Of a stretch of DNA of 64,000 bases, positions 1-64,000 are shown piece after piece. The stretch is from positions 434,001-498,000 of the forward strand of contig NZ_JACEFB010000002.1 in NCBI RefSeq assembly GCF_013694095.1. Direction: 5' to 3'. The position numbers and the translations under genes were made by a program. Every line of letters starts with the position of its first letter. The stretch's first letter is position 1. The DNA comes from Thermogemmata fonticola (GTDB lineage Bacteria > Planctomycetota > Planctomycetia > Gemmatales > Gemmataceae). The notes below the pieces were generated by a model that saw nothing but the letters and a program-made list of their open reading frames with translations, was not told the DNA's origin and did no database searches.

Positions 1-488
1 GATTGCTGGAGGCCATAGTGCCGTTGGTCCGCTATCACGCCGGGGGAGACATCCGCCAAGTGAGCCAGCGGGCTAGGGATGCGGCTATCTTCGAGATCGA
101 GTACCGGGATGGTTTGCGTGCCTTCGTGGTCATGCCCAATGGTTGGATTTATGAGAACGAGGGCGGGTCTTTCTACTTTGCCGGCCTGCGCCGTGGGTCG
201 GCTGATCCGGACGTGTGCCAATTTTACTTGCAGCAACCCGACCCATTTGCCCATTTTGCCGAACTGACGAAAGCGATCGACCATCTCATGCAGACTACTC
301 ATCCCCCCTATCCCGTGGAAAGGACGCTGTTGACGACGGGGATTCTCGATGCCGCCATGACCAGCCGGTACGAAAAGGGGCAGCGCCAAACCACGCCGCA
401 TTTGCGGGACATTCGCTATGCCGCCAGTGACTGGAAGCATGCGCAAGGACCGATTCCCCCGGCGGCAGGCAAGAAGGCCGATCGCTAA
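1..488 (+). CDS. C-terminal part of an uncharacterised protein (5' end outside window)
   Basis: The frame is open from the first bases of the window and ends at a stop at 486-488, so only about the last 161 residues are present. The TTG at position 3 is unlikely to be the true start. The visible part is soluble, with no membrane segment. It has a run reading PYPVERTLLTTGILDAAMTS that resembles, from memory, the C-terminal end of planctomycete proteins of the Gfo/Idh/MocA oxidoreductase type. That likeness is weak and the catalytic part is missing, so no function is assigned. The TPR gene follows on the same strand after about 70 bases. Confidence 0.6.
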   Translation, partial: LLEAIVPLVRYHAGGDIRQVSQRARDAAIFEIEYRDGLRAFVVMPNGWIYENEGGSFYFAGLRRGSADPDVCQFYLQQPDPFAHFAELTKAIDHLMQTTHPPYPVERTLLTTGILDAAMTSRYEKGQRQTTPHLRDIRYAASDWKHAQGPIPPAAGKKADR

Positions 489-561
489 GGCCATCAAGCC
501 CAGAGGAAGTGCCGAGATCGCTACAATGCTTCTGGGAGGAAACGGCCAAAAGGAGACGCTC

Positions 562-1725
562 ATGATGGAGCGATGGCAGCGGTGGGTCAGCCTGCTGGCG
601 GCGGTCATCGTGGGAATCAGCGGGGCGGGAAGGGGCCGGGCCTCCTTACCCTCGGAGGATCCGCGTTTTGTGGTGGGAGATAGCAGCGGAATTCATCCGT
701 TGCCGTTCGAGGAGTTTTACCGCCGCTTAGGCATCTTGATGAACGTGCGGGATGAGCGGTTGCGGGACGGACAGCCCAATCCGGATCGGCAGGCATTTCT
801 CCAGCGTGTCCAACAGTGGGGCCAGCAACCTGCTTCCAACGGTCGGGAAGCGGCGATGCGAGCGGCGGACCTGCTGCGGCTGGGGAAGATCGACGCGGCC
901 CTAAATGTCCTGTCTCCCCGGCTGCGCGACCCCCGCCCTGATTACTTCGTGGCTATCGTCCTGGGGCATATCTACGCCGAACGCGGGGACTGGAAAACTG
1001 CCCTCCGGTATCACCAGGAAGGATTGCTCGATGCCCGCTTCCCCTCCCAAGTTCCTGGCTTGAACGAGCGGCAGAGAGAGTGGTGGGAAAAACTCGACCG
1101 GGACTATGTGCCGCATTATTACCGCTTGCGGCTGCAAGAGGCGGAAGAGCGCCAAGGGAAAACGCCGGCGGAGTTGGCCCGCTTGGCGGAAGAGGAGCAA
1201 GTGCTCGGCCTGTTTCCCTTGCCGGAACGTGGACAGGCTTCAGTGCAACCGGTGCGCTTTGTCAATGATAACGGCGAGTACGAACCGGGTCGCTTGGCTG
1301 CTGCAGAACGAGCAAAGTTGCCCCCGGATGCCTTGGCTATCGTCCAGCAGATGCTCTTCTGGTATCCCGGCGATACGCGCCTATTCTGGCTGCTCGGCGA
1401 GTTGTACGCGGCGGAGGGGAATGTCGATGCCGCCTTTCAGATCTTCGATGCCTGCACCTGGGGCAGGCAATATGGCAACCGCCGCCTGCTCATGGAACAC
1501 CGGCACGTGGTGGACACCCTCCGTCAGCGGCAGGCCGCATCCCGCAGTCCTGCTGATGAACCGTTGCTGGGGCCCTCCTCGCCTGAACCTGCCGCTCCCG
1601 AAGAGCCGGCGCCGATCAGCATGCGGTCGATCGCCCTGTATTTCGTACTTGTCGGCCTCGTGGCCTTGGTAGCGTTGGCACGGGCTGTAGCACGCCGTAG
1701 GGGGCGCGGGCCACTCCACCGCTAG
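562..1725 (+). CDS. Secreted, C-terminally anchored TPR-like protein
   Basis: A 387-residue protein of unknown function. The ATG at 562 is preferred over the longer open frame (back to 418) because an AAAAGGAG-type ribosome site lies just upstream and the start gives a clean signal peptide (residues 1-27, basic then hydrophobic). The middle contains helix pairs resembling tetratricopeptide repeats, for example around GDWKTALRYHQEGL and again in the LFWLLGELYAAEGN region. A charged, proline-rich linker follows, then one hydrophobic segment near the C-terminus ending in basic residues. It would therefore sit outside the cytoplasmic membrane, anchored at its C-terminal end. TPR proteins usually bind partner proteins; no partner is evident. 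The gene converges on lexA. Confidence 0.7.
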   Translation: MMERWQRWVSLLAAVIVGISGAGRGRASLPSEDPRFVVGDSSGIHPLPFEEFYRRLGILMNVRDERLRDGQPNPDRQAFLQRVQQWGQQPASNGREAAMRAADLLRLGKIDAALNVLSPRLRDPRPDYFVAIVLGHIYAERGDWKTALRYHQEGLLDARFPSQVPGLNERQREWWEKLDRDYVPHYYRLRLQEAEERQGKTPAELARLAEEEQVLGLFPLPERGQASVQPVRFVNDNGEYEPGRLAAAERAKLPPDALAIVQQMLFWYPGDTRLFWLLGELYAAEGNVDAAFQIFDACTWGRQYGNRRLLMEHRHVVDTLRQRQAASRSPADEPLLGPSSPEPAAPEEPAPISMRSIALYFVLVGLVALVALARAVARRRGRGPLHR

Positions 1726-1760
1726 TTGCCGGAACCGCTAGGAGCCGAACCCTTGCTTGG

Positions 1761-1787
1761 CTTGGTAAAGGCGGCTTCCTTGCCAAG
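1761..1787. terminator. Possible bidirectional hairpin between converging genes
   Basis: CTTGGTAAAGG at 1761-1771 can pair with CCTTGCCAAG at 1778-1787, with one bulge and a six-base loop. It lies between the converging TPR gene and lexA. There is no clear U-tract, so termination is only a guess from position. Confidence 0.25.
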
Positions 1788-1875
1788 CTCCCGCGGCCTT
1801 GCAGAAGCGGGCAAAGTTGCGGCGGGAGACCAGTTCGTGGAGGAAAAAACCCACGCAGCCGGAGACGCCAGCCGC

Positions 1876-2517
1876 TCAATACTTGCGGATGACACCTTCG
1901 AGCACGCCCAGAATCTGGATTTCGTGTTTGGCAGGATTGACGATGATCGGTTCCATCTGGTCGTTCATCGGTTCGAGGCGAATCTGGTCCCGCCGGCGGA
2001 AGTATTTTTTCAGGGTCATGGCCTTGTCGATCATGACGACGACTTTATCGCCATTGTCGCAGGATTCCTTGCGGCGGATGACGACATAATCGCCGTCCTG
2101 GATGTGGCCGTCGATCATGGAGTGGCCGCGGACTTTGACCACAAACAGGTCATCGCCGCCGAAAAGGTCTCGCAATTCCAGGCGTTCCTGGATATTCTCG
2201 GCTTCGATGGCCTGACCGGCTGCCACGACGCCCAGATAGGGGAGGCTAAAACCCCCGGCGGTCACACCCGGAATGGAAATACCCCGGGCTTGCGCCCGCG
2301 GACGCTTCCCCTTGTTTTCGCTCTTTTTTTCACTGCGGTGAATGTACCCTTTCTTCTCCAGGGCCTTGAGATGGCACATGACCCCGTTGGGCGAGGCGAT
2401 CCCAAACTCGTCGCAAATGTCCCGAATCGCAGGGGGGAAGCCCTTCTCCTGAATGTGGCGAATGATGAAATGATAGATCGCCCGCTGCTTGTCCGTCAGT
2501 TTAGCCTGTTCTGCCAT
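1876..2517 (-). CDS. lexA: LexA, SOS-response transcriptional repressor
   Basis: 213 residues, close to the usual LexA length of about 200-210. The N-terminal winged helix-turn-helix (residues 1-70) has the typical LTDKQRAIYHFI start. The C-terminal S24 autoprotease domain has the Ala100-Gly101 cleavage site (in VVAAGQ), the nucleophile Ser133 (GHSM) and the general-base lysine Lys170 (TLKKY). All parts needed for RecA-stimulated self-cleavage are therefore present. LexA represses DNA-repair genes until DNA damage. The gene diverges from trpD, and a good sigma70-type promoter lies upstream. No palindrome that I could confidently call a LexA box was found there; planctomycete LexA sites are not something I can predict by eye. 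Confidence 0.96.
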   Translation of the reverse strand: MAEQAKLTDKQRAIYHFIIRHIQEKGFPPAIRDICDEFGIASPNGVMCHLKALEKKGYIHRSEKKSENKGKRPRAQARGISIPGVTAGGFSLPYLGVVAAGQAIEAENIQERLELRDLFGGDDLFVVKVRGHSMIDGHIQDGDYVVIRRKESCDNGDKVVVMIDKAMTLKKYFRRRDQIRLEPMNDQMEPIIVNPAKHEIQILGVLEGVIRKY

Positions 2518-2606
2518 AGACTGTACCTCCAGCCATACCCAATCTAGTACCGAATGCGTTCCGTGGATCCCGGATTTCGGTCATCACGGATACTGTTCTT
2601 GTAGAG

Positions 2607-2635
2607 ACTATAACATACGTCCATGATGAAAACAA
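2607..2635 (-). promoter_or_regulatory. Probable sigma70-type promoter of lexA
   Basis: On the minus strand there is a -35-like TTGTTT (2630-2635), a 17-base spacer and a -10-like TATAGT (2607-2612). It lies about 90 bases before the lexA start codon. Confidence 0.5.
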
Positions 2636-2786
2636 GTATAATCTGGAAAATTCGCCCAGAAATGTTCGGCGGTGCGGAAAAGGCGGATCGTGGTGGGGGA
2701 AAAGCCCGCCGCATCCCTGGAGGCGATGGTCGCAATACAGGCTGGACACTTAGGATAGGATTCGGGAATTTGCCGGAGGAGAGGCT

Positions 2787-3839
2787 GTGAATCGGGAACC
2801 GCCGCCCTGGTTTGGGGACGTGATGGCGCACCTTTTGGCTCGCCGGGATGTACCGGGGCCGTGGATGGTGGAAGCCGTTCGGGATATGGTGGCCGGTCGA
2901 GTGGGCGAAGTGTGGGGGGCCGCCTTCCTCGTGGCTTTGCGAATGAAAGGGGAAACTGCGGAGGAACTGGCGGCGTCCGCCGGGGTGCTCCGGGAACAGA
3001 TGATCGCCCTGACTCCCGTATCGGGACCGGTGTTGGACACCTGTGGCACGGGAGGCGATGAGAGCGGGACATTTAACATCAGCACGGCGACGGCTCTGGT
3101 GGTGGCCGGTGCTGGGGTGCCTGTCGTCAAGCATGGGAACCGGGCGGTCTCCAGTCGGTCGGGCAGTGCCGATGTTTTACGCGAACTTGGAGTGCCCATT
3201 GAAGGTGGGCCAGAATGGGCCCAGAAGTGTCTGGATCGCATCGGCTTTGCCTTCTGTTACGCCCCGCAGTTTCACCGTGGCATGGCCCATGTTGCTGCTT
3301 TGCGCCGCAAGCTGGGACTGCGCACGCTTTTCAACCTTCTCGGTCCTCTGGCCAATCCGGCCAGTGCACCGTATCAGTTGCTTGGCGTGGGAGCAGCGGA
3401 AATGCTCGATCCCCTCGCCGGTGCGCTGGCTCGATTGGGCACGACACGCCAAGCTTTGGTCGTTTGGAGTGAGGATGGACTCGATGAGGTGAGCCTGTCG
3501 GCCCCGACCCATGTCCGCCTTGTGCGTGGAGAGGGGTACGAATCCCGCCTCTGGCAGCCCCAGGATTTTGGCTTAGGGGTTGTCTCACGCGAGCAGATAC
3601 AGGCGGCCAATGTCCAAGAAAGTGCACAGGTCATCCGCCAAGTCCTAGCGGGGAAAGAGGGACCTGCCTGGAAGATGGTGGCGGCCAATGCCGCTGCGGC
3701 TTTGTGGGTGGCCGAACAGGTGACGGACTTACACGAAGGGGTGGAGCGAGCTATCGCCACACTACGGCAGGGGAGGCCCCGAGCAGTCCTGGAGCAACTC
3801 TGTCAGAGCGCCGCTTGGATCGAAGCCCCGGATCGCTAA
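2787..3839 (+). CDS. trpD: Anthranilate phosphoribosyltransferase
   Basis: Transfers phosphoribose from PRPP to anthranilate, the second step of tryptophan synthesis, in the cytoplasm. The 350-residue product matches the usual length. It carries the PRPP/Mg site GTGGDESGTFNIST (residues 87-100), the anthranilate-binding KHGNR (115-119), SSRSGSAD (122-129) and an acidic SEDGLDEVS loop in the C-terminal half. The start is a GTG at 2787 preceded by a strong GGAGGAGAGG site at 2775-2784. No other trp genes are adjacent, so the pathway is dispersed here. It is divergent from lexA. Confidence 0.96.
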   Translation: MNREPPPWFGDVMAHLLARRDVPGPWMVEAVRDMVAGRVGEVWGAAFLVALRMKGETAEELAASAGVLREQMIALTPVSGPVLDTCGTGGDESGTFNISTATALVVAGAGVPVVKHGNRAVSSRSGSADVLRELGVPIEGGPEWAQKCLDRIGFAFCYAPQFHRGMAHVAALRRKLGLRTLFNLLGPLANPASAPYQLLGVGAAEMLDPLAGALARLGTTRQALVVWSEDGLDEVSLSAPTHVRLVRGEGYESRLWQPQDFGLGVVSREQIQAANVQESAQVIRQVLAGKEGPAWKMVAANAAAALWVAEQVTDLHEGVERAIATLRQGRPRAVLEQLCQSAAWIEAPDR

Positions 3840-3977
3840 TCCTCGCTTAGTCCACATTTCCGGGCCAGCGATAGAGATCGGCGTGCATTGGCAAGCATCG
3901 AAGCTTTATGCGGCAGATCGGATGGGATTAGTGGACCGGAGTGTGAAGCGGGGAATAGAGAAGCGTGGTATCCCGGA

Positions 3978-4431
3978 GGGGTGAGCGGAGCGGCGTATAA
4001 GCCGGGTTCTGTTCCCGCCGCAGCGGGTGACGGTCATTCCTCTAGCCCTGCAGTTGCCCGCAGGGTCCAGCGGTCTACCCGGGGATCGAGCGGTCGGGCC
4101 AACCATCTCCCCTGCTTGACCTTGCTTCCGGTGGGGTTTGCCGAGCCAGCGGGTCGCCCCGCTGCTGGTGCGCTCTTACATTAAGGGCTTGCGCCCCGCA
4201 CCTTTTCACCCTTACCGGCCAGGTAGTATCGCGGCGAAAAAGCCCAGCGACTGGCCCAGCCGGCGGTATGCTTTCTGTTGCACTGTCCCTCTCGTTGGCG
4301 GCCCGGCCCGGGAGACTTACCGGTACCGTTACCGAGGGTGGGTGTTACCCATCACCGTGCCCTGTGAAGCCCGGACTTTCCTCCCCCTGCCGATGCAGGC
4401 GGCGACCGTCCCGCCGCCCCGCCTCACCCCC
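3978..4431 (-). ncRNA. rnpB: RNase P RNA (bacterial type A-like)
   Basis: Catalytic RNA that trims tRNA 5' leaders. On the minus strand the conserved P4 half GAGGAAAGTCCGGGC is at 4383-4369 and the complementary universal 3' half ACAGAACCCGGCTTA is at 4012-3998. A GAGAGGGACAGTG stretch typical of the P11/P12 region lies between. The ends pair: GGGGTGAGGCGGGGCGGCG at the 5' end (about 4430 down) against CGCCGCTCCGCTCACCCC at the 3' end (about 3995-3978), giving a long P1 helix. The length of about 450 nt is on the large side for type A RNAs. The ends are set by this helix and are approximate. Confidence 0.93.
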
Positions 4432-4559
4432 AAGGCATTCGCTATTTTACACCCTAACTTTTCGGAGTGTCAAAAGCCGCCAACGGATTCCGCTTTTTTC
4501 CCAAAGTTCTGGTTTCCCGAAGTTCTGGTCAACGGCGGAGAGAATTGCATGATAACGTC

Positions 4560-5603
4560 ATGAGTCTATGGCGCTGGACAGTAACCGAAGACGCCCCCCT
4601 CGCGTGGCAGCATTGTGCGGTAACGATCGGTAATTTCGATGCCGTGCATCGAGGGCACCAACTCCTTGCGGCGCGGACGCGATTCTGGGCGGATCGCCTG
4701 CCTGGACCCGCCCTGGCCCTCACCTTTGATCCGCCACCGCATCAAGTCCTCTTCCCCGGCTCGGAACGGCCGCCGCTAACCACGCTGGAAGAACGAGCGG
4801 CCTGCCTCGAAGACGCCGGAGTGGATCACCTCATTGTCCTCCAGACCACACGCGAGCTGTTATCCTGGGAAGCGGAGGAGTTTTTCCAAAAGGTGCTCGT
4901 TCAGCAGTTGCGAGCCAAGGCGCTTGTGGAAGGCCGAGATTTCCGCTTCGGCCGTCAGCGACGGGGGGATGTGATCCTGCTGGAACAATGGTGCCGCCAA
5001 GCCGGCTGCCACTTCGAGGTGGTTCCGCCAGTGCTTCATGAGGGGGTGCCGATTTCGAGCAGCCGAGTCCGCCAAGCCGTCGAGCAAGGGCAGGTCGAGT
5101 TGGCTCGCTTGCTTCTGGGCCGCCCCTATTCGGTCGCAGGCCAGGTTGTGGTCGGGGCACGCCGCGGACAAAGCCTCGGTTTTCCCACCGCCAATCTGGA
5201 CGGTATCCGGACCTTGCTCCCCGCTGACGGGGTATATGCCGTCCGGGTGTCCGAAGACCGATTCCACCGGAGGGAAACAACGGCCGGCTTGCCCCAAAAG
5301 GGAACTTTTGCCGCGACGGCGAATCCCGACAAGGCAGAGAGCAACAACCGTCCACCTCTGTTCCCCCGCCTTGGCGCAGCTCACATCGGTCCCAATCCCA
5401 CGTTCGGCGAACACCTACGGAAGCTGGAAGTGCACCTACTCGACTTCCAGGGCGATCTCTACGGGCAATCGCTGCGGGTCGAGTTCTTGGCCCGCCTGCG
5501 CGAGACCCGCCGCTTCCATTCTCCCGAAGAATTGAAAGAACAGCTCCAGCGGGACATCACAGCCGTCCGGCAATGGCAAGAGCCTGCGGAGAAGTCGATG
5601 TGA
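4560..5603 (+). CDS. ribF: Bifunctional riboflavin kinase / FAD synthetase
   Basis: Converts riboflavin to FMN and then to FAD. From the ATG at 4560 the product has 347 residues. That start is chosen because the open frame to 4467 runs into the rnpB side, and because GGCGGAGAG precedes 4560. The N-terminal nucleotidyltransferase domain has GNFDAVHRGHQ (24-34) and ISSSRVR, the RibF variant of the ISSTxVR signature. The C-terminal kinase domain has RRGQSLGFPTANL and later ANIGPNPTFGE-like AHIGPNPTFGEH. Between the kinase strands there is an extra stretch of about 40 residues, rich in charged and polar residues, not present in the usual family (about 310 residues). Confidence 0.93.
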   Translation: MSLWRWTVTEDAPLAWQHCAVTIGNFDAVHRGHQLLAARTRFWADRLPGPALALTFDPPPHQVLFPGSERPPLTTLEERAACLEDAGVDHLIVLQTTRELLSWEAEEFFQKVLVQQLRAKALVEGRDFRFGRQRRGDVILLEQWCRQAGCHFEVVPPVLHEGVPISSSRVRQAVEQGQVELARLLLGRPYSVAGQVVVGARRGQSLGFPTANLDGIRTLLPADGVYAVRVSEDRFHRRETTAGLPQKGTFAATANPDKAESNNRPPLFPRLGAAHIGPNPTFGEHLRKLEVHLLDFQGDLYGQSLRVEFLARLRETRRFHSPEELKEQLQRDITAVRQWQEPAEKSM

Positions 5604-5724
5604 AGACGTTTGCTATGCGCAAATGAGATGTCCTCTGCCAAGTAGGGGGTAACGGAGGTTGACATCGGCTTTGCACGGCTCGGATACTGCAAGGGATGGA
5701 AACAGGCAACGGAGGAAGGCAGTA

Positions 5725-5958
5725 ATGACGAGCGACTTGCGCGAACGGGTGGAGCAAACACTGCGACAGGAGTTGCTCCCAGGCCTGGGGGAGGGGATGG
5801 ACATCGAGGTGGTCGATGTGTCGAATGGCGTTGTCCAGGTCCGCTTTCCCGCGGCGTGTACCCATTGTCCGGGATCGATCCTGACTATTGTAACGTTATT
5901 GGAAGATGAACTTCGCAAGAAGATTCCGGAAGTGGAGGTCCTGGAAGTCGTGGCGTAA
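5725..5958 (+). CDS. NifU C-terminal-domain Fe-S scaffold protein
   Basis: 77 residues from the ATG at 5725, which has a GGAGGAAGG site. It consists only of the NifU-like C-terminal domain with the paired cysteines Cys45 and Cys48 (CTHCPGS). These proteins assemble or carry a [4Fe-4S] cluster between two subunits and hand it to target enzymes. The size matches stand-alone Nfu proteins. It lies downstream of ribF on the same strand, with a 121-base gap that could hold its own promoter. Confidence 0.88.
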   Translation: MTSDLRERVEQTLRQELLPGLGEGMDIEVVDVSNGVVQVRFPAACTHCPGSILTIVTLLEDELRKKIPEVEVLEVVA

Positions 5959-6097
5959 GCCATAATAACGTCAGTGTATCCGGAAGGGATGCATCTAGGA
6001 AGGAAGGCCCGACGGGACGGCTAGGTTGACGGACCGGCAAATCAGGAGAGGTGGCATGGACGGGTGATTGGCGGGCGCGGAAACGAGAGGCGAGGCT

Positions 6098-6931
6098 ATG
6101 TTTCTCGGCTACAACACCAACGGTTTTGCCCATCACCGGCTAGAAGATGCTATCGACATCCTGGCGGACTTGGGTTACGCCGGCGTAGCCTTAACTCTCG
6201 ATGTACATCACCTTGATCCCTTCGCGGACAATTTGGCGCAGCAAGTGGCCTGGGTGGCCCGACGCTTGAGCCGCCATCGCCTGCGCTGCGTGGTGGAGAC
6301 CGGAGCGCGTTTTCTGTTAGACCCCCGGCGCAAGCATCAGCCGACGTTGCTGAGCGGGACGCCGGAGGAACGGGCCATTCGCCTCGACTTTCTTAAGCGC
6401 TGCGTGGACATTGCCGCCGATCTAGGGGCGGACTGTGTGAGTTTGTGGTCCGGCGCGGCAGATGGACCCGCTCCAGAAGGAGTGCTGATGCTCCGCCTGG
6501 TGGACCGGTGCGAACGCCTTGCGGAATACGCGGTGCAGCGGAATGTCCGCTTGGCTTTTGAGCCGGAGCCGGGCATGTTCATCGACACCCTCGACCGCTT
6601 CGCCGCCTTCTACGAGCAACTCCGCCATCCTGCCTTGGGACTGACCCTCGACATTGGCCACCTAGTTTGCCAGGGGGAAGTGCCCGTCAGCGACCATTTG
6701 CGCCGTTGGAAGGACCTGCTGTGGAATGTCCATATCGAAGATATGCGCCGGGGACAGCATGAGCACCTATTTTTTGGGGAAGGGGAAGTCGATTTTGCGG
6801 ATGTCTTTGCCGGGTTGCGTCAAGCGGAGTACGGCGGCGGCGTGTACGTAGAACTGAGCCGGCACAGCTACGATGCCGTCGCCACCGCCCAGAAGGCTTA
6901 CACCTTTTTGCGTTCCTATCTGGAGAATTGA
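6098..6931 (+). CDS. Sugar phosphate isomerase/epimerase-family TIM barrel protein
   Basis: 277 residues from the ATG at 6098, which has a GAGAGGCGAGG ribosome site; a TTG at 6068 is less likely. The fold is the xylose-isomerase-like TIM barrel. Expected metal ligands appear in order: Glu in FEPEPG, Asp and His in LTLDIGH, His and Asp in NVHIEDM, and Glu in VYVELSR. Such enzymes isomerise or epimerise sugars or related compounds, but the substrate cannot be read from sequence. It lies downstream of the NifU-like gene on the same strand with a 139-base gap. Confidence 0.82.
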   Translation: MFLGYNTNGFAHHRLEDAIDILADLGYAGVALTLDVHHLDPFADNLAQQVAWVARRLSRHRLRCVVETGARFLLDPRRKHQPTLLSGTPEERAIRLDFLKRCVDIAADLGADCVSLWSGAADGPAPEGVLMLRLVDRCERLAEYAVQRNVRLAFEPEPGMFIDTLDRFAAFYEQLRHPALGLTLDIGHLVCQGEVPVSDHLRRWKDLLWNVHIEDMRRGQHEHLFFGEGEVDFADVFAGLRQAEYGGGVYVELSRHSYDAVATAQKAYTFLRSYLEN

Positions 6932-7100
6932 GCGGGGCTGACTTGGCCGGCCGAATATCACTCCGCCGGAGATAAGCCGCTAGCCGGCCAGATTTCGTGA
7001 GGCCGTGATTGCGTGGCCGAGCCGGCCTTCTCTCTGCAACTGAGGTGGCACAGCCGGACATCTATTAGCCCGGAAGCGGAGACACTCAGGAGCGGGGACT

Positions 7101-7793
7101 TCAAGGATTGCTGATGTCGCAGACCAGAGTGGCATAATGGCGGATCTGCTGGAAGGTCCGTCCGGCGTGTTCCCCTTTCTTGTCCTCGGTCCAGCGCGTC
7201 CAAACACCAAACCGGCCTGCAGTACGGAACACAGGAGTGTATCCTTCCTTGTCGGTCTTGACCGCTTGCTTGCTGCCGTCAGGGAGCAGTACGGTCGTTT
7301 CTGCCTCGGCTAGCGGCTTCCCTTGGCGCAGGACGCGGAAGCGAATCTCCCCGCTCTTGCCCTCGACGACAATCTCCAACGGCAGCTTTTCGCCAATCAC
7401 CGCACGCGGATCGTCTGCCTTCCCTAGGATCGCCTTGGGATAGTACACCAGCTTGAAAGGCGGTGCCTCCCCTTTTTGCAGCACGCCGTAATCAGTGGTC
7501 CCGTAAATGATGCGTAGCTCTCCCGCCGGTACGGTCACCTGATAGTAGCCGTTCCCTTTGGTCCATTGGAGGGCGGTCTCCTGTCCATCCGCATGGCGGA
7601 GTGTCAAGCGGGTCTGGGCAATTTTTTCGATGTTGACATTCGTATCCGGGCTGAGATTATCGCTGAAAACCACTGTGACTGCCTTTCCATTGCTATCCGG
7701 CACGATAAACGGGAAGTGTCCCCGTGCTGCCGCCAGATAGGTGAAAGCGAAGGCTAAGGCAGCTACAGCTTGCAGGCGAAAGCGGCTCGGCAT
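7101..7793 (-). CDS. Secreted DUF4198-like protein
   Basis: 230 residues. The ATG at 7793 is chosen over the longer frame because it follows GGAGGAG and begins a signal peptide (about residues 1-24, ending near AAARGHF). The mature part is beta-rich and begins HFPFIVPDS, typical of DUF4198 proteins, which are periplasmic and often near metal-transport genes. The C-terminal region reads like an Ig-like or CarboxypepD-type fold, with PDGSKQAVKTDKEGYTPV. No transporter is adjacent, so a metal role is only a family-level suggestion. The 166-base gap to the upstream M24-like gene is enough for a promoter. Confidence 0.75.
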   Translation of the reverse strand: MPSRFRLQAVAALAFAFTYLAAARGHFPFIVPDSNGKAVTVVFSDNLSPDTNVNIEKIAQTRLTLRHADGQETALQWTKGNGYYQVTVPAGELRIIYGTTDYGVLQKGEAPPFKLVYYPKAILGKADDPRAVIGEKLPLEIVVEGKSGEIRFRVLRQGKPLAEAETTVLLPDGSKQAVKTDKEGYTPVFRTAGRFGVWTRWTEDKKGEHAGRTFQQIRHYATLVCDISNP

Positions 7794-7959
7794 GGCCGGT
7801 ATCTCCTCCAGATGTCTTCTGATACAAGGGTAAAAGGGGCCAATCTCGTCGAGAGTATTGTTGGGAAAAGCGTTCCTTGCGAACAGGGGAACAGGTGAGC
7901 GGTTCTGCGGGCGGGATCGGAGAGCTTCGGTGAGCATCCAGTCAGGAGTGGTTTGGCTT

Positions 7960-9069
7960 TCAGCGGATGAGGATATCCGGGATGTCGTAATACGGTCCGC
8001 CGCGGACGGAGAGTCGGACAACCGGCCAATCTTCCGGCGGGGTTACCGGTACGGGTTGTTCGGTAGTGACGAGGAAGGTATCGACTAAGGCTGCGGGTCC
8101 GACGCGGGGTTGCCAGAGGATGGCCTGGCCGGCGAGGAGGGGTTCTTCCTGTCCAGCGCGGCGTAGCTCTTCGGCGGGATAGCGGCCGGTGCCGTAGCCA
8201 GGAGCGCTGAGCCGCCAGTCGTACTCGTAAGGTGTTTGGGCGAGAATGGGGCGTCCAGCGTGAGCAATGGCACCGAGAGTTTGCCCCGCTATGGTCAAAG
8301 AGCGAAACAGAGCGGCCAGGCGCAGGGCCAGTTCATAGGCCTGGCGAAACTCCGGGGGCGGCGGACCGAAACTAATCGTCCGGGAACAGGTGACATACAG
8401 CCCATCCCGCTGTCCGGTCGCCTGAATAGTGCAGGTACGGCGCAGCGGTGTGGAACCGAAACCGGCGCGGCGATATTTGGCTCCGCGATCATCGGCCACG
8501 ACACTCAGAACCGCTGGCTCGATTCCGTGCCGCAGGAGGCGGTGGCCAAGCTGGCCGGCGACTTCTGCTTCCGTCTCTCCGACGCCGCAATGCCGCCCGG
8601 TGGCTTCCACGGCATGGGCCACCGCTTGCCCTAACGCGCGATAGCTGTTTTGCTCGTATAACGACAGTTCCCGCACCAAGTAACGCAGGGGCAGCGTCAA
8701 CTGCGGTGCTCTGCCAATCGGCCGGTCGATGGCAATTTTTCGCCCTTGGGTCACACTCTCCAGCAGGCTCGCGCGCCCTCCCTCCCATTGCCACTCTTTG
8801 AGCTGGAATCCCAAGCGGTCGAGTTCCTCATCGAAGAGCCGCTGGCTATCGACATGGGAGCAAATCAACCAGCGCTGCCGCCCGTCGGTATAAATGACGG
8901 GACGCTCCGTATCCGCCAGGAGGCCGCGGACATTGAGGCCGACGGTGAACCAGCTCAGATGCACTGGCATCATCAGCAAGGCGGCCTCGCACCCCAGTTG
9001 TTGCAAGATGCTTAGCAGAGCCGCTTGGCGGGCATCGATTTCAGCACGGCGGGCAGCGATCGGGTCCAT
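7960..9069 (-). CDS. M24 (creatinase/aminopeptidase P) family protein, probably catalytically inactive
   Basis: 369 residues. The N-terminal half has a creatinase-type domain (residues 1-130, with WFTVGLNVRGLL) and the C-terminal half follows the pita-bread fold pattern. None of the five metal ligands of active M24 peptidases is found in its place. The first Asp motif reads CTIQATG, the second reads VTCSRT instead of SDxxRT, the His motif reads GYGTGRYP, the next Glu motif reads LWQPRVG, and the last reads ALVDTF where E-D-T is normal. The gene is full length with no frameshift, so it looks like a maintained pseudoenzyme rather than a decaying gene. Confidence 0.75.
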   Translation of the reverse strand: MDPIAARRAEIDARQAALLSILQQLGCEAALLMMPVHLSWFTVGLNVRGLLADTERPVIYTDGRQRWLICSHVDSQRLFDEELDRLGFQLKEWQWEGGRASLLESVTQGRKIAIDRPIGRAPQLTLPLRYLVRELSLYEQNSYRALGQAVAHAVEATGRHCGVGETEAEVAGQLGHRLLRHGIEPAVLSVVADDRGAKYRRAGFGSTPLRRTCTIQATGQRDGLYVTCSRTISFGPPPPEFRQAYELALRLAALFRSLTIAGQTLGAIAHAGRPILAQTPYEYDWRLSAPGYGTGRYPAEELRRAGQEEPLLAGQAILWQPRVGPAALVDTFLVTTEQPVPVTPPEDWPVVRLSVRGGPYYDIPDILIR

Positions 9070-9297
9070 AAAACGCCTGGAGGGACGGAGGGACTGCGGG
9101 GTCTATCGGATTGTAATTCAGGGAACCCGGCTCAGCCGCTGAACCTGGGCACTATTGTGTCTATATGTTCCCCGAAGGCTTCGCCAGAGCATGCACGGAC
9201 AGTATTCTGACACAACGGGGCTGTTCCTGCCTTGAGCCGGTGGAAACCTAACCTGGCTGGAAGAATCCTAGCATCTCTCCCAGGAGTGCCAGAAACT

Positions 9298-10176
9298 ATG
9301 AATCTCGCGGTGCGAGTGTTCCCTTGGGACCAATTTGGCGGAGCGGGAACTTCGCAAGGAGCAACGGCACTGGCCGACGTCGTGCGGGAAATCCGTCGGG
9401 ATGCCCAGCGGGAGCAGCAGCCCTGCCGCACGCATACCCTCCGGGACCGTCTCCACATCCAAGAGTTGGCTTTCACCCAACCGCAACATTGCCGGACCTG
9501 GCGCGAGCGCGGCCGGCGCTGGTTCCGCCGAACCCTCCAGCGCCACTCCTTCATCCTCTGGCTGGGAGGCAATCACCTGAGTGTGCTGCCGGTGCTCGAA
9601 GAACTACCCCCGCAGACGCTGGTGCTCCAGTTTGATGCCCATCTGGACATCCACGACTTCGATGACACCTTGGACACACTGTCCCACGGAAACTACTGGC
9701 GGTTTCTGCCGCAACCACGACCATCGGCCATTCATTTAGGCCACCGCGATCTCTTTGTCCCTCCCGAAGAGTCCCGGCGCTATTTCACCGCAGTTTACTC
9801 AGCCCTGGATATCACCACCCGTTTGGCTGATGTAACCGCGGATCTTCAGCGGCAGGTTTCCCAAGCCTCCCGCGTTTGGATTGACATCGACGTTGATGTC
9901 TTCGATCCTGCCCTTTGCCCAGCGGTCCAGCACCCCTTGCCCTTCGGCTTGACCAGCGCTGCCTTTTGGCCCCTTTGGCAGGCGGTGTGGAGTGAGAAGG
10001 TCCTGGGCGTGTCGCTTAGCGAGTTCGATCCGGGCCGGGATGTGCGCGATCAGTCGCTGCATATGCTAGGATGGTTCTTAGAGCACCTACTGTTGCAGGC
10101 GGCGCAGTGCCAACCGATGTCCGCCGCAGAGCCGGAACCGTCGCGCCGAAATGACGGAACGAAGCCAAGTGGGTGA
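9298..10176 (+). CDS. Arginase/agmatinase-family ureohydrolase
   Basis: 292 residues from the ATG at 9298, which has AGGAG about 12 bases upstream; a TTG at 9232 extends it by 22 residues. It carries the ureohydrolase dinuclear-manganese motifs: GGNH (90-93, with His93; the family usually has GGDH), DAHLD (113-117, with Asp113, His115 and Asp117) and DIDVD (196-200, with Asp196 and Asp198). SHGNYW and SEFDP follow as in the family. All six metal ligands are present, so it is probably active. The substrate (arginine, agmatine, formimidoylglutamate or another guanidino compound) is not determined. It is divergent from the M24-like gene. Confidence 0.85.
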   Translation: MNLAVRVFPWDQFGGAGTSQGATALADVVREIRRDAQREQQPCRTHTLRDRLHIQELAFTQPQHCRTWRERGRRWFRRTLQRHSFILWLGGNHLSVLPVLEELPPQTLVLQFDAHLDIHDFDDTLDTLSHGNYWRFLPQPRPSAIHLGHRDLFVPPEESRRYFTAVYSALDITTRLADVTADLQRQVSQASRVWIDIDVDVFDPALCPAVQHPLPFGLTSAAFWPLWQAVWSEKVLGVSLSEFDPGRDVRDQSLHMLGWFLEHLLLQAAQCQPMSAAEPEPSRRNDGTKPSG

Positions 10177-10320
10177 TGGCGTGATTCTCTGGACACGGTC
10201 AAGAACCCGACGACTCCGGGCGGCCGTCCTTGGGGAGGCAACGTTTCTAAGGGATGCGTGCTCGCTGCTGGGGCACGGTCTGGTGCTGGTTGAGCCTCAA
10301 CGATTCCGGGAGAAAACCTC

Positions 10321-10890
10321 ATGTGGGCGACACTGATGACTTTGGGCGGTCTGGTGGCGGCGACCCAACAAGACCCGCCGAAACTGCTGATCGAAACGCC
10401 GTCATTTCCTGGTATGACCCCGGCGCTCCGCTGGCGTGTGATCCGCCTGCGTGGTAGTCCTGAGAAACCCCTGGTAGAAGTGGTTTTGGAATCCGAGCTA
10501 TTTGATCAGGCGGTGGAATTACCGGGGGAGGGGCCTTTCCATGTGGAGGTGGTTCCCCAAGGGGGCGTGCCGGTGCGATTGGCGGAAAAACTCATGGTGG
10601 AGAAGGGGAAAACGGTTCGCCTGCGCTTGGAAGATCGGTGCGGCGTGGTGCGGATTTTCGGAGAGGGCTTGCCGCGGCCTCAACGTCTGGTCCTGACCCG
10701 TGCGCGTGATCCCGGTCCTGGCGTCCGAGGGCATCAACCGGTCCAGCAGGTCAGCAATTATCGCCAGAATATGCTCGTACCTCCGGGGACCTATGACTTA
10801 TGGCTGGTGCCGGCCAATGGCGCCCGACCGCAGCGCCTCGCTGAGAATGTCCGCGTTTTAGCGGGGAAAGTCGTAGGCGTTGATGACTGA
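10321..10890 (+). CDS. Small exported protein of unknown function
   Basis: 189 residues starting MWATLMTLGGLVAATQQ, a short hydrophobic N-terminus that could be an export signal. The rest is beta-rich with alternating charged and hydrophobic residues and no recognised motif. It is on the same strand as the arginase-family gene, 144 bases downstream. The open frame is uninterrupted and its codon use matches its neighbours, which is the main support for it being real. Confidence 0.6.
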   Translation: MWATLMTLGGLVAATQQDPPKLLIETPSFPGMTPALRWRVIRLRGSPEKPLVEVVLESELFDQAVELPGEGPFHVEVVPQGGVPVRLAEKLMVEKGKTVRLRLEDRCGVVRIFGEGLPRPQRLVLTRARDPGPGVRGHQPVQQVSNYRQNMLVPPGTYDLWLVPANGARPQRLAENVRVLAGKVVGVDD

Positions 10891-10987
10891 CGAACGGCTG
10901 AGACGTGAAATGTAGTCCTGATGATAATGCGGCCATTAGCGGATCAGCACCGGCTCTTGGGGATTTCCCGTCCCTAGAATGATGTCC

Positions 10988-11878
10988 TCATGTCTCGGTC
11001 TTGTCCGTATCCTGCGGCTTTGCAGGGGGCTGCCGGCCGAGTTGTTCTCGCAGGCGAGCCAGCTCCGCTTCCAGTGCCAGTCGGGCCTGCCTTTCCGCTT
11101 CGACTTGTTGTCGGAGTTGTTCGGCTTGTTGTTGTGCAATTTCGGCCTGTTTTTGAGCCTGTTCGGCCTGGAACTTGGCGACCTCGGCTTGGTGGTGGGC
11201 AGCACGGGCTAGTACCTGGGCCTGGCGGCGAGCTTGGCGCTCGGACTCCAAACTGCTGAGCAGTTCAGCGGGTAATGGCACCAATTCTCCGCGGAACCAG
11301 AACCGCATCCAATCACCTACAAGAGCGACCTCGATTTCCAATTCTGGAATGACGTGCCGCCCCTGTTCGTTCGGAGGGAGGGCTTCATACCCTTGCGGCG
11401 TCCATCGGTACAAATGGATGCTGATCTGATCCAGGTCGAAGAGCAGGTAGTACGGCACGCACAATTCCCGCTCATACTTGTAAAAATTGTCCCGATAATC
11501 CTTTTGCTTGCTAGAAGCAGAAACATGCTCCAGGACTAGAAACGGCGGAACGGGCTGCAACGGGGTCATGTAGCTGCCGCGAGCAAAGATCGGCTCTGGG
11601 GAGATAACAATGAAGTTATCCGGCACGACTTGGCCGGGGTCGTACGGATCATGACCGGGACGGGGATATTGCACCAGCAACTCGTTGAAGCATTAGATGT
11701 CAGGGCGGAGGGCATGGATCACCGCAAAGCTTTCCAGGGTGATCTCCCGTTGCCGAGCGTGGGGCACCGCTTCCATGAAATGCTCCGGGGGCAGGGATTC
11801 CAAGTAGCGCCGCTCCGCTTCTTCATAGACTTGCTTCAACTTCTTCCAGTCCAGAACTGTAACGGCTGGTGTCGTCAT
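10988..11878 (-). pseudogene. Uma2-family (DUF820) nuclease-like gene split by an in-frame stop
   Basis: The two open frames on the minus strand are in the same phase and separated only by a TAA at 11693-11695. The N-terminal part (from ATG 11878) reads MTTPAVTVLDWKKLKQ and ends HALRPDI. After the stop the frame continues CFNELLVQYPRPGHD. The second part holds the PD-(D/E)xK-like core: VVPDNFIVI, FLVLEHVSA and a following SSKQKDY. It ends in an Ala/Gln/Glu-rich coiled coil of about 90 residues. Uma2 proteins are multi-copy restriction-like nucleases in planctomycetes and cyanobacteria. A single base change would restore the reading frame, so this is a young pseudogene or a sequencing error. 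Confidence 0.75.
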
Positions 11879-12077
11879 GCGTGAATCATCCGTTGGTTCA
11901 ACAAAAGTGGCTAGATCCCTGGTGTGATTATTCTCCCTACGGAGCTTCCTATTTTCTTCCTCAATCCTAATCTGTGTGCCAGAAGATTGTAAAGCCAAGT
12001 AGCGTACTATAGCCGTCTCGCTTGGAGCCTGGTTTATGACTAGCGGAGGTCCCAATCGGGTCGAGGTCGATAAGGGA

Positions 12078-15000
12078 TCAACGTGATTGGGGCGCTTGTG
12101 GTTGCACCAGCAGACGCGGCAGGGGAGGCGGTTGGCGGCTCGCCGCAGCGGTGTAGCCTACCGAAACGGCAGTGGGCGGCAGCTCTTTCGGCGTCCATCC
12201 GCGCAGCCGCTCCCAGGTCAAGAGCATTTTTTCCTCCGGGTGGACTTGCCATTCCTCGTGCCAAAGGGCGGCTTCCAAAGGTCTTGGCAGGGGCAGGTCG
12301 AATGGTGTGCCCGCCGGGAGGGGGAAGGTGCCAGACCACTGCACCGCACCCTCAGTGATGGGACGTTTGAACCAGATGTGCACCACCCCCTGGCTTGTGG
12401 ACCAATCCGCTACATCGGGACCGCGAATTTCCTGCACCGTAACTCCGGGTAACGCAAAGGTCAGGTAACCGGGGGTCGGCGAGTCCTTCCAGAGAAGATT
12501 TCCCTGGGCGAATGCCAGGAGCGGCCGGGGGCTTGAACCCGCGCTGGCTAAGAAGGGGGGAGATAACCAAGCGATGTCCCAAGCGGTGCGGGCTTGGACG
12601 GAAAGCTCCGCAGGCAGCCGTAAGGTGGGGCGCAGTTCCGCGGAGGCAGGAGCCAAGGGGCGGAAGACCCGCAAGGTTTGGGCGGGGTCCAGGCGCAATT
12701 CCGGCACGGAGGAGAAAAGCTGGAAAAGGGCATCAGAGCTGAAGTCGATCAAGCCGTGGCGTTGCAACGACTCCAGGCTTGCGTCCCGGAGCCGCAGAGC
12801 ATAAAACGTATCCGCTTCGCTGACGCCCGGTTGACTGATGCGGGGGAACCGTAACCAGGGTGAGCGCGTGATGGGGAAACGCGGAGCGGCTTGCACCACC
12901 AGCAGCCATCGGCCGGTGGTCGGGGAGCGCCAATCGATGCGTAGCCGCCGCCAACCTCCCTGAGGGGGTGCCAGACTCCAGTTTCGCAGGACGCTTCCTT
13001 CCCCACCGTCCGGAGAACGGATAACTAAGTGGAGCACTTCCAGGTCGTCCGGGATTTGCAGGTCCAATTGGGTGAGGGAACCGCCGAGGATTTCCAGCCA
13101 GTAGGCGGCCGCCAGTTCGGCCCCTTGGGGGTGGAGGTCCCAGAGGCAGGCTTCTCGGAGGCGCAATTGGGCTGTACCGCCTCCTTCCTCACGCCAGCGG
13201 AGCACCACCTGCCGCACCCCTCCCAACTCCGCTTGAACACGTCGATCTGGGGAACGAGTGTCCAGACTCCAGCGTCCCACGCGACCCGGAAAATAGAGTT
13301 GGCGTAGATTCCGCTCGGCATGGACCGTCAGGGTGGTCTGTGGGCATTCGATTGCTCCGAAGCGCAACTCGCGTTCGGCAGTTCCCCCGCTCGCAGAAAG
13401 TACGAACTGGGCGCGGACCTCCTGCCGGCCCTTACCAGGCAGTTCGAGGGCATAAACGCCAGGCCGAACCAGGAGCGGATAACCGAGGCGGTCATGGATG
13501 CGGACCGATTCCAAGCGGGCATCTCCCAGAGGGAGTAAAAACGGTGTTTCCGAATGGTCGAGGACATGCACTACCCACCGTGCCTCGACACGGGCTGTGA
13601 CGCCGTCGAGGAACACATCGTAATGGGCCGAAGTCAAAATCCAACTGGGCGGCGAAGGCCGAAGGCGCGCCAATTGGTCCCACAGCGTCAAGGGAACCAA
13701 AACCTCTTCACGCCCTTGGGCATCCGGCGGAAGCAGCAGCACGGTGGTCATGGCAAGCGGGGCGGAAGCTGACGGCTGGACCTGGCCTTGGGCCTGGAGG
13801 AACGGCCAAAAGGCTCCTTGGTTCAGCATGAGCGTAGCCGGCAGAAGTAACATTGCGGACCCCAGGAGGCGGCGCAGACCCGCTAAGGCCAATCCAGCCA
13901 GTAAGGTCAGACCGCACCCGGTGACGGCAACGTATTGCCACCAAGGCGGAACCACCAGGGCCAATGCCAAACTGATGGTTGCCAGGCCCATTATCCCCAG
14001 AGCCAGTGGACGCCGGTTCCCCAAAAACCCCAGAACCGCCAATGCCGCTCCCGCCACCAGCAAACCGAGGCCCGTTGCTGCCTCGGAGGAACTTGTCCAT
14101 ACACCGGCGTTTGCTGAAAGGGTCCACCAGGAGCCGTCGAGATCGGCGGGAAGGACTTCAGCCAAGTCAGGAAAATGGCGGAGAGGTGGAGAATCCTGTT
14201 TCCCATCGGGCTGGGACAGAGGCAGGACATTCCTAGGCAAAAACAGATGGCATAGCTCCGGAATCTCCTCAGCCCACTGCACAAGCGGAGGGGTCAACTG
14301 CGACCACAGACCATACCGCCGCAAGGGATAGTGACCGCGCAGGATCACGCGGATCGGGTCCTGGGGTGCGGGCAGGGGGATAAGCCATCGCCCATTCTCA
14401 TCGCGAGAACAGGCCGTGGGGGATAACCATTGGCCTTCGATCCCGATCGCTTCGAGCTGCAGGTAAGGATCGAGGGTGACCGGCAGCGCGGCGAGTTCTC
14501 CCGATTTTCCTGCCTTTGCTCCAGGCTGGACGGTCGCACCGGCGACTACGAGGAGGCGTTGATCTCCCCGCACAACTAGCGTCAGGAAGGTGTCATGGAT
14601 CTGAAGGTACGGTGAAGCGTCGGGTGGACGGACAGGAGACGGGGGAGGTGCTGTCGGCAATGCAGGGGATGGTTCTGGCACCTCGGAGGAGGCAGGGAGC
14701 CAATAACCGCGGACGTCTCCCCCGCGATAGCGCAAGACGGTATGAGCTTGGGGCGGGGGAAGGGCGAAATCCCAATCGAGCCAGCCCAGTTTTTCCGTTC
14801 CCGGACCAGGGACAGCCCGACCGCCGTTCGGGGCAGGTGCAATGATCGCCAGCAGTCCGTTGCGTTCGCCAACGTCCAGAGGGGTAATGGCCGGGAAAGG
14901 AACGGCGGTGCTCCCGTGGGAGGCAATCGGCCTGCGGGCAATCCATTCCGCTTGCCATTCCACGATTTGCCCCGCCGGCACAGGGCGCAGCCATTCCAGC

Positions 15001-16586
15001 GTGAGCACGCGCTCCTTCGCATCGACATGGGTGAGCAACGCTTCACCCCCCGCCATCAGGCGCCGCAGTTCATATCCTTCGGGATAGCGGCAGCGGAATT
15101 GAAAGAGCGGCCCCCGTTTTACCTGTAAGCGGATACGGGCGGTTAGACGTGCCGCGGTGCCTTGCAAGTGCCAGATTAGATATTCCTCACTGGCCCCCAC
15201 GCTTGCTTCAGCGGGAATCACCTCCAGTAATGGCGGCTGGCGGCTCGGCCGGCTCGCACCTACGGACAACCAGCTTCCTTGCAATTGCAACTGATGCGTC
15301 TGATCCGAGGCGACCGAAGCCTGGATCAAGCGATAATCCCCCGGTGTGAAATGCCGCAGCTTCCATTCCGGAGCAAGGCGGATGTCGACGGCCTCCCGGA
15401 GCAGAAGACTTTCCTCCACGCGGATGAACGGCAGCGTGAGCTTGCCTGAGGGCGGCAGGGGCGCCACGGCTTGGATCAGCAAGCGTACCGCGGAAGAAGT
15501 TGGCGGCAAAGTCACGAGTAGCCGAGGGTTTGACTGAGGTGTGGAGGATTGCACCGTCCACGTCGAGCGGGGCGTGCTGATGACATCGAGAACTCGCAAG
15601 GTGGGGTCCAAATGGAAGGTCCAAGAGCTGATGTTTCCCCGGACGGGTCGCAAGTCGAATTCGTAAGCGCACGTGAGGTTCATGCCTTGTAGCTCGAAGC
15701 GGCAGCGGCTCTCGGCGGCGGTGGTGGGAGTAGTGGTCGTGGCCGGACGGATGCTTAAGTCCAAGCGGCTGCGGCCGCTGAAGCGGATGTGCCAGCGCTG
15801 CTGGCGGGGCGTACTCGCCGGGAAAGGGCCAGTCACCAGGGCATCTCCCCCTGCCATCGGCACTAGTTCGGGTGCTAAGTCCAGTTCCAGCAGGGCTGTG
15901 GTGGCTGACGGCCAACGCAACTCGAAGCGCCGTTCGTCCAGGGTGACCATGCCCGCCGCGGACCAATTCAGGCGTAGCACTTGGCTGCCGCTGCGCTCGA
16001 CCCAAACGGCCACGGGACCGGAACCATTCGGCGTGCCCACCACGGCGGGGCGGCCGTCGCTCCAAGTGGCACCGCTCAGAGCGACACGCAGCGGCTCCAG
16101 CACCATGAGCCGGGGAGATGGGCCGGGATTGATGATCTCGCATTCCGCTTGTCCGATCAGGTCGTTACCTTCCAGAACCGCGGTCAGACGTAAATCGGCC
16201 AAAAACGGCAGACGGCGCGACTCTTCCAGCATCTGCCGGGCGGCACGAAGTTGCTGTTCCAGTTCCTCGCGGGGCATCCGTCGCACCGGTCCCAGGTCCA
16301 GTTGTTTGAGCACCGCGGGGAGTTGTTCCGGAGTGACACGCAGGCGCCGCAAAGGAATAGGGTCTTCCGATCGCGGGGTGTCGGGGATGGGGGTCTCTGG
16401 AGAGGGCGGGTCCCCCGGAGGGGGGCCGGGAGTGACCGCCGAGTAGGGCTGGCTTGCCGCTGACGGTTCCTGCACTGATCTTACCGTCTCGCTTGAAGGG
16501 GATTGACCCAGAGCGGCCAAACACCCCAGCAGAGCGAGGAGGAAGCTGAATAGACTTCGCCATACAACTCGCAGCCGGTGGATCAT
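12078..16586 (-). CDS. Giant secreted/membrane protein of unknown function (1502 aa)
   Basis: The start ATG lies 14 bases after the stop of the 1168-residue gene upstream, so the two form an operon. A signal peptide (residues 1-28) is followed by a proline-rich stretch and about 800 mostly beta-strand residues. A cluster of three or four hydrophobic segments lies at about residues 832-915 (LGLLVAGAALAVLGFLG and following), then another beta-rich region of about 550 residues up to the C-terminus. The two beta-rich halves would sit on the same or opposite sides of a membrane depending on the number of spans. I recognise no enzyme motif. Repeated W/R-rich strands and similarity in style to its upstream neighbour suggest a shared structural or envelope role. 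Confidence 0.8.
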   Translation of the reverse strand: MIHRLRVVWRSLFSFLLALLGCLAALGQSPSSETVRSVQEPSAASQPYSAVTPGPPPGDPPSPETPIPDTPRSEDPIPLRRLRVTPEQLPAVLKQLDLGPVRRMPREELEQQLRAARQMLEESRRLPFLADLRLTAVLEGNDLIGQAECEIINPGPSPRLMVLEPLRVALSGATWSDGRPAVVGTPNGSGPVAVWVERSGSQVLRLNWSAAGMVTLDERRFELRWPSATTALLELDLAPELVPMAGGDALVTGPFPASTPRQQRWHIRFSGRSRLDLSIRPATTTTPTTAAESRCRFELQGMNLTCAYEFDLRPVRGNISSWTFHLDPTLRVLDVISTPRSTWTVQSSTPQSNPRLLVTLPPTSSAVRLLIQAVAPLPPSGKLTLPFIRVEESLLLREAVDIRLAPEWKLRHFTPGDYRLIQASVASDQTHQLQLQGSWLSVGASRPSRQPPLLEVIPAEASVGASEEYLIWHLQGTAARLTARIRLQVKRGPLFQFRCRYPEGYELRRLMAGGEALLTHVDAKERVLTLEWLRPVPAGQIVEWQAEWIARRPIASHGSTAVPFPAITPLDVGERNGLLAIIAPAPNGGRAVPGPGTEKLGWLDWDFALPPPQAHTVLRYRGGDVRGYWLPASSEVPEPSPALPTAPPPSPVRPPDASPYLQIHDTFLTLVVRGDQRLLVVAGATVQPGAKAGKSGELAALPVTLDPYLQLEAIGIEGQWLSPTACSRDENGRWLIPLPAPQDPIRVILRGHYPLRRYGLWSQLTPPLVQWAEEIPELCHLFLPRNVLPLSQPDGKQDSPPLRHFPDLAEVLPADLDGSWWTLSANAGVWTSSSEAATGLGLLVAGAALAVLGFLGNRRPLALGIMGLATISLALALVVPPWWQYVAVTGCGLTLLAGLALAGLRRLLGSAMLLLPATLMLNQGAFWPFLQAQGQVQPSASAPLAMTTVLLLPPDAQGREEVLVPLTLWDQLARLRPSPPSWILTSAHYDVFLDGVTARVEARWVVHVLDHSETPFLLPLGDARLESVRIHDRLGYPLLVRPGVYALELPGKGRQEVRAQFVLSASGGTAERELRFGAIECPQTTLTVHAERNLRQLYFPGRVGRWSLDTRSPDRRVQAELGGVRQVVLRWREEGGGTAQLRLREACLWDLHPQGAELAAAYWLEILGGSLTQLDLQIPDDLEVLHLVIRSPDGGEGSVLRNWSLAPPQGGWRRLRIDWRSPTTGRWLLVVQAAPRFPITRSPWLRFPRISQPGVSEADTFYALRLRDASLESLQRHGLIDFSSDALFQLFSSVPELRLDPAQTLRVFRPLAPASAELRPTLRLPAELSVQARTAWDIAWLSPPFLASAGSSPRPLLAFAQGNLLWKDSPTPGYLTFALPGVTVQEIRGPDVADWSTSQGVVHIWFKRPITEGAVQWSGTFPLPAGTPFDLPLPRPLEAALWHEEWQVHPEEKMLLTWERLRGWTPKELPPTAVSVGYTAAASRQPPPLPRLLVQPQAPQSR

Positions 16587-16600
16587 CCTAGCACTCTCGC

Positions 16601-19600
16601 TCAGTGGCTTCCGCTGGGGGTCGAGGGGGCGGCGCCCAAGCGCCCCGCAGGGGTGCTATTGCCGCTGATCGGCCCACGCCGGGAACCTGCTGGGAGCAAA
16701 GGTACCTTGCTATCGTGCGCCGGTACATAGGAGGCCGTCTCCCGACTGAAACCCGGTAGGTAAAGAATCTGCCGTTGTCGGTACCACCGCTGAGCGAGGA
16801 TGATGAGACCCGTCGCAGCGGCGGTATACAGCCCAAACTGACCAGCGGCGAACAGTTGCAACAGACTATACGGCGCGAAGGTAAGCCAGGTGGCGAGCAG
16901 CAGCAATGTTGCGATAAGTCCGCCGGTCCGCTTGGCCGACGGCAGGCGGGCCAAGAACACCAGATAAACAAAGACGAAAAGGGAACTGCTCAAGAGCACC
17001 GGCCAGCGGGGCAGCCGCCACAGGGTAAACGATGCCGGTAGAGCTTGTTGACCGCTGAAACTATCAGCTTCCCCTTCGCCATTGTTGGAAGTCCCTCGAC
17101 TGCCGCCTGAGGCGGCATCGCCCATCAGCCAATGTTCGAGTTCTGTTTCCGGCCAAGCCGCCAATGCGATGCCCGTGGATTGCCAACTCCACTGCCACCG
17201 CGGCTGGAACGGCCCTTGCAGCCAAGGAAACGGCCCACCGGCGAGCGTCACGCGCCACCAAGTCGGACCATCCCACGCCGTGCTCGCCAGAACGGGGGGC
17301 ACCAACTCCATTCGCCACCTGGACTCGGAGGACAGTACATAGCGAACTTCCAGCAGCAGGCGGGAAGCCAGCCGATAAGCGGGCAGCGGAATCTGGTAAA
17401 GGGTGGTGCCTTGCTCTGTCCTGCGGTAGGCTAGAGGCTCGACCCGGCGGCCGTCGAGGAGAAATTCCGTACTCAGCGTCGTGGCGGCGGGTAGTTCCAG
17501 AGTCAGCGAGCGTGTCAGCCAGCGCCGCAGGCGGAAGCGCGCCCGATAGCGCAGGCTCGCATCTTCCCCCGCCCAGACCTGGATCAACCCGCGTTCGGCC
17601 CACACCGTGACAGCCAAATCCTGCCGCGGCTCGACCTCTAGCTCCAAGAGGGTTTCCTCTTGGGGGGCACTGAGCACCCGCAGGGGCCAGACGGCCCGAT
17701 CCGCCAGCGCTTCCAAAGGTCTGTCACGCCAGGGCAAGGACCGGACCTGGACCACCTCCGGAGCGGCAGTCGCGGACCAGAGGCGGACGAGATGCTCCCC
17801 TCGCGTGGCTTCGACCACCCGGAATAAATGGATGGGAAGTCGGGACTGCTCCGGAAGTCGCGGCAGAGCATACTCTAGGGTCAGGATCGCTTCACGGCTT
17901 TCTGACGGGAGTGTCCAGCGCCATTGCCCTGGACCGGCGGCTTCCAAAGCGGGAATGGCGGACATGCCGGCGACACTATTGGACCCCTGCAAGTGAACGC
18001 TGCGGGGAAGAGTCTCGCTGGTGCGGAGGCGAACCGTCTGTTGGATGAGGATTTGCCGTTCGGTGAGCGTGATTTCTGCCCGGCTTTCTGCAGCCAAATC
18101 CGGCCGGTAAGGTTTCCATTGCACCTGCACGGCGGCGATCGGCTGCTCGCTGGTAGCTTGCAATTGAGAGGACGAGCCGGTTTTCGAGCCGTTCCGGGGA
18201 ATCGGCTGGAGCACGCCGCCTGTAGCCGCTGCTCGTCCCCCTATCCATTCCCGGTACTGGCCTTGCACCTGGAGGTCTTCGGGGACGGAAATCTGAAGCT
18301 GGGTTTGTGCGATGGCGGCACCGGGAAATCGCGGCAGAGGCAATAGCGACTCCTGGACGGGCTGGGACAGGGGCAGGTGGGCCGTCAGAGTAATCTGCAC
18401 CGGTTGCTTGTAAGTGTTGGCCAAGCGAATGATCAGCGGCACGCGGGGGTCATAGCCGATGCGATGAGCCAAGGCTTGCCAGAAACCCGCCGGTGCGGAG
18501 GGGGCTTCGCTTTGAATGCCTTCAACAATGTCCGGCGGTCCCGCTTCCACACCCCGCCATTCGGGAGGAACCTCTACCACGAGCGCCTCCACTTCCCGGC
18601 GGACCGGCTCGACTTTCAGTTTCGTTTCGATATGCCAAGCGTTGGATTTGAGGGTGGCATGGTAGTGGGGTGTCAGCACGAGGCTGCCGCGCAAGGGGTG
18701 GACTTCCACGGTAGCCAGGGGTTGTGTAGGAAGGTTGTTGCCAGTAGGGCCGGTGGCCAGCCGGAAGAGGGCGGTACTGCGTTCCTCATCGCTCCCCGGT
18801 GCATCCTGCCGCCGCAGGTCGGTGCCGTGGCGCACAGCAAAACGCATGTACGGCCCGGCGATCAGACGCAGGGTGCCCGTTTGGCGGAAGACGTTGAGAG
18901 CAGCAAAAGGCCCCACGGAGAACGGCCCGCGGTGTCCTGTCTCTTCCGGGCGTGGCCGAGGTGTTCGCACACTGGCGACCAACACCCAATCGGCGGGCGC
19001 GGAACCCGGCGGAAACTCGACGAGCCACTCGGCTTTGTTACCGCTGCGCTGGAGGCTCGGCGGCAAGCCCGGACCGATCTCGGCAGAACCTGGCGGCCGC
19101 TCGGCATGCAGGAGCGCGTTGCCGGGAGTGGCGATTCGCCATTGCCGGGCTGTCCCGCGCAACGTGACACGCGCGATCGTTTCCACCGTGGCGTCGGAAA
19201 AGGTCACGGTGATGTCCCATTCCGCGGTCTGAACCCGATCTGCGGCGGGGGTCCGGGCCGGTGGCTCCCAACTTACTTCCAAGGATTCCACCGGTCCTAA
19301 AGGATAACCTCCGCTCTGGCCCGGCGGCGAAGCAAGCTGTCGCATGTCCAATGCGTTGAGACGGCGGACTTCGGGGGGGCGAGTCGGTTGGGACGGGTCG
19401 CTCCAACGTGTCACGAGATTGAGGCGGGGAATGTCCAGGCCGCTCGATTCCACCTGGAGGGTCGTGATCGCTGCGCGCGGCAAGCCGATCTCGAAACCCA
19501 CTTCCCCTTTACCTCCACGGGGGGTGATGGGGGTTTCCAAGTCCAAAACGAGGGTATGTTCTCCCGCTGTCTCGACGGTCGCCAGATAGCCTTCTTCACT

Positions 19601-20107
19601 ACTCTCCAGGACCGGCAGGCGCACCCCGTCGAGGGTTGCAGCGGTCAGTAAGCCCTTGCGGCCGCCCAGCAGCACGCTCGTTTGCGACGCCGTCGTCCGG
19701 AAGGAATTGCTCAGGCGCACCACCGCGACAGACTGCTCTCCGCGCTTTTCGATGCGTACACGAATGGCACACAGGCTTGGCGTGACTGGCTTGCGCGTCT
19801 GGGATTGCTTCCGCCGCTGTTCCAATTCGGCCAGCAGCTTCACGTACTCTTTCCAGGGTACACTGACGCGGTCGCTGCTGCCTTCATTGCCGACCCACAG
19901 CCAGGTCCCGTCCGGGAGGCGGATCGCCCCTTTGCCTTCCGCACTGGGGTTTTCGGAAGGTGTTCCGCTGGGGTTCTTCGTGGCAGGTACTTTGGCCGCC
20001 TTGCTGTCGGCGTCCTGAGCGGTCGTTGGCAGACCACTAGCTGCCAGGAGAACAGCAAGCAGGGCGGCTGCCACGGTTCGCACTGCGATCAGCCCGTTTC
20101 TGGTCAT
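16601..20107 (-). CDS. Giant secreted/membrane protein of unknown function (1168 aa)
   Basis: First gene of a two-gene operon with the 1502-residue protein. A signal peptide (about residues 1-30) precedes a small conserved-looking segment (LPDGTWLWVGNEG) and a helical region with VPWKEYVKLLAELEQRR. After that come about 850 beta-rich residues. The C-terminal region has three or four hydrophobic segments at about 1025-1110 (VLLSSSLFVFVYLVFL and following), then a short polar tail. The predicted layout is a large extracytoplasmic domain held by a C-terminal membrane bundle. No catalytic motif is recognised. Its beta-rich design and its membrane cluster are like those of the downstream protein, which may be a distant paralogue; I could not align them. 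Confidence 0.8.
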   Translation of the reverse strand: MTRNGLIAVRTVAAALLAVLLAASGLPTTAQDADSKAAKVPATKNPSGTPSENPSAEGKGAIRLPDGTWLWVGNEGSSDRVSVPWKEYVKLLAELEQRRKQSQTRKPVTPSLCAIRVRIEKRGEQSVAVVRLSNSFRTTASQTSVLLGGRKGLLTAATLDGVRLPVLESSEEGYLATVETAGEHTLVLDLETPITPRGGKGEVGFEIGLPRAAITTLQVESSGLDIPRLNLVTRWSDPSQPTRPPEVRRLNALDMRQLASPPGQSGGYPLGPVESLEVSWEPPARTPAADRVQTAEWDITVTFSDATVETIARVTLRGTARQWRIATPGNALLHAERPPGSAEIGPGLPPSLQRSGNKAEWLVEFPPGSAPADWVLVASVRTPRPRPEETGHRGPFSVGPFAALNVFRQTGTLRLIAGPYMRFAVRHGTDLRRQDAPGSDEERSTALFRLATGPTGNNLPTQPLATVEVHPLRGSLVLTPHYHATLKSNAWHIETKLKVEPVRREVEALVVEVPPEWRGVEAGPPDIVEGIQSEAPSAPAGFWQALAHRIGYDPRVPLIIRLANTYKQPVQITLTAHLPLSQPVQESLLPLPRFPGAAIAQTQLQISVPEDLQVQGQYREWIGGRAAATGGVLQPIPRNGSKTGSSSQLQATSEQPIAAVQVQWKPYRPDLAAESRAEITLTERQILIQQTVRLRTSETLPRSVHLQGSNSVAGMSAIPALEAAGPGQWRWTLPSESREAILTLEYALPRLPEQSRLPIHLFRVVEATRGEHLVRLWSATAAPEVVQVRSLPWRDRPLEALADRAVWPLRVLSAPQEETLLELEVEPRQDLAVTVWAERGLIQVWAGEDASLRYRARFRLRRWLTRSLTLELPAATTLSTEFLLDGRRVEPLAYRRTEQGTTLYQIPLPAYRLASRLLLEVRYVLSSESRWRMELVPPVLASTAWDGPTWWRVTLAGGPFPWLQGPFQPRWQWSWQSTGIALAAWPETELEHWLMGDAASGGSRGTSNNGEGEADSFSGQQALPASFTLWRLPRWPVLLSSSLFVFVYLVFLARLPSAKRTGGLIATLLLLATWLTFAPYSLLQLFAAGQFGLYTAAATGLIILAQRWYRQRQILYLPGFSRETASYVPAHDSKVPLLPAGSRRGPISGNSTPAGRLGAAPSTPSGSH

Positions 20108-20496
20108 GTTCGCTCCCGATGTCTCACTGGGGGAGCCGTGATTTCACTTTGGGAGCAACGCTGCTATTTCCGCCGCTGTTACCATCATAGCGTCAATCGA
20201 TTCCCGGTGTTTGGCCCGATGGGGGGAAAACTCTCCTCGGCTGCCGCAGGTCCTTTTCCAATAGTATCCCTTATAACAGCAATTCGGGCCACTGTTTCTC
20301 CTGGCTCCCCCTGCGACGCGCCCTTTTTCGGCCCTCCCCTAAATGTGGCTCCCTCCGTTTCCAGTCTCCAATCCGGGCGTTTTTCCGCTATGGCCCATCA
20401 TTGGCTTTGATGTTCGACCTCGCTCGGATTATCTCCTTCTGGTGTGGGCCAGCGTTCGTCACTACTCGGTGCACGCCAATGCTCATCCCCTTCCCG
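20108..20496. other. 389-base intergenic region
   Basis: Lies between the start of the giant-protein operon and the end of the GT87 gene, both on the minus strand. Apart from the weak promoter candidate for the giant operon I see no gene, repeat or clear terminator. Confidence 0.6.
20270..20298 (-). promoter_or_regulatory. Possible promoter of the giant-protein operon
   Basis: On the minus strand there is GAAACA (20293-20298), a 17-base spacer and TATAAG (20270-20275), about 160 bases before the start codon at 20107. The same GAAACA-17-TATAA pattern occurs before the sigma factor gene ending at 48041. The -35 match to the standard consensus is poor. Confidence 0.25.
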
Positions 20497-21885
20497 CTAC
20501 AGGCCAGAACGGACCCGATCCAGGCTGGAGCGGAGTAGGAGGGCGATGGCGGCGGCCAAAATCACGAAAGCTGCTGTGTGGCTGCCGTACACCAAGGCCA
20601 GGTCCTGGACGCGCCGACCGCATAGGCCCGGCACCACCATCAGCAAGAAAGCTGTCAGCATACTTCCGAGGATGAAACGCCTTAGTCGCGGGGAGGTTCC
20701 CGGAAGGGCCAGCGCTGTGACTAAGGCGATTCCCGGAAAGATCAAAGTCACGGCGTGATGCTTCCAGGTCCTCTCGCTCAGGAGTAACATGCCCAGGACG
20801 ATCCAGGCATATTCCGCTCCGCGCCGCCAGCCATGGCGTTCCCCTTCACAGGTCCGGCAGAGGTAAACCATCAGAACCAGAAACAGTATTCCCCAGGTTT
20901 TCGTCAGGACCCATGCAGCAGCGGGACTGAGATGCAGGACATTGTGGTACGCCGCTGGCACGGGGATGTCTCCTTCCTCGGCCGCCTGATAGCGAATAAA
21001 CGAGGGACTATCCGTCAACAGGCGGTAGGTCCAGCCCACGAGGGATTGATTGGGATGTTCCGAAGTCACCTCTCCCTTGAGGAGGGGGCGTTCGATCATA
21101 AGCCGGTACCAATCGGCTAGCAGTTGCGTATTCCGTTCCCAGCCGAAGATGGCGGACGGCACCAGGAACCACCACACGATCAACCCCGCAGCGGTCGCGA
21201 GCAGAATGCGCCAGGAGCGCTTCCAGAGGAAATAGGGGACGAACAACAGCGGTGTCAGCTTGCAGGCAATGGCCAGCGAGAGGAGCGCTCCGGCGGCGGT
21301 GTCCCACTGGCGGCGCAGGCTTTCGAGCGAACCGGCGAGAAGGAAGAGAATGAAGATGTTGACGTTGTTGTGGGTCAGATCGCCGATGAGGGCTGGCAAG
21401 GCGATGGCCACGCCCACGATCTGCCCGGCTAAGGAGAGAGGCGGCGGTGCCATCAGACCTAGGCACCAGCGGATGGCCAGGAGCGCCAGGGCCGCCTTGA
21501 CATACAACCACAACAAGGCCCCCGTCAGCGGCGGTAGCGCTGCGAAGGGCCACAACAGGATCGCCATGATCGGCGGATTGGGATACTCCTGCCGCCCCAC
21601 GTAGATATTCTCCCCGGCGTACAGCTCATGGAGCATCCCCCGCCAGCGCAGGAAGGCGGAGCGTGTCTGGCGGCCCGCCTCATCAGGCGTGAGAACCTTG
21701 TGGTAATACTGCACCGAGATGATCGCCAAGCCCGCAAGCAGAGCTAGTGCCACTCCGAGGCGCTCGCGCCGCGCCACGGAGGGGACTTGGGCGGCTCCTT
21801 GCCAAAACTCCCGGCATTCCAAACGCGATCCGATCCATCGGAAAGCAAATCGGAGGAAAGCAAATCGAAAAGGCAGAAGTTTCAT
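20497..21885 (-). CDS. Glycosyltransferase family 87-type integral membrane protein
   Basis: 462 residues from the ATG at 21885, preferred over 21903 because AAGGA lies just upstream. There are about ten hydrophobic segments spread across the protein. The first loop after TM1 has the acidic/aromatic pattern expected for lipid-linked-sugar transferases (YAGENIYVGRQEYPNPPIMAILLWPF is split across this loop and TM2). A conserved HNNVNIF and CKLTPLLFVPYFL follow. GT87 (DUF2029) enzymes transfer sugars, mannose in actinobacteria, from polyprenyl phosphate at the membrane. The donor and acceptor here are unknown. The N-terminus contains a small internal duplication (FRFAFLRFAF) from a 15-base direct repeat. 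Confidence 0.82.
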   Translation of the reverse strand: MKLLPFRFAFLRFAFRWIGSRLECREFWQGAAQVPSVARRERLGVALALLAGLAIISVQYYHKVLTPDEAGRQTRSAFLRWRGMLHELYAGENIYVGRQEYPNPPIMAILLWPFAALPPLTGALLWLYVKAALALLAIRWCLGLMAPPPLSLAGQIVGVAIALPALIGDLTHNNVNIFILFLLAGSLESLRRQWDTAAGALLSLAIACKLTPLLFVPYFLWKRSWRILLATAAGLIVWWFLVPSAIFGWERNTQLLADWYRLMIERPLLKGEVTSEHPNQSLVGWTYRLLTDSPSFIRYQAAEEGDIPVPAAYHNVLHLSPAAAWVLTKTWGILFLVLMVYLCRTCEGERHGWRRGAEYAWIVLGMLLLSERTWKHHAVTLIFPGIALVTALALPGTSPRLRRFILGSMLTAFLLMVVPGLCGRRVQDLALVYGSHTAAFVILAAAIALLLRSSLDRVRSGL

Positions 21886-22077
21886 GACAGCATCCTTGCT
21901 CATTCGTCCGGTTTACTTCCGCTCGACCGGGAGGCCGATGAACCGCCTGTGCTCCGCTGTTGCGACTATTGCGGCTCCCTCCGCCCGATCAGGTGCCGCC
22001 GCTCCGTCTTCCCCTTCAGCGAGGCCCGTCTTCTCCCTTAGGAAGGCCCGCTCACATCTCCGTAAATCATGGGAGGA

Positions 22078-22407
22078 CTAACTCAGCGGCTCGACCGTGA
22101 CCTGGAGCGGCTGGGCGCCCCGGTGGACCTGTTCGGGGTCTGGACCGCAAGCCCGAATCTGGTCCGCTTTCAGCTCCGCCACCTCCAGAGGGCCAATCCA
22201 AACCGTGGACCGCCCTTTGTGGTGGGCCTCCAGCATCAAAGCCACGCATCGAGGCCAAGAGTAGCCGAAAACCTTGCGCAGCACCCCGACGACGAATTCC
22301 ATCGTGTTGAGATCGTCATTGTGAAGCACGACGGCATAGGGCGGATGCCGCTGGGTGGTTGTTTCTGGTTCGGTATGTGGTATGGTGGAAGGTAGGGGCA
22401 TGGTCAT
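22078..22407 (-). CDS. clpS: ClpS, adaptor for the ATP-dependent Clp protease
   Basis: 109 residues from the ATG at 22407 (a second ATG is two codons later). ClpS binds proteins with N-degron ends and passes them to ClpA or ClpC. The binding pocket motifs are present: HNDDLNTMEFV (Asn30, Asp31, Asp32) and AHHKGRS around residues 61-67. The length is typical. No clp protease gene is adjacent. A TATAAT-bearing promoter candidate lies about 115 bases upstream. Confidence 0.93.
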   Translation of the reverse strand: MTMPLPSTIPHTEPETTTQRHPPYAVVLHNDDLNTMEFVVGVLRKVFGYSWPRCVALMLEAHHKGRSTVWIGPLEVAELKADQIRACGPDPEQVHRGAQPLQVTVEPLS

Positions 22408-23021
22408 AAGGTCTACCGTGCTTTCCAGTTGCGGGTCCCTTGGAAACCGAGTCTGCCGCCGTCTTGTGGGCTGTCCCTTGCGTGAAGAGCAGGAACTGCT
22501 CTGTTTCGCGGCGCCCCCCATTATAAATCCCGGCGGTCTGGAAGCAATCGGGTCTTGGAGGGTGAGGGCGGGGTGGTGAGGAAGGCCTGGCTGTGGCGGG
22601 GTATTGGGTATAGCGTGGCCAACGGGCCGGGAATCGGTGAAGGTGACGCGCCAAGGCCTGGGGTAGACTTAAGAGCTAAAAGCAGGGACTAAAACATACA
22701 AGGGCCTGGGCCAAAGGCGGGAAAGGCCGCAGGGCTAAGAATTGGGGAAAAAGCCACGAAGGAGCGGGTGAGATGATGAATGTTGTCAGTCGGGTGGGAG
22801 AGGAGTCATCTCCTTTTGAGCAGACGGCAGGCGTTTGAGCCGACGACCGATGAGGGACTTTAGCGGGCCACGGAAGCCTTGCAGCGGCGGCAGAGCCAGT
22901 ACCTCTGTAACAGGTGCTTGCCGCGGAGGTAGCGAATCGATTAGCATGCCGCCAAAGCAGATGGGCGGGAAGTTTTTCCAATCCATGGCGGACGATCACT
23001 CGTCAGACAGGTAGAGAGATC
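22408..23021. other. 614-base intergenic region between divergent clpS and ECF sigma genes
   Basis: Contains the clpS promoter candidate and presumably the sigma gene promoter. A 66-codon open frame on the minus strand (22786-22986) has no recognised similarity and no convincing ribosome site, so it is not called. No repeats or RNA gene were recognised. Confidence 0.6.
22520..22547 (-). promoter_or_regulatory. Probable clpS promoter
   Basis: On the minus strand: TTGCTT (22542-22547), a 16-base spacer and a perfect TATAAT (22520-22525). Confidence 0.45.
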
Positions 23022-23633
23022 ATGGCCAATACCGGCGTGATTCCGAAGGTCCGAGCGGGTAGCGGTCCGGATAGCGCCGCAGCCGTGGCAAACGTGACGG
23101 ACTTGCCTGACCCTCCCAGCCCTGAGGACGCGTTGGTGGGCCTGTTCCAAAAGGTCCGGGATGAGTTGCTCAGCACCCTGATGTACCTGTTGGGGAATCG
23201 GGATGATGCCCAGGATGCGGCGCAGGAGGCGTTTCTGAAATGTTGGAGGAACCGCCATCAGGTGCACGAAATCCGGGATTTGCGGGCGTGGGTTTTCCGG
23301 GTCGCGCTCAACACGGCCAAAGATTATCAGCGCAGCGCCTGGCATCGCAAAACGCGACCGCTGCCGGAGGATGAAGTGATGCTGCCGGGATATGCGGACT
23401 GGGCCGGACAACATGTGGAGGATCAGGAAACTCTCGAACGCTTGCGCCGAGCCATCACGCACCTGCGCCCGGAGGAAAAGGAAGTCTTCCTCCTGCGCCA
23501 AAATGGCGAATTGACTTATGAGCAGATTGCGGAAATCCGGAATGTTCCTGTGGGCACGGTCAAGACGCAAATGCGCTCAGCCCTCATGAAGCTGCGGCAG
23601 GTGTTGAATCCGGAGGCGGGCCGCGGCGACTAG
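23022..23633 (+). CDS. ECF-type RNA polymerase sigma factor
   Basis: 203 residues from the ATG at 23022; the longer frame to 22914 has no start signal. Region 2 spans about residues 45-110 (LLGNRDDAQDAAQEAFLKCW, then the DNA-melting segment RAWVFRVALNTAKDY). Region 4 spans about 145-195 (LRPEEKEVFLLRQNGELTYE and VPVGTVKTQMRSALMKLR). There is no region 3, as expected for an extracytoplasmic-function sigma. An N-terminal extension of about 30 residues is unordered. It sits 90 bases before the ZAS-type anti-sigma-like gene on the same strand, so that protein is its likely partner. Confidence 0.92.
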   Translation: MANTGVIPKVRAGSGPDSAAAVANVTDLPDPPSPEDALVGLFQKVRDELLSTLMYLLGNRDDAQDAAQEAFLKCWRNRHQVHEIRDLRAWVFRVALNTAKDYQRSAWHRKTRPLPEDEVMLPGYADWAGQHVEDQETLERLRRAITHLRPEEKEVFLLRQNGELTYEQIAEIRNVPVGTVKTQMRSALMKLRQVLNPEAGRGD

Positions 23634-23723
23634 CCTCCGCCCGCGAGGACCCCGGCGTGATCTTTCCAGATAAAACCATCCGCCTTTCCCGGCTGGCTGA
23701 GCCGGTAGGGGGAGCCAGTAACC

Positions 23724-26700
23724 ATGATGACGTGCGAACGCTGTGAGCAGTTGCTGCTCGATTATCTTTACGGCCTGGTGGAGAGTACGGAAGCCGAGGC
23801 CCTGGAGGCGCACCTGCGCGCCTGTGCTTCGTGCGCTGCAGCGCGAGGCCGGATGGAGCATTTGCAGAAACTGCTGGCCGCCGCTGCCCGCGACCGTTTC
23901 CCCCATGTCCGCTTCGATCCGCCCCGCTTCCAGGAGTGTCCGGTTCCGCGGCCTGTTTCGCTCCGCCGTGCTCCCTCCCGGCCTTCGCATCCGGCTCGCT
24001 GGCTGGCTTGGGCCGTCGCCGCTGCCATTTGGCTGACAGGACCGCTACTTTTGCTGACCTGGAGCCATCACCGCCGCCAGCTCCAGACCGCCCAGGCGAA
24101 TTGGCAGGAAAGCCGCCAGTCCCTCATGGACATCGAAGGCCAGCTTCGACAGTATCAGCAGCAGCGCGAGCAACAACTGGCGGAAGCCCGCCGCCGCGTG
24201 GCTAGTGCGGAGCAATTGGCCCTTGGCTTACTGGATCGCTGGCTAGCCGAAAGCCGCAAGCTCCAACAAGCAGCGCCCGGTCCTATAGAAATCCACGGCC
24301 CCCCTCGACTCCAAGCGGGCGTTCCTAATCATCTGCTTCTCGTCTGGCGGGACACACGCCTGTCTGCCGGGGGACGCTTGCTCGCCGAGATTCGCGATCA
24401 GAACGATGCCGTCCTCTTCAGCCAACCTCTGGACCCGGAGCGTTCCGGCGAGCGGCAACTGCTGCGCATTCCCGCGCGACTCTGGAGGCAGGTGACGCCC
24501 CAGTCGGAGTTGTTCCTCGTTTTGGTCCGCGAGGATGAACGCACCCGTCATCGCAGCCCGATCCAGGAAAAAATTCGCCTGCAAGGGCCGTTGTATATCA
24601 CCTTCCTCACGACGGATCGCACTCGCTATCGTCCGGGAGAGACGTTGTATTTCCGCTCCCTAACCCTGGATCGGGTGCATTTTCAGCCGCCGCCGCGAGA
24701 ACAGTTTCTGGTCTATGCCCTCAAAGACCAGCATGGCCGGATTGTGTCTGGGCTGACGCAATCGGGGACCACGTCGTTGGTGCGGGCGGAAAACGGCGGG
24801 CAGGTCGTGCCGGTGTCTGGCCCGGATGGCCAACCGCTCCGGGGTGTCGGTTGCGGCGCCTTTGTCCTGCCACTGGACCTGCCCGAGGGGGAGTATGTCC
24901 TCGAGGTGAGCGAGCAGAAACATCCGGCAGGCTATGGCCCCCAAGCCGTTTTGCCGGCCCGTTGTACCGTGCGGATCGAACGGGGGCCGATGGAACAGCT
25001 CGCCAAACGTTTAGATTTCCTCGCCCCGACTTTCCGACCGGGTACGTGGGTTGAGGCCCAAGCCCTGGCCCACTTCCGCGGCCAGCCTGCAGCGAAATGG
25101 AAGGTGGAAGCAGATGCCACGGTGGATGGACATTCGGTCTCGGTGGAATTGACGCCCCACGGACATACCGACGAGCAGGGACTAGTCCGCCTCCGTTTCC
25201 CTCTGCCGCCAGAAGAGCGCTTGCCGCGAGGCGATGTGCGCTTGCAGGTCATCTTTCACACTCCTCAAGGACCGGAGCGAATCGCGCGAGCCGTGCCTGT
25301 CGCCGGTAAGCAGGTGGTCGTCGAGTTTTTCCCGGAAGGGGGACATCTGGTTGCAGGCGTCCCAAGCCGCGTCTATTTCCGAGCTACAACACCGGCCGGC
25401 CTGCCCGTGGATATCAGCGGCTTCATTACCGATGGCCAGAAGACCTTAGCCCACGTCAAAACCCTCCGAGACGCGGACCAGCCGGGTGTTAATCGCGGCT
25501 TAGGCCAGTTTACCTTTACACCAGAATTGGGCCGTCACTACTGGCTCCACCTCACGGAGCCATCTCACCTGAGCGCCCCCCTATTACCCGAAAGCTGGCG
25601 CCGCCAAGCGTCCCCCGCTTCGGTCGCTCTCGTCGGCGTCGCGGGGACTCTGAGCGCTTCCCGCGGCTTTCTGCTTCCCGCGCCCCAACCTTCGGGGGTG
25701 GTGATGCAGGTGCCGCAGCCGGTGACACAGGTAGGGGAGCCAATCCGCGTGCGGCTTTATGCCGTCGGCAAACCGCAGCGCCGGATCGTGGTGGGAGCTT
25801 ACGTTCGTGGCGCCCTGCTGGAAACCCGAACGGTGACGCTGGCCAACGGGCGCTGGGAAGAAGTGGACCTTCTGAGCGATCCCCGCATCACCCTGGGAGG
25901 TGTGGTGCGCCTGACGGTCTATGAAGACTTGTCTCAAAGTGGTGCTGATGCTGATCTCCTCCCGATTGCAGAACGCCTGGTCTTCCGCCACGGCGGGCAG
26001 CGCTTGCAGATTCAGGCGGACATGCGCAAGCTGCCCGTGAAAGGGGCAACGGCTACTTCCCCCTCTGCCGCCGCTTTGCACCTATCGACCTATGACGAGA
26101 AGGGGCGGCCAACTCCGGCGATCCTCTATGCCGCGGTGGTCAACAGTGCGGATGCTCCTGGGCCACAGCAGCGGCTATTGACCACACATTTCCTCGTGGC
26201 CGGAGAAATCCAGTCTCCCGATGGACTGGAGTATGCCGACTTCCTGCTCAGCCAGCATCCCAAAGCGCCGGAGGTGCTGGACCTGGTGTTGGGTACCCAA
26301 GGCTGGCGCCGCTTCCGGGAATGGCCGGCCCCAAAGACAGCACTAGCCGCACCATTGGCTCCTGCCGCTCCCGCTGCTGCCATGCCGCCGATTTCAGACA
26401 AGATAGAGCGGCCTTGGTACGGCTCCTCGCCGGCCCTCATCACGCGACTCGGACCCACCCCGGAAGAGGCCCGCGAGCGGCTTATCGAACAGTACTGGCC
26501 CCGCTACGAACAAGCGATGCACCAATGGGAGCAAGCCCGCCAGCACCTTGCCGAATTGGAAAGCGACCCGCGCCAGCAGGCCATCCTTCAGCAATTCCAT
26601 CTGCGTGTTTTGTCCCAACAAGCGGCGACAGAGCAAGCCAGCTATCAGCAAGAAGCGGCGATGCAAATCTGGCAAGCGTGGCAACAGGCACGTCCTACCA

Positions 26701-28025
26701 TGCTAGCCCTCGGCATTTTCTTCACTCTCCTCTGCCTGGTCGCTGCCGTTCGCCGTTGGGGCGACCCCCTGCCTTGGGGAGTCAGCACCGCCGGACTGCT
26801 CTTCTCGGTCCTGGCAATGTGGTTCCTCCTCGATGGGGACAGAACTTTGCAAGGTGCGGCTCGTCCCCACGGCGATCCTCACGCCGCGACATCGGCTCAG
26901 CAGGTCGGCGAGAACAGGTTGCCCAAGTCCGCTGAGTCTGCTTTATCCACTCAGGGTGGGCAGTCTATGTTCCGTCTGAAGGAGTTGGGGCAATTCCCTC
27001 ACCCTGCTAATATTCCAAACCCTGCCGCTGCGCTTCCTAGCGTTGCTTCGACGTTACCCGAATTTTCCAACAGAACTCCAGGATCACTCCAGAATAAAAT
27101 GGAGTTGCCGCGAATAGACGCAGGGTCTCCCGCCCGGTCTGGCATCCTTGGCCCTGATAAAGACCGGACGGCTATGGAACTGGCTGGCCTGCCCCCGCCG
27201 AAGCAAGGAAGTTTTGGGAAAGCCCCAGCCGCACGCATTCCCCTGGATTGGGCACAGGAGCGAAACGAGGAAGCTCGGCGGCGCCAGAATGTTGGTTCCA
27301 CGGGAGGGGAACCAAACCTGCCCTATTCCGTCAGGCCGCCTCGATTTCCAGGACAACCACCCCCCTCTCCGGCTGCCTCGACGAATGTGCAAGCTGGACC
27401 CGTCTCACCGGGTGGAAGTGGCATTGGTGCGGCCTTGCCGGACCGTGGAGGCCCAGCAGAGCGGGAAATGACCGATCGCGCCCGCAAAGTTCAGGAGCAA
27501 ATCCAGGAGCTTAGCCGAAGTCTCGCCCAAGCTGAGGCCCTCGCCCAGCGGCTGAACTATAACCGTGCCGAGTTGTTGCAACGGGCCTGGGAACTCAAGC
27601 AGACGAAGGAGGGGCCAGAGGCTCTCCGTTCCGAGCACGACTCAGTTCCCAGCAGGCTAAAGTTAGAAACTGTGAGAACACCCTCGGCGAAAACGCGGCA
27701 ATCTTCGGAGCCTGACAACAAACAGGACGAGGCGAATCAACGGCAGAACTGGCAAGTGTTGGAGTTGCTTCCGCCAGCCGCTCCTCCCCTGGTGGTCCGG
27801 GAATACGCCCCAGCGTTACCCCTGCCCGACTCACACCAGTCTGGAGACACCCTCCTGTGGATGCCCGTGATCATTGTCCCTGAAAGCGGCCAAGTGCAAC
27901 TGCCACACGTCCTGGGAACGGCGCAGGGAGGGTATGACCTCATTGTGGCCGGCCATACCCAAGACGGTCGGCTGGGAGCAATCCGGACGCCGCTGTCGCA
28001 GATTTCGCCTCAACCGAGCCGTTGA
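23724..28025 (+). CDS. Giant ZAS-type anti-sigma-like protein with alpha-2-macroglobulin (MG2) domains
   Basis: 1433 residues. The N-terminus has a zinc-finger anti-sigma signature with Cys4 or Cys7 plus His30-x3-Cys34-x2-Cys37 (HLRACASC). A transmembrane helix at about 94-114 is followed by a Gln-rich coiled coil (about 118-175). From about 285 an MG2-like macroglobulin domain begins (FLTTDRTRYRPGETLYFRSL), then further MG-like domains, including one near residue 535 with EFFPEGGHLVAGVPSRVYF. No thioester motif (CxEQ) is present. Two more hydrophobic segments lie at about 990-1036, followed by a 390-residue low-complexity C-terminal tail. It probably holds the ECF sigma inside the cell while the macroglobulin part lies outside. 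Partnership with the sigma is inferred from adjacency. Confidence 0.85.
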   Translation: MMTCERCEQLLLDYLYGLVESTEAEALEAHLRACASCAAARGRMEHLQKLLAAAARDRFPHVRFDPPRFQECPVPRPVSLRRAPSRPSHPARWLAWAVAAAIWLTGPLLLLTWSHHRRQLQTAQANWQESRQSLMDIEGQLRQYQQQREQQLAEARRRVASAEQLALGLLDRWLAESRKLQQAAPGPIEIHGPPRLQAGVPNHLLLVWRDTRLSAGGRLLAEIRDQNDAVLFSQPLDPERSGERQLLRIPARLWRQVTPQSELFLVLVREDERTRHRSPIQEKIRLQGPLYITFLTTDRTRYRPGETLYFRSLTLDRVHFQPPPREQFLVYALKDQHGRIVSGLTQSGTTSLVRAENGGQVVPVSGPDGQPLRGVGCGAFVLPLDLPEGEYVLEVSEQKHPAGYGPQAVLPARCTVRIERGPMEQLAKRLDFLAPTFRPGTWVEAQALAHFRGQPAAKWKVEADATVDGHSVSVELTPHGHTDEQGLVRLRFPLPPEERLPRGDVRLQVIFHTPQGPERIARAVPVAGKQVVVEFFPEGGHLVAGVPSRVYFRATTPAGLPVDISGFITDGQKTLAHVKTLRDADQPGVNRGLGQFTFTPELGRHYWLHLTEPSHLSAPLLPESWRRQASPASVALVGVAGTLSASRGFLLPAPQPSGVVMQVPQPVTQVGEPIRVRLYAVGKPQRRIVVGAYVRGALLETRTVTLANGRWEEVDLLSDPRITLGGVVRLTVYEDLSQSGADADLLPIAERLVFRHGGQRLQIQADMRKLPVKGATATSPSAAALHLSTYDEKGRPTPAILYAAVVNSADAPGPQQRLLTTHFLVAGEIQSPDGLEYADFLLSQHPKAPEVLDLVLGTQGWRRFREWPAPKTALAAPLAPAAPAAAMPPISDKIERPWYGSSPALITRLGPTPEEARERLIEQYWPRYEQAMHQWEQARQHLAELESDPRQQAILQQFHLRVLSQQAATEQASYQQEAAMQIWQAWQQARPTMLALGIFFTLLCLVAAVRRWGDPLPWGVSTAGLLFSVLAMWFLLDGDRTLQGAARPHGDPHAATSAQQVGENRLPKSAESALSTQGGQSMFRLKELGQFPHPANIPNPAAALPSVASTLPEFSNRTPGSLQNKMELPRIDAGSPARSGILGPDKDRTAMELAGLPPPKQGSFGKAPAARIPLDWAQERNEEARRRQNVGSTGGEPNLPYSVRPPRFPGQPPPSPAASTNVQAGPVSPGGSGIGAALPDRGGPAEREMTDRARKVQEQIQELSRSLAQAEALAQRLNYNRAELLQRAWELKQTKEGPEALRSEHDSVPSRLKLETVRTPSAKTRQSSEPDNKQDEANQRQNWQVLELLPPAAPPLVVREYAPALPLPDSHQSGDTLLWMPVIIVPESGQVQLPHVLGTAQGGYDLIVAGHTQDGRLGAIRTPLSQISPQPSR

Positions 28026-28169
28026 CGCCGCCGCGGATGCCGCCTGCACGTTTTCTGCTGATCCCGCCGATGGCGCCGCTAGGATCGGCCTTGCCCCTCC
28101 CATTTCCTTACTGTCCCGGTGCAATGCGCCCCGCTTTCTGGCCGATAGGCGCCATCAGGGGTACTACGC

Positions 28170-29225
28170 ATGATGCCGAGGAACCAAACCAAAGCCAAAG
28201 GTCCGAGCCACGCGCGCGTTCCGCGGTGGGTTTTTCCCACTCTCGGCGTGATCGTGCTGGGAGTCGGCTTGCCGCTGTCGGTTCGCGCTCAAACCGTCGC
28301 TGTCATCGGCACTGAAACCGGAGGAGTTCCGGCCCCAGATGCCGGCCGGGTCGAAGAATCGGGAGTTTCGGGACCAAAAACTGCTTCCGACCCGCCCTCA
28401 CCTCTACCCTCTGGCAAAGCGGTGGAGCCTTCAGGCCATCTGATCCGGCGTAAGGACTGGGAAGCCCGCCTCAAACCCGTTTCTCCCTTACCTCCTGCGG
28501 CAGAAGCGCCGCGGTGGAACATCACAGCCGCAGTCGGCCCCCCCTTCGGGCCGGGGTACTATCCCAGCGGTTGGCCTTACGGACCCCGCGTGGCGCCGCC
28601 CTGGAGTTATCCCGGTTTGGCCGCTGGTCCCTATGTGGGTTATCCCTGGGGTTTTCCAGGTTATTCTGCGCGGGCCGGCAGTTTCTGGTCCAATGGTCTG
28701 AGTCTCTATGGTCCGCCTGTGCCAGTGTACGGTCCCATTCCGGGGGTTTTTGGTAACGAAGACTTGGTCCGCCAATGGCGCGCGGTTCCTAATCCCGGTT
28801 TCCCGTTTGGATGGGTGGGCATTTTCGCGGCCTCGCCCCGCGTGAAGAATCCCACTGTCCGCGTCTGGCCCGCCCTGGAAGCAATCGGCGAAACCACTCC
28901 GGGCCACTCTCCCAGCATCGCTCCCAGCACGCCGGATGCGCCGCTTCCAGGATCAACCCTCCCCTTGCCTCGCCCCACGTCGTCCGCCGGATGCCTTACC
29001 CTCTCCATCCGCGTACCCCAACCCGCCGCTGAGGTCTGGATCAACGATTACAAAACGCAACAGACCGGGTTGGAGCGGTTGTTTGAATCTCCTCCCTTGC
29101 CAGAGGATCGCTTGTACGACTACCAGGTGACGGTCCGCTGGCAACAGGGGGGACAGTGGCGGCAGGAGAGCCGGCGGGTCCAGGGCCGCCCTGGCGAAGT
29201 CCTGCGCGTGGACTTTACCCGATAA
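28170..29225 (+). CDS. Secreted TIGR03000-domain protein with Gly/Pro/Tyr-rich region
   Basis: 351 residues. A signal segment is at about residues 20-40 (WVFPTLGVIVLGVGLPLSV). The middle (about 115-200) is rich in Gly, Pro, Tyr and Trp (PYVGYPWGFPGY and similar). The C-terminal 75 residues match the planctomycete TIGR03000 domain pattern: strands with VRVPQPAAEVWINDYKTQQT, then FESPPLPEDRLYDYQVTVRW and GEVLRVDF. The domain is a lineage marker with no known biochemistry. The gene follows the macroglobulin-like gene by 144 bases on the same strand, so the two may be co-expressed. Confidence 0.85.
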   Translation: MMPRNQTKAKGPSHARVPRWVFPTLGVIVLGVGLPLSVRAQTVAVIGTETGGVPAPDAGRVEESGVSGPKTASDPPSPLPSGKAVEPSGHLIRRKDWEARLKPVSPLPPAAEAPRWNITAAVGPPFGPGYYPSGWPYGPRVAPPWSYPGLAAGPYVGYPWGFPGYSARAGSFWSNGLSLYGPPVPVYGPIPGVFGNEDLVRQWRAVPNPGFPFGWVGIFAASPRVKNPTVRVWPALEAIGETTPGHSPSIAPSTPDAPLPGSTLPLPRPTSSAGCLTLSIRVPQPAAEVWINDYKTQQTGLERLFESPPLPEDRLYDYQVTVRWQQGGQWRQESRRVQGRPGEVLRVDFTR

Positions 29226-29556
29226 CTGACATATGGGGGCGATTTCTTCGCTCGAAAGGTCGAGGAACACACGCTGGGAAGGGGCCGCATCACCTCCGCA
29301 GTGACTTCAGAGAGCGAGTTTACGTCAGGGAGTGAGTTTACTTCAGGGAGCGAGCCAACTCTGGAATCCTCGATGTGACGGATATGTCTCACCTCAAAAC
29401 CTTCTGTGTCGGCCAGGCACAGAGGGCGTGTTGGGGCGGTCCTTGCCGGGGGTGCATGTGCATCCTTTCACGCGATCGTCCGGCTTGGCATTGCCTTTGC
29501 ATCCCTCCCTAGTCGGGTCGGAACACGCCGCATGGACCATTCCGGAGGGAGACATC
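29226..29556. other. 331-base intergenic region with an 18-bp tandem repeat
   Basis: Between the TIGR03000 gene and the DUF2267 gene. The only clear structure is the three-unit tandem repeat at 29307-29360. No promoter or terminator was called. Confidence 0.6.
29307..29360. repeat. Tandem repeat, three 18-bp units
   Basis: Units start at 29307, 29325 and 29343 (consensus TCAGGGAGYGAGTTTACK). The third unit is diverged at its end. On the minus strand it would encode a repeating SLPEVN-type peptide within a spurious open frame. Confidence 0.85.
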
Positions 29557-29982
29557 ATGAGCCAAACAGGATTGGAAGCCTTCGACAGCACGATTCAGAC
29601 GACCAACATCTGGCTCAACGGGATCATGGAGCGGATGGGTTGGACAGATCGACATCGGGCGTATAGTGCCCTGCGGTCGGTGCTGCATGCGTTGCGGGAC
29701 CATATGACCGTGGATGTGGCGGCTTCGTTTGCGGCTCAGCTTCCTTTGCTCATCCGCGGGGTGTTCTACGAAGGCTGGCATCCGGCGGGCAAACCGATCA
29801 AAGACCGCCATCGCTCGGCCTTTCTGGAGCAGGTCCGTCGCGAGTTTCGGGGCTACCCGGAGGCCGACATCGAGGAAGTGGTCAAGGCGGTGCTGCAAGA
29901 GATCTCACGCCATGTCACGACGGGGGAAGTCGAAGGGGTGAAGCAAATCCTCCCCCATGAAATTCGGGCGCTTTGGCCGTGA
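29557..29982 (+). CDS. DUF2267 family protein
   Basis: 141 residues from the ATG at 29557, which has GGAGGGAG upstream. The whole protein matches the DUF2267 pattern: a helical start (IWLNGIMERMGW), RAYSALRSVLHALRDHMTVD, LPLLIRGVFYEGW and a C-terminal helix pair. It is soluble and cytoplasmic. The family's role is unknown, although members often lie near stress or carbon-metabolism genes. The HPF-like gene follows after 266 bases on the same strand, which would fit a stress context but does not prove one. Confidence 0.85.
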   Translation: MSQTGLEAFDSTIQTTNIWLNGIMERMGWTDRHRAYSALRSVLHALRDHMTVDVAASFAAQLPLLIRGVFYEGWHPAGKPIKDRHRSAFLEQVRREFRGYPEADIEEVVKAVLQEISRHVTTGEVEGVKQILPHEIRALWP

Positions 29983-30248
29983 CCACCTGAGTGGGTTTCG
30001 GAACAGACGGGTCCATCCCTGCGCACAGGACGGAATGGCAGGGGGCAGGCAAAGATAGGAGCCTCCCTGCTCTTCCGTCTCGGTGTTCCTTCGGGTATCC
30101 TAAACGCGAATGGGCTGCCGTTTCTTCCCGGATGGAACGCCGCAGTTCCCTCAGCGGGTAGCCCGAAAGGAGGGAGTTAGAGCTGCTCGTGCTACGGTGG
30201 CAAATCTCAACCCAGCTTCCCGACAATGAGGAAAAGGAGAGCTTGTCC

Positions 30249-30812
30249 ATGCAACTGCCCATGCAGATCACCTTCCACAACATGGAACCGGATGCGGATG
30301 TCGAACAGATGGTCCGGGAGCGGGCCAATAAACTGGAACGATTCTACGAACGCATCATGTCCTGCCGGGTGGTGATCGACATTCCTCACCGCCATCACAA
30401 AAATGGCAACATGTATCAGATTCGGCTGGATATTACTGTGCCTGGCGGGGAGATTGCCGTCTCGCGGGAAGCACCGGGCCACACTCCGGCCAAGGCCCTC
30501 CCGATTGCGATCAAGGAAGCGTTTGAAGCGGCCATCCGCCAGTTGGAGGATTACGTCCGCAAGCTGCGGCATGATGTCAAGCACCTGGAATCTCTGCCGC
30601 ACGCCAAGGTCCGGATCGTCTTCCCCGATCAGGATTATGGCTTCCTGATCACTGCGGATGGGCGGGAAATCTACTTCCACAAGAACGCCTTGGTCAACGC
30701 GGAGCTGCGGGACTTACAGCCGGGGACCGAGGTGGCCTTTGTGGAGCAGATGGGGGAGAAGGGACCCCAGGCCAGCACCGTGCGGGTGGTGGGCCGGCAT
30801 GGCCACGCTTGA
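30249..30812 (+). CDS. Ribosome hibernation factor (HPF/RaiA type) fused to a cold-shock-like domain
   Basis: 187 residues from the ATG at 30249, with AAGGAGAG upstream. Residues 1-110 follow the S30AE ribosome-hibernation fold (QITFHNMEPDADVEQMVRER, then a central RVVIDIPHRHH and a second helix rich in Lys/Arg). Residues about 120-185 follow a cold-shock OB-fold pattern: VFPDQDYGFLITADGREIYF, FHKNALVNAEL and GEKGPQASTVRVV. HPF-type proteins bind the small ribosomal subunit and silence it under stress. The cold-shock part could add RNA binding. Usual long HPFs instead carry a dimerisation domain, so this is a different fusion. Confidence 0.88.
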   Translation: MQLPMQITFHNMEPDADVEQMVRERANKLERFYERIMSCRVVIDIPHRHHKNGNMYQIRLDITVPGGEIAVSREAPGHTPAKALPIAIKEAFEAAIRQLEDYVRKLRHDVKHLESLPHAKVRIVFPDQDYGFLITADGREIYFHKNALVNAELRDLQPGTEVAFVEQMGEKGPQASTVRVVGRHGHA

Positions 30813-30847
30813 GACGCTGGAACGGACCCTGCCGTAGCGTCCGCCGG

Positions 30848-33800
30848 TCAGTCGCCGACGGTATCGGGGGCGAACCCCCGGCGCAGTTGATTGATGGTCA
30901 CAGTGCGCGGCCAGAGGAATTGGAGCAGATAATCCGGCCCGCCCGCCTTGGACCCGATGCCACTGCGTTTGAAGCCCCCGAAGGGCTGCCGTTCCACCAA
31001 AGCACCAGTGATCTTTCGATTGATATACAAGTTCCCAACTCGGAACTCGGCAATGACTCGGCGCAGATGTTCCGGATGGCGTGTGTAGCAGCCGCCGGTG
31101 AGAGCGTAAGGGGTGCCATTGGCGATCCGCAGGGCATCCTCCAAGTCTTTCGCCCGCAAGACGGCCAGAACAGGACCGAAAATTTCCTCCTGAGCCAGCG
31201 GCGAGTCTTCGGGAACATCCGTGAAGATCGCCGGTCCGACGTAAAACCCCTGCTGTGCCAGGGGGCCTACCGAGGCGCGGTACACCAGGCGGGCATAATG
31301 TTCCGCCGCGGCTATGGTGCTCTCGATTCGCTGCCGCGCTTCGGCGTCGATCACAGGACCGATAAAACACGACGGGTCATCCGCCGGAGCGATCACCAGG
31401 CTGCGGGTTGCCTCGATTAGCCGATCCAGAAAGGCCTTATAAATCGGCTCCAAAACGATGACTCGCGAACAGGCCGAGCATTTCTGGCCGCTGTAACCAA
31501 AGGCCGAATCCACGACTCCTTTGACCGCTTCATCCAAATCGGCATCGGCATCCACGATGATTGCGTTTTTTCCCCCCATCTCCGCAATCACCCGTTTGAC
31601 GTGATCCTGGCCTGGAGGAGTACGCGCCGCCGCCTCCTGAATCCACAAACCGACTCGCATCGAGCCGGTGAATGTGATGATCGAGACATCGGGATGTTCC
31701 ACGAGGATCGGGCCGATCTCTTCCCCGATTCCGGGCAGGAATTGGACGACATTCGGCGGTGCTCCCGCCGCCTGAAGGCAGTCCATCAATTGGGCCGCCA
31801 CGACCGAGGATTGCTCCGCGGGTTTGAGAATGACAGTATTCCCGGCGACCAGAGCAGCCGTGGCCATGCCGGTGAGGATCGCTAGCGGAAAGTTCCAGGG
31901 CGCGATGACCACAGCGACTCCCCGCGGTTCGTAAAAGTACAAATTGTCCTCTCCCGGCACATGGCAAGTCCGTGGCACCGCCAGGCGGAGCATCTCGCGC
32001 GCGTAATACTCGCAGAAGTCGATGGCTTCGGCGACATCAGCGTCGGCCTCACGCCAGGGCTTGCCAGTTTCGTAGATGATCCAGGCGCTCAGGTCCCAGC
32101 GACGTTGGCGGAACTCCTCGGCCAGACGGCGCAATAGCTCGGCGCGTTCTCGCACTGGTGTGTCCCGCCAGCGGGGGAAAGCCTGGCGAGCGGCCGCAAT
32201 CGCCGCCTGGGCCTGCTCCGGGGAGGCCAAGGCAACCCGGCCCACAATCTCCGCTAGGCGCGACGGATTGACGCTCTCCAGCCAGCGGGCACCTGCCACG
32301 GCCTGCCCCGCAATCACCAATGGATAGGTGCCGCCGAACTGACTGCGGACCCGCTGCAAGGCCGCACGCATCTGTTCCTGCGCCCGGAGTCGGCTGAAGT
32401 CAGTGTGCGGCTCATTGCGGAACGCCGGCCAATCGGGTAGATCCGCCGGGGATAGGAACGGTCCATCGTTTGCCGATGACAGGGATAGTCCATCGTCTCC
32501 CCTTCCACCTCCTGACATTGGGCGAATAGGATGGGACGGAGGGGAGGGTTGGGACATCCGTAGAGAAGTAGGCGTAGCAGCAGCCTGATTCTGGGGATTC
32601 ATGAGTAGAACCTCCTCGGAGGTTCCCTCCGCGAACCCTTGGCGGAGGAAGGAATCATTCGATGAGTTTTCCAACAGACGGCGGACTAAGTAAGCCATGC
32701 CGGGTAAAAGTTGGCCAAAGGGGGTGTAGATTCGGACGCGGCAGCCTAACGACCGCAGGGCGTCCTGAATGGGTTCCCCCATGCCATAGAGCATCTGGAA
32801 CTCAAAGCGGGGCAGCGGCATTTCCCGTGCTTCGGCAGCGGCTAGCACGTGAGCCAGACTGCGAATGTTATGGCTGCCAAAGGCGGGGCGCAGCCATTCG
32901 CTTTGTTCCAGGAGGAAATCGCTGAGCTGCTCAAAGGCAGCATCGCTTTGCCACTTGCGCGTGAAGACGGGAACGGGCCAGCCGTTCTGGGCTGCGAGGA
33001 CTGTTTCGTAATCCCAGTAGGCCCCCTTGACCAGCCGAATCCACACGGGATAGCCCCGGACGCGCTGGGTCCACTGGAGCAGCTCCTGGAGGTCGGCGGG
33101 TGTCTCCTTCAGATAGGCTTGCAGGGCGATGCCGACGTCAGTCCAGTCCCGGAACTCTGACTCACTCAGAACATCTCGGAAGATGTGCAAGGTCAAGTCC
33201 TTGACCGCATAATGTTCCATGTCGAAATTGACGAAGGCGCCGCGTTGCCGGGCCAGGCTCAGGATGGGGCGTAGGCGCTGGCGGACGGCGCCGCTGACCC
33301 GCTCCGGATCCATCGGGTCGAATTGGCTGTAAAGTGCAGAGAGCTTGATCGAGATGTTGACGCGGGGGATAGGTCCGCGATCATCACGATCGAGCAGGGG
33401 TTGTTCCGGCCAGGAGTGGACGCTCGGTGTCAGTCCTTCGAGCAGGTGGAGGTACTGGCGTTGCACAGCATCGGCTTCCGCCTCCGTGAGGGTGGCTTCG
33501 CCGAGCAGGTCCAGGGTGAAAGCCAACTGGCGCTGGCGCAAAACCTGAAGGGTTTGCAAGACTTCTTCGAGGGAGGTGCCGGCGATGAAGCGGCGCGCCA
33601 GGCGGCGGACCGACCACTGGGCGAGAGTGGCGAGCCAGCGCGACGGCAGTCCCCGTCGCGGTAAAAGGGGCAGAGTTGCCTGCACCCACCGGGGCAGATC
33701 GCTCTGCGCTTCCCGGAGGTAGGCGAGGAGATGGTCAGCGACATCCTCGGCCTGGGAGAGGGTGGGCAACGTATCGACAAAACGGAAGAGCTGGACCTTC

Positions 33801-33967
33801 AGCGCGCTATGGTGCATGCCGAGGCGCAAGAGGTGGTCATCGAACCAAGTGCGCGACAGGGGCTGAGGGGCGAACTGCTCCGCCCGCGCAAAAATTTCCC
33901 GGCCCCATTGCTGGGTGCGGTCCTCGATGGCCGCGGCGGAGATGGGCACTGTCGGCTCACGACCCAT
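30848..33967 (-). CDS. putA: Proline dehydrogenase / glutamate semialdehyde dehydrogenase (PutA-type fusion)
   Basis: 1039 residues. Oxidises proline to glutamate in two steps in the cytoplasm or at the membrane face. The proline dehydrogenase barrel spans about 50-460 (INISIKLSALYSQFDP-like NISIKLSALYSQ, then WIRLVKGAYWD and the FAD-site-like TPFGQLLPGMAYLVRRLLEN). A linker of about 50 residues is rich in Ser, Pro and Gly. The aldehyde dehydrogenase domain follows to the end, with active-site Glu796 (AEMGG) and nucleophile Cys830 (GQKCSACSR). There is no N-terminal DNA-binding domain, so it is a catalytic PutA only. It is divergent from the Ser/Thr kinase gene. Confidence 0.95.
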   Translation of the reverse strand: MGREPTVPISAAAIEDRTQQWGREIFARAEQFAPQPLSRTWFDDHLLRLGMHHSALKVQLFRFVDTLPTLSQAEDVADHLLAYLREAQSDLPRWVQATLPLLPRRGLPSRWLATLAQWSVRRLARRFIAGTSLEEVLQTLQVLRQRQLAFTLDLLGEATLTEAEADAVQRQYLHLLEGLTPSVHSWPEQPLLDRDDRGPIPRVNISIKLSALYSQFDPMDPERVSGAVRQRLRPILSLARQRGAFVNFDMEHYAVKDLTLHIFRDVLSESEFRDWTDVGIALQAYLKETPADLQELLQWTQRVRGYPVWIRLVKGAYWDYETVLAAQNGWPVPVFTRKWQSDAAFEQLSDFLLEQSEWLRPAFGSHNIRSLAHVLAAAEAREMPLPRFEFQMLYGMGEPIQDALRSLGCRVRIYTPFGQLLPGMAYLVRRLLENSSNDSFLRQGFAEGTSEEVLLMNPQNQAAATPTSLRMSQPSPPSHPIRPMSGGGRGDDGLSLSSANDGPFLSPADLPDWPAFRNEPHTDFSRLRAQEQMRAALQRVRSQFGGTYPLVIAGQAVAGARWLESVNPSRLAEIVGRVALASPEQAQAAIAAARQAFPRWRDTPVRERAELLRRLAEEFRQRRWDLSAWIIYETGKPWREADADVAEAIDFCEYYAREMLRLAVPRTCHVPGEDNLYFYEPRGVAVVIAPWNFPLAILTGMATAALVAGNTVILKPAEQSSVVAAQLMDCLQAAGAPPNVVQFLPGIGEEIGPILVEHPDVSIITFTGSMRVGLWIQEAAARTPPGQDHVKRVIAEMGGKNAIIVDADADLDEAVKGVVDSAFGYSGQKCSACSRVIVLEPIYKAFLDRLIEATRSLVIAPADDPSCFIGPVIDAEARQRIESTIAAAEHYARLVYRASVGPLAQQGFYVGPAIFTDVPEDSPLAQEEIFGPVLAVLRAKDLEDALRIANGTPYALTGGCYTRHPEHLRRVIAEFRVGNLYINRKITGALVERQPFGGFKRSGIGSKAGGPDYLLQFLWPRTVTINQLRRGFAPDTVGD

Positions 33968-34028
33968 TGCTACTGGTCCTGATTCTCGAATCCCTGACTC
34001 GCTCCCGAAGCGGCGGCGCTATCCCATG

Positions 34029-34087
34029 GTTCCACCCGTATGCTACGCTTGTTCCACCGATATGCTACGCTGTAGCATGAGTAGCAT
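34029..34087. promoter_or_regulatory. Operator-like repeats between putA and the kinase gene
   Basis: Two head-to-tail 22-base units (34029-34050 and 34051-34072; consensus GTTCCACCNNTATGCTACGCT plus one base) are followed by inverted copies. The motif ATGCTAC appears at 34040-34046 and 34062-34068, and its complement GTAGCAT at 34072-34078 and 34081-34087. ATGCTAC-GCT-GTAGCAT (34062-34078) is a perfect 7-base inverted repeat. Such spacing suggests binding by a dimeric regulator serving one or both divergent genes. Confidence 0.6.
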
Positions 34088-34150
34088 GATCAGCAAAGGC
34101 GCAGCGAGAAATCGCGCACAGCAGTCTGCACCATTTTACGAGTGATAACC

Positions 34151-35005
34151 ATGACGATTGACAAAATCGGCAGGTTCACGGTCTTGGAAACCCTCGGTGG
34201 AGGCGCTCACAGTAGCGTCCTCCGCATTCGCCGCGAAGAGGATGGGCGCGAGTATGTCCTTAAGCTCATCTCCATTGATAGTCCGGAAGACCTGAAATAT
34301 CTCGACCAGGCCCGGCATGAGTTCCGCGTCGGGCAGATGCTCCAGCATCCGAACTTGGTCAAGGTGTACGCCCTGGAAGTCGAGAAGGGCTGGTTCACAG
34401 GGCCGAAGAAGGCCCGCCTGCTCATCGAATATGCGCCGGGCACGCCGATGGACAAGCTCCCCTTGCTGCGCCTGCCGAAACTGCTGCGGGTGCTGGAACG
34501 GATCGCCGACGCCCTCACCCACATGCATAAGCAAGGGGTCTATCACGGAGATATGAAACCAGGCAACTTGATCTACGATCGCGGCACGCGGGTCAAGGTC
34601 ATCGACTATGGCTTAGCCTGGATTAGGGGGGAAGGCAAGAACCGCGTGCAAGGAACGCCGGAATACATGGCCCCGGAGACGGTGGAGCACAAGATCATCA
34701 ACGAACGGACGGACATTTACAACTTCGGCGCCACCATGTACCGCTTGACCACCTTGCAACTCCCCCCCTGCTGGGTGCCTCCGGAAGGCGGATTGCCCCT
34801 AAATTCTCGGCTATTCCTGGAACAGCTCAAGCCGGTCCGTTCGCTCAATCCGGCGGTTCCTGAGCGACTGGCGGAGTTGATCCACGCCTGCCTCCAACCG
34901 AATGCCCACAAACGCCCCGAACGGATGAGCGTGATTCAAGGGGTGCTCGATGAATTGGCCGATGCCGCTGCCGCTCAGCTCGATCCTGCGGAATGGGAAG
35001 AGTGA
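34151..35005 (+). CDS. Ser/Thr protein kinase, single soluble domain
   Basis: 284 residues; the ATG at 34151 or a GTG at 34142 could start it, and neither has a clear ribosome site. The kinase signatures are complete: Gly-rich loop LGGGAHSSV (15-23), ATP-anchoring Lys38 (YVLKLI), Glu57 of helix C, catalytic loop HGDMKPGN (132-139, with Asp134 and Lys136), DYG (152-154) and GTPEYMAPE (168-176). The loop has HGD instead of HRD, so activation may not depend on activation-loop phosphorylation. There is no membrane span or sensor domain, unlike many planctomycete kinases. It is divergent from putA. Confidence 0.93.
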   Translation: MTIDKIGRFTVLETLGGGAHSSVLRIRREEDGREYVLKLISIDSPEDLKYLDQARHEFRVGQMLQHPNLVKVYALEVEKGWFTGPKKARLLIEYAPGTPMDKLPLLRLPKLLRVLERIADALTHMHKQGVYHGDMKPGNLIYDRGTRVKVIDYGLAWIRGEGKNRVQGTPEYMAPETVEHKIINERTDIYNFGATMYRLTTLQLPPCWVPPEGGLPLNSRLFLEQLKPVRSLNPAVPERLAELIHACLQPNAHKRPERMSVIQGVLDELADAAAAQLDPAEWEE

Positions 35006-35021
35006 AACTGCGAAATCGTGT

Positions 35022-35057
35022 CCCTAGCAGCCTCTTGCGACTATTTCTAGGGTTTTT
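35022..35057 (+). terminator. Possible terminator after the kinase gene
   Basis: CCCTAG (35022-35027) can pair with CTAGGG (35047-35052), followed directly by TTTTT. The stem is short and the loop is 19 bases, so confidence is low. Confidence 0.3.
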
Positions 35058-35145
35058 CTGCACTGCAAACGAAGGAAGTACGAACGTCCTCCCTTTCCAC
35101 AACCGCGCCCACTATGACTAGAAGTTCAAGTGCCGCGAGGGGGTA

Positions 35146-35919
35146 CTACGATTGTGACACGGCGAGGCCCGGTTTCAGACCATACAAGAGGGCGGCGGGC
35201 CGCGATACGGGAAGGGCGGCTGCGGGTATGGCATCCATGATCCAGCGATTGATGCGGCGCAAACCCTGGAGATACCAGGGCGAGCCGAAGGGCCAGCTTT
35301 CCTGCTGCACCGCCGCTCCCAGACGGCGGTAGTGAGCGGCCAAGCGGCGGATGGCCGAACGGGATAGGGGGGGGCGTACTTCTGCTCCCAGAAACAAACG
35401 CAGACCCGGTCGGATCGCTTGGCCGAGCGTTCCTTGCCGGATGTGTTCCGCCGCGGGATGGAGCAAAGCCAGGCCAGAGATCGCCCCCAGATAGGAGGCA
35501 GCCAAACGTTCGGCTAGCACGGCAGCCTGACCGACACCGATGACGTAGACCCGCGGGTTGGGGGTGCTCCAGCGTTGGCAGGCCGCATCGAGCAGGCGTT
35601 GCAGATAGCCGATGTCAGCCGGCTGTCCTTCCGTCCAGCTCCAACGGATCTGGCCGTAGCTATTGGGAGTGACAGGGCGGCTGCCGCGGGGGCAGAGCAC
35701 GATGTAGTTGCGGTTGCTCAGGTGGGGTACGCGCGCCAGAGTTTCCCACTCGTCGCTGCCGTGAGGATGGAGTAGCAGAACTAACGGGTAGGGGTATTTC
35801 GGCTGGTATTCCGCGGGAAGGAAGACAGGGCAGGGTCGGCGGCGCGCTCCCGGCACCCGCAATTGGCCCGGACCGGAAGGTTTGCTTCGGCGGAGCCGGT
35901 AAAAATCATCGTCCGGCAT
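35146..35919 (-). CDS. Alpha/beta-hydrolase-fold protein lacking the usual nucleophile serine
   Basis: 257 residues, converging on the kinase gene. The fold pattern is that of esterase or depolymerase-type hydrolases: PVFLPAEYQPKYPYPLVLLL, HPHGSDEW, then VYVIGVGQAAVLAERLA, where the nucleophile elbow should be. The usual G-x-S-x-G reads G-V-G-Q-A, so the serine is replaced by glycine. The gene is otherwise intact. It may be a non-catalytic binding protein, or it may use another residue. No signal peptide is visible, so it is probably cytoplasmic. Confidence 0.7.
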   Translation of the reverse strand: MPDDDFYRLRRSKPSGPGQLRVPGARRRPCPVFLPAEYQPKYPYPLVLLLHPHGSDEWETLARVPHLSNRNYIVLCPRGSRPVTPNSYGQIRWSWTEGQPADIGYLQRLLDAACQRWSTPNPRVYVIGVGQAAVLAERLAASYLGAISGLALLHPAAEHIRQGTLGQAIRPGLRLFLGAEVRPPLSRSAIRRLAAHYRRLGAAVQQESWPFGSPWYLQGLRRINRWIMDAIPAAALPVSRPAALLYGLKPGLAVSQS

Positions 35920-36319
35920 AGATCGCTACCTGTTGGAAGGGGTCTATTCACCCGTCAGGGCGTTCGTGCTGCTGGCGACCACCCTCTGTCACGCCTTGCT
36001 CTAGCGGAGGGTGTGCGACAACTCTACGTTGAGTTGCCCGCACATTCAAGGCAAAGACGCCACTTCTTGAGGAAAAATCGCCACGAGAACGATTTTTCCG
36101 CGCGATTACTCCGACTGCACATATTGCAGTGGAATGGGAAAACGGCGCGAAGTCAACCGACTCTGGCGATTTCAGCGGCTTTTTCCCGCTTGTGGCCATC
36201 GGGCGCGCGGAGTAACTGGCCGGATCGCTGCCATCCGTCTATCCGCAGCGCTCCGCACAATCGGAGCGACGCACAGACTCCGTCCGCCGCCCGACGGATT
36301 TTCGCCAGAGGAGAGTTTT
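35920..36319. other. 400-base intergenic region
   Basis: Between the hydrolase-like gene start and the cysC end, both minus strand. Apart from a hairpin at 36071-36099 nothing was recognised; open frames here have no similarity I can name. Confidence 0.6.
36071..36099. repeat. Perfect 10-bp inverted repeat (hairpin)
   Basis: GGAAAAATCG (36071-36080) and CGATTTTTCC (36090-36099) are separated by nine bases. It lies about 220 bases after cysC and 150 before the next gene start on the minus strand. It could be a terminator or an operator; neither is established. Confidence 0.6.
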
Positions 36320-37045
36320 TTAGACTGTCAGCCGCGACCCGGAAGAGCCGCCCGGATCCAGCAAGCCGCGCTCGTGCAGATAATTCAGGATCATCGCCAC
36401 CCCCTCTTCCACACTCTGACGGGAAGCGTCGTAGGTTAGTTCCGGATGAAGGGGGGGTTCGTAAGGATCGTCGATGCCCGTGAAGCCCATGCCGCGCCCG
36501 GCAGCCACAGCAGCCCGCGCCTGCTGATACAGCCCTTTGGGGTCCCGCTCCTCGCACCAGGATAACGGCGTGCTCACGTAAATCTCGATAAACGGCAGCG
36601 GGCCGCCCTTGTTCTGCTCGTGAATCCGCCGTACTGCATCCCGGTCCTTGCGATAGGGGCTGATGAAACTGGTCAGGGCAAACACCCCGGCGTCAGCAAA
36701 CAGGCGGGCCACCTCCCCGATCCGCCGGATGTTCTCCTCTCGATCCGCCGCACTGAAGCCCAGGCCAAAGCGCCGCGCCTGCTCTTCCGAATACCCCCGG
36801 CTTTCCATGAGGATCTTTGGCCCGGCGTTCAGTCCGAAGCGGATATTGTCGCCATCGAGCACATAGGCGGCGTGGCCCCGCTGGATCAGCACCTGTTCCA
36901 GGGCCACGGCCAGCGTGCTTTTGCCGGAACCCGATAATCCGGTGAACCACAGCGTTCCCCCGCTTTGGCGGAGCAACGCTCGCCGCTCCTCACGTGTCAC
37001 CGCGCCGGGATGATAGAAAATCTGAGTGGGTTGAATGGTTTCCAT
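36320..37045 (-). CDS. cysC: Adenylylsulfate kinase
   Basis: 241 residues from the ATG at 37045; a longer frame starts at 37081, but AGAGGAAGG precedes 37045 at a slightly long distance. Phosphorylates APS to PAPS in sulfate activation. Walker A is GLSGSGKST (36-44). The APS-site segment [11 protein letters not shown] is followed by [11 protein letters not shown] and the conserved [16 protein letters not shown]. It is longer than typical CysC (about 200) because of an N-terminal extension and a C-terminal tail. It contains an additional segment, [20 protein letters not shown]. No cysD/cysN genes are adjacent. Confidence 0.92.
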
Positions 37046-37246
37046 GGGTGATCGCCTTCCTCTTTCCAACTCACCTCGCATACCGTTTTTCCCCCACGAG
37101 GGAGAAGATGTTTTAGTCTGAACCGCCTGTTGTGTCTGGGTGGGGGCTTATGGTCCTGGGCAGAGAGCTGATTGTGACAGAAGGGACGTTCTGAAGGCCA
37201 TGTCCCCGTTGAGGGGGATTCTCCTTCCTGGGAACTGGCCGCGTTT

Positions 37247-38338
37247 TCAGGGTCCAGCCACGCGAAACTCAACCGCTGCCGACGGCCCGCTCCGGCGCCC
37301 CGCTGCATCGCTCACTTCGACCGTGGCCGTATAAACCCCCGGTTGCTCCGGCACCGGGAAGGCACAGAGCAGGTAGTAATCCCGGACTGGTCCGCGGGTG
37401 TAACGGTTCTCCTCGAAGCGCATGACCGGCACACGCCGCCGGCGGTCCGAGGGATCGGGCATAGACACGGGTTGGCCATGGGCATCGCGGATGACAACCG
37501 AGGCCTGGACCTGGATGAGCCAGCTTTCCCCGCGGGGTCCGCGACTTGGCTGTCCCCCGATGTTGCGGACCTCGATGTAAAGCTGAGCCAAGTCGCCAGG
37601 GCGATAGGGTGTGTTTGCTGGCCACAGTTCGTACCGTCGGTAGCCATGCACGGGGTGGCAGAAAGCGACGGTTCCCAGGCGTAGGGCGGCGTATTTTTCC
37701 AGCCGATCAGTCAGGGCTTGGAGTTGCCCCACCAGCTCGGCGGCAGCCTGGGCATCTTCACGCCAGCGTGTCGCTGCCCCGCTGCTGAGAATCGGTAACA
37801 AGGCCAAAACAAAATCCTGGTTTTCCGCCTCGAGCATGGCCAGGGCATCCAGGGCACGCTCCGGTTTCCCCTCCACGTGGGCGCGGACCGCCGCCAGCAG
37901 AGGAGGGTCTGGTCCTGGGGAAAGAGCCGCTGCCGCGGACGAGACCGGCCATACTGTCCAATTCTCGAACCGCTCCCGTCCGCCTTCCGTAGGCCGTTCC
38001 CCTCCTATTGGGCCGGGCGGCGAATGTTTCGTCTCCCCTCGATCCAGCCGGTCGGCTGCGCTGGGTGTCTCAGAAGAGCTTGGCCCTGCCAGGGGACCTG
38101 CGTTTCCTTCCGCCCGGCGCACCACCTCCCCCGGACGGCTCGGATAGCTGGCAAAATCCGTCACGGCTAAGGGAGGCGCCGGCGGACCTTCAGGCGGCGA
38201 CTTGACCCGGCCTTTTTTATCCCCCTCGTCGAGTGCCGGGGGTGCAGGCCAGGGAAAAAGGGTCTTGCAGCCACAGACACCCGCCCACCACAAGCATGCG
38301 CTCACCAGGCCGATCCGCCGCCATTGGCTCCATTCCAT
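37247..38338 (-). CDS. Probable lipoprotein of unknown function
   Basis: 363 residues from the ATG at 38338, which has GAGAGG upstream; the frame extends to 38365. The N-terminus is basic then hydrophobic and ends AGVCGC, consistent with a lipobox and a lipidated cysteine. A Pro/Gly-rich linker of about 130 residues is followed by a folded C-terminal region from about residue 150, which contains HGYRRYELWPANTPYRPGD and an Ig-like end (PEQPGVYTATVEVSDAAG). It would be anchored in the outer or inner membrane facing the periplasm. I recognise no family. Confidence 0.65.
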   Translation of the reverse strand: MEWSQWRRIGLVSACLWWAGVCGCKTLFPWPAPPALDEGDKKGRVKSPPEGPPAPPLAVTDFASYPSRPGEVVRRAEGNAGPLAGPSSSETPSAADRLDRGETKHSPPGPIGGERPTEGGRERFENWTVWPVSSAAAALSPGPDPPLLAAVRAHVEGKPERALDALAMLEAENQDFVLALLPILSSGAATRWREDAQAAAELVGQLQALTDRLEKYAALRLGTVAFCHPVHGYRRYELWPANTPYRPGDLAQLYIEVRNIGGQPSRGPRGESWLIQVQASVVIRDAHGQPVSMPDPSDRRRRVPVMRFEENRYTRGPVRDYYLLCAFPVPEQPGVYTATVEVSDAAGRRSGPSAAVEFRVAGP

Positions 38339-38694
38339 TGATCCTCTCACCGTGGGGTGGTTCACCGTCTGAATCCTGCGAGCGGCCGGGTTGCTCCCCA
38401 GTCATGAATCCAACCCGCTGTCCCATACCTTGACCCTCCGTTGGCGCCAAGCCGACTCCGTCCCCTGCTACCTCGGTTTCGGTACCGGCACGCATCTCCC
38501 CTCCGCACGCTTGGCTTTGGGAACCGCTTACCTCACGCGGCCCTCTCCTCGGGGCAAGCTTGGGATCGCTTTTGACCCAATCGCCTCAATAAATGCTTGT
38601 GATCGGCGAATCTCCAAGTTAGACTAGTGGTGGATGTGATGGATAGGACAAACATCCCTTGGTGTGATAAACTTCCTGCGGGAGGTCAATCACC
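38339..38694. other. 356-base intergenic region
   Basis: Between the divergent lipoprotein and WD40 genes. A GGGAGGTC ribosome site precedes 38695. No promoter stands out, and no RNA gene or repeat was recognised. Confidence 0.6.
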
Positions 38695-41169
38695 ATGTAT
38701 CGCCGAATGATCGGAATGATTGTTCTGCTGGTGATTTGTACAACTCTGGCCTCGGGACGGGCACAACCCCCGGTGGAGTCTCAACCTCCACGGGAAGCGG
38801 GCCAAGCAGATAGTTTGGTTCCCCTGACCAGGGGAATCAAAGTTCTGCTGAATGTCTACTTGCCCCTGGATTCCGGAAAAAACATTAGGGTGAACATCCA
38901 TTACTACTCCGATCGTACGACGATCATTCCCCTGCCGGTGTGGGTGATTGTGGGAGAACCGGAGGTCTTCCTAGAAGGGAAGTGGCAAACCCGACCGCCA
39001 GTTTGGGCACCGCAAGCCGGGGATAGCAAAAACCCGCTCAGGATCCGCTTTCGCCTCCTCAATCTGCTAGCAGACGAGAAGACCCGCAAGGTCGTATACG
39101 ATCATTTACGCCAAGTGGCCAAGTCACAACCGAATCAGGTCCAAATCCACTTCGATCAACCAAAACTCGCGGAGGATAAGTTTACTGTCTCATTGTTTCG
39201 CGTCAGGGATAAAGGGCCCCTGATGTTGGTCGCCGGTCCTCAGCAGATCTCCCAAGTATGCCTTCAAGATTCAGAGGGGGGATGGGTCGAAATGGAGATC
39301 CCGCCTCAGAATTTATCCCCGGCGCCTCAATTGCAGCAATTGCGTGTTCAAGTTCACGGTCCGATATATGCCCAACTCCGGCGGGAGCAAATCTCCGCCA
39401 CGGTCAGCCAGCTCCGCTACTCGTACCACCAACTCCTCAACGATATCAAGCCGAAGTATCACTCGGCCCAGCCGGATTATCTCCTCTTCTTCCCTACAAA
39501 ACAAGGTGTAGCGGAGCAACAGACCAGCTTTGATCGATTCCTGTTCCAGTACCTCTCGATTGAGTTGTCCGTGCGGCAGGACCTTTCGGCCAACGACCGC
39601 ACCTTTCCCGAAAGCATGCTCCGTGAACTCGTTCGCATGACCATCAAAGAGGTGGAATTGCAACAAATTCAGGACCAGCAGACCGTGACGATCCTGCTCG
39701 GCCAGCAGGTCCACATCACGGCGACCTTGGGCGAAATCCGCCAGCTTGCCTCGAAAAAGCGGGCAGAACGGGAGCAGGCCCTCAAGGAAGCCCTCGATCG
39801 TCACTACAAGTATCAGCAGCAGCAATCGCGGGAAAGCAGCTCTGAGAGTTCCTCGCAAAAAAGCAGTGTTCGGGGTGGGGGGATTTCCGTGGGATTCCGA
39901 ACCCCTGTCTACGGTGTGACGGCTTCGGGGACTTACTTTGAGGGGGGCTCCAACAAATCCAGCAACAAGTCCTCTGAGAAATCCTCCGAAGCGTCCAGCC
40001 AAGAAAACGACTACAAACACAATCTCGAATACCTCCAAAAAGCTTTGGATGAATTGCAGCAACACTTCCAGGGGAGCATGAAAACCCTCTCCGGTGTGGC
40101 TCTGAACCAGAAGTCTCTCAGCCAAAGTTTCGAGCAGCTTGAAGGGAGCTACAAGCAGTACCAATTCGTCACAGATTGGTATCGCTACGATTGGCCGCCT
40201 ATTTCCTTGACCATGTCCGCCGACATTCTCGGCTGCATGCAGATGATGGAGGAGCGGTATCGGCAAGTCACGGATGCAGAACAGAAACTGCAACAATCCC
40301 TGGAGGCGGCCAACAAACAGCTCCAGGTGCTGCGTGCTGCGATGCAGGACAATGCCAAGGACTACCAGAAATTCTGGCAGCTGCTCACTCGCTGCCAGCA
40401 GGAGTTGGCGGAAATCCAGAAGCAAGTCAGCCAACTGCCGCAGGGCAAACTCCAGGAGAACATCCGGCAACTTTCGCAGCGACTGGAGATGCTGGAAATG
40501 TTCCTGGTCGGGCAAGCTCAACGCGTGTTGGCAGGACATCAAAATTACGTTTACCGCGTTGCGGCAAGCCGGGATGGTGGTGTGGTGGTGTCGGGGGGGA
40601 AGGATGGTCAGGTGTTGGTGTGGGATGGTGTGCGTGGTCAGTTGCGGCATCGGCTGGAGGGGCACAGGGGTGGGGTGTTGGGTGTTTCCGTGAGTGGTGA
40701 TGGTGGTGTGGTGGTGTCGGGGGGTAGTGATGGTCAGGTGTTGGTGTGGGATGGGAGGAGTGGTCAGTTGCGGCATCGGCTGGAGGGGCACAGGGGTTGG
40801 GTGAATGGTGTTTCCGTGAGTGGGGATGGTGGTGTGGTGGTGTCGGGGGGTAGTGATGGTCAGGTGCTGGTGTGGGATGGTGGGAGTGGTCAGTTGCGGC
40901 ATCGGCTGGAGGGGCACAAGGGTTGGGTGTTGGGTGTTTCCGTGAGTGGGGATGGTCGGGTAATAGTGTCTGGGGGTGAGGATAGGACGGTGCGGGTGTG
41001 GGATGTAGAGAGTGGGCGATTGCTCCATACGCTAGAGGGGCACAGCGATTGGGTGCGGGGTGTCTCCGTGAGTGCTGATGGTCGGCTGGTGGTCTCAGGA
41101 AGTGATGATCGCACAGTGCGGGTGAATTACCTGCCGTTGATAGCACTTACCAAAGCCAATCCGCGTTAG
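38695..41169 (+). CDS. Secreted coiled-coil protein ending in WD40 repeats
   Basis: 824 residues. A signal peptide (residues 1-25) is followed by an unknown region, then a Ser-rich stretch at about 379-445 (including SSESSSQKSS) and coiled coils up to about 600. The C-terminal part is five WD40 repeats, each of 42 residues: GHxGWVxGVSVSGDG, VVVSGGSDGQVLVWD. The last repeat loses its WD and ends in an unrelated tail (NYLPLIALTKANPR). Five blades are fewer than the seven of a closed propeller. The repeats are nearly identical at DNA level, which suggests recent expansion or contraction. Function is likely protein binding outside the cytoplasmic membrane. Confidence 0.82.
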   Translation: MYRRMIGMIVLLVICTTLASGRAQPPVESQPPREAGQADSLVPLTRGIKVLLNVYLPLDSGKNIRVNIHYYSDRTTIIPLPVWVIVGEPEVFLEGKWQTRPPVWAPQAGDSKNPLRIRFRLLNLLADEKTRKVVYDHLRQVAKSQPNQVQIHFDQPKLAEDKFTVSLFRVRDKGPLMLVAGPQQISQVCLQDSEGGWVEMEIPPQNLSPAPQLQQLRVQVHGPIYAQLRREQISATVSQLRYSYHQLLNDIKPKYHSAQPDYLLFFPTKQGVAEQQTSFDRFLFQYLSIELSVRQDLSANDRTFPESMLRELVRMTIKEVELQQIQDQQTVTILLGQQVHITATLGEIRQLASKKRAEREQALKEALDRHYKYQQQQSRESSSESSSQKSSVRGGGISVGFRTPVYGVTASGTYFEGGSNKSSNKSSEKSSEASSQENDYKHNLEYLQKALDELQQHFQGSMKTLSGVALNQKSLSQSFEQLEGSYKQYQFVTDWYRYDWPPISLTMSADILGCMQMMEERYRQVTDAEQKLQQSLEAANKQLQVLRAAMQDNAKDYQKFWQLLTRCQQELAEIQKQVSQLPQGKLQENIRQLSQRLEMLEMFLVGQAQRVLAGHQNYVYRVAASRDGGVVVSGGKDGQVLVWDGVRGQLRHRLEGHRGGVLGVSVSGDGGVVVSGGSDGQVLVWDGRSGQLRHRLEGHRGWVNGVSVSGDGGVVVSGGSDGQVLVWDGGSGQLRHRLEGHKGWVLGVSVSGDGRVIVSGGEDRTVRVWDVESGRLLHTLEGHSDWVRGVSVSADGRLVVSGSDDRTVRVNYLPLIALTKANPR
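40612..40989. repeat. Near-identical 126-bp direct repeats inside the WD40 gene
   Basis: Units begin at 40612, 40738 and 40864, each exactly 126 bases and differing at a small number of positions. A more diverged fourth unit follows. The top strand is very rich in G and T. The repeats encode one WD40 blade each. Confidence 0.9.
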
Positions 41170-41224
41170 GGGATGAGCTTGGATTCGAGATAAACTCAGC
41201 CTCAGGTTGGCCGGCTTTATGACA

Positions 41225-41246
41225 GGAGGGGGGTATGGCCCCCTCC
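41225..41246 (+). terminator. Probable terminator hairpin after the WD40 gene
   Basis: GGAGGGGG (41225-41232) pairs perfectly with CCCCCTCC (41239-41246) with a six-base loop. It is followed by GTCTCATTTTCC, a weak U-rich run. Confidence 0.55.
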
Positions 41247-41448
41247 GTCTCATTTTCCTTGGACTTCTGGGTGGTGTGTTCCGGATGTGCATCAAGTAAG
41301 GGCGGAGGGGAGCTTGCAGCTCGTTCAGGGGGTAAGATTTTCGCCTCAGAGGTGGCAATTTGGCCGGCCGGACCATATTAGTGACGATGGGGAAAGGGAA
41401 AAGGTCGTGGTGAGCGTCGTGCAAGTCCTTCCAGTCATGGGCAGGCGC

Positions 41449-42420
41449 ATGAGTACAGGATACTGGCTAGGGGTAGACCTGGGCGGGACGAAAATCCTGT
41501 CGGGACTCTTCGATGCCGAGATGAAACTGGTGGCTCGGTCCAAGCAGCCGACGGCGGCGGAGGGCGGCCCCAGTGCGGTCATCGGCCGGCTGGTCCAGGG
41601 GATCGAAGCCCTGCTCAAGGAGGCCGGCGTGGAGTTGCAGCAGGTGCGGGGGATGTGCATCGGCGTACCGGGGCAAGTGGAGATTGGCACCACGCGCGTC
41701 CGCTACGCACCGAACCTGGATTGGCGGGAGGTAGACATCCGACCCCTTCTGCCGGCGCATTGGACGTGGCCGCTGATCGTGGAAAACGACGTGCGTATGG
41801 GAACGTATGGGGAGTTCACCTACGGGGCAGCCCGCGGCTCGCGGCATGTCCTGGGCGTCTTCGTGGGCACGGGAGTGGGCGGCGGGCTGATCATCGACGG
41901 CAAGCTATACACCGGCTTCAACGGCAACGCCGGCGAGTTCGGCAACCTGGTGGTCCACTGGCGGCAGGGGACGATCCTGGAACACATCGCCGGACGCAAG
42001 TTCATGATGAAGCGTGCCAAGGACATCCTGGATGATGCCCCCAAGCGGGTCCGCAAGGAGTGGAAGGGGATAGATTTGGCCCATGTGCGTAGCTCGCAGC
42101 TTGCCGAGTTTTATCAGCGGGATGATCCAGTGGCGGTGCAACTGGTGGATGATGCAGCCCGTGCTTTGGGTGCGGCGATCGGCGGTGTGGTCAATTTCCT
42201 TAACCCGGAGGTGATCGTCATCGGTGGCGGGGTTACGACGGCCTTGGGGGACAGTTTCATCGAGCGCATCTGGGAGATTGCCCGCCGCTATACGCTGCCG
42301 TATGCCGCCGATGGAGTGCGCTGTGTCATGGCGGCGTTGGGGGATGATGCGGGCATCATCGGCAGTGCGGCCTATGCCCAGGCCCAGGTGTCAATGATTT
42401 CCGCCGCGGATGTAGCTTGA
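41449..42420 (+). CDS. ROK-family sugar kinase
   Basis: 323 residues from the ATG at 41449; the ATG at 41437 is also in frame. The ATP-site DLGGTK is at residues 10-15. A second phosphate motif, VGTGVGGGLIIDG, and the C-terminal FLNPEVIVIGGG follow. The ROK zinc site (CxCGxxGCxE) is absent: the region reads GEFGNLVVHWRQGTILEHIAG with no cysteines. ROK proteins phosphorylate glucose or related sugars. The sugar is uncertain because the zinc-binding loop near the substrate is changed. It is followed by an inositol-monophosphatase-family gene after 114 bases. Confidence 0.88.
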   Translation: MSTGYWLGVDLGGTKILSGLFDAEMKLVARSKQPTAAEGGPSAVIGRLVQGIEALLKEAGVELQQVRGMCIGVPGQVEIGTTRVRYAPNLDWREVDIRPLLPAHWTWPLIVENDVRMGTYGEFTYGAARGSRHVLGVFVGTGVGGGLIIDGKLYTGFNGNAGEFGNLVVHWRQGTILEHIAGRKFMMKRAKDILDDAPKRVRKEWKGIDLAHVRSSQLAEFYQRDDPVAVQLVDDAARALGAAIGGVVNFLNPEVIVIGGGVTTALGDSFIERIWEIARRYTLPYAADGVRCVMAALGDDAGIIGSAAYAQAQVSMISAADVA

Positions 42421-42534
42421 GTAGGGCACGAGTAAGCTGCCCCACCGGCGCTGTCCTCCCCGGTTTTCTGGTTCCGGAGAGCGAGGAGTGCCACGGAGCG
42501 GGGAAGGGGCAGGCCGGAGACGCCGGGGGAATCC

Positions 42535-43311
42535 ATGAATCCAGCATGGCGTGCACGTTATGAGGTGGCGCGGACGGCGGTGCGCCAGGCGGGGCAATTG
42601 GCCCGGCGCTACTTCCATGCCACGGCCCTCGCGGTGGAGCAGAAGATCGATCAGACGCCGGTAACCGTCGCGGACCGCGAAGCGGAAGCCTTGCTGCGCC
42701 ACGTGCTGACCGACGCTTTCCCTGACGACGGCTTTCTCGGCGAAGAGTACGGCAACCAAAATGGCTCCTCCGGGTACCGCTGGATCGTCGATCCGATCGA
42801 CGGCACCAAATCGTTCATCCGCCACATTCCCCTGTGGGCGACGCTTCTGGGGCTGGAATATCGGGGGGAGTTGATCGCAGGGGTCGTTTACGCTCCGGAG
42901 ATGGACCGCCTCTATCACGCCTTGCGGGGGGAGGGGGCCTACGTCAACGACCGCCCGCTGCGTGTGTCCCAGGTGTCCAGCCTCGATCAGGCGCTGTTAT
43001 GCTACTCCAGCTTGCGCTGGTTTTTGGAGGCGGGGAAGGAGGATGTCTTTTTGGAATTGGTCCGGCGGACGGAGCGGCAGCGCGGCTATGGGGATTTCTA
43101 CGGCTTTGTTCTGGTGGCAGAAGGGGCGGCCGACATCATGATCGACCACGGCCTGAGTCCCTGGGATGTTGCCGCGCTGATTCCGATCATCACCGAGGCC
43201 GGGGGCTGCATCACCGATTGGCACGGCCAGAATGCTTTCACCAGTAGTGCGGTCGTCGCCACGAACGGCTGCCTGCATACCGAGGTGTTGGGCATCTTGC
43301 AACGTGCCTGA
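42535..43311 (+). CDS. Inositol-monophosphatase-family phosphatase, possibly histidinol-phosphatase
   Basis: 258 residues. The metal and active-site motifs of the family are present: Glu70-Glu71 (LGEEYG), WIVDPIDGTKSF (83-94, with Asp86 and Asp89) and a C-terminal WDVAALIPI. The family hydrolyses inositol phosphate, histidinol phosphate, 3'-phosphoadenosine phosphate or similar substrates. The size and the loop following the DPIDGT motif resemble HisN-type enzymes, but other his genes are not nearby. It is on the same strand as the ROK kinase and may be co-transcribed with it. Confidence 0.88.
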   Translation: MNPAWRARYEVARTAVRQAGQLARRYFHATALAVEQKIDQTPVTVADREAEALLRHVLTDAFPDDGFLGEEYGNQNGSSGYRWIVDPIDGTKSFIRHIPLWATLLGLEYRGELIAGVVYAPEMDRLYHALRGEGAYVNDRPLRVSQVSSLDQALLCYSSLRWFLEAGKEDVFLELVRRTERQRGYGDFYGFVLVAEGAADIMIDHGLSPWDVAALIPIITEAGGCITDWHGQNAFTSSAVVATNGCLHTEVLGILQRA

Positions 43312-43490
43312 AGTGCTGCCTTGCCTATCCTCTCTCCGCGGCAGGATCGTCCCATGATTGATCCGCACTTTTCCGCCATCTGAGGTCTCCTCCGGTTGCC
43401 ACTTCCGCCCTGCTGCACGAAAAATACTCTCGACTGGCTTTTTGCGAGCCGTTGAGCTGTAACCTTTACTGCAACGAGGGAGAATCACGT

Positions 43491-44276
43491 ATGAAATCTC
43501 TGGGGACTGCCTTGGGCACTGTGGCTCTGCTCGCCTTTTCCACCACCGCGCTCCAGGCCCAGCAGTGGGCCACCGTTAAGGGACGCGTGGTGTTTCCCGA
43601 AGACAAACCCATTCCCGAACGCAAGCCCCTCAATGTCACGCAGGACAAGGACCACTGCCTAGCCAAAGGTCCCATCCTCGATGAATCCATGATGGTCAAT
43701 CCCAAGAATCGGGGCATCAAAAATGTGGTCGTTTGGCTGCGGCCCAATGACAAGGACCCCAAGTCCAAGTTCCTGCCCTCTCAGATTCATCCCGATTTTG
43801 CCAAACGCAAGCCTGCGGAGATCGTCATTGATCAGCCCCAATGCATGTTTGTCGATCGCGTTACCATCGCCCATCCGGGGGACAAGCTCATCGTCAAGAA
43901 CTCTTCTCCCGTGGCGCACAACTTCTTCTGGAACAGCGGCAACAACGGCAATTACAACGTCACCATTCCCAAAATGGACCAATGGGTCATGCCGCAACCG
44001 CTCCAGTTTGAGTCCCCGCCCATCAAGTACTCCTGTACCATTCACGGTTGGATGACCGGCTACGTGCGCATCTTCGACCATCCTTACGTGGCTGTCACGG
44101 ATGAAAACGGCAACTTTGAAATCAAGAACGCACCGGTCGGCAAGTTCCGCATCGTCTTTTGGCATGAGAACGGCTTCCTCGGCGGTGCAGCGGGCCGCTT
44201 CGGGCAGGAAATTGAAATCAAAGGTCCCGTGACAGAACTCAAACCGACGGTGTTCGACATTACACCCCGCCAGTGA
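43491..44276 (+). CDS. Secreted cupredoxin with a carboxypeptidase-regulatory-like C-terminus
   Basis: 261 residues from the ATG at 43491, after GAGGGAG. A signal peptide of about 23 residues ends near LQAQ. The type-1 copper ligands are visible: His143 (AHNFFW), Cys182, His185 and Met188 (CTIHGWM). The C-terminal 60 residues (VTDENGNFEIKNAPVGKFRI) resemble a CarboxypepD regulatory domain. A role in periplasmic electron transfer is the family expectation. It follows the phosphatase after 179 bases and converges on pyrG. No oxidase genes are adjacent. Confidence 0.88.
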   Translation: MKSLGTALGTVALLAFSTTALQAQQWATVKGRVVFPEDKPIPERKPLNVTQDKDHCLAKGPILDESMMVNPKNRGIKNVVVWLRPNDKDPKSKFLPSQIHPDFAKRKPAEIVIDQPQCMFVDRVTIAHPGDKLIVKNSSPVAHNFFWNSGNNGNYNVTIPKMDQWVMPQPLQFESPPIKYSCTIHGWMTGYVRIFDHPYVAVTDENGNFEIKNAPVGKFRIVFWHENGFLGGAAGRFGQEIEIKGPVTELKPTVFDITPRQ

Positions 44277-44510
44277 ATCGCCACCGGCTCGTGGGAGGAT
44301 TCTGCAACCTCCTCTGCCCTGGATTGGGGCCAGCCAAGTCCAACTGTTGGAGCCGGTCCGCTCTCAGCTCGAAGGCGGACTACTGGGGGTGAATAAACTC
44401 AGTGATGAGACGGACCTCTCGGTTCGTCTTGATTTGTTTTTTGCGAAACCTTGGAACTATGGCGTCCGGATTGGCTGCGAGAGTCCTAGGAGGGCCGTGG
44501 GGGCACGGAA

Positions 44511-46172
44511 TCAGCCGACGGTTACGATGGCGCGCTCGCGGTTGTCCGTGCGGTTGCCTTCGCGGAGCTGGCGGTGGCGCAAGGCGGCGGCGATGAAATC
44601 CCGGAAGAGGGGATGTGCCTGAGTCGGCTTGGATTTGAACTCCGGATGGAACTGCACGCCGACAAACCAGGGATGATCCGGTAGCTCGATGATTTCCACG
44701 AGTTGGCCGTCGGGGCTGCGGCCGGCCACGACCAGCCCGTGGGCTTCCAATTGTTCCACATAGCGGTTGTTGACTTCGTAACGGTGGCGGTGGCGTTCGC
44801 TGATCATTTCGGTGCCGTAAGCCTCGAAGGCCCGCGTGTCCCGCCGCAACCGACAGGGGTAGGCGCCCAACCGCAGGGTGCCGCCCAACTGGGCTACCTG
44901 CTCCTGCTCGCTCAAAAGGCAGACGACGGGGTGCGGCGTGGCTTTGTGGAACTCGGTGCTGTTCGCTTCGGCAAGCCCTACCACATGCCGGGCAAACTCG
45001 ATCACCGCACATTGCAAGCCGAGGCAGATGCCGAAGAAGGGGAGGCGCGACTCACGAGCATAACGGATCGCTGCGATTTTTCCTTCGATGCCGCGCTTGT
45101 CAAATCCTCCCGGCACGAGCAGGCCATCGACCGCGGTCAACGCCGCTGCCGCTGCCGACTCGGAGGTCAACTTCTCCGCATCGATTCGGATCACTCGCAC
45201 CCGCACTCGGTGGTAAATCCCGGCATGATCAAGGGCTTCATAAACCGACTTGTAAGCGTCCCGGTGCTTGACATATTTGCCGACGAAGCCGATCACGACC
45301 TCCCCGTCGGGATGAATCAGCCGGTCCACCATTTCCCGCCAATCGTCGATCTGGAGCGGTTGGGCATGGGTCAGCCCCAATTTCTCGACCAGAAGTTGAT
45401 CCAATCCCTTTTCGGCAAAGCCTAGCGGCACCTCATAGACGCTGTATTCCTTGTCCTTTTCCTCAATGACAGCCCGGCGCTCGATGTTGCAGAACAAGGC
45501 GATCTTTTCGCATTCGCTTTCTGGAATTTCTCGTTCCGTTCGGCAGATGAGCAGGTCCGGCTGGATGCCGATGGCGCGGAGTTCCCGCACGCTGTGTTGA
45601 GTCGGCTTCGTCTTCAACTCGCCTGCCGCTTTGAGGTAAGGGACCAGGGTCAGATGAATGAACAAGCAGTTTTGTTTGCCGACTTCCAGGGCAAATTGGC
45701 GGATGGCCTCGAAGAAGGGCATTCCTTCGATGTCGCCCACGGTGCCGCCGATCTCGGTGATCACGACATCGACATCCGGGCCGGCCAGCTTGCGGATGCA
45801 GTTTTTGATCTCGTCGGTGATGTGCGGGATGACCTGGACGGTCTTGCCCTTGTAGTCGCCGCGCCGCTCCTTTTCGATGACGGAGAGATAGATTTTCCCC
45901 GTCGTATAGTTGCAATCTTTGTTCAGGGGGGCGTGGGTGAACCGTTCATAATGGCCCAAGTCGAGGTCGGTTTCGGCTCCGTCGTCCAAGACATAGACTT
46001 CCCCATGCTGGTACGGGGACATGGTGCCGGGATCGACGTTGATGTAGGGGTCCATCTTCTGCATGCGCACGCGCAGTCCCCGGCGCTCAAGGAGCATGCC
46101 GATGGACGCTGAAGTTAAACCCTTACCCAGGGAGCTGACCACGCCCCCCGTCACGAAAATGTGTTTGGTCAT
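44511..46172 (-). CDS. pyrG: CTP synthase
   Basis: 553 residues from the ATG at 46172, close to the family length of about 540. Converts UTP and glutamine to CTP. The synthetase domain opens [20 protein letters not shown]. Further on are [20 protein letters not shown] and [17 protein letters not shown]. The C-terminal glutamine amidotransferase domain has the nucleophile cysteine in FFGICLGLQ and the His/Glu pair in [10 protein letters not shown]. It lies 132 bases after kdsB on the same strand, so the two may form an operon. Confidence 0.97.
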
Positions 46173-46304
46173 AGTTCTGCGTTCCCGCTCATGAAAAGAG
46201 TGGGAACGCGGCGTGAAAAATGCGCGTCGTCCCCACAAACTCCAGTATATGAGCGCCGCAGAAAGTGACCAATCGCAAAGGCGCGGAATCAGCCTCCGAG
46301 TTCC

Positions 46305-47066
46305 CTAGGCTGCCTGACGCTCTTGTTCCCTTCGATAGTTGCGGACAAACTCGGCATAGTCGGCAGGAGTGTCGATTCCCTTGTGAGCATGGGAAACGAT
46401 TCCGACTCGGAGGGAGATGCCGAGCGCTAATGCCCGCAACTGTTCCAGTTGCTCGATCTGCTCCAGGGGATGGGGAGGCGTAGCCGCCAATTCCCGCAGA
46501 AAATGCCGCCGATAAGCGTAAATCCCCAAATGCTGGAGATAGAAGGGGGAAGGCTTCTGCCAATCGGGCGGGCCGTTCCGGTGGTAGGGAATAGGCGCGC
46601 GGGAGAAGTAGAGGGCACGCCCATGTCCATCGCAAACCACCTTGACCACGTGAGGACTGAAATAGTCCTCGCTACAGCGCAAGGGGGCGGCCAGGGTCGC
46701 CATCGGGCAGTCGCTATGGTTCCGCATCAAGGCGATCAGCGTCTCAACGTGGCTCGGCTCAATCTGGGGTTCATCTCCCTGAAGATTGACGATGACATCG
46801 GCTGTCAAACGGTTGGCGACTTCGGCGATGCGGTCGGTGCCCGAAGGATGGTCTTCTCGCGTCAGCACGGCCTGGCCGCCGAAACTTTCGACCGCTGCGA
46901 CGATGCGCGGATCATCCGTAGCCACCAGTACCCCTTGCACGCCGCGGACGCGTACGGCCCGCTCATAGACATGCTGAATGAGATACTTGCCTGTTTCTCG
47001 AAGCAACGGCTTGCCCGGCAAGCGACTCGAAGTAAACCGAGCGGGAATGACAATGACGGCCTCCAT
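46305..47066 (-). CDS. kdsB: CMP-Kdo synthetase (3-deoxy-manno-octulosonate cytidylyltransferase)
   Basis: 253 residues from the ATG at 47066. Activates Kdo with CTP for lipopolysaccharide inner-core synthesis. It has the nucleotide-binding PARFTSSRLPGKPL (8-21), then NLQGDEP, YFSRAPIPYHR and GIDTPADYA. The protein is close to family length. It lies just upstream of pyrG, which makes the CTP it needs. Its presence fits a Gram-negative-type envelope with lipid A-linked sugars. Confidence 0.95.
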   Translation of the reverse strand: MEAVIVIPARFTSSRLPGKPLLRETGKYLIQHVYERAVRVRGVQGVLVATDDPRIVAAVESFGGQAVLTREDHPSGTDRIAEVANRLTADVIVNLQGDEPQIEPSHVETLIALMRNHSDCPMATLAAPLRCSEDYFSPHVVKVVCDGHGRALYFSRAPIPYHRNGPPDWQKPSPFYLQHLGIYAYRRHFLRELAATPPHPLEQIEQLEQLRALALGISLRVGIVSHAHKGIDTPADYAEFVRNYRREQERQAA

Positions 47067-47175
47067 CGCCGACTCTCCCTGAGTGAAGCATCGGAAAATC
47101 GGCGGCATTAGAGCAAAAAGCCAGGACGGGAACAAGGGCAAGGCGCTAGTCAGCAGTCGGAAAGGAGGAAGCCGA

Positions 47176-47553
47176 TCAACCTTTCTCCCCCCGCTCTCCG
47201 AGCATGGCTTCCCACTGTTTGCGGAGCTTCTCGTGAGCCGGACCGCTCCCTTGCGCCAAATCCGCTACATCACTGAACGTCAGTTGTGGGTCCGGGAAAG
47301 GCAGGTGAGACAGAGCTTCCTCCAGCGTCCCTTTCAGGGCATAACGGTGGTCTTCGCCGATTTCGATGGGAATCTTCAACTCCCGGAGAGCCTCCAAATC
47401 CCTGTAGAAACCCCGAATGTCCAGGTGCAACCGCTTCATGATCTGTTCCCGCTTTTGCGGCCCTTTCTCCACCAGCTTCAAGAAGCGAAACAGCCGGATC
47501 AGACGTCCGCGAGTCAGACTTGGGCGAGCGGTACTGGTTCCCTTGCGTTTCAT
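47176..47553 (-). CDS. Small helix-turn-helix protein
   Basis: 125 residues from the ATG at 47553, with GAGGAGG upstream. Residues 15-70 form a winged-helix pattern like the HTH of WYL/DeoR regulators (RLIRLFRFLKLVEKGPQK, then IRGFYRDLEALRELKIPIE). The WYL ligand domain is missing, and the rest is short and mostly helical. It lies upstream of kdsB on the same strand with a 109-base gap. Its role is probably transcriptional, but no target is evident. Confidence 0.7.
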   Translation of the reverse strand: MKRKGTSTARPSLTRGRLIRLFRFLKLVEKGPQKREQIMKRLHLDIRGFYRDLEALRELKIPIEIGEDHRYALKGTLEEALSHLPFPDPQLTFSDVADLAQGSGPAHEKLRKQWEAMLGERGEKG

Positions 47554-48040
47554 TCTGCCTCCTCTGAAGTTAGATGGTGTGACGTCAGCCCCATTCCCAC
47601 GCCCTGAGCCAATCTTCTGTCACTTCTGCGAATCTGCTCAGGGGGATGGGCATGATGGTAGGCAGAAATTGCTCAGAAATCAAGTTGCTAACTGGGGAGA
47701 ATGTCAGAATTAAGATGCCATCAAAAATACCAGTATTTCGTCCCGGTATTACTGAAAGCCCAATAGTAGTGGGAATTTTTGCTAACGTGGAGAAAATTGA
47801 CTATTCCCTGGCGGAGGACGGCTGGCATTGGGACAACGATCAGACCATTTCACCGCCACGCCTTGCCTCGCCGTCTGACATTGGTTGGGCGGACAAGCGA
47901 GGGGTCTCCGGGATACATGCGGCCAGAACAAGGGGAAAGGCGGAGACGGAGTTGGGGAAAGAATCCCCAACGGTCCTGGGCCGCGGTTTCGAGAAATGGT
48001 GCTGTCTGGCCAGGCGACCTGCTTAGACGCGCAGTGCGAA
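47554..48040. other. 487-base intergenic region with an AT-rich patch
   Basis: Between the HTH gene start and the end of the sigma factor gene. The part at about 47680-47815 is clearly richer in A and T than the rest of the window. A hairpin at 47951-47971 may be a terminator for the sigma gene. A 126-codon open frame (47646-48026) was not accepted. Confidence 0.6.
47951..47971 (-). terminator. Hairpin downstream of the sigma factor gene
   Basis: GTTGGGGA (47951-47958) pairs perfectly with TCCCCAAC (47964-47971), loop AAGAA. It is about 70 bases past the stop of the gene ending at 48041. No U-tract follows. Confidence 0.35.
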
Positions 48041-48838
48041 TCACCGCTGGATCAGGGCTGCCCGGAGTTTATGGAGTGCCACCGCTTGGACCTGACGAAC
48101 CCGTTCCTTGGACAATCCCACAGATCGGCCCACCTGTTCCAGCGTAGGGGCGCCTCCGTTATCGCCCCACCCAAAGCGCAGCTTGAGGATTGCCTTTTCC
48201 CGGTCGGTGAGGAGGGGATGGTCATGCCGGAGGAACTCATCGATGGGGAGTGAGCTGCGGGGTTCGCTAGCTGGTGATGGCGTAGCAGCGGGGACGTTCG
48301 GTTCACCATCCGGGAGGGAATCGAAGGAGAGAGCTTGACTGAGCCGATCGGTGGCCAGCCGCTGATTTTGCCGCGATAAGGCACGAACAAGGCAGGTGTA
48401 GGCGTAAGTGCTGAAGCGGATGTTGAGCCAAGGATTGAAGGCAGCGACCGCGTGAATAAGCACAATGTGGCAGTCGCTGATGAAGTCATCGGTGTGGGAC
48501 GCTTGCAGGACCCGGCGACGCACCGCACGAAAGATGAGCTTGCGATTGCCCAGCACGATCCGATCTCGCAATTGGTAGTAGGCATCCAGCCAGCGTTGCC
48601 GAGTGGCCTCCTGAGTGCTTTGGTGGGCGCGGTAGGCGGCGTAATGCATCCGGCGGGCGAACTCGCGGGTCAATTCATCGGGCATAAAAGGCTGTTGAGT
48701 GTCGGAAGTATCCTTCAGAAGAGGGGCAGGGTCATATTGCTGGATCGCTGTTTTCTCCCGGAATGAGGGATGGAAGACATAGGCTGGCAGGCGGTTGCGG
48801 CGGGACACGCGCCGCGTTGAGGTTGTGTGGGCAGGCAT
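48041..48838 (-). CDS. RpoD-like sigma-70 family RNA polymerase sigma factor
   Basis: 265 residues from the ATG at 48838, with CAGGAGCG upstream. Region 2 covers about residues 90-165 (RQRWLDAYYQLRDRIVLGNR, then FNPWLNIRFSTYAYTCLVRAL). A short region 3 has little recognisable sequence. Region 4 covers about 210-262 (LTDREKAILKLRFGWGDNGG, then LEQVGRSVGLSKERVRQVQA). Region 2.3 reads RFSTYAYTC, where primary sigmas have RFSTYA. It is shorter than RpoD, lacks region 1.1, and is probably an alternative or group 3/4 sigma. A symmetrical element flanks its promoter. Confidence 0.88.
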   Translation of the reverse strand: MPAHTTSTRRVSRRNRLPAYVFHPSFREKTAIQQYDPAPLLKDTSDTQQPFMPDELTREFARRMHYAAYRAHQSTQEATRQRWLDAYYQLRDRIVLGNRKLIFRAVRRRVLQASHTDDFISDCHIVLIHAVAAFNPWLNIRFSTYAYTCLVRALSRQNQRLATDRLSQALSFDSLPDGEPNVPAATPSPASEPRSSLPIDEFLRHDHPLLTDREKAILKLRFGWGDNGGAPTLEQVGRSVGLSKERVRQVQAVALHKLRAALIQR

Positions 48839-48856
48839 GGCACGCTCCTGAAAGTT

Positions 48857-48944
48857 GTACGTTTTGGACGATTTTCTTGCTGCCGCCACCTCATTATACC
48901 GTACTGCGAACGGAATGTTTCACCAAAAAACGTCCAAAACGAAC
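48857..48944. promoter_or_regulatory. Inverted-repeat arms flanking the sigma factor promoter
   Basis: CGTCCAAAACGAAC on the plus strand (48931-48944) matches CGTCCAAAACGTAC on the minus strand (48870-48857) at 13 of 14 positions, and the 5' flanks are also A-rich. The arms lie on each side of the promoter candidate at 48893-48921, with centres about 71-74 bases apart. A regulator binding both arms could loop the DNA over the promoter. Confidence 0.5.
48893..48921 (-). promoter_or_regulatory. Probable promoter of the sigma factor gene
   Basis: On the minus strand: GAAACA (48916-48921), a 17-base spacer and TATAAT (48893-48898), about 55 bases before the start codon at 48838. Confidence 0.4.
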
Positions 48945-49114
48945 ATTTTTTAGGGGCAACAGGCATAGGCTTTCCTTCCCTTTCCAATTTCCTTGGAAAA
49001 CAATAGGTTATGCTTTTCTGGCTCTGGCGTTCGGGAGAACGGCTATAATGAAGATGTGACTGTTGAGCAAAGGGGGCGGCTCGATGGCTGGAATCCGCGG
49101 GGTCAACAAAACGT

Positions 49115-50077
49115 ATGAATCGTCCAGATAAAGTGGAAGCGGACAAACCTGGGGCGGGAGTTGACCTGCTCCCGGAACGATATGTGAGTACGCAGCAGGT
49201 GGCCGAGGCGTTGGGAGTTAGCGTCACGACAATCAAGCGGTGGGTGGATCAGGGCATCCTGCCGGCGCAGCGTACTGTGGGCGGACATCGTAAGTTGCCG
49301 CTGGGGGAAATCCTGCGTTTGGTCCGCCAAGGGGTACTCCCCCAGCCGAATCTTTCGGTGTTGCTGGGTACGACGGTCGAGACTTGCAGTTCCGACACGC
49401 AACTGTTAGCCCGCCAAATTCGCCAAGCCGCCTTGCGTCAAGATGGCGCCTTGCTGCGGACCCTCATCCGCGGGGCATACACCCAAGGGTTATCGATGGC
49501 CCAATTGGCGGACGAAGTGATCGTGCCCCTGATGCATGCGGTTGGGCATGGTTGGGAAAGCGGAACACTTGACGTGATGCAGGAACACCGCATCACGCAG
49601 GAGGTGGCCGCTGTACTTTATGAGCTGCGGGAACTGCTTCGCCCACCCTCGGATCGGTACCGGCCGCGCGCCATTGGCGGAGCACCAGAGCACGATCATT
49701 ACCTGCTGCCGACGCTGTTGGCCCAGCTTACGTTATTTGATTGCGGCTGGAACGCGATCAACCTGGGACCCCATACCCCTGTCTCGGCGTTTCAAGCAGC
49801 GGTTGAGGAGTTGCGCCCCCGTCTTGTGTGGCTGTCCGCGACCCACCTGGTCGATGCTGAGTCTTTCCTGGCGGAGTTCAATCCGCAGGCCCGCGCCTGG
49901 CAGAGACAAGGGATCGTCATCGTCGTGGGCGGGCAAGCTCTGACTCAAGACATTCGCAACCGCCTCGTGTACACCAGCTACGGCGATGGCTTTCAGCAGT
50001 TGGCTGCGCTGGTGCAATCGCTCGAACCACATCCCGGACTACCCCGTCGAGGCCGTCCCCCGCAGGATCGCCCATGA
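49115..50077 (+). CDS. CarH-like MerR/B12-binding transcriptional regulator
   Basis: 320 residues, divergent from the sigma factor. A MerR-type winged helix lies at about 22-73 (STQQVAEALGVSVTTIKRWV and VGGHRK). A helical cap domain (about 95-175) has the Trp147 and Glu157-His158 pair (W-x9-EH) seen in adenosylcobalamin light sensors. The C-terminal cobalamin-binding fold (185-300) has LGPHTP and VVGGQAL. The lower-ligand histidine motif is not standard: it reads PEHDHYLLP (191-199), where CarH has E-x-H, so B12 binding is plausible but uncertain. CarH-type proteins release DNA in light. Confidence 0.8.
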   Translation: MNRPDKVEADKPGAGVDLLPERYVSTQQVAEALGVSVTTIKRWVDQGILPAQRTVGGHRKLPLGEILRLVRQGVLPQPNLSVLLGTTVETCSSDTQLLARQIRQAALRQDGALLRTLIRGAYTQGLSMAQLADEVIVPLMHAVGHGWESGTLDVMQEHRITQEVAAVLYELRELLRPPSDRYRPRAIGGAPEHDHYLLPTLLAQLTLFDCGWNAINLGPHTPVSAFQAAVEELRPRLVWLSATHLVDAESFLAEFNPQARAWQRQGIVIVVGGQALTQDIRNRLVYTSYGDGFQQLAALVQSLEPHPGLPRRGRPPQDRP

Positions 50078-50226
50078 AATCTCTGGACAAAGGCGTTTCT
50101 CCCAAACCGCTTCCCTCCAATTCTCCACTCCCTCCGGGTTTGCCCCGCGATTGCCAATTAAGTCTGAAACCCTCGCCGAGTCCGTGCCTCGTTCGGAATC
50201 CTATTTCCCCTTCGCCGGCAGTGTAA
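50074..50226 (+). CDS. Possible small Pro/Ser-rich protein overlapping the B12-type gene
   Basis: The ATG at 50074 overlaps the stop of the upstream gene as ATGA, a classic coupling arrangement. The frame runs 50 codons to a TAA at 50224-50226 and is rich in Pro, Ser and Leu. No motif or similarity is known. The overlap could be chance, so this is a weak call. Confidence 0.2.
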   Translation: MKSLDKGVSPKPLPSNSPLPPGLPRDCQLSLKPSPSPCLVRNPISPSPAV

Positions 50227-50424
50227 GGGGATGAGGGCAAGTTGCGCTCGAGGCGAGGGCGCAAGGTGCGGCCAGGAAAAATCAAGCGTGGTCCAGTGTG
50301 TTCGCTTCCACCTTCCGGGGGAGTGTAATGGAGGGCGGGAGGGTATGGTATAGTTCCAACAACGGCGCCCCTGAATCGCTCTTGTCTGCTCCCACGAGCG
50401 GGTTGATTGCTCCGGAAGTGACGC
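50078..50424. other. 347-base region after the CarH-like gene
   Basis: Holds the small overlapping open frame described at 50074-50226. The rest up to 50424 presumably contains the promoter of the next gene; a TATAGT lies near 50351 without a matching -35. Confidence 0.5.
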
Positions 50425-50988
50425 ATGCCTGCCGCTGCTATCCTGGAACGTTTGTATCAGCCGTTCCCAGATTCTCCGGAACGTCCGCGCATTGAGGAGA
50501 TTCCGGCTCGCTCCGTTCCGGAGCCGTATCACCGGCTGCTGGTCCATACGCACCACATGACGGTGACCGTGGAGGAGTTTTACGGTATGCCAGTTCAGGT
50601 GCGCGTCCTTGCGGTGAAGAAACACGGGCTGGACTATGCCCGGAAAATCCTGCTCCTTGCTGGGAGCCGCGTGGTGCAGTTCGGCTTGGTCCGGATCGAC
50701 CTGTCGGTTTGCCCGGAGAACATCCGACAGGCCATTCTCGCGGAACAGATGCCACTTGGCCGGATTCTGATTGAGCACAACATGCTGCGGCGGATCGAAC
50801 CGCAAGCCTATTTGCGTGTGACGCTCAGTGCCGCGATGGCCGAGTGGTTCGGGGTGGAAGCCGCCAGCCGCACCTATGGACGAGTCGGTGTCATTTACAG
50901 CGGGGAACGCCCGGTCGTGGATGTGCTGGAGATTCTCGCTCCGATTCCTCCCCCGCGAATCTCCCCGGTGTCAGGTTCTTCTGCGTGA
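50425..50988 (+). CDS. Chorismate lyase-like (UbiC/DUF98-type) protein
   Basis: 187 residues. The pattern fits the chorismate-lyase-like fold: LERLYQPFPDSPE at the start, MTVTVEEFYGMPVQVRVL, QFGLVRIDLSVCPENIRQAI, and the conserved MPLGRILIEHNMLRRIEP near residue 110-127. Enzymes of the fold cleave chorismate to 4-hydroxybenzoate, but many members have unknown substrates, and the catalytic Arg/Glu residues are hard to assign here. The assignment is from memory of the pattern. It converges on the M20 peptidase gene. Confidence 0.6.
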   Translation: MPAAAILERLYQPFPDSPERPRIEEIPARSVPEPYHRLLVHTHHMTVTVEEFYGMPVQVRVLAVKKHGLDYARKILLLAGSRVVQFGLVRIDLSVCPENIRQAILAEQMPLGRILIEHNMLRRIEPQAYLRVTLSAAMAEWFGVEAASRTYGRVGVIYSGERPVVDVLEILAPIPPPRISPVSGSSA

Positions 50989-51062
50989 TCGGTTTGGGCA
51001 GTCTCTGGGTCGGATCGTCTCCGGGCCGTGTTCTCTCCAGGAGTGCCCCTTGGTGGGAGCAG

Positions 51063-52313
51063 TCAGGCCAAGGTCGCCAAAGCTAGGGCCAGGCGGCAGG
51101 CCTTGTCGAATTCGTCCAGGTCCACGAATTCCTGAACGGTGTGGATTTCGTTTTGCCCGGCGCCGAAGGTGACGGTGGGGATGCCGTGTTTGACCAGCCA
51201 GTTCGCGTCCAACCCGCCGTTGGTCACCCGGAGGACGGGATCGAGGCCAATGGCCTGAGCGGCTCGCACGGCCCGTTGGACCACCGGGGCGTCTTCCGCA
51301 AGCCGAAAGGGTAAATAATCGAGGCGGGATTGGAACACGACACGGCCTGTCCGCCCCTCGCAATCCTTGACTTTGCGGGCCGCCCTTTGAAAAGCGGCTT
51401 GATAGGCCGACGTGATTTCCCGGACGAATTGGGCATCGTGACTGCGGCTTTCCCCTTTGACATGAACGTAATCGGTGACCACATTCGTGGCATTCCCTGC
51501 GCTGCGGCCTTGGGCATCGCCGATATAGCCGATGTTGCTCGTGCCTTCCCGGCCGTTTTGGGTAATTTTTCCCCACCAGCCTTTGCGGAAAATTTCCTGC
51601 ATGGCAAGGGCCAGGATCATAGTGGCGGAAATGCCTTTTTCGGGGGCCACTCCGGCGTGGGCTGCTTTGCCGTAGATGTCCACACTCCAGCGGTCCGCAC
51701 CAATGGCCCCGACGGTCAACTCCGCTGCGTTGCGCCCATCCACGTTGAACCCCATCACCACGCCTCCCAAGTCTGCGGGATTCAGGTAGCGCGCCCCGTA
51801 GAGACCGCTCTCTTCCCGAACAGTGAACAGCAGCGTGATGGGTGGATGAGGCAATCCCTGCCGAATCAACTCCGCCGCGAGTGTCACCAGTACGGCACAG
51901 CCTGTCCGATTGTCTCCTCCCAGGGCGGTTTTGCCTTCGTGCACATTGACAACGCGGCGTCCTTCGACCTTCGGTTCGGCTCCCGCGCACAAAGGGACGG
52001 TATCCATGTGCGTGGCGAAGAGGATCGGGTCCGCGTGGCCGCGCGCTTTGCTCTTCGAGCGGCGGGGTAGATGGGCAGGAAGCTGGACGATCAGATTTCC
52101 CACCGGCGTCGGCTCTGGAATGCGTTGGTGGGCATCATCGAAGCGTATCGCCTCAGGAGGCACTCCCACCTCCCGCAGCATATCCGCAATCGTTCGGGCC
52201 ACCGCTTCTTCTTGACCCGTCACGCCAGGAACCGCCAGCAAACGCAGCAACCGCTCCACGGCTGCCGCCGCATCGACTTCCATGAGGCTCTGTTTGCGTG
52301 CGGGCATAGACAC
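51063..52313 (-). CDS. M20-family metallopeptidase, peptidase T-like
   Basis: 416 residues. A zinc-dependent exopeptidase in the cytoplasm. The metal and catalytic residues are visible: His102 and Asp104 (HMDTVP), Asp134 (GGDNRTG), the catalytic/bridging pair Glu167-Glu168 (REESGL), Asp in NVDGRNAAE, and a C-terminal His in NEIHTV. A dimerisation domain is inserted at about 215-340 (GKAAHAGVAPEKGIS). Peptidase T removes N-terminal residues from tripeptides; the substrate here may differ. The start is the ATG at 52313; another ATG occurs two codons later. Confidence 0.88.
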   Translation of the reverse strand: MSMPARKQSLMEVDAAAAVERLLRLLAVPGVTGQEEAVARTIADMLREVGVPPEAIRFDDAHQRIPEPTPVGNLIVQLPAHLPRRSKSKARGHADPILFATHMDTVPLCAGAEPKVEGRRVVNVHEGKTALGGDNRTGCAVLVTLAAELIRQGLPHPPITLLFTVREESGLYGARYLNPADLGGVVMGFNVDGRNAAELTVGAIGADRWSVDIYGKAAHAGVAPEKGISATMILALAMQEIFRKGWWGKITQNGREGTSNIGYIGDAQGRSAGNATNVVTDYVHVKGESRSHDAQFVREITSAYQAAFQRAARKVKDCEGRTGRVVFQSRLDYLPFRLAEDAPVVQRAVRAAQAIGLDPVLRVTNGGLDANWLVKHGIPTVTFGAGQNEIHTVQEFVDLDEFDKACRLALALATLA

Positions 52314-52520
52314 CTCGTTCGCTTTGCAGGTTAGGTATCATCCCAACCCCAAGGAAAGGGCATTGATCCTAGCCAGGGAGGAAACCTATTCTACCAGGTT
52401 GGCTGGGATGTCTCTGGGAAAAACTTTCCATAGTGCATCGGGGATGTCTCAGGTTAAGATAGGGACGTTATAAGTAGGGGCGATTTGGAAGGACGAGTCC
52501 TCACCCTGGGGGCACCCATC

Positions 52521-53540
52521 ATGACGGAATATCGTTTCAGCCGGCGTGTATTGTTGCAAGCCAGTGTCGTAAGCGGCGGCCTTTGGTTGCTGAATCGTTG
52601 GGGTTACGCCCAGGCAGGTCCGGGACCGAAGGCGGTGGTGCAAAAGGTCTGGGATCGGGGAGCGCACAATGCCTTCACCGATCTGCTTCGCTGGGGGGAG
52701 CGCTGGTATTGCGTCTTTCGGGAAGGGGCCGGACATGCCCAGGGGGCCGGAGTCATTCGCGTCCTTGCCTCATCCAACGGGCAGGACTGGGAGAGCCTGG
52801 CGGAAATCCGCAAAAAAGAGACGGACCTGCGTGATCCGAAGTTGTCGGTGACTCCGGAAGGCCAGCTTATGCTCGTGGGCGGGGCGGCGTTCCCAGCCCA
52901 TCGCCAGCCGCTGACCGACCATTACTCCTTCGTCTGCTTTTCCAAGGATGGCAAAAGCTGGAGCGACCCGGAGCGGGTGCTCGAAAGTTGGCAGTGGCTC
53001 TGGCGGGTGACCTGGCACCAGGACACTGCTTACGGTGTGGCCTACACCTGGGACCCGAAACAGCGGGGTCATTACCGGGCCTTTCTGGCGAAAAGCCGCA
53101 ATGGGCGGGCTTGGGACAAGGTGAGCGAGTTCGAGCCGCCGAATTGCACCGAGGCGAGTCTCGTCTTCCAGGGAGAAACGTTATTCTGTCTGCAACGCCG
53201 CGATGGTTCCCCCAATACGGCTCTGCTCGGCGAAAGCCAGCCACCCTACACGCGCTGGCAGTGGCGGGACCTGGGCATGTACTTCGGCGGCCCCCATTTC
53301 CTCCGCCTGCCGGATGGCCGATGGTGGGCCTGCGGCCGGCGCATCGAGCAGGGCAAACCTACGACGATCCTCGCCCAATTGGATGTCCAGGCGGGCAAAC
53401 TCCGGCCTGTGCTCACACTCCCTTCCGGAGGGGACACCAGCTATCCCGGTCTGGTCTGGTATAACGAGGAGCTGTGGATCAGCTATTACAGCTCCCACGA
53501 AGGCAAAAGCAGCATCTATCTGGCCCGCGTTCGCCTCTGA
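52521..53540 (+). CDS. Exported sialidase-like beta-propeller protein
   Basis: 339 residues from the ATG at 52521, divergent from the M20 gene. The N-terminus has SRRVLLQAS, close to the twin-arginine export signal, then a hydrophobic run. The body consists of repeated beta-sheets of sialidase/neuraminidase type: VLASSNGQDWESL and VCFSKDGKSWSDPERV match the Asp-box style SxDxGxxW. A conserved FGGPHFLRLPDGRWWACGRR and a C-terminal YNEELWISYYSSHEGKSSIY complete it. The fold may bind or cut glycans; catalytic arginines are not assigned. Confidence 0.8.
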   Translation: MTEYRFSRRVLLQASVVSGGLWLLNRWGYAQAGPGPKAVVQKVWDRGAHNAFTDLLRWGERWYCVFREGAGHAQGAGVIRVLASSNGQDWESLAEIRKKETDLRDPKLSVTPEGQLMLVGGAAFPAHRQPLTDHYSFVCFSKDGKSWSDPERVLESWQWLWRVTWHQDTAYGVAYTWDPKQRGHYRAFLAKSRNGRAWDKVSEFEPPNCTEASLVFQGETLFCLQRRDGSPNTALLGESQPPYTRWQWRDLGMYFGGPHFLRLPDGRWWACGRRIEQGKPTTILAQLDVQAGKLRPVLTLPSGGDTSYPGLVWYNEELWISYYSSHEGKSSIYLARVRL

Positions 53541-53684
53541 TTCCTCCAGAACTTCCGTACATTGCAAGCGATCCGCGAGGAGCGGAAGAGGCGGTCTGGA
53601 GTCGGTAAAAGGAAACAATCCGGAATCGACCCGAAGAGGTGATCCAGAATCCGCGAAGCGTCCATCAGTAGCGGTGCAGGTTTT

Positions 53685-53701
53685 TGGGGAACGATTCCCC
53701 A
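53685..53701. repeat. Hairpin between converging genes
   Basis: TGGGGAA (53685-53691) and TTCCCCA (53695-53701), loop CGA. It lies between converging genes and could act as a terminator, but no U-tract follows on either strand. Confidence 0.35.
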
Positions 53702-53831
53702 GCCCGATTGAAGGATTTCCTACCTGCGCTGTCAACCCGGCGTCATTCTCCTACAGCCAGTTGGACCCGCTTGAGGCCTGCCCCGGCATTCCCTTTCGTC
53801 GGCTGACCTGTCCACGGACTGATTCCCAAGC

Positions 53832-55028
53832 TCACTTATTCAGGTTTTCCGGACGTGTTTTGGGATCGGCGAGCAGGTGGGGAGCGATGCGGCCGTAGAG
53901 CTTCCAGGTTCGGTCTGGGCCGCAAACATAGACGGGATCGACGAAGTGCTGGCGCCAGAATTGTGGGCCGAACCAGACCAGATGGTCGGAATCGTGGAGA
54001 TCGACCCAGACGTGTAGGTCTTTGAGGAGCAGATCGCGGCGAGCGGTGTAATCGGGTGCCAGGAAAACTTCCAGGCGCAGCTCTTGGACATGGGCTTTGG
54101 CCAGGGTCGTTTTGAAGCTGGTGCCCAAGCCAGGGACTTTGTCGGGCCGGATGTCCAAGCCGCAACCGCGGGCTGTCCCCAGTGTCATTGCGATGCCACC
54201 AGGACAATGAAGGACCGAGGCGACAACACCCCGCACCGGCATAATCTGCCCATCCGGTAAGGCATAACGGCTCTTGCCGTTGAGGGCGACATAGGTGAAG
54301 ATCGGCAGGCCTTTCGGGGAAATGACTGCCGCCACGGCTGGATATTTTTCCAGGCCAGGCGTGACCTTGCCGGCGCGGCGCACCTCTTGTGTTTCCCGAT
54401 AGCGGACCTGGCCGATAGGCACGGTGAGGTCCAGGCACAGGTCTCCCAAGTGTAGATGCGGTTGCCAGCGCTGTTCTGCTTGGCGCGTCAGGTCGCTGAC
54501 CGACAGCAACATGTCACTGCCCAGGATCGTCTCCGCATCACCCGGCAGATCGACTAATTCCAGGGGAATCTGGGTCAAGCGGATCCACACATCCTGACTC
54601 GACGGCCGCACCGGCAGCAATTGGACCGCGGGAATGAACAGTTCGGGCAGAATGGCTTTCTTGCCGGGAGGCGGGGGATCGAAGCCCCATTTCCGCCAGG
54701 TCTTCATGCTGACAATCGACCGTCCCGGACGGGCTTCGTAGATGACCGTGATCGGAATGTAGCCCGGATCCCCTTTTCCAGTCGGAGGGGAATCGGAGGG
54801 AGGCGTTGAAGCCCCGGCACTCTTGGGCCGTGGCAGGAGTGCCGAGAAGTGACAGAATCCCGTCTTCTCATCGGTCAGGGGAATACGTACGCGCACGGCT
54901 CCGGTTGGGGGAGTGACGGGCTTGGGATGAACGACCGCTTTTTCCTGGCCCCTTATCGCTTCGTAGCTCAGCCCTACCAGTCCCAGGACCAGGACCCAGA
55001 AACGGCTGCATCGCAGAACAGGAACCAT
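53832..55028 (-). CDS. Secreted protein of unknown function, weakly resembling retropepsin-like folds
   Basis: 398 residues. A signal peptide covers about residues 1-27 (FWVLVLGLVGLSYEAIRG). The sequence around YIPITVIYEARPGRSIVSMK followed later by AETILGSDMLLSV resembles the order of a single-domain aspartic protease (DTG motif, then ILGxD). The Asp-Thr-Gly itself is absent, so if the fold is right the site is dead. The rest is not recognised. It converges on the sialidase-like gene and diverges from the following secreted coiled-coil gene. Confidence 0.65.
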   Translation of the reverse strand: MVPVLRCSRFWVLVLGLVGLSYEAIRGQEKAVVHPKPVTPPTGAVRVRIPLTDEKTGFCHFSALLPRPKSAGASTPPSDSPPTGKGDPGYIPITVIYEARPGRSIVSMKTWRKWGFDPPPPGKKAILPELFIPAVQLLPVRPSSQDVWIRLTQIPLELVDLPGDAETILGSDMLLSVSDLTRQAEQRWQPHLHLGDLCLDLTVPIGQVRYRETQEVRRAGKVTPGLEKYPAVAAVISPKGLPIFTYVALNGKSRYALPDGQIMPVRGVVASVLHCPGGIAMTLGTARGCGLDIRPDKVPGLGTSFKTTLAKAHVQELRLEVFLAPDYTARRDLLLKDLHVWVDLHDSDHLVWFGPQFWRQHFVDPVYVCGPDRTWKLYGRIAPHLLADPKTRPENLNK

Positions 55029-55351
55029 GGGCCGATCTCCTCGCGTTTTTCCCGGACTCCATGTCGGTTTTTCCTGGCTTCCATCTCAGACTGCTGGCGT
55101 TATCGAGAGTATAACTGCCCGGCGCTGGCTTTGTTGGTACCATTATGGCAGGAGGGCAAACTCCGGCGGGAGGACAGTACTAAAGAATCGTCTTAGCAAA
55201 GCTAAGTCTTGGCTCGCAGGTCATACGCTGATTTTTGCCAAGCGATAAGATGGACAATGAGCTTGAAAGGAGCAGCAATCCAAGAGTTGATTTCGGAAGT
55301 CCGGATTTCCCGGTTCTGAACGGTAGAGCGGAAAGAGGGGGAGGGGAGGGT
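55029..55351. other. 323-base intergenic region between divergent genes
   Basis: Presumably holds promoters for both secreted-protein genes. A TATACT-like -10 on the minus strand has no clear -35. A GGGGAGGGT run just before 55352 is the likely ribosome site. No repeats or RNA genes were recognised. Confidence 0.5.
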
Positions 55352-57343
55352 ATGAAGAGTTGGCTCCGAAGAGCGATGGCGGTGCTGGGAATTGTGGCGG
55401 GATTTGCAGGCCGCGGACTGAGTCAAACTCTGGAGGCGGAGGTCAAGACGCCGTATTTGTGGCGCGTGGTTTTGGACGCCGCCGAGCATCCGGCGCTGGG
55501 AGCGGGAGTGCGGCAACAGATCGAACGGGATGTGCTGGCCGCCTTGCAACCGGCTTTAGGCCCGTTGGGCACGGTCGAGGTGGTGGATATGTCCCAAACC
55601 CCACGGGAGAAGTGGGACCCTCTCTGGCAGCAGTATGAGGACAAAGGTTTTGCTGGTCTGGAAGCGGCGCGGGAACTGACCGGGATCAAGACGCACTTTC
55701 TGCGGATCGATTACCAGGAGGGGATGTATTTTCTGCGGGCGCGGCAGCATGACGGCTTCACCGGCTTGGTGTCGCCGCTCCGCCAGCAGCGCGTGCCGGC
55801 GGCCGAATGGCTGGGGCGTGCTGCCGGCTTGCTCCTGGAGCAGGACTTCGGCTTGTGCGGGACGATCGAGAAGGTGGAGGAAGGGGCCGGCACCGTCACG
55901 GTCCTCGTGCGCGGGGGGCAATTGGGCGGCTGGGAGCGCTGGGTCAAAGCGGGGGATGTGTTCGCCGTGGCCCAGGTGTTCCAGTCGGAGCGTCCCGCGC
56001 CGCCCCCTTTGCGGACGGCCACCGGCAAACTGATTGCGCCGACCTCTCCCCAACCGCTCAGCCTCACGGCTAGCCCCCGTGCATACACCTGTTTGCGGGT
56101 GAACCAAATCGGCCGGGACGGACGCTTGACCTGCACGGTGCTCAGCGCTTATCGCACGCCCCTGCCAACGGGACGGGCCTTGGGCTATCGCTGTCTCAAA
56201 CTCGGCACGCGTGAAGGCCCCCTGACGATCCGGTTGATCAGCAGTGAAGGGTCCGGACCCCGGCTGGGCGGGCAGATCACGGTGCGCGCCCATGAGTCCG
56301 GCTTTCAAACGCCGCCGGCCCCGCGGGACACCTTCCTGTTCCAAGATGGCCTGTTCCGCTCGCAACGGCCGTACGCCCATCTGGCCTGTGTGGTCATTTC
56401 CGTCGGGCCGGGGACGGGCAGTCAGTTCCCCGTGCCGATCCTTACGGACGAAGTGGTCACTTTGCCCTTCGAGACGGATCCGAAGCGGGTGGAAGCCGCG
56501 GCGGTCCTCCAGGCTGTCGTGGCCTTAGCGAACCGGGTGGCCGATGCCCGCAACGCTCAGACCATCTGCTTCCAGGCCGTCAGCGAGTTGATTAAGAACG
56601 AGAAGAACGCCGAGGCCCTGGTCCGCGCCCAAGCGGGTTACCGCAATGCGCGGCTTGCCGCCCAAAGCATTGCGGAAGAACTGGAGCGCTGGCGGGAGCA
56701 ACTGGACAAATCAGCCGAGGCCCGCCGCCTCGTCGCCGCTATCGAGCAACATCTGGCTGCCCTGAACAAGGCCAATGACGAACTTGGCAAGCACATCAAG
56801 ACCCTGGAGGCGGTCGTCGCCCAGGAGAATGATCCCAAGGCGCTCGCGCGCGATGTCCAAGCACAGGCTCTCGCGGCGCGGATCACGATCCTCTTGGGCC
56901 GCGGAGATGTCGAGGAAGCCCTCACGGCCTATGACCAGTTGCTGTCCCTTGTCCCAAACGATGCCGAGCTGCGGAGCCGGCGGGATAAATTGCGACAAGA
57001 GTGGCAGCCGAAAAGTCCGGAGCACGCCAAAGCCCGCGACTATCTGCTCAAGACCTGGCCGGGTGTCGCCACTGTCGTCGATTTCCGCGATAGCTTGCCG
57101 CCTTTGGGCACCGCCGTCGAAGAATGCATGAAACATGGCGATCACTATACCCTGCGCAAACTGCTCCACCATTTCAACACCGCCGTGGTCAAACTCAACG
57201 AACTCCACGATGCCCTGGACCCCAACCGCGAACAGGATCGCAAGGACATCGAGCAGATCAGGAAGATCGGCGAGCACCTCGCTGCCTTGGAGAAGCGCAT
57301 CCAGGATTACGTGGCCCGGTTTTCCGAAGCGGAGAAGCGCTAG
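55352..57343 (+). CDS. Secreted protein with C-terminal helical (coiled-coil) region, function unknown
   Basis: 663 residues from the ATG at 55352. A signal peptide (about 1-25, LGIVAGFAGRGLSQ) precedes a mixed alpha/beta region. This includes TLEAEVKTPYLWRVVLDAAE near the start and, at about 165-210, an unusual beta stretch (GTVTVLVRGGQLGGWERWV). From about 390 onward the protein is strongly helical, with coiled coils and TPR-like pairs (GRGDVEEALTAYDQLLSLVP). The gene stands alone on its strand, and the proteins downstream face the other way. I recognise no domain. Confidence 0.7.
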   Translation: MKSWLRRAMAVLGIVAGFAGRGLSQTLEAEVKTPYLWRVVLDAAEHPALGAGVRQQIERDVLAALQPALGPLGTVEVVDMSQTPREKWDPLWQQYEDKGFAGLEAARELTGIKTHFLRIDYQEGMYFLRARQHDGFTGLVSPLRQQRVPAAEWLGRAAGLLLEQDFGLCGTIEKVEEGAGTVTVLVRGGQLGGWERWVKAGDVFAVAQVFQSERPAPPPLRTATGKLIAPTSPQPLSLTASPRAYTCLRVNQIGRDGRLTCTVLSAYRTPLPTGRALGYRCLKLGTREGPLTIRLISSEGSGPRLGGQITVRAHESGFQTPPAPRDTFLFQDGLFRSQRPYAHLACVVISVGPGTGSQFPVPILTDEVVTLPFETDPKRVEAAAVLQAVVALANRVADARNAQTICFQAVSELIKNEKNAEALVRAQAGYRNARLAAQSIAEELERWREQLDKSAEARRLVAAIEQHLAALNKANDELGKHIKTLEAVVAQENDPKALARDVQAQALAARITILLGRGDVEEALTAYDQLLSLVPNDAELRSRRDKLRQEWQPKSPEHAKARDYLLKTWPGVATVVDFRDSLPPLGTAVEECMKHGDHYTLRKLLHHFNTAVVKLNELHDALDPNREQDRKDIEQIRKIGEHLAALEKRIQDYVARFSEAEKR

Positions 57344-57477
57344 GCTGGCTTGTTCGGAGAAGCGCCTTCCCTAAAAGGCAGCGCACCCCGGTTTTCCAAG
57401 CGGTCATTCTGTCGGTGTGAACGAAGTTGCCCCAGGACTTGGCCGAAGGACGGCCCGGTGGAATCCGGATGCCGGTG

Positions 57478-60400
57478 TCAAGGCGCCGGCGTTTTGGCGG
57501 GGGGAGCGGGCAAGGGGTGCAGGACGAAGGAGCCGTCGGACAGCGGCAGCAGAACGTCTTGGCCGGGCGTGAGACCAGGGGCAGCGATCGGGAAGATGCC
57601 GGGCAGATGGAGGCGGGAAGTCGCAAGGGATTGGCCTGTCTTGCCCGCAAGCCGAGTGATCCGCCCGGCCAAATCGACCGTCAACCAATCGCCGTCGGGA
57701 AGGGGTAGAGGCGGTCCGACCAACGCGGCGGCATGTTCCTCGGCCGGCTGGTGTACCCACAGAGGGGCATCCTGGTGAGGGTCCAGGCAGACCACGAGGC
57801 GGTTCGCCACCGTGTAGGTGACACGCCATCGTCCTTGAGCATCCTGGGTCAGGCCGAAGGCCGAGGTAGGCTGGCCCAGGGGTAAGGCACTGCCGGGCCG
57901 CCAGCGGCGCTGCGGCGCTTCGATCCGGTCGACGGCATAGAGCCAGACGTTGCCTGTCGTATCGGCGAGCAGGAAGTGGGAGGCGGAGCCGTCTTTGCGG
58001 AACAGGGGCAGGGGGGGAGCTGCTGGCCGCTCTCGCAGGGTCCACTCGCCGCCGTCATTCCAGCGGCTGCCGGCAGGCCAGAGCCACCGTTTGAGGGTCC
58101 GGCTCCCGTCACTACTGAGGAAACTGTCTTTGCCTGTGGGGCACAGCAGGGCGGGGGCGGCGCCACTTTCTCGACGTTCGATCCGCCAGAGGGGTCCCGG
58201 TTCGAGCCGATCCGGGGAGGTGAGACCTTGGCCGGGCACATAGCGGTAGATCAGCCCGTCAGCCAGGGGAAGCAGCAAGGTCTGATCCAGGAAGGCGGGG
58301 GGTCCTGCCAACAGAGCCGGAACGGTGACATGTCCATCGTGGGCCATTTTGCCGTCATGGATCAGCCGAATGAGCAAGCGCAACTGTCGGCGATCCCGCT
58401 CGACTTCCTCGTAAGGCGTTACCACAGCAGTAAGGGAGCGGTCGGCCGAAGTGGCGAATTGCGTCACTCCCGCCCGCTGAAGTGGGAGAGGCGCGAGGAG
58501 CTGATCGGCCCCGGCGAGGAGAGTAGCGGAGGGGTTGTTGAGCAGGTGGTTGTGAAGGGCGTAGATGCTGCCATCCTGTCCCAAGAGCAGGACCACATCC
58601 CCTTGCACGATCGGTGCGGCGGCCTGGGCCACGCCGAGTTGGCGGCGCCAGAGGATGGAGCCGTCTTTGAGCGCCACGAGGGCGGCCTGGTCAGCCGGTG
58701 GATCAACCCAGCGCAAGGCCAGGCCGGCTGTATCCCGCTGGGGGCTGAGCCACGGCTGATGCAAGGGGACGCCGATTGGACGGGGGGGATGCATGGGCAC
58801 GATGTCCAATCCTCGCTGCGGGTGGATGCCCAAGCGGTATTTCTGCAAGGCGGAGCGGGCCAGCACGATGAAGGCGCCTTCCTCCGCGGGTAGGACGGCA
58901 GCCGGTAGCGGCAAGGCGGAAGAGTCCGGGGGCATCTGGAGGGCCAGGCGATCCGGCAACGGAGATAGCGGCGGGTCCGGACCACCCGCGGGATTGAGGG
59001 CAAAGAGCCGCAGGCGCCCAGCATCTGTGACAACTGCCAGCCGCTCCCCGTCGCTGACGGGGGGGAAGTAAGCCCAGCCTTCCAAGGAATACTCCATAGC
59101 GGCGGGTTGGACTTCCGGCGGAGGGGCATCGCTGGAGGGGCCGGCAGCGAGCGGCGGGAGCGAAAAGAGGCGTAGCTTCATGCTGCGTGCCCCATCGGCT
59201 TGACACAGGAGCAGGCGCTGTTCGGGGACGGCAGGGGGCAAGGCGGCCGCTTCCAGGATCAAAGGGGGGACTCGCAGGGTGCCTGGCTCATGACCGGTAT
59301 GCAACACCTGCACGCACCGCAGGGGCAAGAGATTGTCTTCGTCATCGCGGGCATTACCGTCCAGCACAAAGACGCGACGAGCCTCGGCAGCAGCGAAGAG
59401 ATAGCGACCCTTAGGTTCTACCGCTAGATGGGCAATGGGCTGGCCCAGACGGATGCGCCCTCGACGCGTCCCGTCGATAGCGTCGAACTCATAAATTGTT
59501 CCCCATTCGTCCCGCAGCGGCACGTAAGCTCGGCTCCCCATCACCACCGGCGGGGCAGCCACGGGAGCCGGCAGCGGTTGATACCAGCGGAGCGAACCGT
59601 TGCGTAACAGGCAAGCCACGACTCCATACTGCCGCTCGGCATGGTGAGCACAGAAGAGCACTTCGCTGATTCCTTCGGGCAGGGTGAGGCGGGCCAGCGC
59701 CGGAGGAAAGGTGACGTCCGCACCGACCCGCATGGCCCAGAGCAGGTTCCCGGACTCCTCATCCAAGGCGTAGAGGATGCCGCGGGCCACAATCGGGAAG
59801 ATGGTCGGGGGGGCATCAGGATGGTGCGAGGCAGCGCGGGGGGCGGCAGGACTCAGGGCAGCACTACAGAAAATGGTGCGCGCTGGGCTGGCCGGTGCGG
59901 CTTGAGGGGCGGCCGGGTCCAACTCGTAACGGATCATGGCGCGAAGCCGAGCGCGTGCCTCCTTCAGCAACGCCTGGGCTTCCGGATCGGCTAGCCAACC
60001 CGCGGCAGCCAGCTCGTTCTCGGCGAGCGCGATCCGCGCATCCGTGATGCTGGCCAGATGCTGCCGGGCTTGAGCCAGCGCTTGCCGCCGCGATTGTTCC
60101 TTTTGCAATTCCCCTTCCAGGCGCGTCCACTCTTGCTGCCATTTGTCCAGCGGTGGATCGTCAGCGGCACGGAATGGTTCCAGACTCTTGAGCAGCTCTT
60201 TCCCCGCTTGCACCGTGGCACGGACCTTTTCTTCCAATGCCGCCTGACCAGAACGATCGCTACGGAACTTTTCCAATTGCCCATCGGCATAAGCCACCAT
60301 GTCCTCGCAGAGTTTTTTCCCGGCCTCGAAAATATCGTGGCCATAGCCGGAGCCGGGCTTCGCCCAAGGGGAATCTTTCTGCTCGCTGACAAACTTTTGC

Positions 60401-61434
60401 CAGCGTTCGAGCGCTGGCGAATAGTCTTCGCGGTTGGTTACGGCCCGTACCGCTCCTTGCAATTCGGACAACTCCGCGAAGAAGCGATACTTGTCGTGAT
60501 CCTCACTATTCGGATAGTCCTCGGTCAATTGGCGATAAGCTCTGGCCGCCTCCTTGTAGTTCCCCTGCTTGTAATGCTCTTCCGCAGCCGCTGCCAACTG
60601 CCGTTCGGCCAAGTCCTGATAGTAGAGCAGATAAAAGGCCATCGAGCCAAGCACAAGCAGCGTGGCGATCGACAGGCCGATGAGCAGAATCGGCGCCCAA
60701 TGCCGCCGGCGGCGCTCCGGCAGCAACAGAAGCGAATCTTTTTCCCCCGAAGATGATGGGGGTGGCGTTGAGGAGGCGGTTTCCTGGAGTTCTGTCAGGA
60801 CAAACGACAAAGGTGTGTCTCCCCGCGGTGTATCCATCCCTTCAGACCACGTGAACTCCTGGATCGCCGGGGATGGTGCAGGGAGAGTGGGAGCTGGCGG
60901 CTCGTCTTTGCCGGACGAGGGCGGGACAGCCGGCGGTGGAGGAGGAGTAACGGGGGCAGCCGGGACAGGCGGCGTCGGAACGGCCGGTCGGCGCGAGGAT
61001 TTCGCTGGCGGAGGTACCGAGGGGTTCGTCGGTGAGGCTGCCGATGCGGGGGAAGGCTGGGCCGATGCTGGGGTTGTCCCACTAGTTGAGGCCGGAGGGG
61101 CCTCCTTTGGGGAACGTCGACCAGGGATTTTCGCCGGTGTGGTCGGGGATGCTGGGACGGCAGAGGCCGGTGCTTCCGCAGGCGAGTGTGAGGTCCGGGA
61201 GGGTGCGGCCGTGCGGGGTATGACGATTTGGGGAGGAAGAGAGGAGGCCGGCGCGGCTTCGGAGCGCGGTGCAGGAGCCGGAGGCGGCGGCTCGGGTTCC
61301 ACCGGTGCTCCTAGAGGCTGCGCCCTGAAGATCTGACTGCACCCGCGATTGGGGCAGCGGATCATTTTGCCCGCCAATTCTGCCTGCAAATTGAATTTGG
61401 TCTCACAGTGCGGACATTGCACGATAATGGACAC
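57478..61434 (-). CDS. Zinc-ribbon, single-TM protein with a C-terminal beta-propeller
   Basis: About 1318 residues if the GTG at 61434 is the start; the frame extends to 61518. The GTG is favoured because the protein then begins SIIVQCPHCETKFNLQ, as MJ0042-type zinc ribbons normally do (CPHC and CPNRGC give the four ligands). A long Pro/Ser/Ala-rich linker leads to one transmembrane helix (about LIGLSIATLLVLGSMAFYLL). Beyond it lie a helical TPR-like region and then a PQQ-style beta-propeller occupying most of the C-terminal two thirds. The design suggests cytoplasmic metal-binding and an outside scaffold. Function is unknown. Confidence 0.8.
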   Translation of the reverse strand: MSIIVQCPHCETKFNLQAELAGKMIRCPNRGCSQIFRAQPLGAPVEPEPPPPAPAPRSEAAPASSLPPQIVIPRTAAPSRTSHSPAEAPASAVPASPTTPAKIPGRRSPKEAPPASTSGTTPASAQPSPASAASPTNPSVPPPAKSSRRPAVPTPPVPAAPVTPPPPPAVPPSSGKDEPPAPTLPAPSPAIQEFTWSEGMDTPRGDTPLSFVLTELQETASSTPPPSSSGEKDSLLLLPERRRRHWAPILLIGLSIATLLVLGSMAFYLLYYQDLAERQLAAAAEEHYKQGNYKEAARAYRQLTEDYPNSEDHDKYRFFAELSELQGAVRAVTNREDYSPALERWQKFVSEQKDSPWAKPGSGYGHDIFEAGKKLCEDMVAYADGQLEKFRSDRSGQAALEEKVRATVQAGKELLKSLEPFRAADDPPLDKWQQEWTRLEGELQKEQSRRQALAQARQHLASITDARIALAENELAAAGWLADPEAQALLKEARARLRAMIRYELDPAAPQAAPASPARTIFCSAALSPAAPRAASHHPDAPPTIFPIVARGILYALDEESGNLLWAMRVGADVTFPPALARLTLPEGISEVLFCAHHAERQYGVVACLLRNGSLRWYQPLPAPVAAPPVVMGSRAYVPLRDEWGTIYEFDAIDGTRRGRIRLGQPIAHLAVEPKGRYLFAAAEARRVFVLDGNARDDEDNLLPLRCVQVLHTGHEPGTLRVPPLILEAAALPPAVPEQRLLLCQADGARSMKLRLFSLPPLAAGPSSDAPPPEVQPAAMEYSLEGWAYFPPVSDGERLAVVTDAGRLRLFALNPAGGPDPPLSPLPDRLALQMPPDSSALPLPAAVLPAEEGAFIVLARSALQKYRLGIHPQRGLDIVPMHPPRPIGVPLHQPWLSPQRDTAGLALRWVDPPADQAALVALKDGSILWRRQLGVAQAAAPIVQGDVVLLLGQDGSIYALHNHLLNNPSATLLAGADQLLAPLPLQRAGVTQFATSADRSLTAVVTPYEEVERDRRQLRLLIRLIHDGKMAHDGHVTVPALLAGPPAFLDQTLLLPLADGLIYRYVPGQGLTSPDRLEPGPLWRIERRESGAAPALLCPTGKDSFLSSDGSRTLKRWLWPAGSRWNDGGEWTLRERPAAPPLPLFRKDGSASHFLLADTTGNVWLYAVDRIEAPQRRWRPGSALPLGQPTSAFGLTQDAQGRWRVTYTVANRLVVCLDPHQDAPLWVHQPAEEHAAALVGPPLPLPDGDWLTVDLAGRITRLAGKTGQSLATSRLHLPGIFPIAAPGLTPGQDVLLPLSDGSFVLHPLPAPPAKTPAP

Positions 61435-61608
61435 GGTCGCCCCCGTCACTGAAAGTACAGCCCCAAAATGAGGGCCTGACATACCAACTAGGACCCGGAA
61501 ACTGCGACAACGGCCCACGAGACTGGCTAATTTTTCCCGCTGATCCGGCCGCGCGTGGTCTTGGGTCGCTTCCTGGTCCCAGCAGTTCAGTAAAACAGCG
61601 TGCCTACC

Positions 61609-62880
61609 TCATTCTAACGTACTGTTTTCCGTGGGGGAGTGGGGAGCCTGGGACGGGCTGCGCAGGTGCTGGTACACGCCGAAGTCATTGAAGAAGAGGC
61701 GTTTGGCCCAACGGTAGAGCAGGTTTTGTTCCGGGATTTCCTGGCCGGGGAGATATTGGGAAGGACGGGGCGTCAGGGCAGATAGCTCGGCCAAGGCGGT
61801 TTGGCGCACCGTGGTGTCGCGGGCGGCGTGGCGTTCCACCAATTGGCGGAGCAGGTCCGGGCGCTCCAGAACGATGCATCCGCGTGTGGTTCGGGCGGCC
61901 AAGCGGCGGAACTCTGCCAGAAAAGTCGAGTGGAGAAACTTCTCCTTGAGCGGGCGGCTATCGACCTGCGGATCGATCGATTCGCGGGCAAATTGGACGA
62001 TCGGGCATGGCTCGATGTCTCCCCATGGATTGATGTGATGGCTCAGGCCGTTGGCGGCGGGACACAAGGCCTGGCCTTCCCCATCGTGATAAGCGTCGAT
62101 GATGATGATGGGCTTGCGCGCCCGCATTTCCACGACAAAGCGTCGGACTTGCAGGGCTTCCTCCGCGGAAAGACACAACTCCGGTTGCGGATTCGGACCC
62201 ATCGGCCGGTAGACGTGGAACCACGTGTACAGAACCCCCCACTCGATCAATTGGTCGATCCATTCTTCGCGGACCAGGTCGCGGAGGTTGCTGCGGCAGA
62301 CACTGGTGCACACGCCGGTCAGCAGGCCGGCATCTAAAGCATGGCGCAACCCTTGCAAAGTCTTGCTAAGGACGCCGGACCGTCCTCGGCGGATGTCGGA
62401 GACTCGCTCGGTGCCTTCCACCGAAATCAGCGGGGTGACGTTCCCCATTTGGTACATGCGGCGGGCGCGCTCTGGCGTCAGAAAGTGGCCATTCGTGAAA
62501 ATCTGGAAGTAGCAATCGGGGTGCTCCGCGAGCATGTCGAGAAGATGGGGGTGCATGAACGGTTCGCCCCCGACAATGCCGAAGAAGACGTTCCCCATCG
62601 GACGGGCTTCGCGGATAAGGCGGTGGAAGACCTCCGGACTCATCGCCTGCTGCCGGGCTGAGACATCCACCCAGCAGCCCTGGCAGCGCAGATTGCAGCT
62701 ATTGATCACGGAAACGTACAAAAAGGGCGGGAAGAATTGTCCCCGGCGCAAGCGCAGCTTGTGACGGTGGACCGACAGCGCTCCCTTGAAACCCATCAAA
62801 TACAACAGTCGCAAAAGCAGCCGCTTGTCGGCTTCCCGCAGGAGGCGGCTAACCAGGCGGAACGTGGCACCGATGGTCAC
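61609..62880 (-). CDS. Radical SAM protein
   Basis: 423 residues if the GTG at 62880 is the start, or 445 from the GTG at 62946. It lies 174 bases upstream of the zinc-ribbon protein gene on the same strand. The cluster motif C-x3-C-x2-C is CNLRCQGC (cysteines 62, 66 and 69 by the shorter start). A second, SPASM-like, region near the C-terminus has CPAANGLSHHINPWGDIEPC, which could hold an auxiliary cluster. The family generates 5'-deoxyadenosyl radicals; the reaction is unknown. It diverges from the flippase-like gene, so joint roles in envelope lipid or peptide modification can only be guessed. Confidence 0.85.
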   Translation of the reverse strand: MTIGATFRLVSRLLREADKRLLLRLLYLMGFKGALSVHRHKLRLRRGQFFPPFLYVSVINSCNLRCQGCWVDVSARQQAMSPEVFHRLIREARPMGNVFFGIVGGEPFMHPHLLDMLAEHPDCYFQIFTNGHFLTPERARRMYQMGNVTPLISVEGTERVSDIRRGRSGVLSKTLQGLRHALDAGLLTGVCTSVCRSNLRDLVREEWIDQLIEWGVLYTWFHVYRPMGPNPQPELCLSAEEALQVRRFVVEMRARKPIIIIDAYHDGEGQALCPAANGLSHHINPWGDIEPCPIVQFARESIDPQVDSRPLKEKFLHSTFLAEFRRLAARTTRGCIVLERPDLLRQLVERHAARDTTVRQTALAELSALTPRPSQYLPGQEIPEQNLLYRWAKRLFFNDFGVYQHLRSPSQAPHSPTENSTLE

Positions 62881-63085
62881 AGAATGTACCCCGCAAAGGC
62901 TTGGATTTTTTCCCTCGCCATCCAGTGTGTGGCCGCAAGGCAACACCTAGCCGCAAAGTCACCTGGAGGCGTCGTCACGAACACCTCTTACAAGCAGTCT
63001 AGCAGCGTCGAGAGGACTGTCGAGCCGGGGGAAGAGAAAGCGGTATCCGGGGACAGGCGGGAGGGGCGGCCTTACAATCAACGGC

Positions 63086-64000
63086 ATGAAACGGGGATGG
63101 AGACGGTGGGCCACGGTGATCAAGACTGTGCTGGCAGCGGCTATCGTGGTCGGCGTGGCCCGGCAATTTGTTCGTATCCTGGCGGATGCGGCCTGGCAGC
63201 AGGCTGGAGGGATTCCTCGCTGGGAATTGCTGCCGCTGGTGGGACTGTTGTATTTGGCGGCGCATACCTGTTGGGGAAGCTTCTGGGTGCGGCTGTTGCG
63301 CGAACAGGGGGTGGAGGTGAGCTGGTATGCAGGGTTGCGCTGCTACTTTGTCAGCCAGTTCGGGAAGTATGTACCGGGAAAGGCGTGGGTGATCCTGCTG
63401 CGGGTGGGAATGTTGCGGCAGGGCGGGGCGCCGGCGATGGCGGTCGCTATGACGGCGACCTATGAGACTCTGGCGAGCATGGGAGCCGGAGCGCTTGTGG
63501 CCGTGCTTTGCTTGCCGTTTGTCGGGGTGCTGCCGGTGGAGGTGGCCGGGCGATGGGGGTGGTTCCTCCTGGTGGCTGCTTTGCCGGCAGGTCTAGCTCT
63601 GCTGCACCGTACGCTGCACAGGTGGCTGCGGCAACGCGGGACGGCGGCCACGGCCGCGGCTCCTTCGTGGTTCCTCCTCGTCCAGGGAACCTTCCACGGC
63701 GTGCTCGGCTGGTTGCTACTTGGCCTGAGCCTGGGCCTGCTCCTGGAAGCGATGCAACCGGGGGGGGATTGGACCGGCTCGCGGGCGCTCGCTGTGTTGG
63801 GGGCGGTGGCGCTGGCCTATGTGGCGGGTTTTGTCGTTCTGGTTACGCCGGGGGGGCTGGGCGTGCGCGAATGGGTGCTGTTGCACACCCTGCCGCCTGT
63901 ACTGGCGCAAGCCGATACTTCCCCAACGGTCCTGGCGGCTTTGGCAGCCCTGTACCTGCGATTGATCTGGACGGTCGCGGAGGTAATCTGTGCCGCCTTG
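63086..64000 (+). CDS. Lysylphosphatidylglycerol synthase TM region / UPF0104-type membrane protein (3' end outside window)
   Basis: Translating from the ATG at 63086 gives 305 codons without a stop to the window end. There are about eight hydrophobic segments. Conserved family features are FVSQFGKYVPGKAWVILLR in the middle and VTPGGLGVREW near the visible C-terminal part. The family includes the membrane domain of MprF and related lipid flippase-like proteins, plus several glycolipid-related transporters. The precise substrate is unknown. The start codon has no strong ribosome site. It is divergent from the radical SAM gene. Confidence 0.85.
   Translation, partial: MKRGWRRWATVIKTVLAAAIVVGVARQFVRILADAAWQQAGGIPRWELLPLVGLLYLAAHTCWGSFWVRLLREQGVEVSWYAGLRCYFVSQFGKYVPGKAWVILLRVGMLRQGGAPAMAVAMTATYETLASMGAGALVAVLCLPFVGVLPVEVAGRWGWFLLVAALPAGLALLHRTLHRWLRQRGTAATAAAPSWFLLVQGTFHGVLGWLLLGLSLGLLLEAMQPGGDWTGSRALAVLGAVALAYVAGFVVLVTPGGLGVREWVLLHTLPPVLAQADTSPTVLAALAALYLRLIWTVAEVICAAL

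What the first reader, a model, noticed from the sequence alone, without database searches (positions are those of the whole stretch)
23022..29225. Sigma factor paired with a giant zinc-finger anti-sigma joined to macroglobulin domains
The sequence shows an ECF sigma followed 90 bases later by a 1433-residue protein with a ZAS-type zinc finger (His30, Cys34, Cys37), a membrane span at 94-114 and alpha-2-macroglobulin-like MG domains from about residue 285. A TIGR03000 secreted protein follows. Known macroglobulins trap proteases, and ZAS anti-sigmas hold sigmas until a signal arrives. The inference is that damage to, or cleavage of, the periplasmic macroglobulin part reports envelope attack to the sigma. 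The bacterial macroglobulin usually carries a thioester (CxEQ), which is absent here, so the domain would be a sensor rather than a covalent trap.
Basis: partly seen in the sequence, partly recalled or inferred. Interest (0 to 1): 0.85.

Follow-up and report, generated by a model that had tools for sequence, protein, structure and literature searches.

The report
Macroglobulin-sensing anti-sigma factor and its sigma
In Gemmata-like bacteria a gene switch (a sigma factor) is paired with a membrane protein whose inner end looks built to hold the switch off and whose outer part is built like the protease-trapping macroglobulin/complement proteins of animal immunity, so damage outside the cell may be wired straight to gene expression; the pairing is conserved and apparently undescribed, but the trigger is untested.

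Summary
An ECF sigma (23022-23633) is followed after 90 bases by a 1433-aa protein with a zinc-binding anti-sigma domain (profile hits only solved anti-sigma factors as its top four), a transmembrane helix and a macroglobulin ectodomain (AlphaFold model matches C5, C3, alpha-2-macroglobulin and E. coli A2M, Z 17-20). (1) A transmembrane hairpin and a hypervariable segment sit where macroglobulins carry their bait region; the hairpin is in 60/60 relatives, with a positively charged loop. (2) Most relatives (1800-2100 aa) keep the whole macroglobulin, with a thioester domain and GCFEQ motif; the window's clade lost it secondarily. (3) A CAATC-N17-CGTC promoter lies 42-43 bases before the sigma start in 15/15 clade members and upstream of 40/56 family sigmas (0.09 expected), implying autoregulation. 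The pair is conserved throughout Gemmataceae (relatives in 92/95 genomes). Best reading: a membrane anti-sigma whose macroglobulin ectodomain senses proteolytic or envelope attack; cleavage or conformational change leads to intramembrane proteolysis and sigma release. Parts and linkage are shown; trigger and proteolysis are inferred. No paper describing it was found in the library searched.

The parts
22917..22947 (+). Distal sigma-70-like promoter, CTTGC-N20-TAGCAT
   Evidence: Present upstream of the sigma in 15 of 15 clade members; shuffles mean 0.045, max 1; coordinates
22979..23004 (+). Proximal ECF-type promoter CAATC-N17-CGTC, 43 bases before the sigma start codon (likely autoregulatory)
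   Evidence: 15/15 clade members; 40/56 family loci against 0.085 in shuffles; coordinates
23022..23633 (+). ECF sigma factor, 203 aa
   Evidence: Sigma70_r2 and Sigma70_r4_2; TIGR02937 90 bits
23724..28025 (+). Anti-sigma factor with macroglobulin ectodomain, 1433 aa
23724..23930 (+). Zinc-binding anti-sigma domain, residues 1-69; ligands C4, H30, C34, C37
   Evidence: zf-HC2; profile hits RslA, RsiW, RsrA and DdvA in the PDB; helices 4-15, 21-33, 35-56
24003..24059 (+). TM1, residues 94-112, start of a long helix 94-182
   Evidence: hydropathy; AlphaFold
24279..24593 (+). First MG-like beta domain, residues 186-290
   Evidence: VIA matches to complement C3/C5 MG domains Z 8-9; unrelated SKICH domains score as high
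24561..26321 (+). Array of macroglobulin domains, residues 280-866, with MG2 at 293-345
   Evidence: MG2 profile; Foldseek and VIA hits to C5, C3, A2M, CD109, TEP1, ECAM
26694..26831 (+). TM2-TM3 hairpin (residues 991-1009, 1018-1036) with a positively charged loop
   Evidence: 60/60 aligned rows have it; loops hold 167 R+K against 22 D+E
26850..27788 (+). Hypervariable, largely disordered segment at the bait-region position, residues 1043-1355
   Evidence: 12% identity and lengths 190-370 in the clade, against 48-55% for the anti-sigma, MG and A2M parts; low pLDDT
27789..27998 (+). Retained start of the A2M domain, residues 1356-1425; thioester domain missing after it
   Evidence: 55% identity in clade; aligned with PF00207 of relatives; confident beta strands
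28170..29225 (+). TIGR03000-domain secreted or anchored protein, likely the same operon
   Evidence: TIGR03000 54.7 bits; directly downstream in 12 of 12 clade loci with DNA there

Best explanation
The pair is an ECF sigma and its transmembrane class I (zinc-binding) anti-sigma factor, whose sensory part is a macroglobulin. Inside the cell the zinc domain holds the sigma. Outside, the macroglobulin domains form the sensor; the chain re-enters the membrane as a hairpin at the bait position, leaves again, and after a variable, exposed segment ends in strands that complete the macroglobulin fold. A foreign or stress-released protease that cuts the variable segment, or another event that opens the fold, would expose the anti-sigma to a membrane (M50) protease; the sigma is then freed and switches on its own operon (sigma, sensor, TIGR03000 protein) from CAATC-N17-CGTC. 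In four relatives the same promoter precedes orphan, zinc-less macroglobulin genes (two of them shown to carry the thioester), suggesting that the sigma also induces traps. Shown: domains, topology signals, linkage, promoter conservation. Inferred: sigma binding, trigger, proteolysis, regulon. Probability that it is an anti-sigma with macroglobulin ectodomain, about 0.93; that proteolytic cleavage of the ectodomain is the main trigger, about 0.5.
For: Anti-sigma domain profile: the four best PDB hits are RslA (3e-5), RsiW, RsrA and DdvA. MG fold: Foldseek top 50 all complement/A2M family; VIA Z 20.4 over 516 residues to C5b, Z 17.8-18.2 to E. coli A2M. Sigma directly upstream in 60-64 of 71 loci. 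Hairpin in 60/60, loops 167 R+K against 22 D+E, which puts the C-terminal strands on the same side as the MG domains. Variable segment in bait position. Promoter conservation. Motif absent where the partner is a different sigma family (L099, L108, L109, L111, L116), present before orphan zinc-less macroglobulin genes L106, L110, L114, L127. Several M50 protease genes in the genome. Precedents: RsiV, an anti-sigma that is a lysozyme receptor and is destroyed by intramembrane proteolysis (PMC5014341, PMC4183432 abstracts); bait-region cleavage of bacterial macroglobulins (PMC3328433; PMC5764988).
Against: No experiment. MG2 is just below Pfam's cut-off; the C-terminal A2M piece is not recognised by Pfam alone, only by alignment with relatives. 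No cleavage site or site-1 protease was identified. Several zinc-less paralogues have no adjacent sigma, so not every family member need act as an anti-sigma. M50 proteases are nearly universal and so weak evidence.
Confidence: 0.6

Rival explanations
1. Ligand receptor: the macroglobulin ectodomain recognises a specific protein or envelope component by binding, not by being cut in a bait; binding then permits signal-peptidase or site-1 cleavage, as with RsiV and lysozyme.
For: RsiV precedent (abstracts). The window clade lost the thioester domain, so a covalent trap is not needed, and the MG domains are better conserved (49%) than the variable segment.
Against: The membrane hairpin and variable segment are kept at the bait position, and the strands after it are the best conserved stretch of the clade (55%), which simple ligand binding does not explain.
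Confidence: 0.27
2. Feedback-regulated protease trap: the protein is mainly a membrane-anchored inhibitor; the anti-sigma end only measures how much intact trap is left, so the cell replaces spent traps.
For: Most relatives keep the full thioester macroglobulin; the sigma appears to autoregulate the operon that encodes the macroglobulin; MagD traps proteases even without a thioester.
Against: The window clade has lost the thioester domain and everything after it, and the loss seems to have arisen several times, so covalent trapping is dispensable there.
Confidence: 0.2
3. Redox or metal sensor: the zinc finger itself senses oxidation in the cytoplasm, as RsrA does, and the macroglobulin part is unrelated to signalling.
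For: C4, H30, C34 and C37 are invariant in the zinc-bearing relatives examined; RsrA is among the profile hits.
Against: A whole subclade lost the zinc ligands while keeping the architecture; in membrane anti-sigmas the zinc site is thought often structural (PMC7406223); it would not explain a 1300-residue ectodomain.
Confidence: 0.06

Closest known systems
RsiV / SigV of Bacillus and other Gram-positives (lysozyme receptor anti-sigma)
   Same: Membrane anti-sigma with an extracytoplasmic sensor part whose signal leads to loss of the anti-sigma by intramembrane proteolysis (abstracts)
   Different: Ectodomain unrelated (not macroglobulin, own knowledge); no membrane hairpin inside the sensor domain
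Class I zinc-binding anti-sigma factors RslA, RsiW, RsrA
   Same: N-terminal anti-sigma helices and the Hx3Cx2C motif; best PDB profile hits
   Different: None of these is known to carry a macroglobulin; the main text of the class I classification paper (PMC7406223) does not hold the word MG2, and it was not among the papers holding both anti-sigma and macroglobulin
Type I bacterial alpha-2-macroglobulins (E. coli ECAM, Salmonella SaA2M)
   Same: MG array fold (VIA Z 17-18); thioester-bearing relatives of the window protein have MG2, A2M, TED and GCFEQ
   Different: ECAM carries a lipoprotein box and its gene is linked to PBP1c (PMC3328433); here there is an anti-sigma N-terminus, a membrane hairpin at the bait position and a sigma partner
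Type II bacterial macroglobulin MagD of Pseudomonas aeruginosa
   Same: No thioester; associated with the inner membrane (PMC5764988)
   Different: MagD lacks only the motif, has no anti-sigma domain and needs partner MagB for membrane attachment; the window clade has lost the whole thioester domain

Membership tests
ECF sigma factor | Sigma-70 regions 2 and 4 and no large region 3 | tested here: met
   PF04542 and PF08281 over cut-off in 203 aa
Class I zinc-binding anti-sigma factor | N-terminal helical domain with Hx3Cx2C homologous to known anti-sigma factors | tested here: met
   HLRACASC; zf-HC2 over cut-off; profile hits RslA, RsiW, RsrA, DdvA; three helices
Class I zinc-binding anti-sigma factor | Encoded next to its sigma | tested here: met
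   60-64 of 71 loci
Class I zinc-binding anti-sigma factor | Binds and inhibits the cognate sigma | not testable with these tools
   No complex prediction or binding assay available
Macroglobulin/complement superfamily | Tandem MG domains | tested here: met
   MG2 E 1.8e-7; fold match Z 20.4 over 516 residues
Macroglobulin/complement superfamily | Bait region between the BRD/MG6 part and the A2M domain | tested here: inconclusive
   A hypervariable segment sits there, but cleavage is untested
Type I bacterial alpha-2-macroglobulin | Thioester domain with CxEQ | tested here: not met
   Absent in the window protein; present in most relatives
Type II macroglobulin (MagD type) | Mag operon partners and a retained thioester domain lacking CxEQ | tested here: not met
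   Whole domain missing; neighbours are the sigma and a TIGR03000 gene

The most novel reading that the evidence does not exclude
A bacterial counterpart of innate immune sensing: in Gemmataceae a complement-like macroglobulin is a transmembrane alarm. Proteolysis of its bait releases a dedicated sigma, which through CAATC-N17-CGTC renews the alarm and, in some species, induces separate macroglobulin traps, giving a division of labour between a thioester-less sensor and thioester-bearing effectors.
Probability: 0.25. Interest if true: 0.9.

Novelty: new variant of a known kind. Interest (0 to 1): 0.74.

Why it matters
What bacterial macroglobulins do in the cell, and whether cells know when they have been hit, is open. 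A macroglobulin fused to an anti-sigma factor, with its own promoter, gives a direct genetic read-out: a reporter on CAATC-N17-CGTC would show which proteases or insults engage a macroglobulin. It would add a complement-like fold to the known sensor domains of anti-sigma factors, and it is the first macroglobulin known to me with a membrane hairpin at its bait position.

Tried and rejected
Chance or mis-assembly: rejected, since the fusion recurs with intact frames in dozens of genomes. Thioester absence as an ancestral trait: not favoured; the window clade (13 rows, 100% support) sits in a 20-row set with seven thioester-bearing sisters, and the label needs five changes on the tree (the root is not inferred, L143 and L148 are long branches, and L131 keeps the domain but not the motif). 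The fold search with residues 1-292 gave mostly immunoglobulin-like matches from the beta domain and no information on the anti-sigma helices. The A2M remnant alone gave no Pfam hit. TIGR03000 gene: no exact CAATC-N17-CGTC of its own, so probably read through from the operon. Regulon in the own genome: 35 motif sites against 17 for the reversed control, 53 against 31 in the sister genome; a few precede secreted proteins, but most lie in unlikely contexts, so no target is claimed. A first motif count anchored at the extrapolated sigma start found only 12 of 57; that anchor cut off the promoter, and the count was redone with a fixed anchor inside the sigma. Searches of class and phylum failed on the server several times; a 49-genome class sample worked. 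A fusion outside the order was seen once by eye (L238, zinc-less). Papers: no relevant paper for anti-sigma with macroglobulin or with MG2 domain; three papers I wanted are not held.
Full report
Observation. The sigma starts at 23022 and ends at 23633; the next gene starts 90 bases later and encodes 1433 residues. Profiles give ECF sigma regions 2 and 4, zf-HC2 at residues 4-38 and MG2 at 293-345, the last with E 1.8e-7 but 0.9 bits under Pfam's cut-off. The third gene has a TIGR03000 domain over cut-off. There is no CxEQ motif.

Is it really an anti-sigma domain? A profile of the first 69 residues from 24 sequences, searched against the whole PDB, returns as its four best hits RslA (3e-5), RsiW, RsrA and DdvA, all anti-sigma factors (the first is listed there as a conserved membrane protein, which I know as RslA). 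C4, H30, C34 and C37 are invariant in that set, and 22 of 24 match zf-HC2. The predicted structure has three helices within residues 4-56, then one long helix from the membrane span to residue 182.

Is the ectodomain a macroglobulin? The AlphaFold model of residues 270-1433 (mean pLDDT 71, with the MG part mostly above 85) matches complement C3 and C5, alpha-2-macroglobulin, CD109, TEP1 and E. coli A2M, and nothing else in the top 50 (VIA Z 20.4 over 516 residues to C5b, 17.8-18.2 to E. coli A2M). A further MG-like domain lies at 186-290, with weaker, not exclusive matches.

Hydropathy shows three membrane spans, not one. The second and third form a hairpin at 991-1036 with a short positively charged loop. 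All 60 aligned rows have it, and the loops hold 167 Arg and Lys against 22 Asp and Glu, so by the positive-inside rule the loop is cytoplasmic and the C-terminus is outside. Between the hairpin and the C-terminus lies a hypervariable segment (12% identity, 190 to 370 residues in the clade), followed by a strongly conserved stretch, 1356-1425 (55%), that aligns with the start of the A2M domain of relatives. In macroglobulins the bait region lies at this place. In the model the C-terminal strands align with the region just after the bait region in A2M and its counterpart in C5. This is a new arrangement as far as I know.

Relatives. Matches occur in 92 of 95 genomes of the family and in all 39 genera, and 80 named loci were fetched, nearly all Planctomycetota by title (L084 and L147 carry other labels, probably mis-binned). 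The sigma is directly upstream in 60 of 71 loci by a profile of this sigma, and L092, L111, L107 and probably L119 bring it to 64. In an even sample of the class, all sampled members of the family hit, and only 4 of 37 genomes outside the order gave matches, all weaker. One of these (L238) shows a zinc-less anti-sigma-like N-terminus, a TM and MG2.

The thioester. Most relatives are 1800-2100 residues long and carry MG2, A2M and TED_complement (E about 1e-32) with a P-x-GCFEQ-T/S motif; a PDB search with one finds human alpha-2-macroglobulin at about 3e-24. On a tree of the MG region the window clade of 13 thioester-less rows (100%) sits with seven thioester-bearing rows (97%), and motif presence needs five changes (0 of 500 shuffles as low). 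Loss in the window clade, and separately in L142, L144 and others, is the simplest reading; the tree is unrooted. So the sensor in the window is a trimmed version of a full membrane-bound macroglobulin anti-sigma. The own genome has no TED_complement match but has a stand-alone bacterial-type macroglobulin, L161:4815-10850, with a CSEQ motif.

Promoters. Upstream of the sigma, CAATC-N17-CGTC occurs 42-43 bases before the start codon in all 15 clade members, with variable spacers. Over the whole family it is found in 40 of 56 sigma loci, against 0.085 in shuffled sequence. In the window it lies at 22979-23004. CGTC is a familiar ECF -10 element (own knowledge), so autoregulation is the natural reading. 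A second element, CTTGC-N20-TASSAT, sigma-70-like, lies farther upstream in all 15. In the zinc-less subclade, five loci with a different partner sigma (L111 is TIGR02989 over cut-off) lack the exact motif, whereas four orphan zinc-less macroglobulin genes have it just upstream of their own start (L110 and L114 carry the thioester, L106 and L127 are cut). This suggests that the sigma can switch on macroglobulin traps in trans. It rests on four loci and is a lead, not a demonstrated regulon.

Mechanism. Shown: domains, conserved pairing, topology signals, promoter. Inferred: the zinc domain holds the sigma; cleavage of the variable segment or opening of the MG fold exposes the anti-sigma to M50 proteases, of which the genome has several (weak evidence); the sigma then activates its operon. 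RsiV, which binds lysozyme and is destroyed by intramembrane proteolysis, is the closest working precedent (PMC5014341, PMC4183432; abstracts). The argument 'no thioester, hence sensor' is not safe, because MagD of P. aeruginosa traps protease without a thioester (PMC5764988). Ligand binding without cleavage and a feedback-monitored trap remain live rivals.

Novelty. Anti-sigma factors with sensory ectodomains are known, and so are bacterial macroglobulins. The union of the two, the membrane hairpin in the bait position and the conserved promoter were not found in the literature that could be searched; the library is partial, so this is not proof. I rate it a new variant of a known kind, of high interest because it makes the role of a bacterial macroglobulin readable through a reporter gene.

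Noticed in passing
L161:4815-10850 (own genome, contig C2 near 283831): Stand-alone 2011-aa bacterial-type macroglobulin with MG2, A2M, bMG10, TPR repeats and a CSEQ motif, near a probable M28-like aminopeptidase; no anti-sigma part.
   Followed up: partly
L106:223-248, L110:2892-2917, L114:1137-1162, L127:161-186: The CAATC-N17-CGTC promoter stands directly before orphan zinc-less macroglobulin genes that have no adjacent sigma.
   Followed up: partly
L111:8850-9428, L107:4308-5027, L119:3-923: In the zinc-less subclade the partner sigma has been exchanged for other sigma families (TIGR02989 in L111; a divergent type in L107 and L119).
   Followed up: partly
L131, L063, L059: Full-length relatives without the GCxEQ motif; in L131 the thioester domain is still recognised, a MagD-like state within this family.
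   Followed up: partly
window 22078-22521 (-): ClpS adaptor gene divergent from the sigma operon.
   Followed up: no
window 29332-30812 (+): Downstream genes: a DUF2267 protein and a ribosome hibernation (S30AE) factor with a cold-shock domain.
   Followed up: no
window 12078-20107 (-): Two very large adjacent proteins (1502 and 1168 aa) with no Pfam family over cut-off.
   Followed up: no
G000 and G073 genomes: CAATC-N17-CGTC occurs about twice as often as its reversed control (35 against 17; 53 against 31), a hint of a wider regulon or of base composition.
   Followed up: partly
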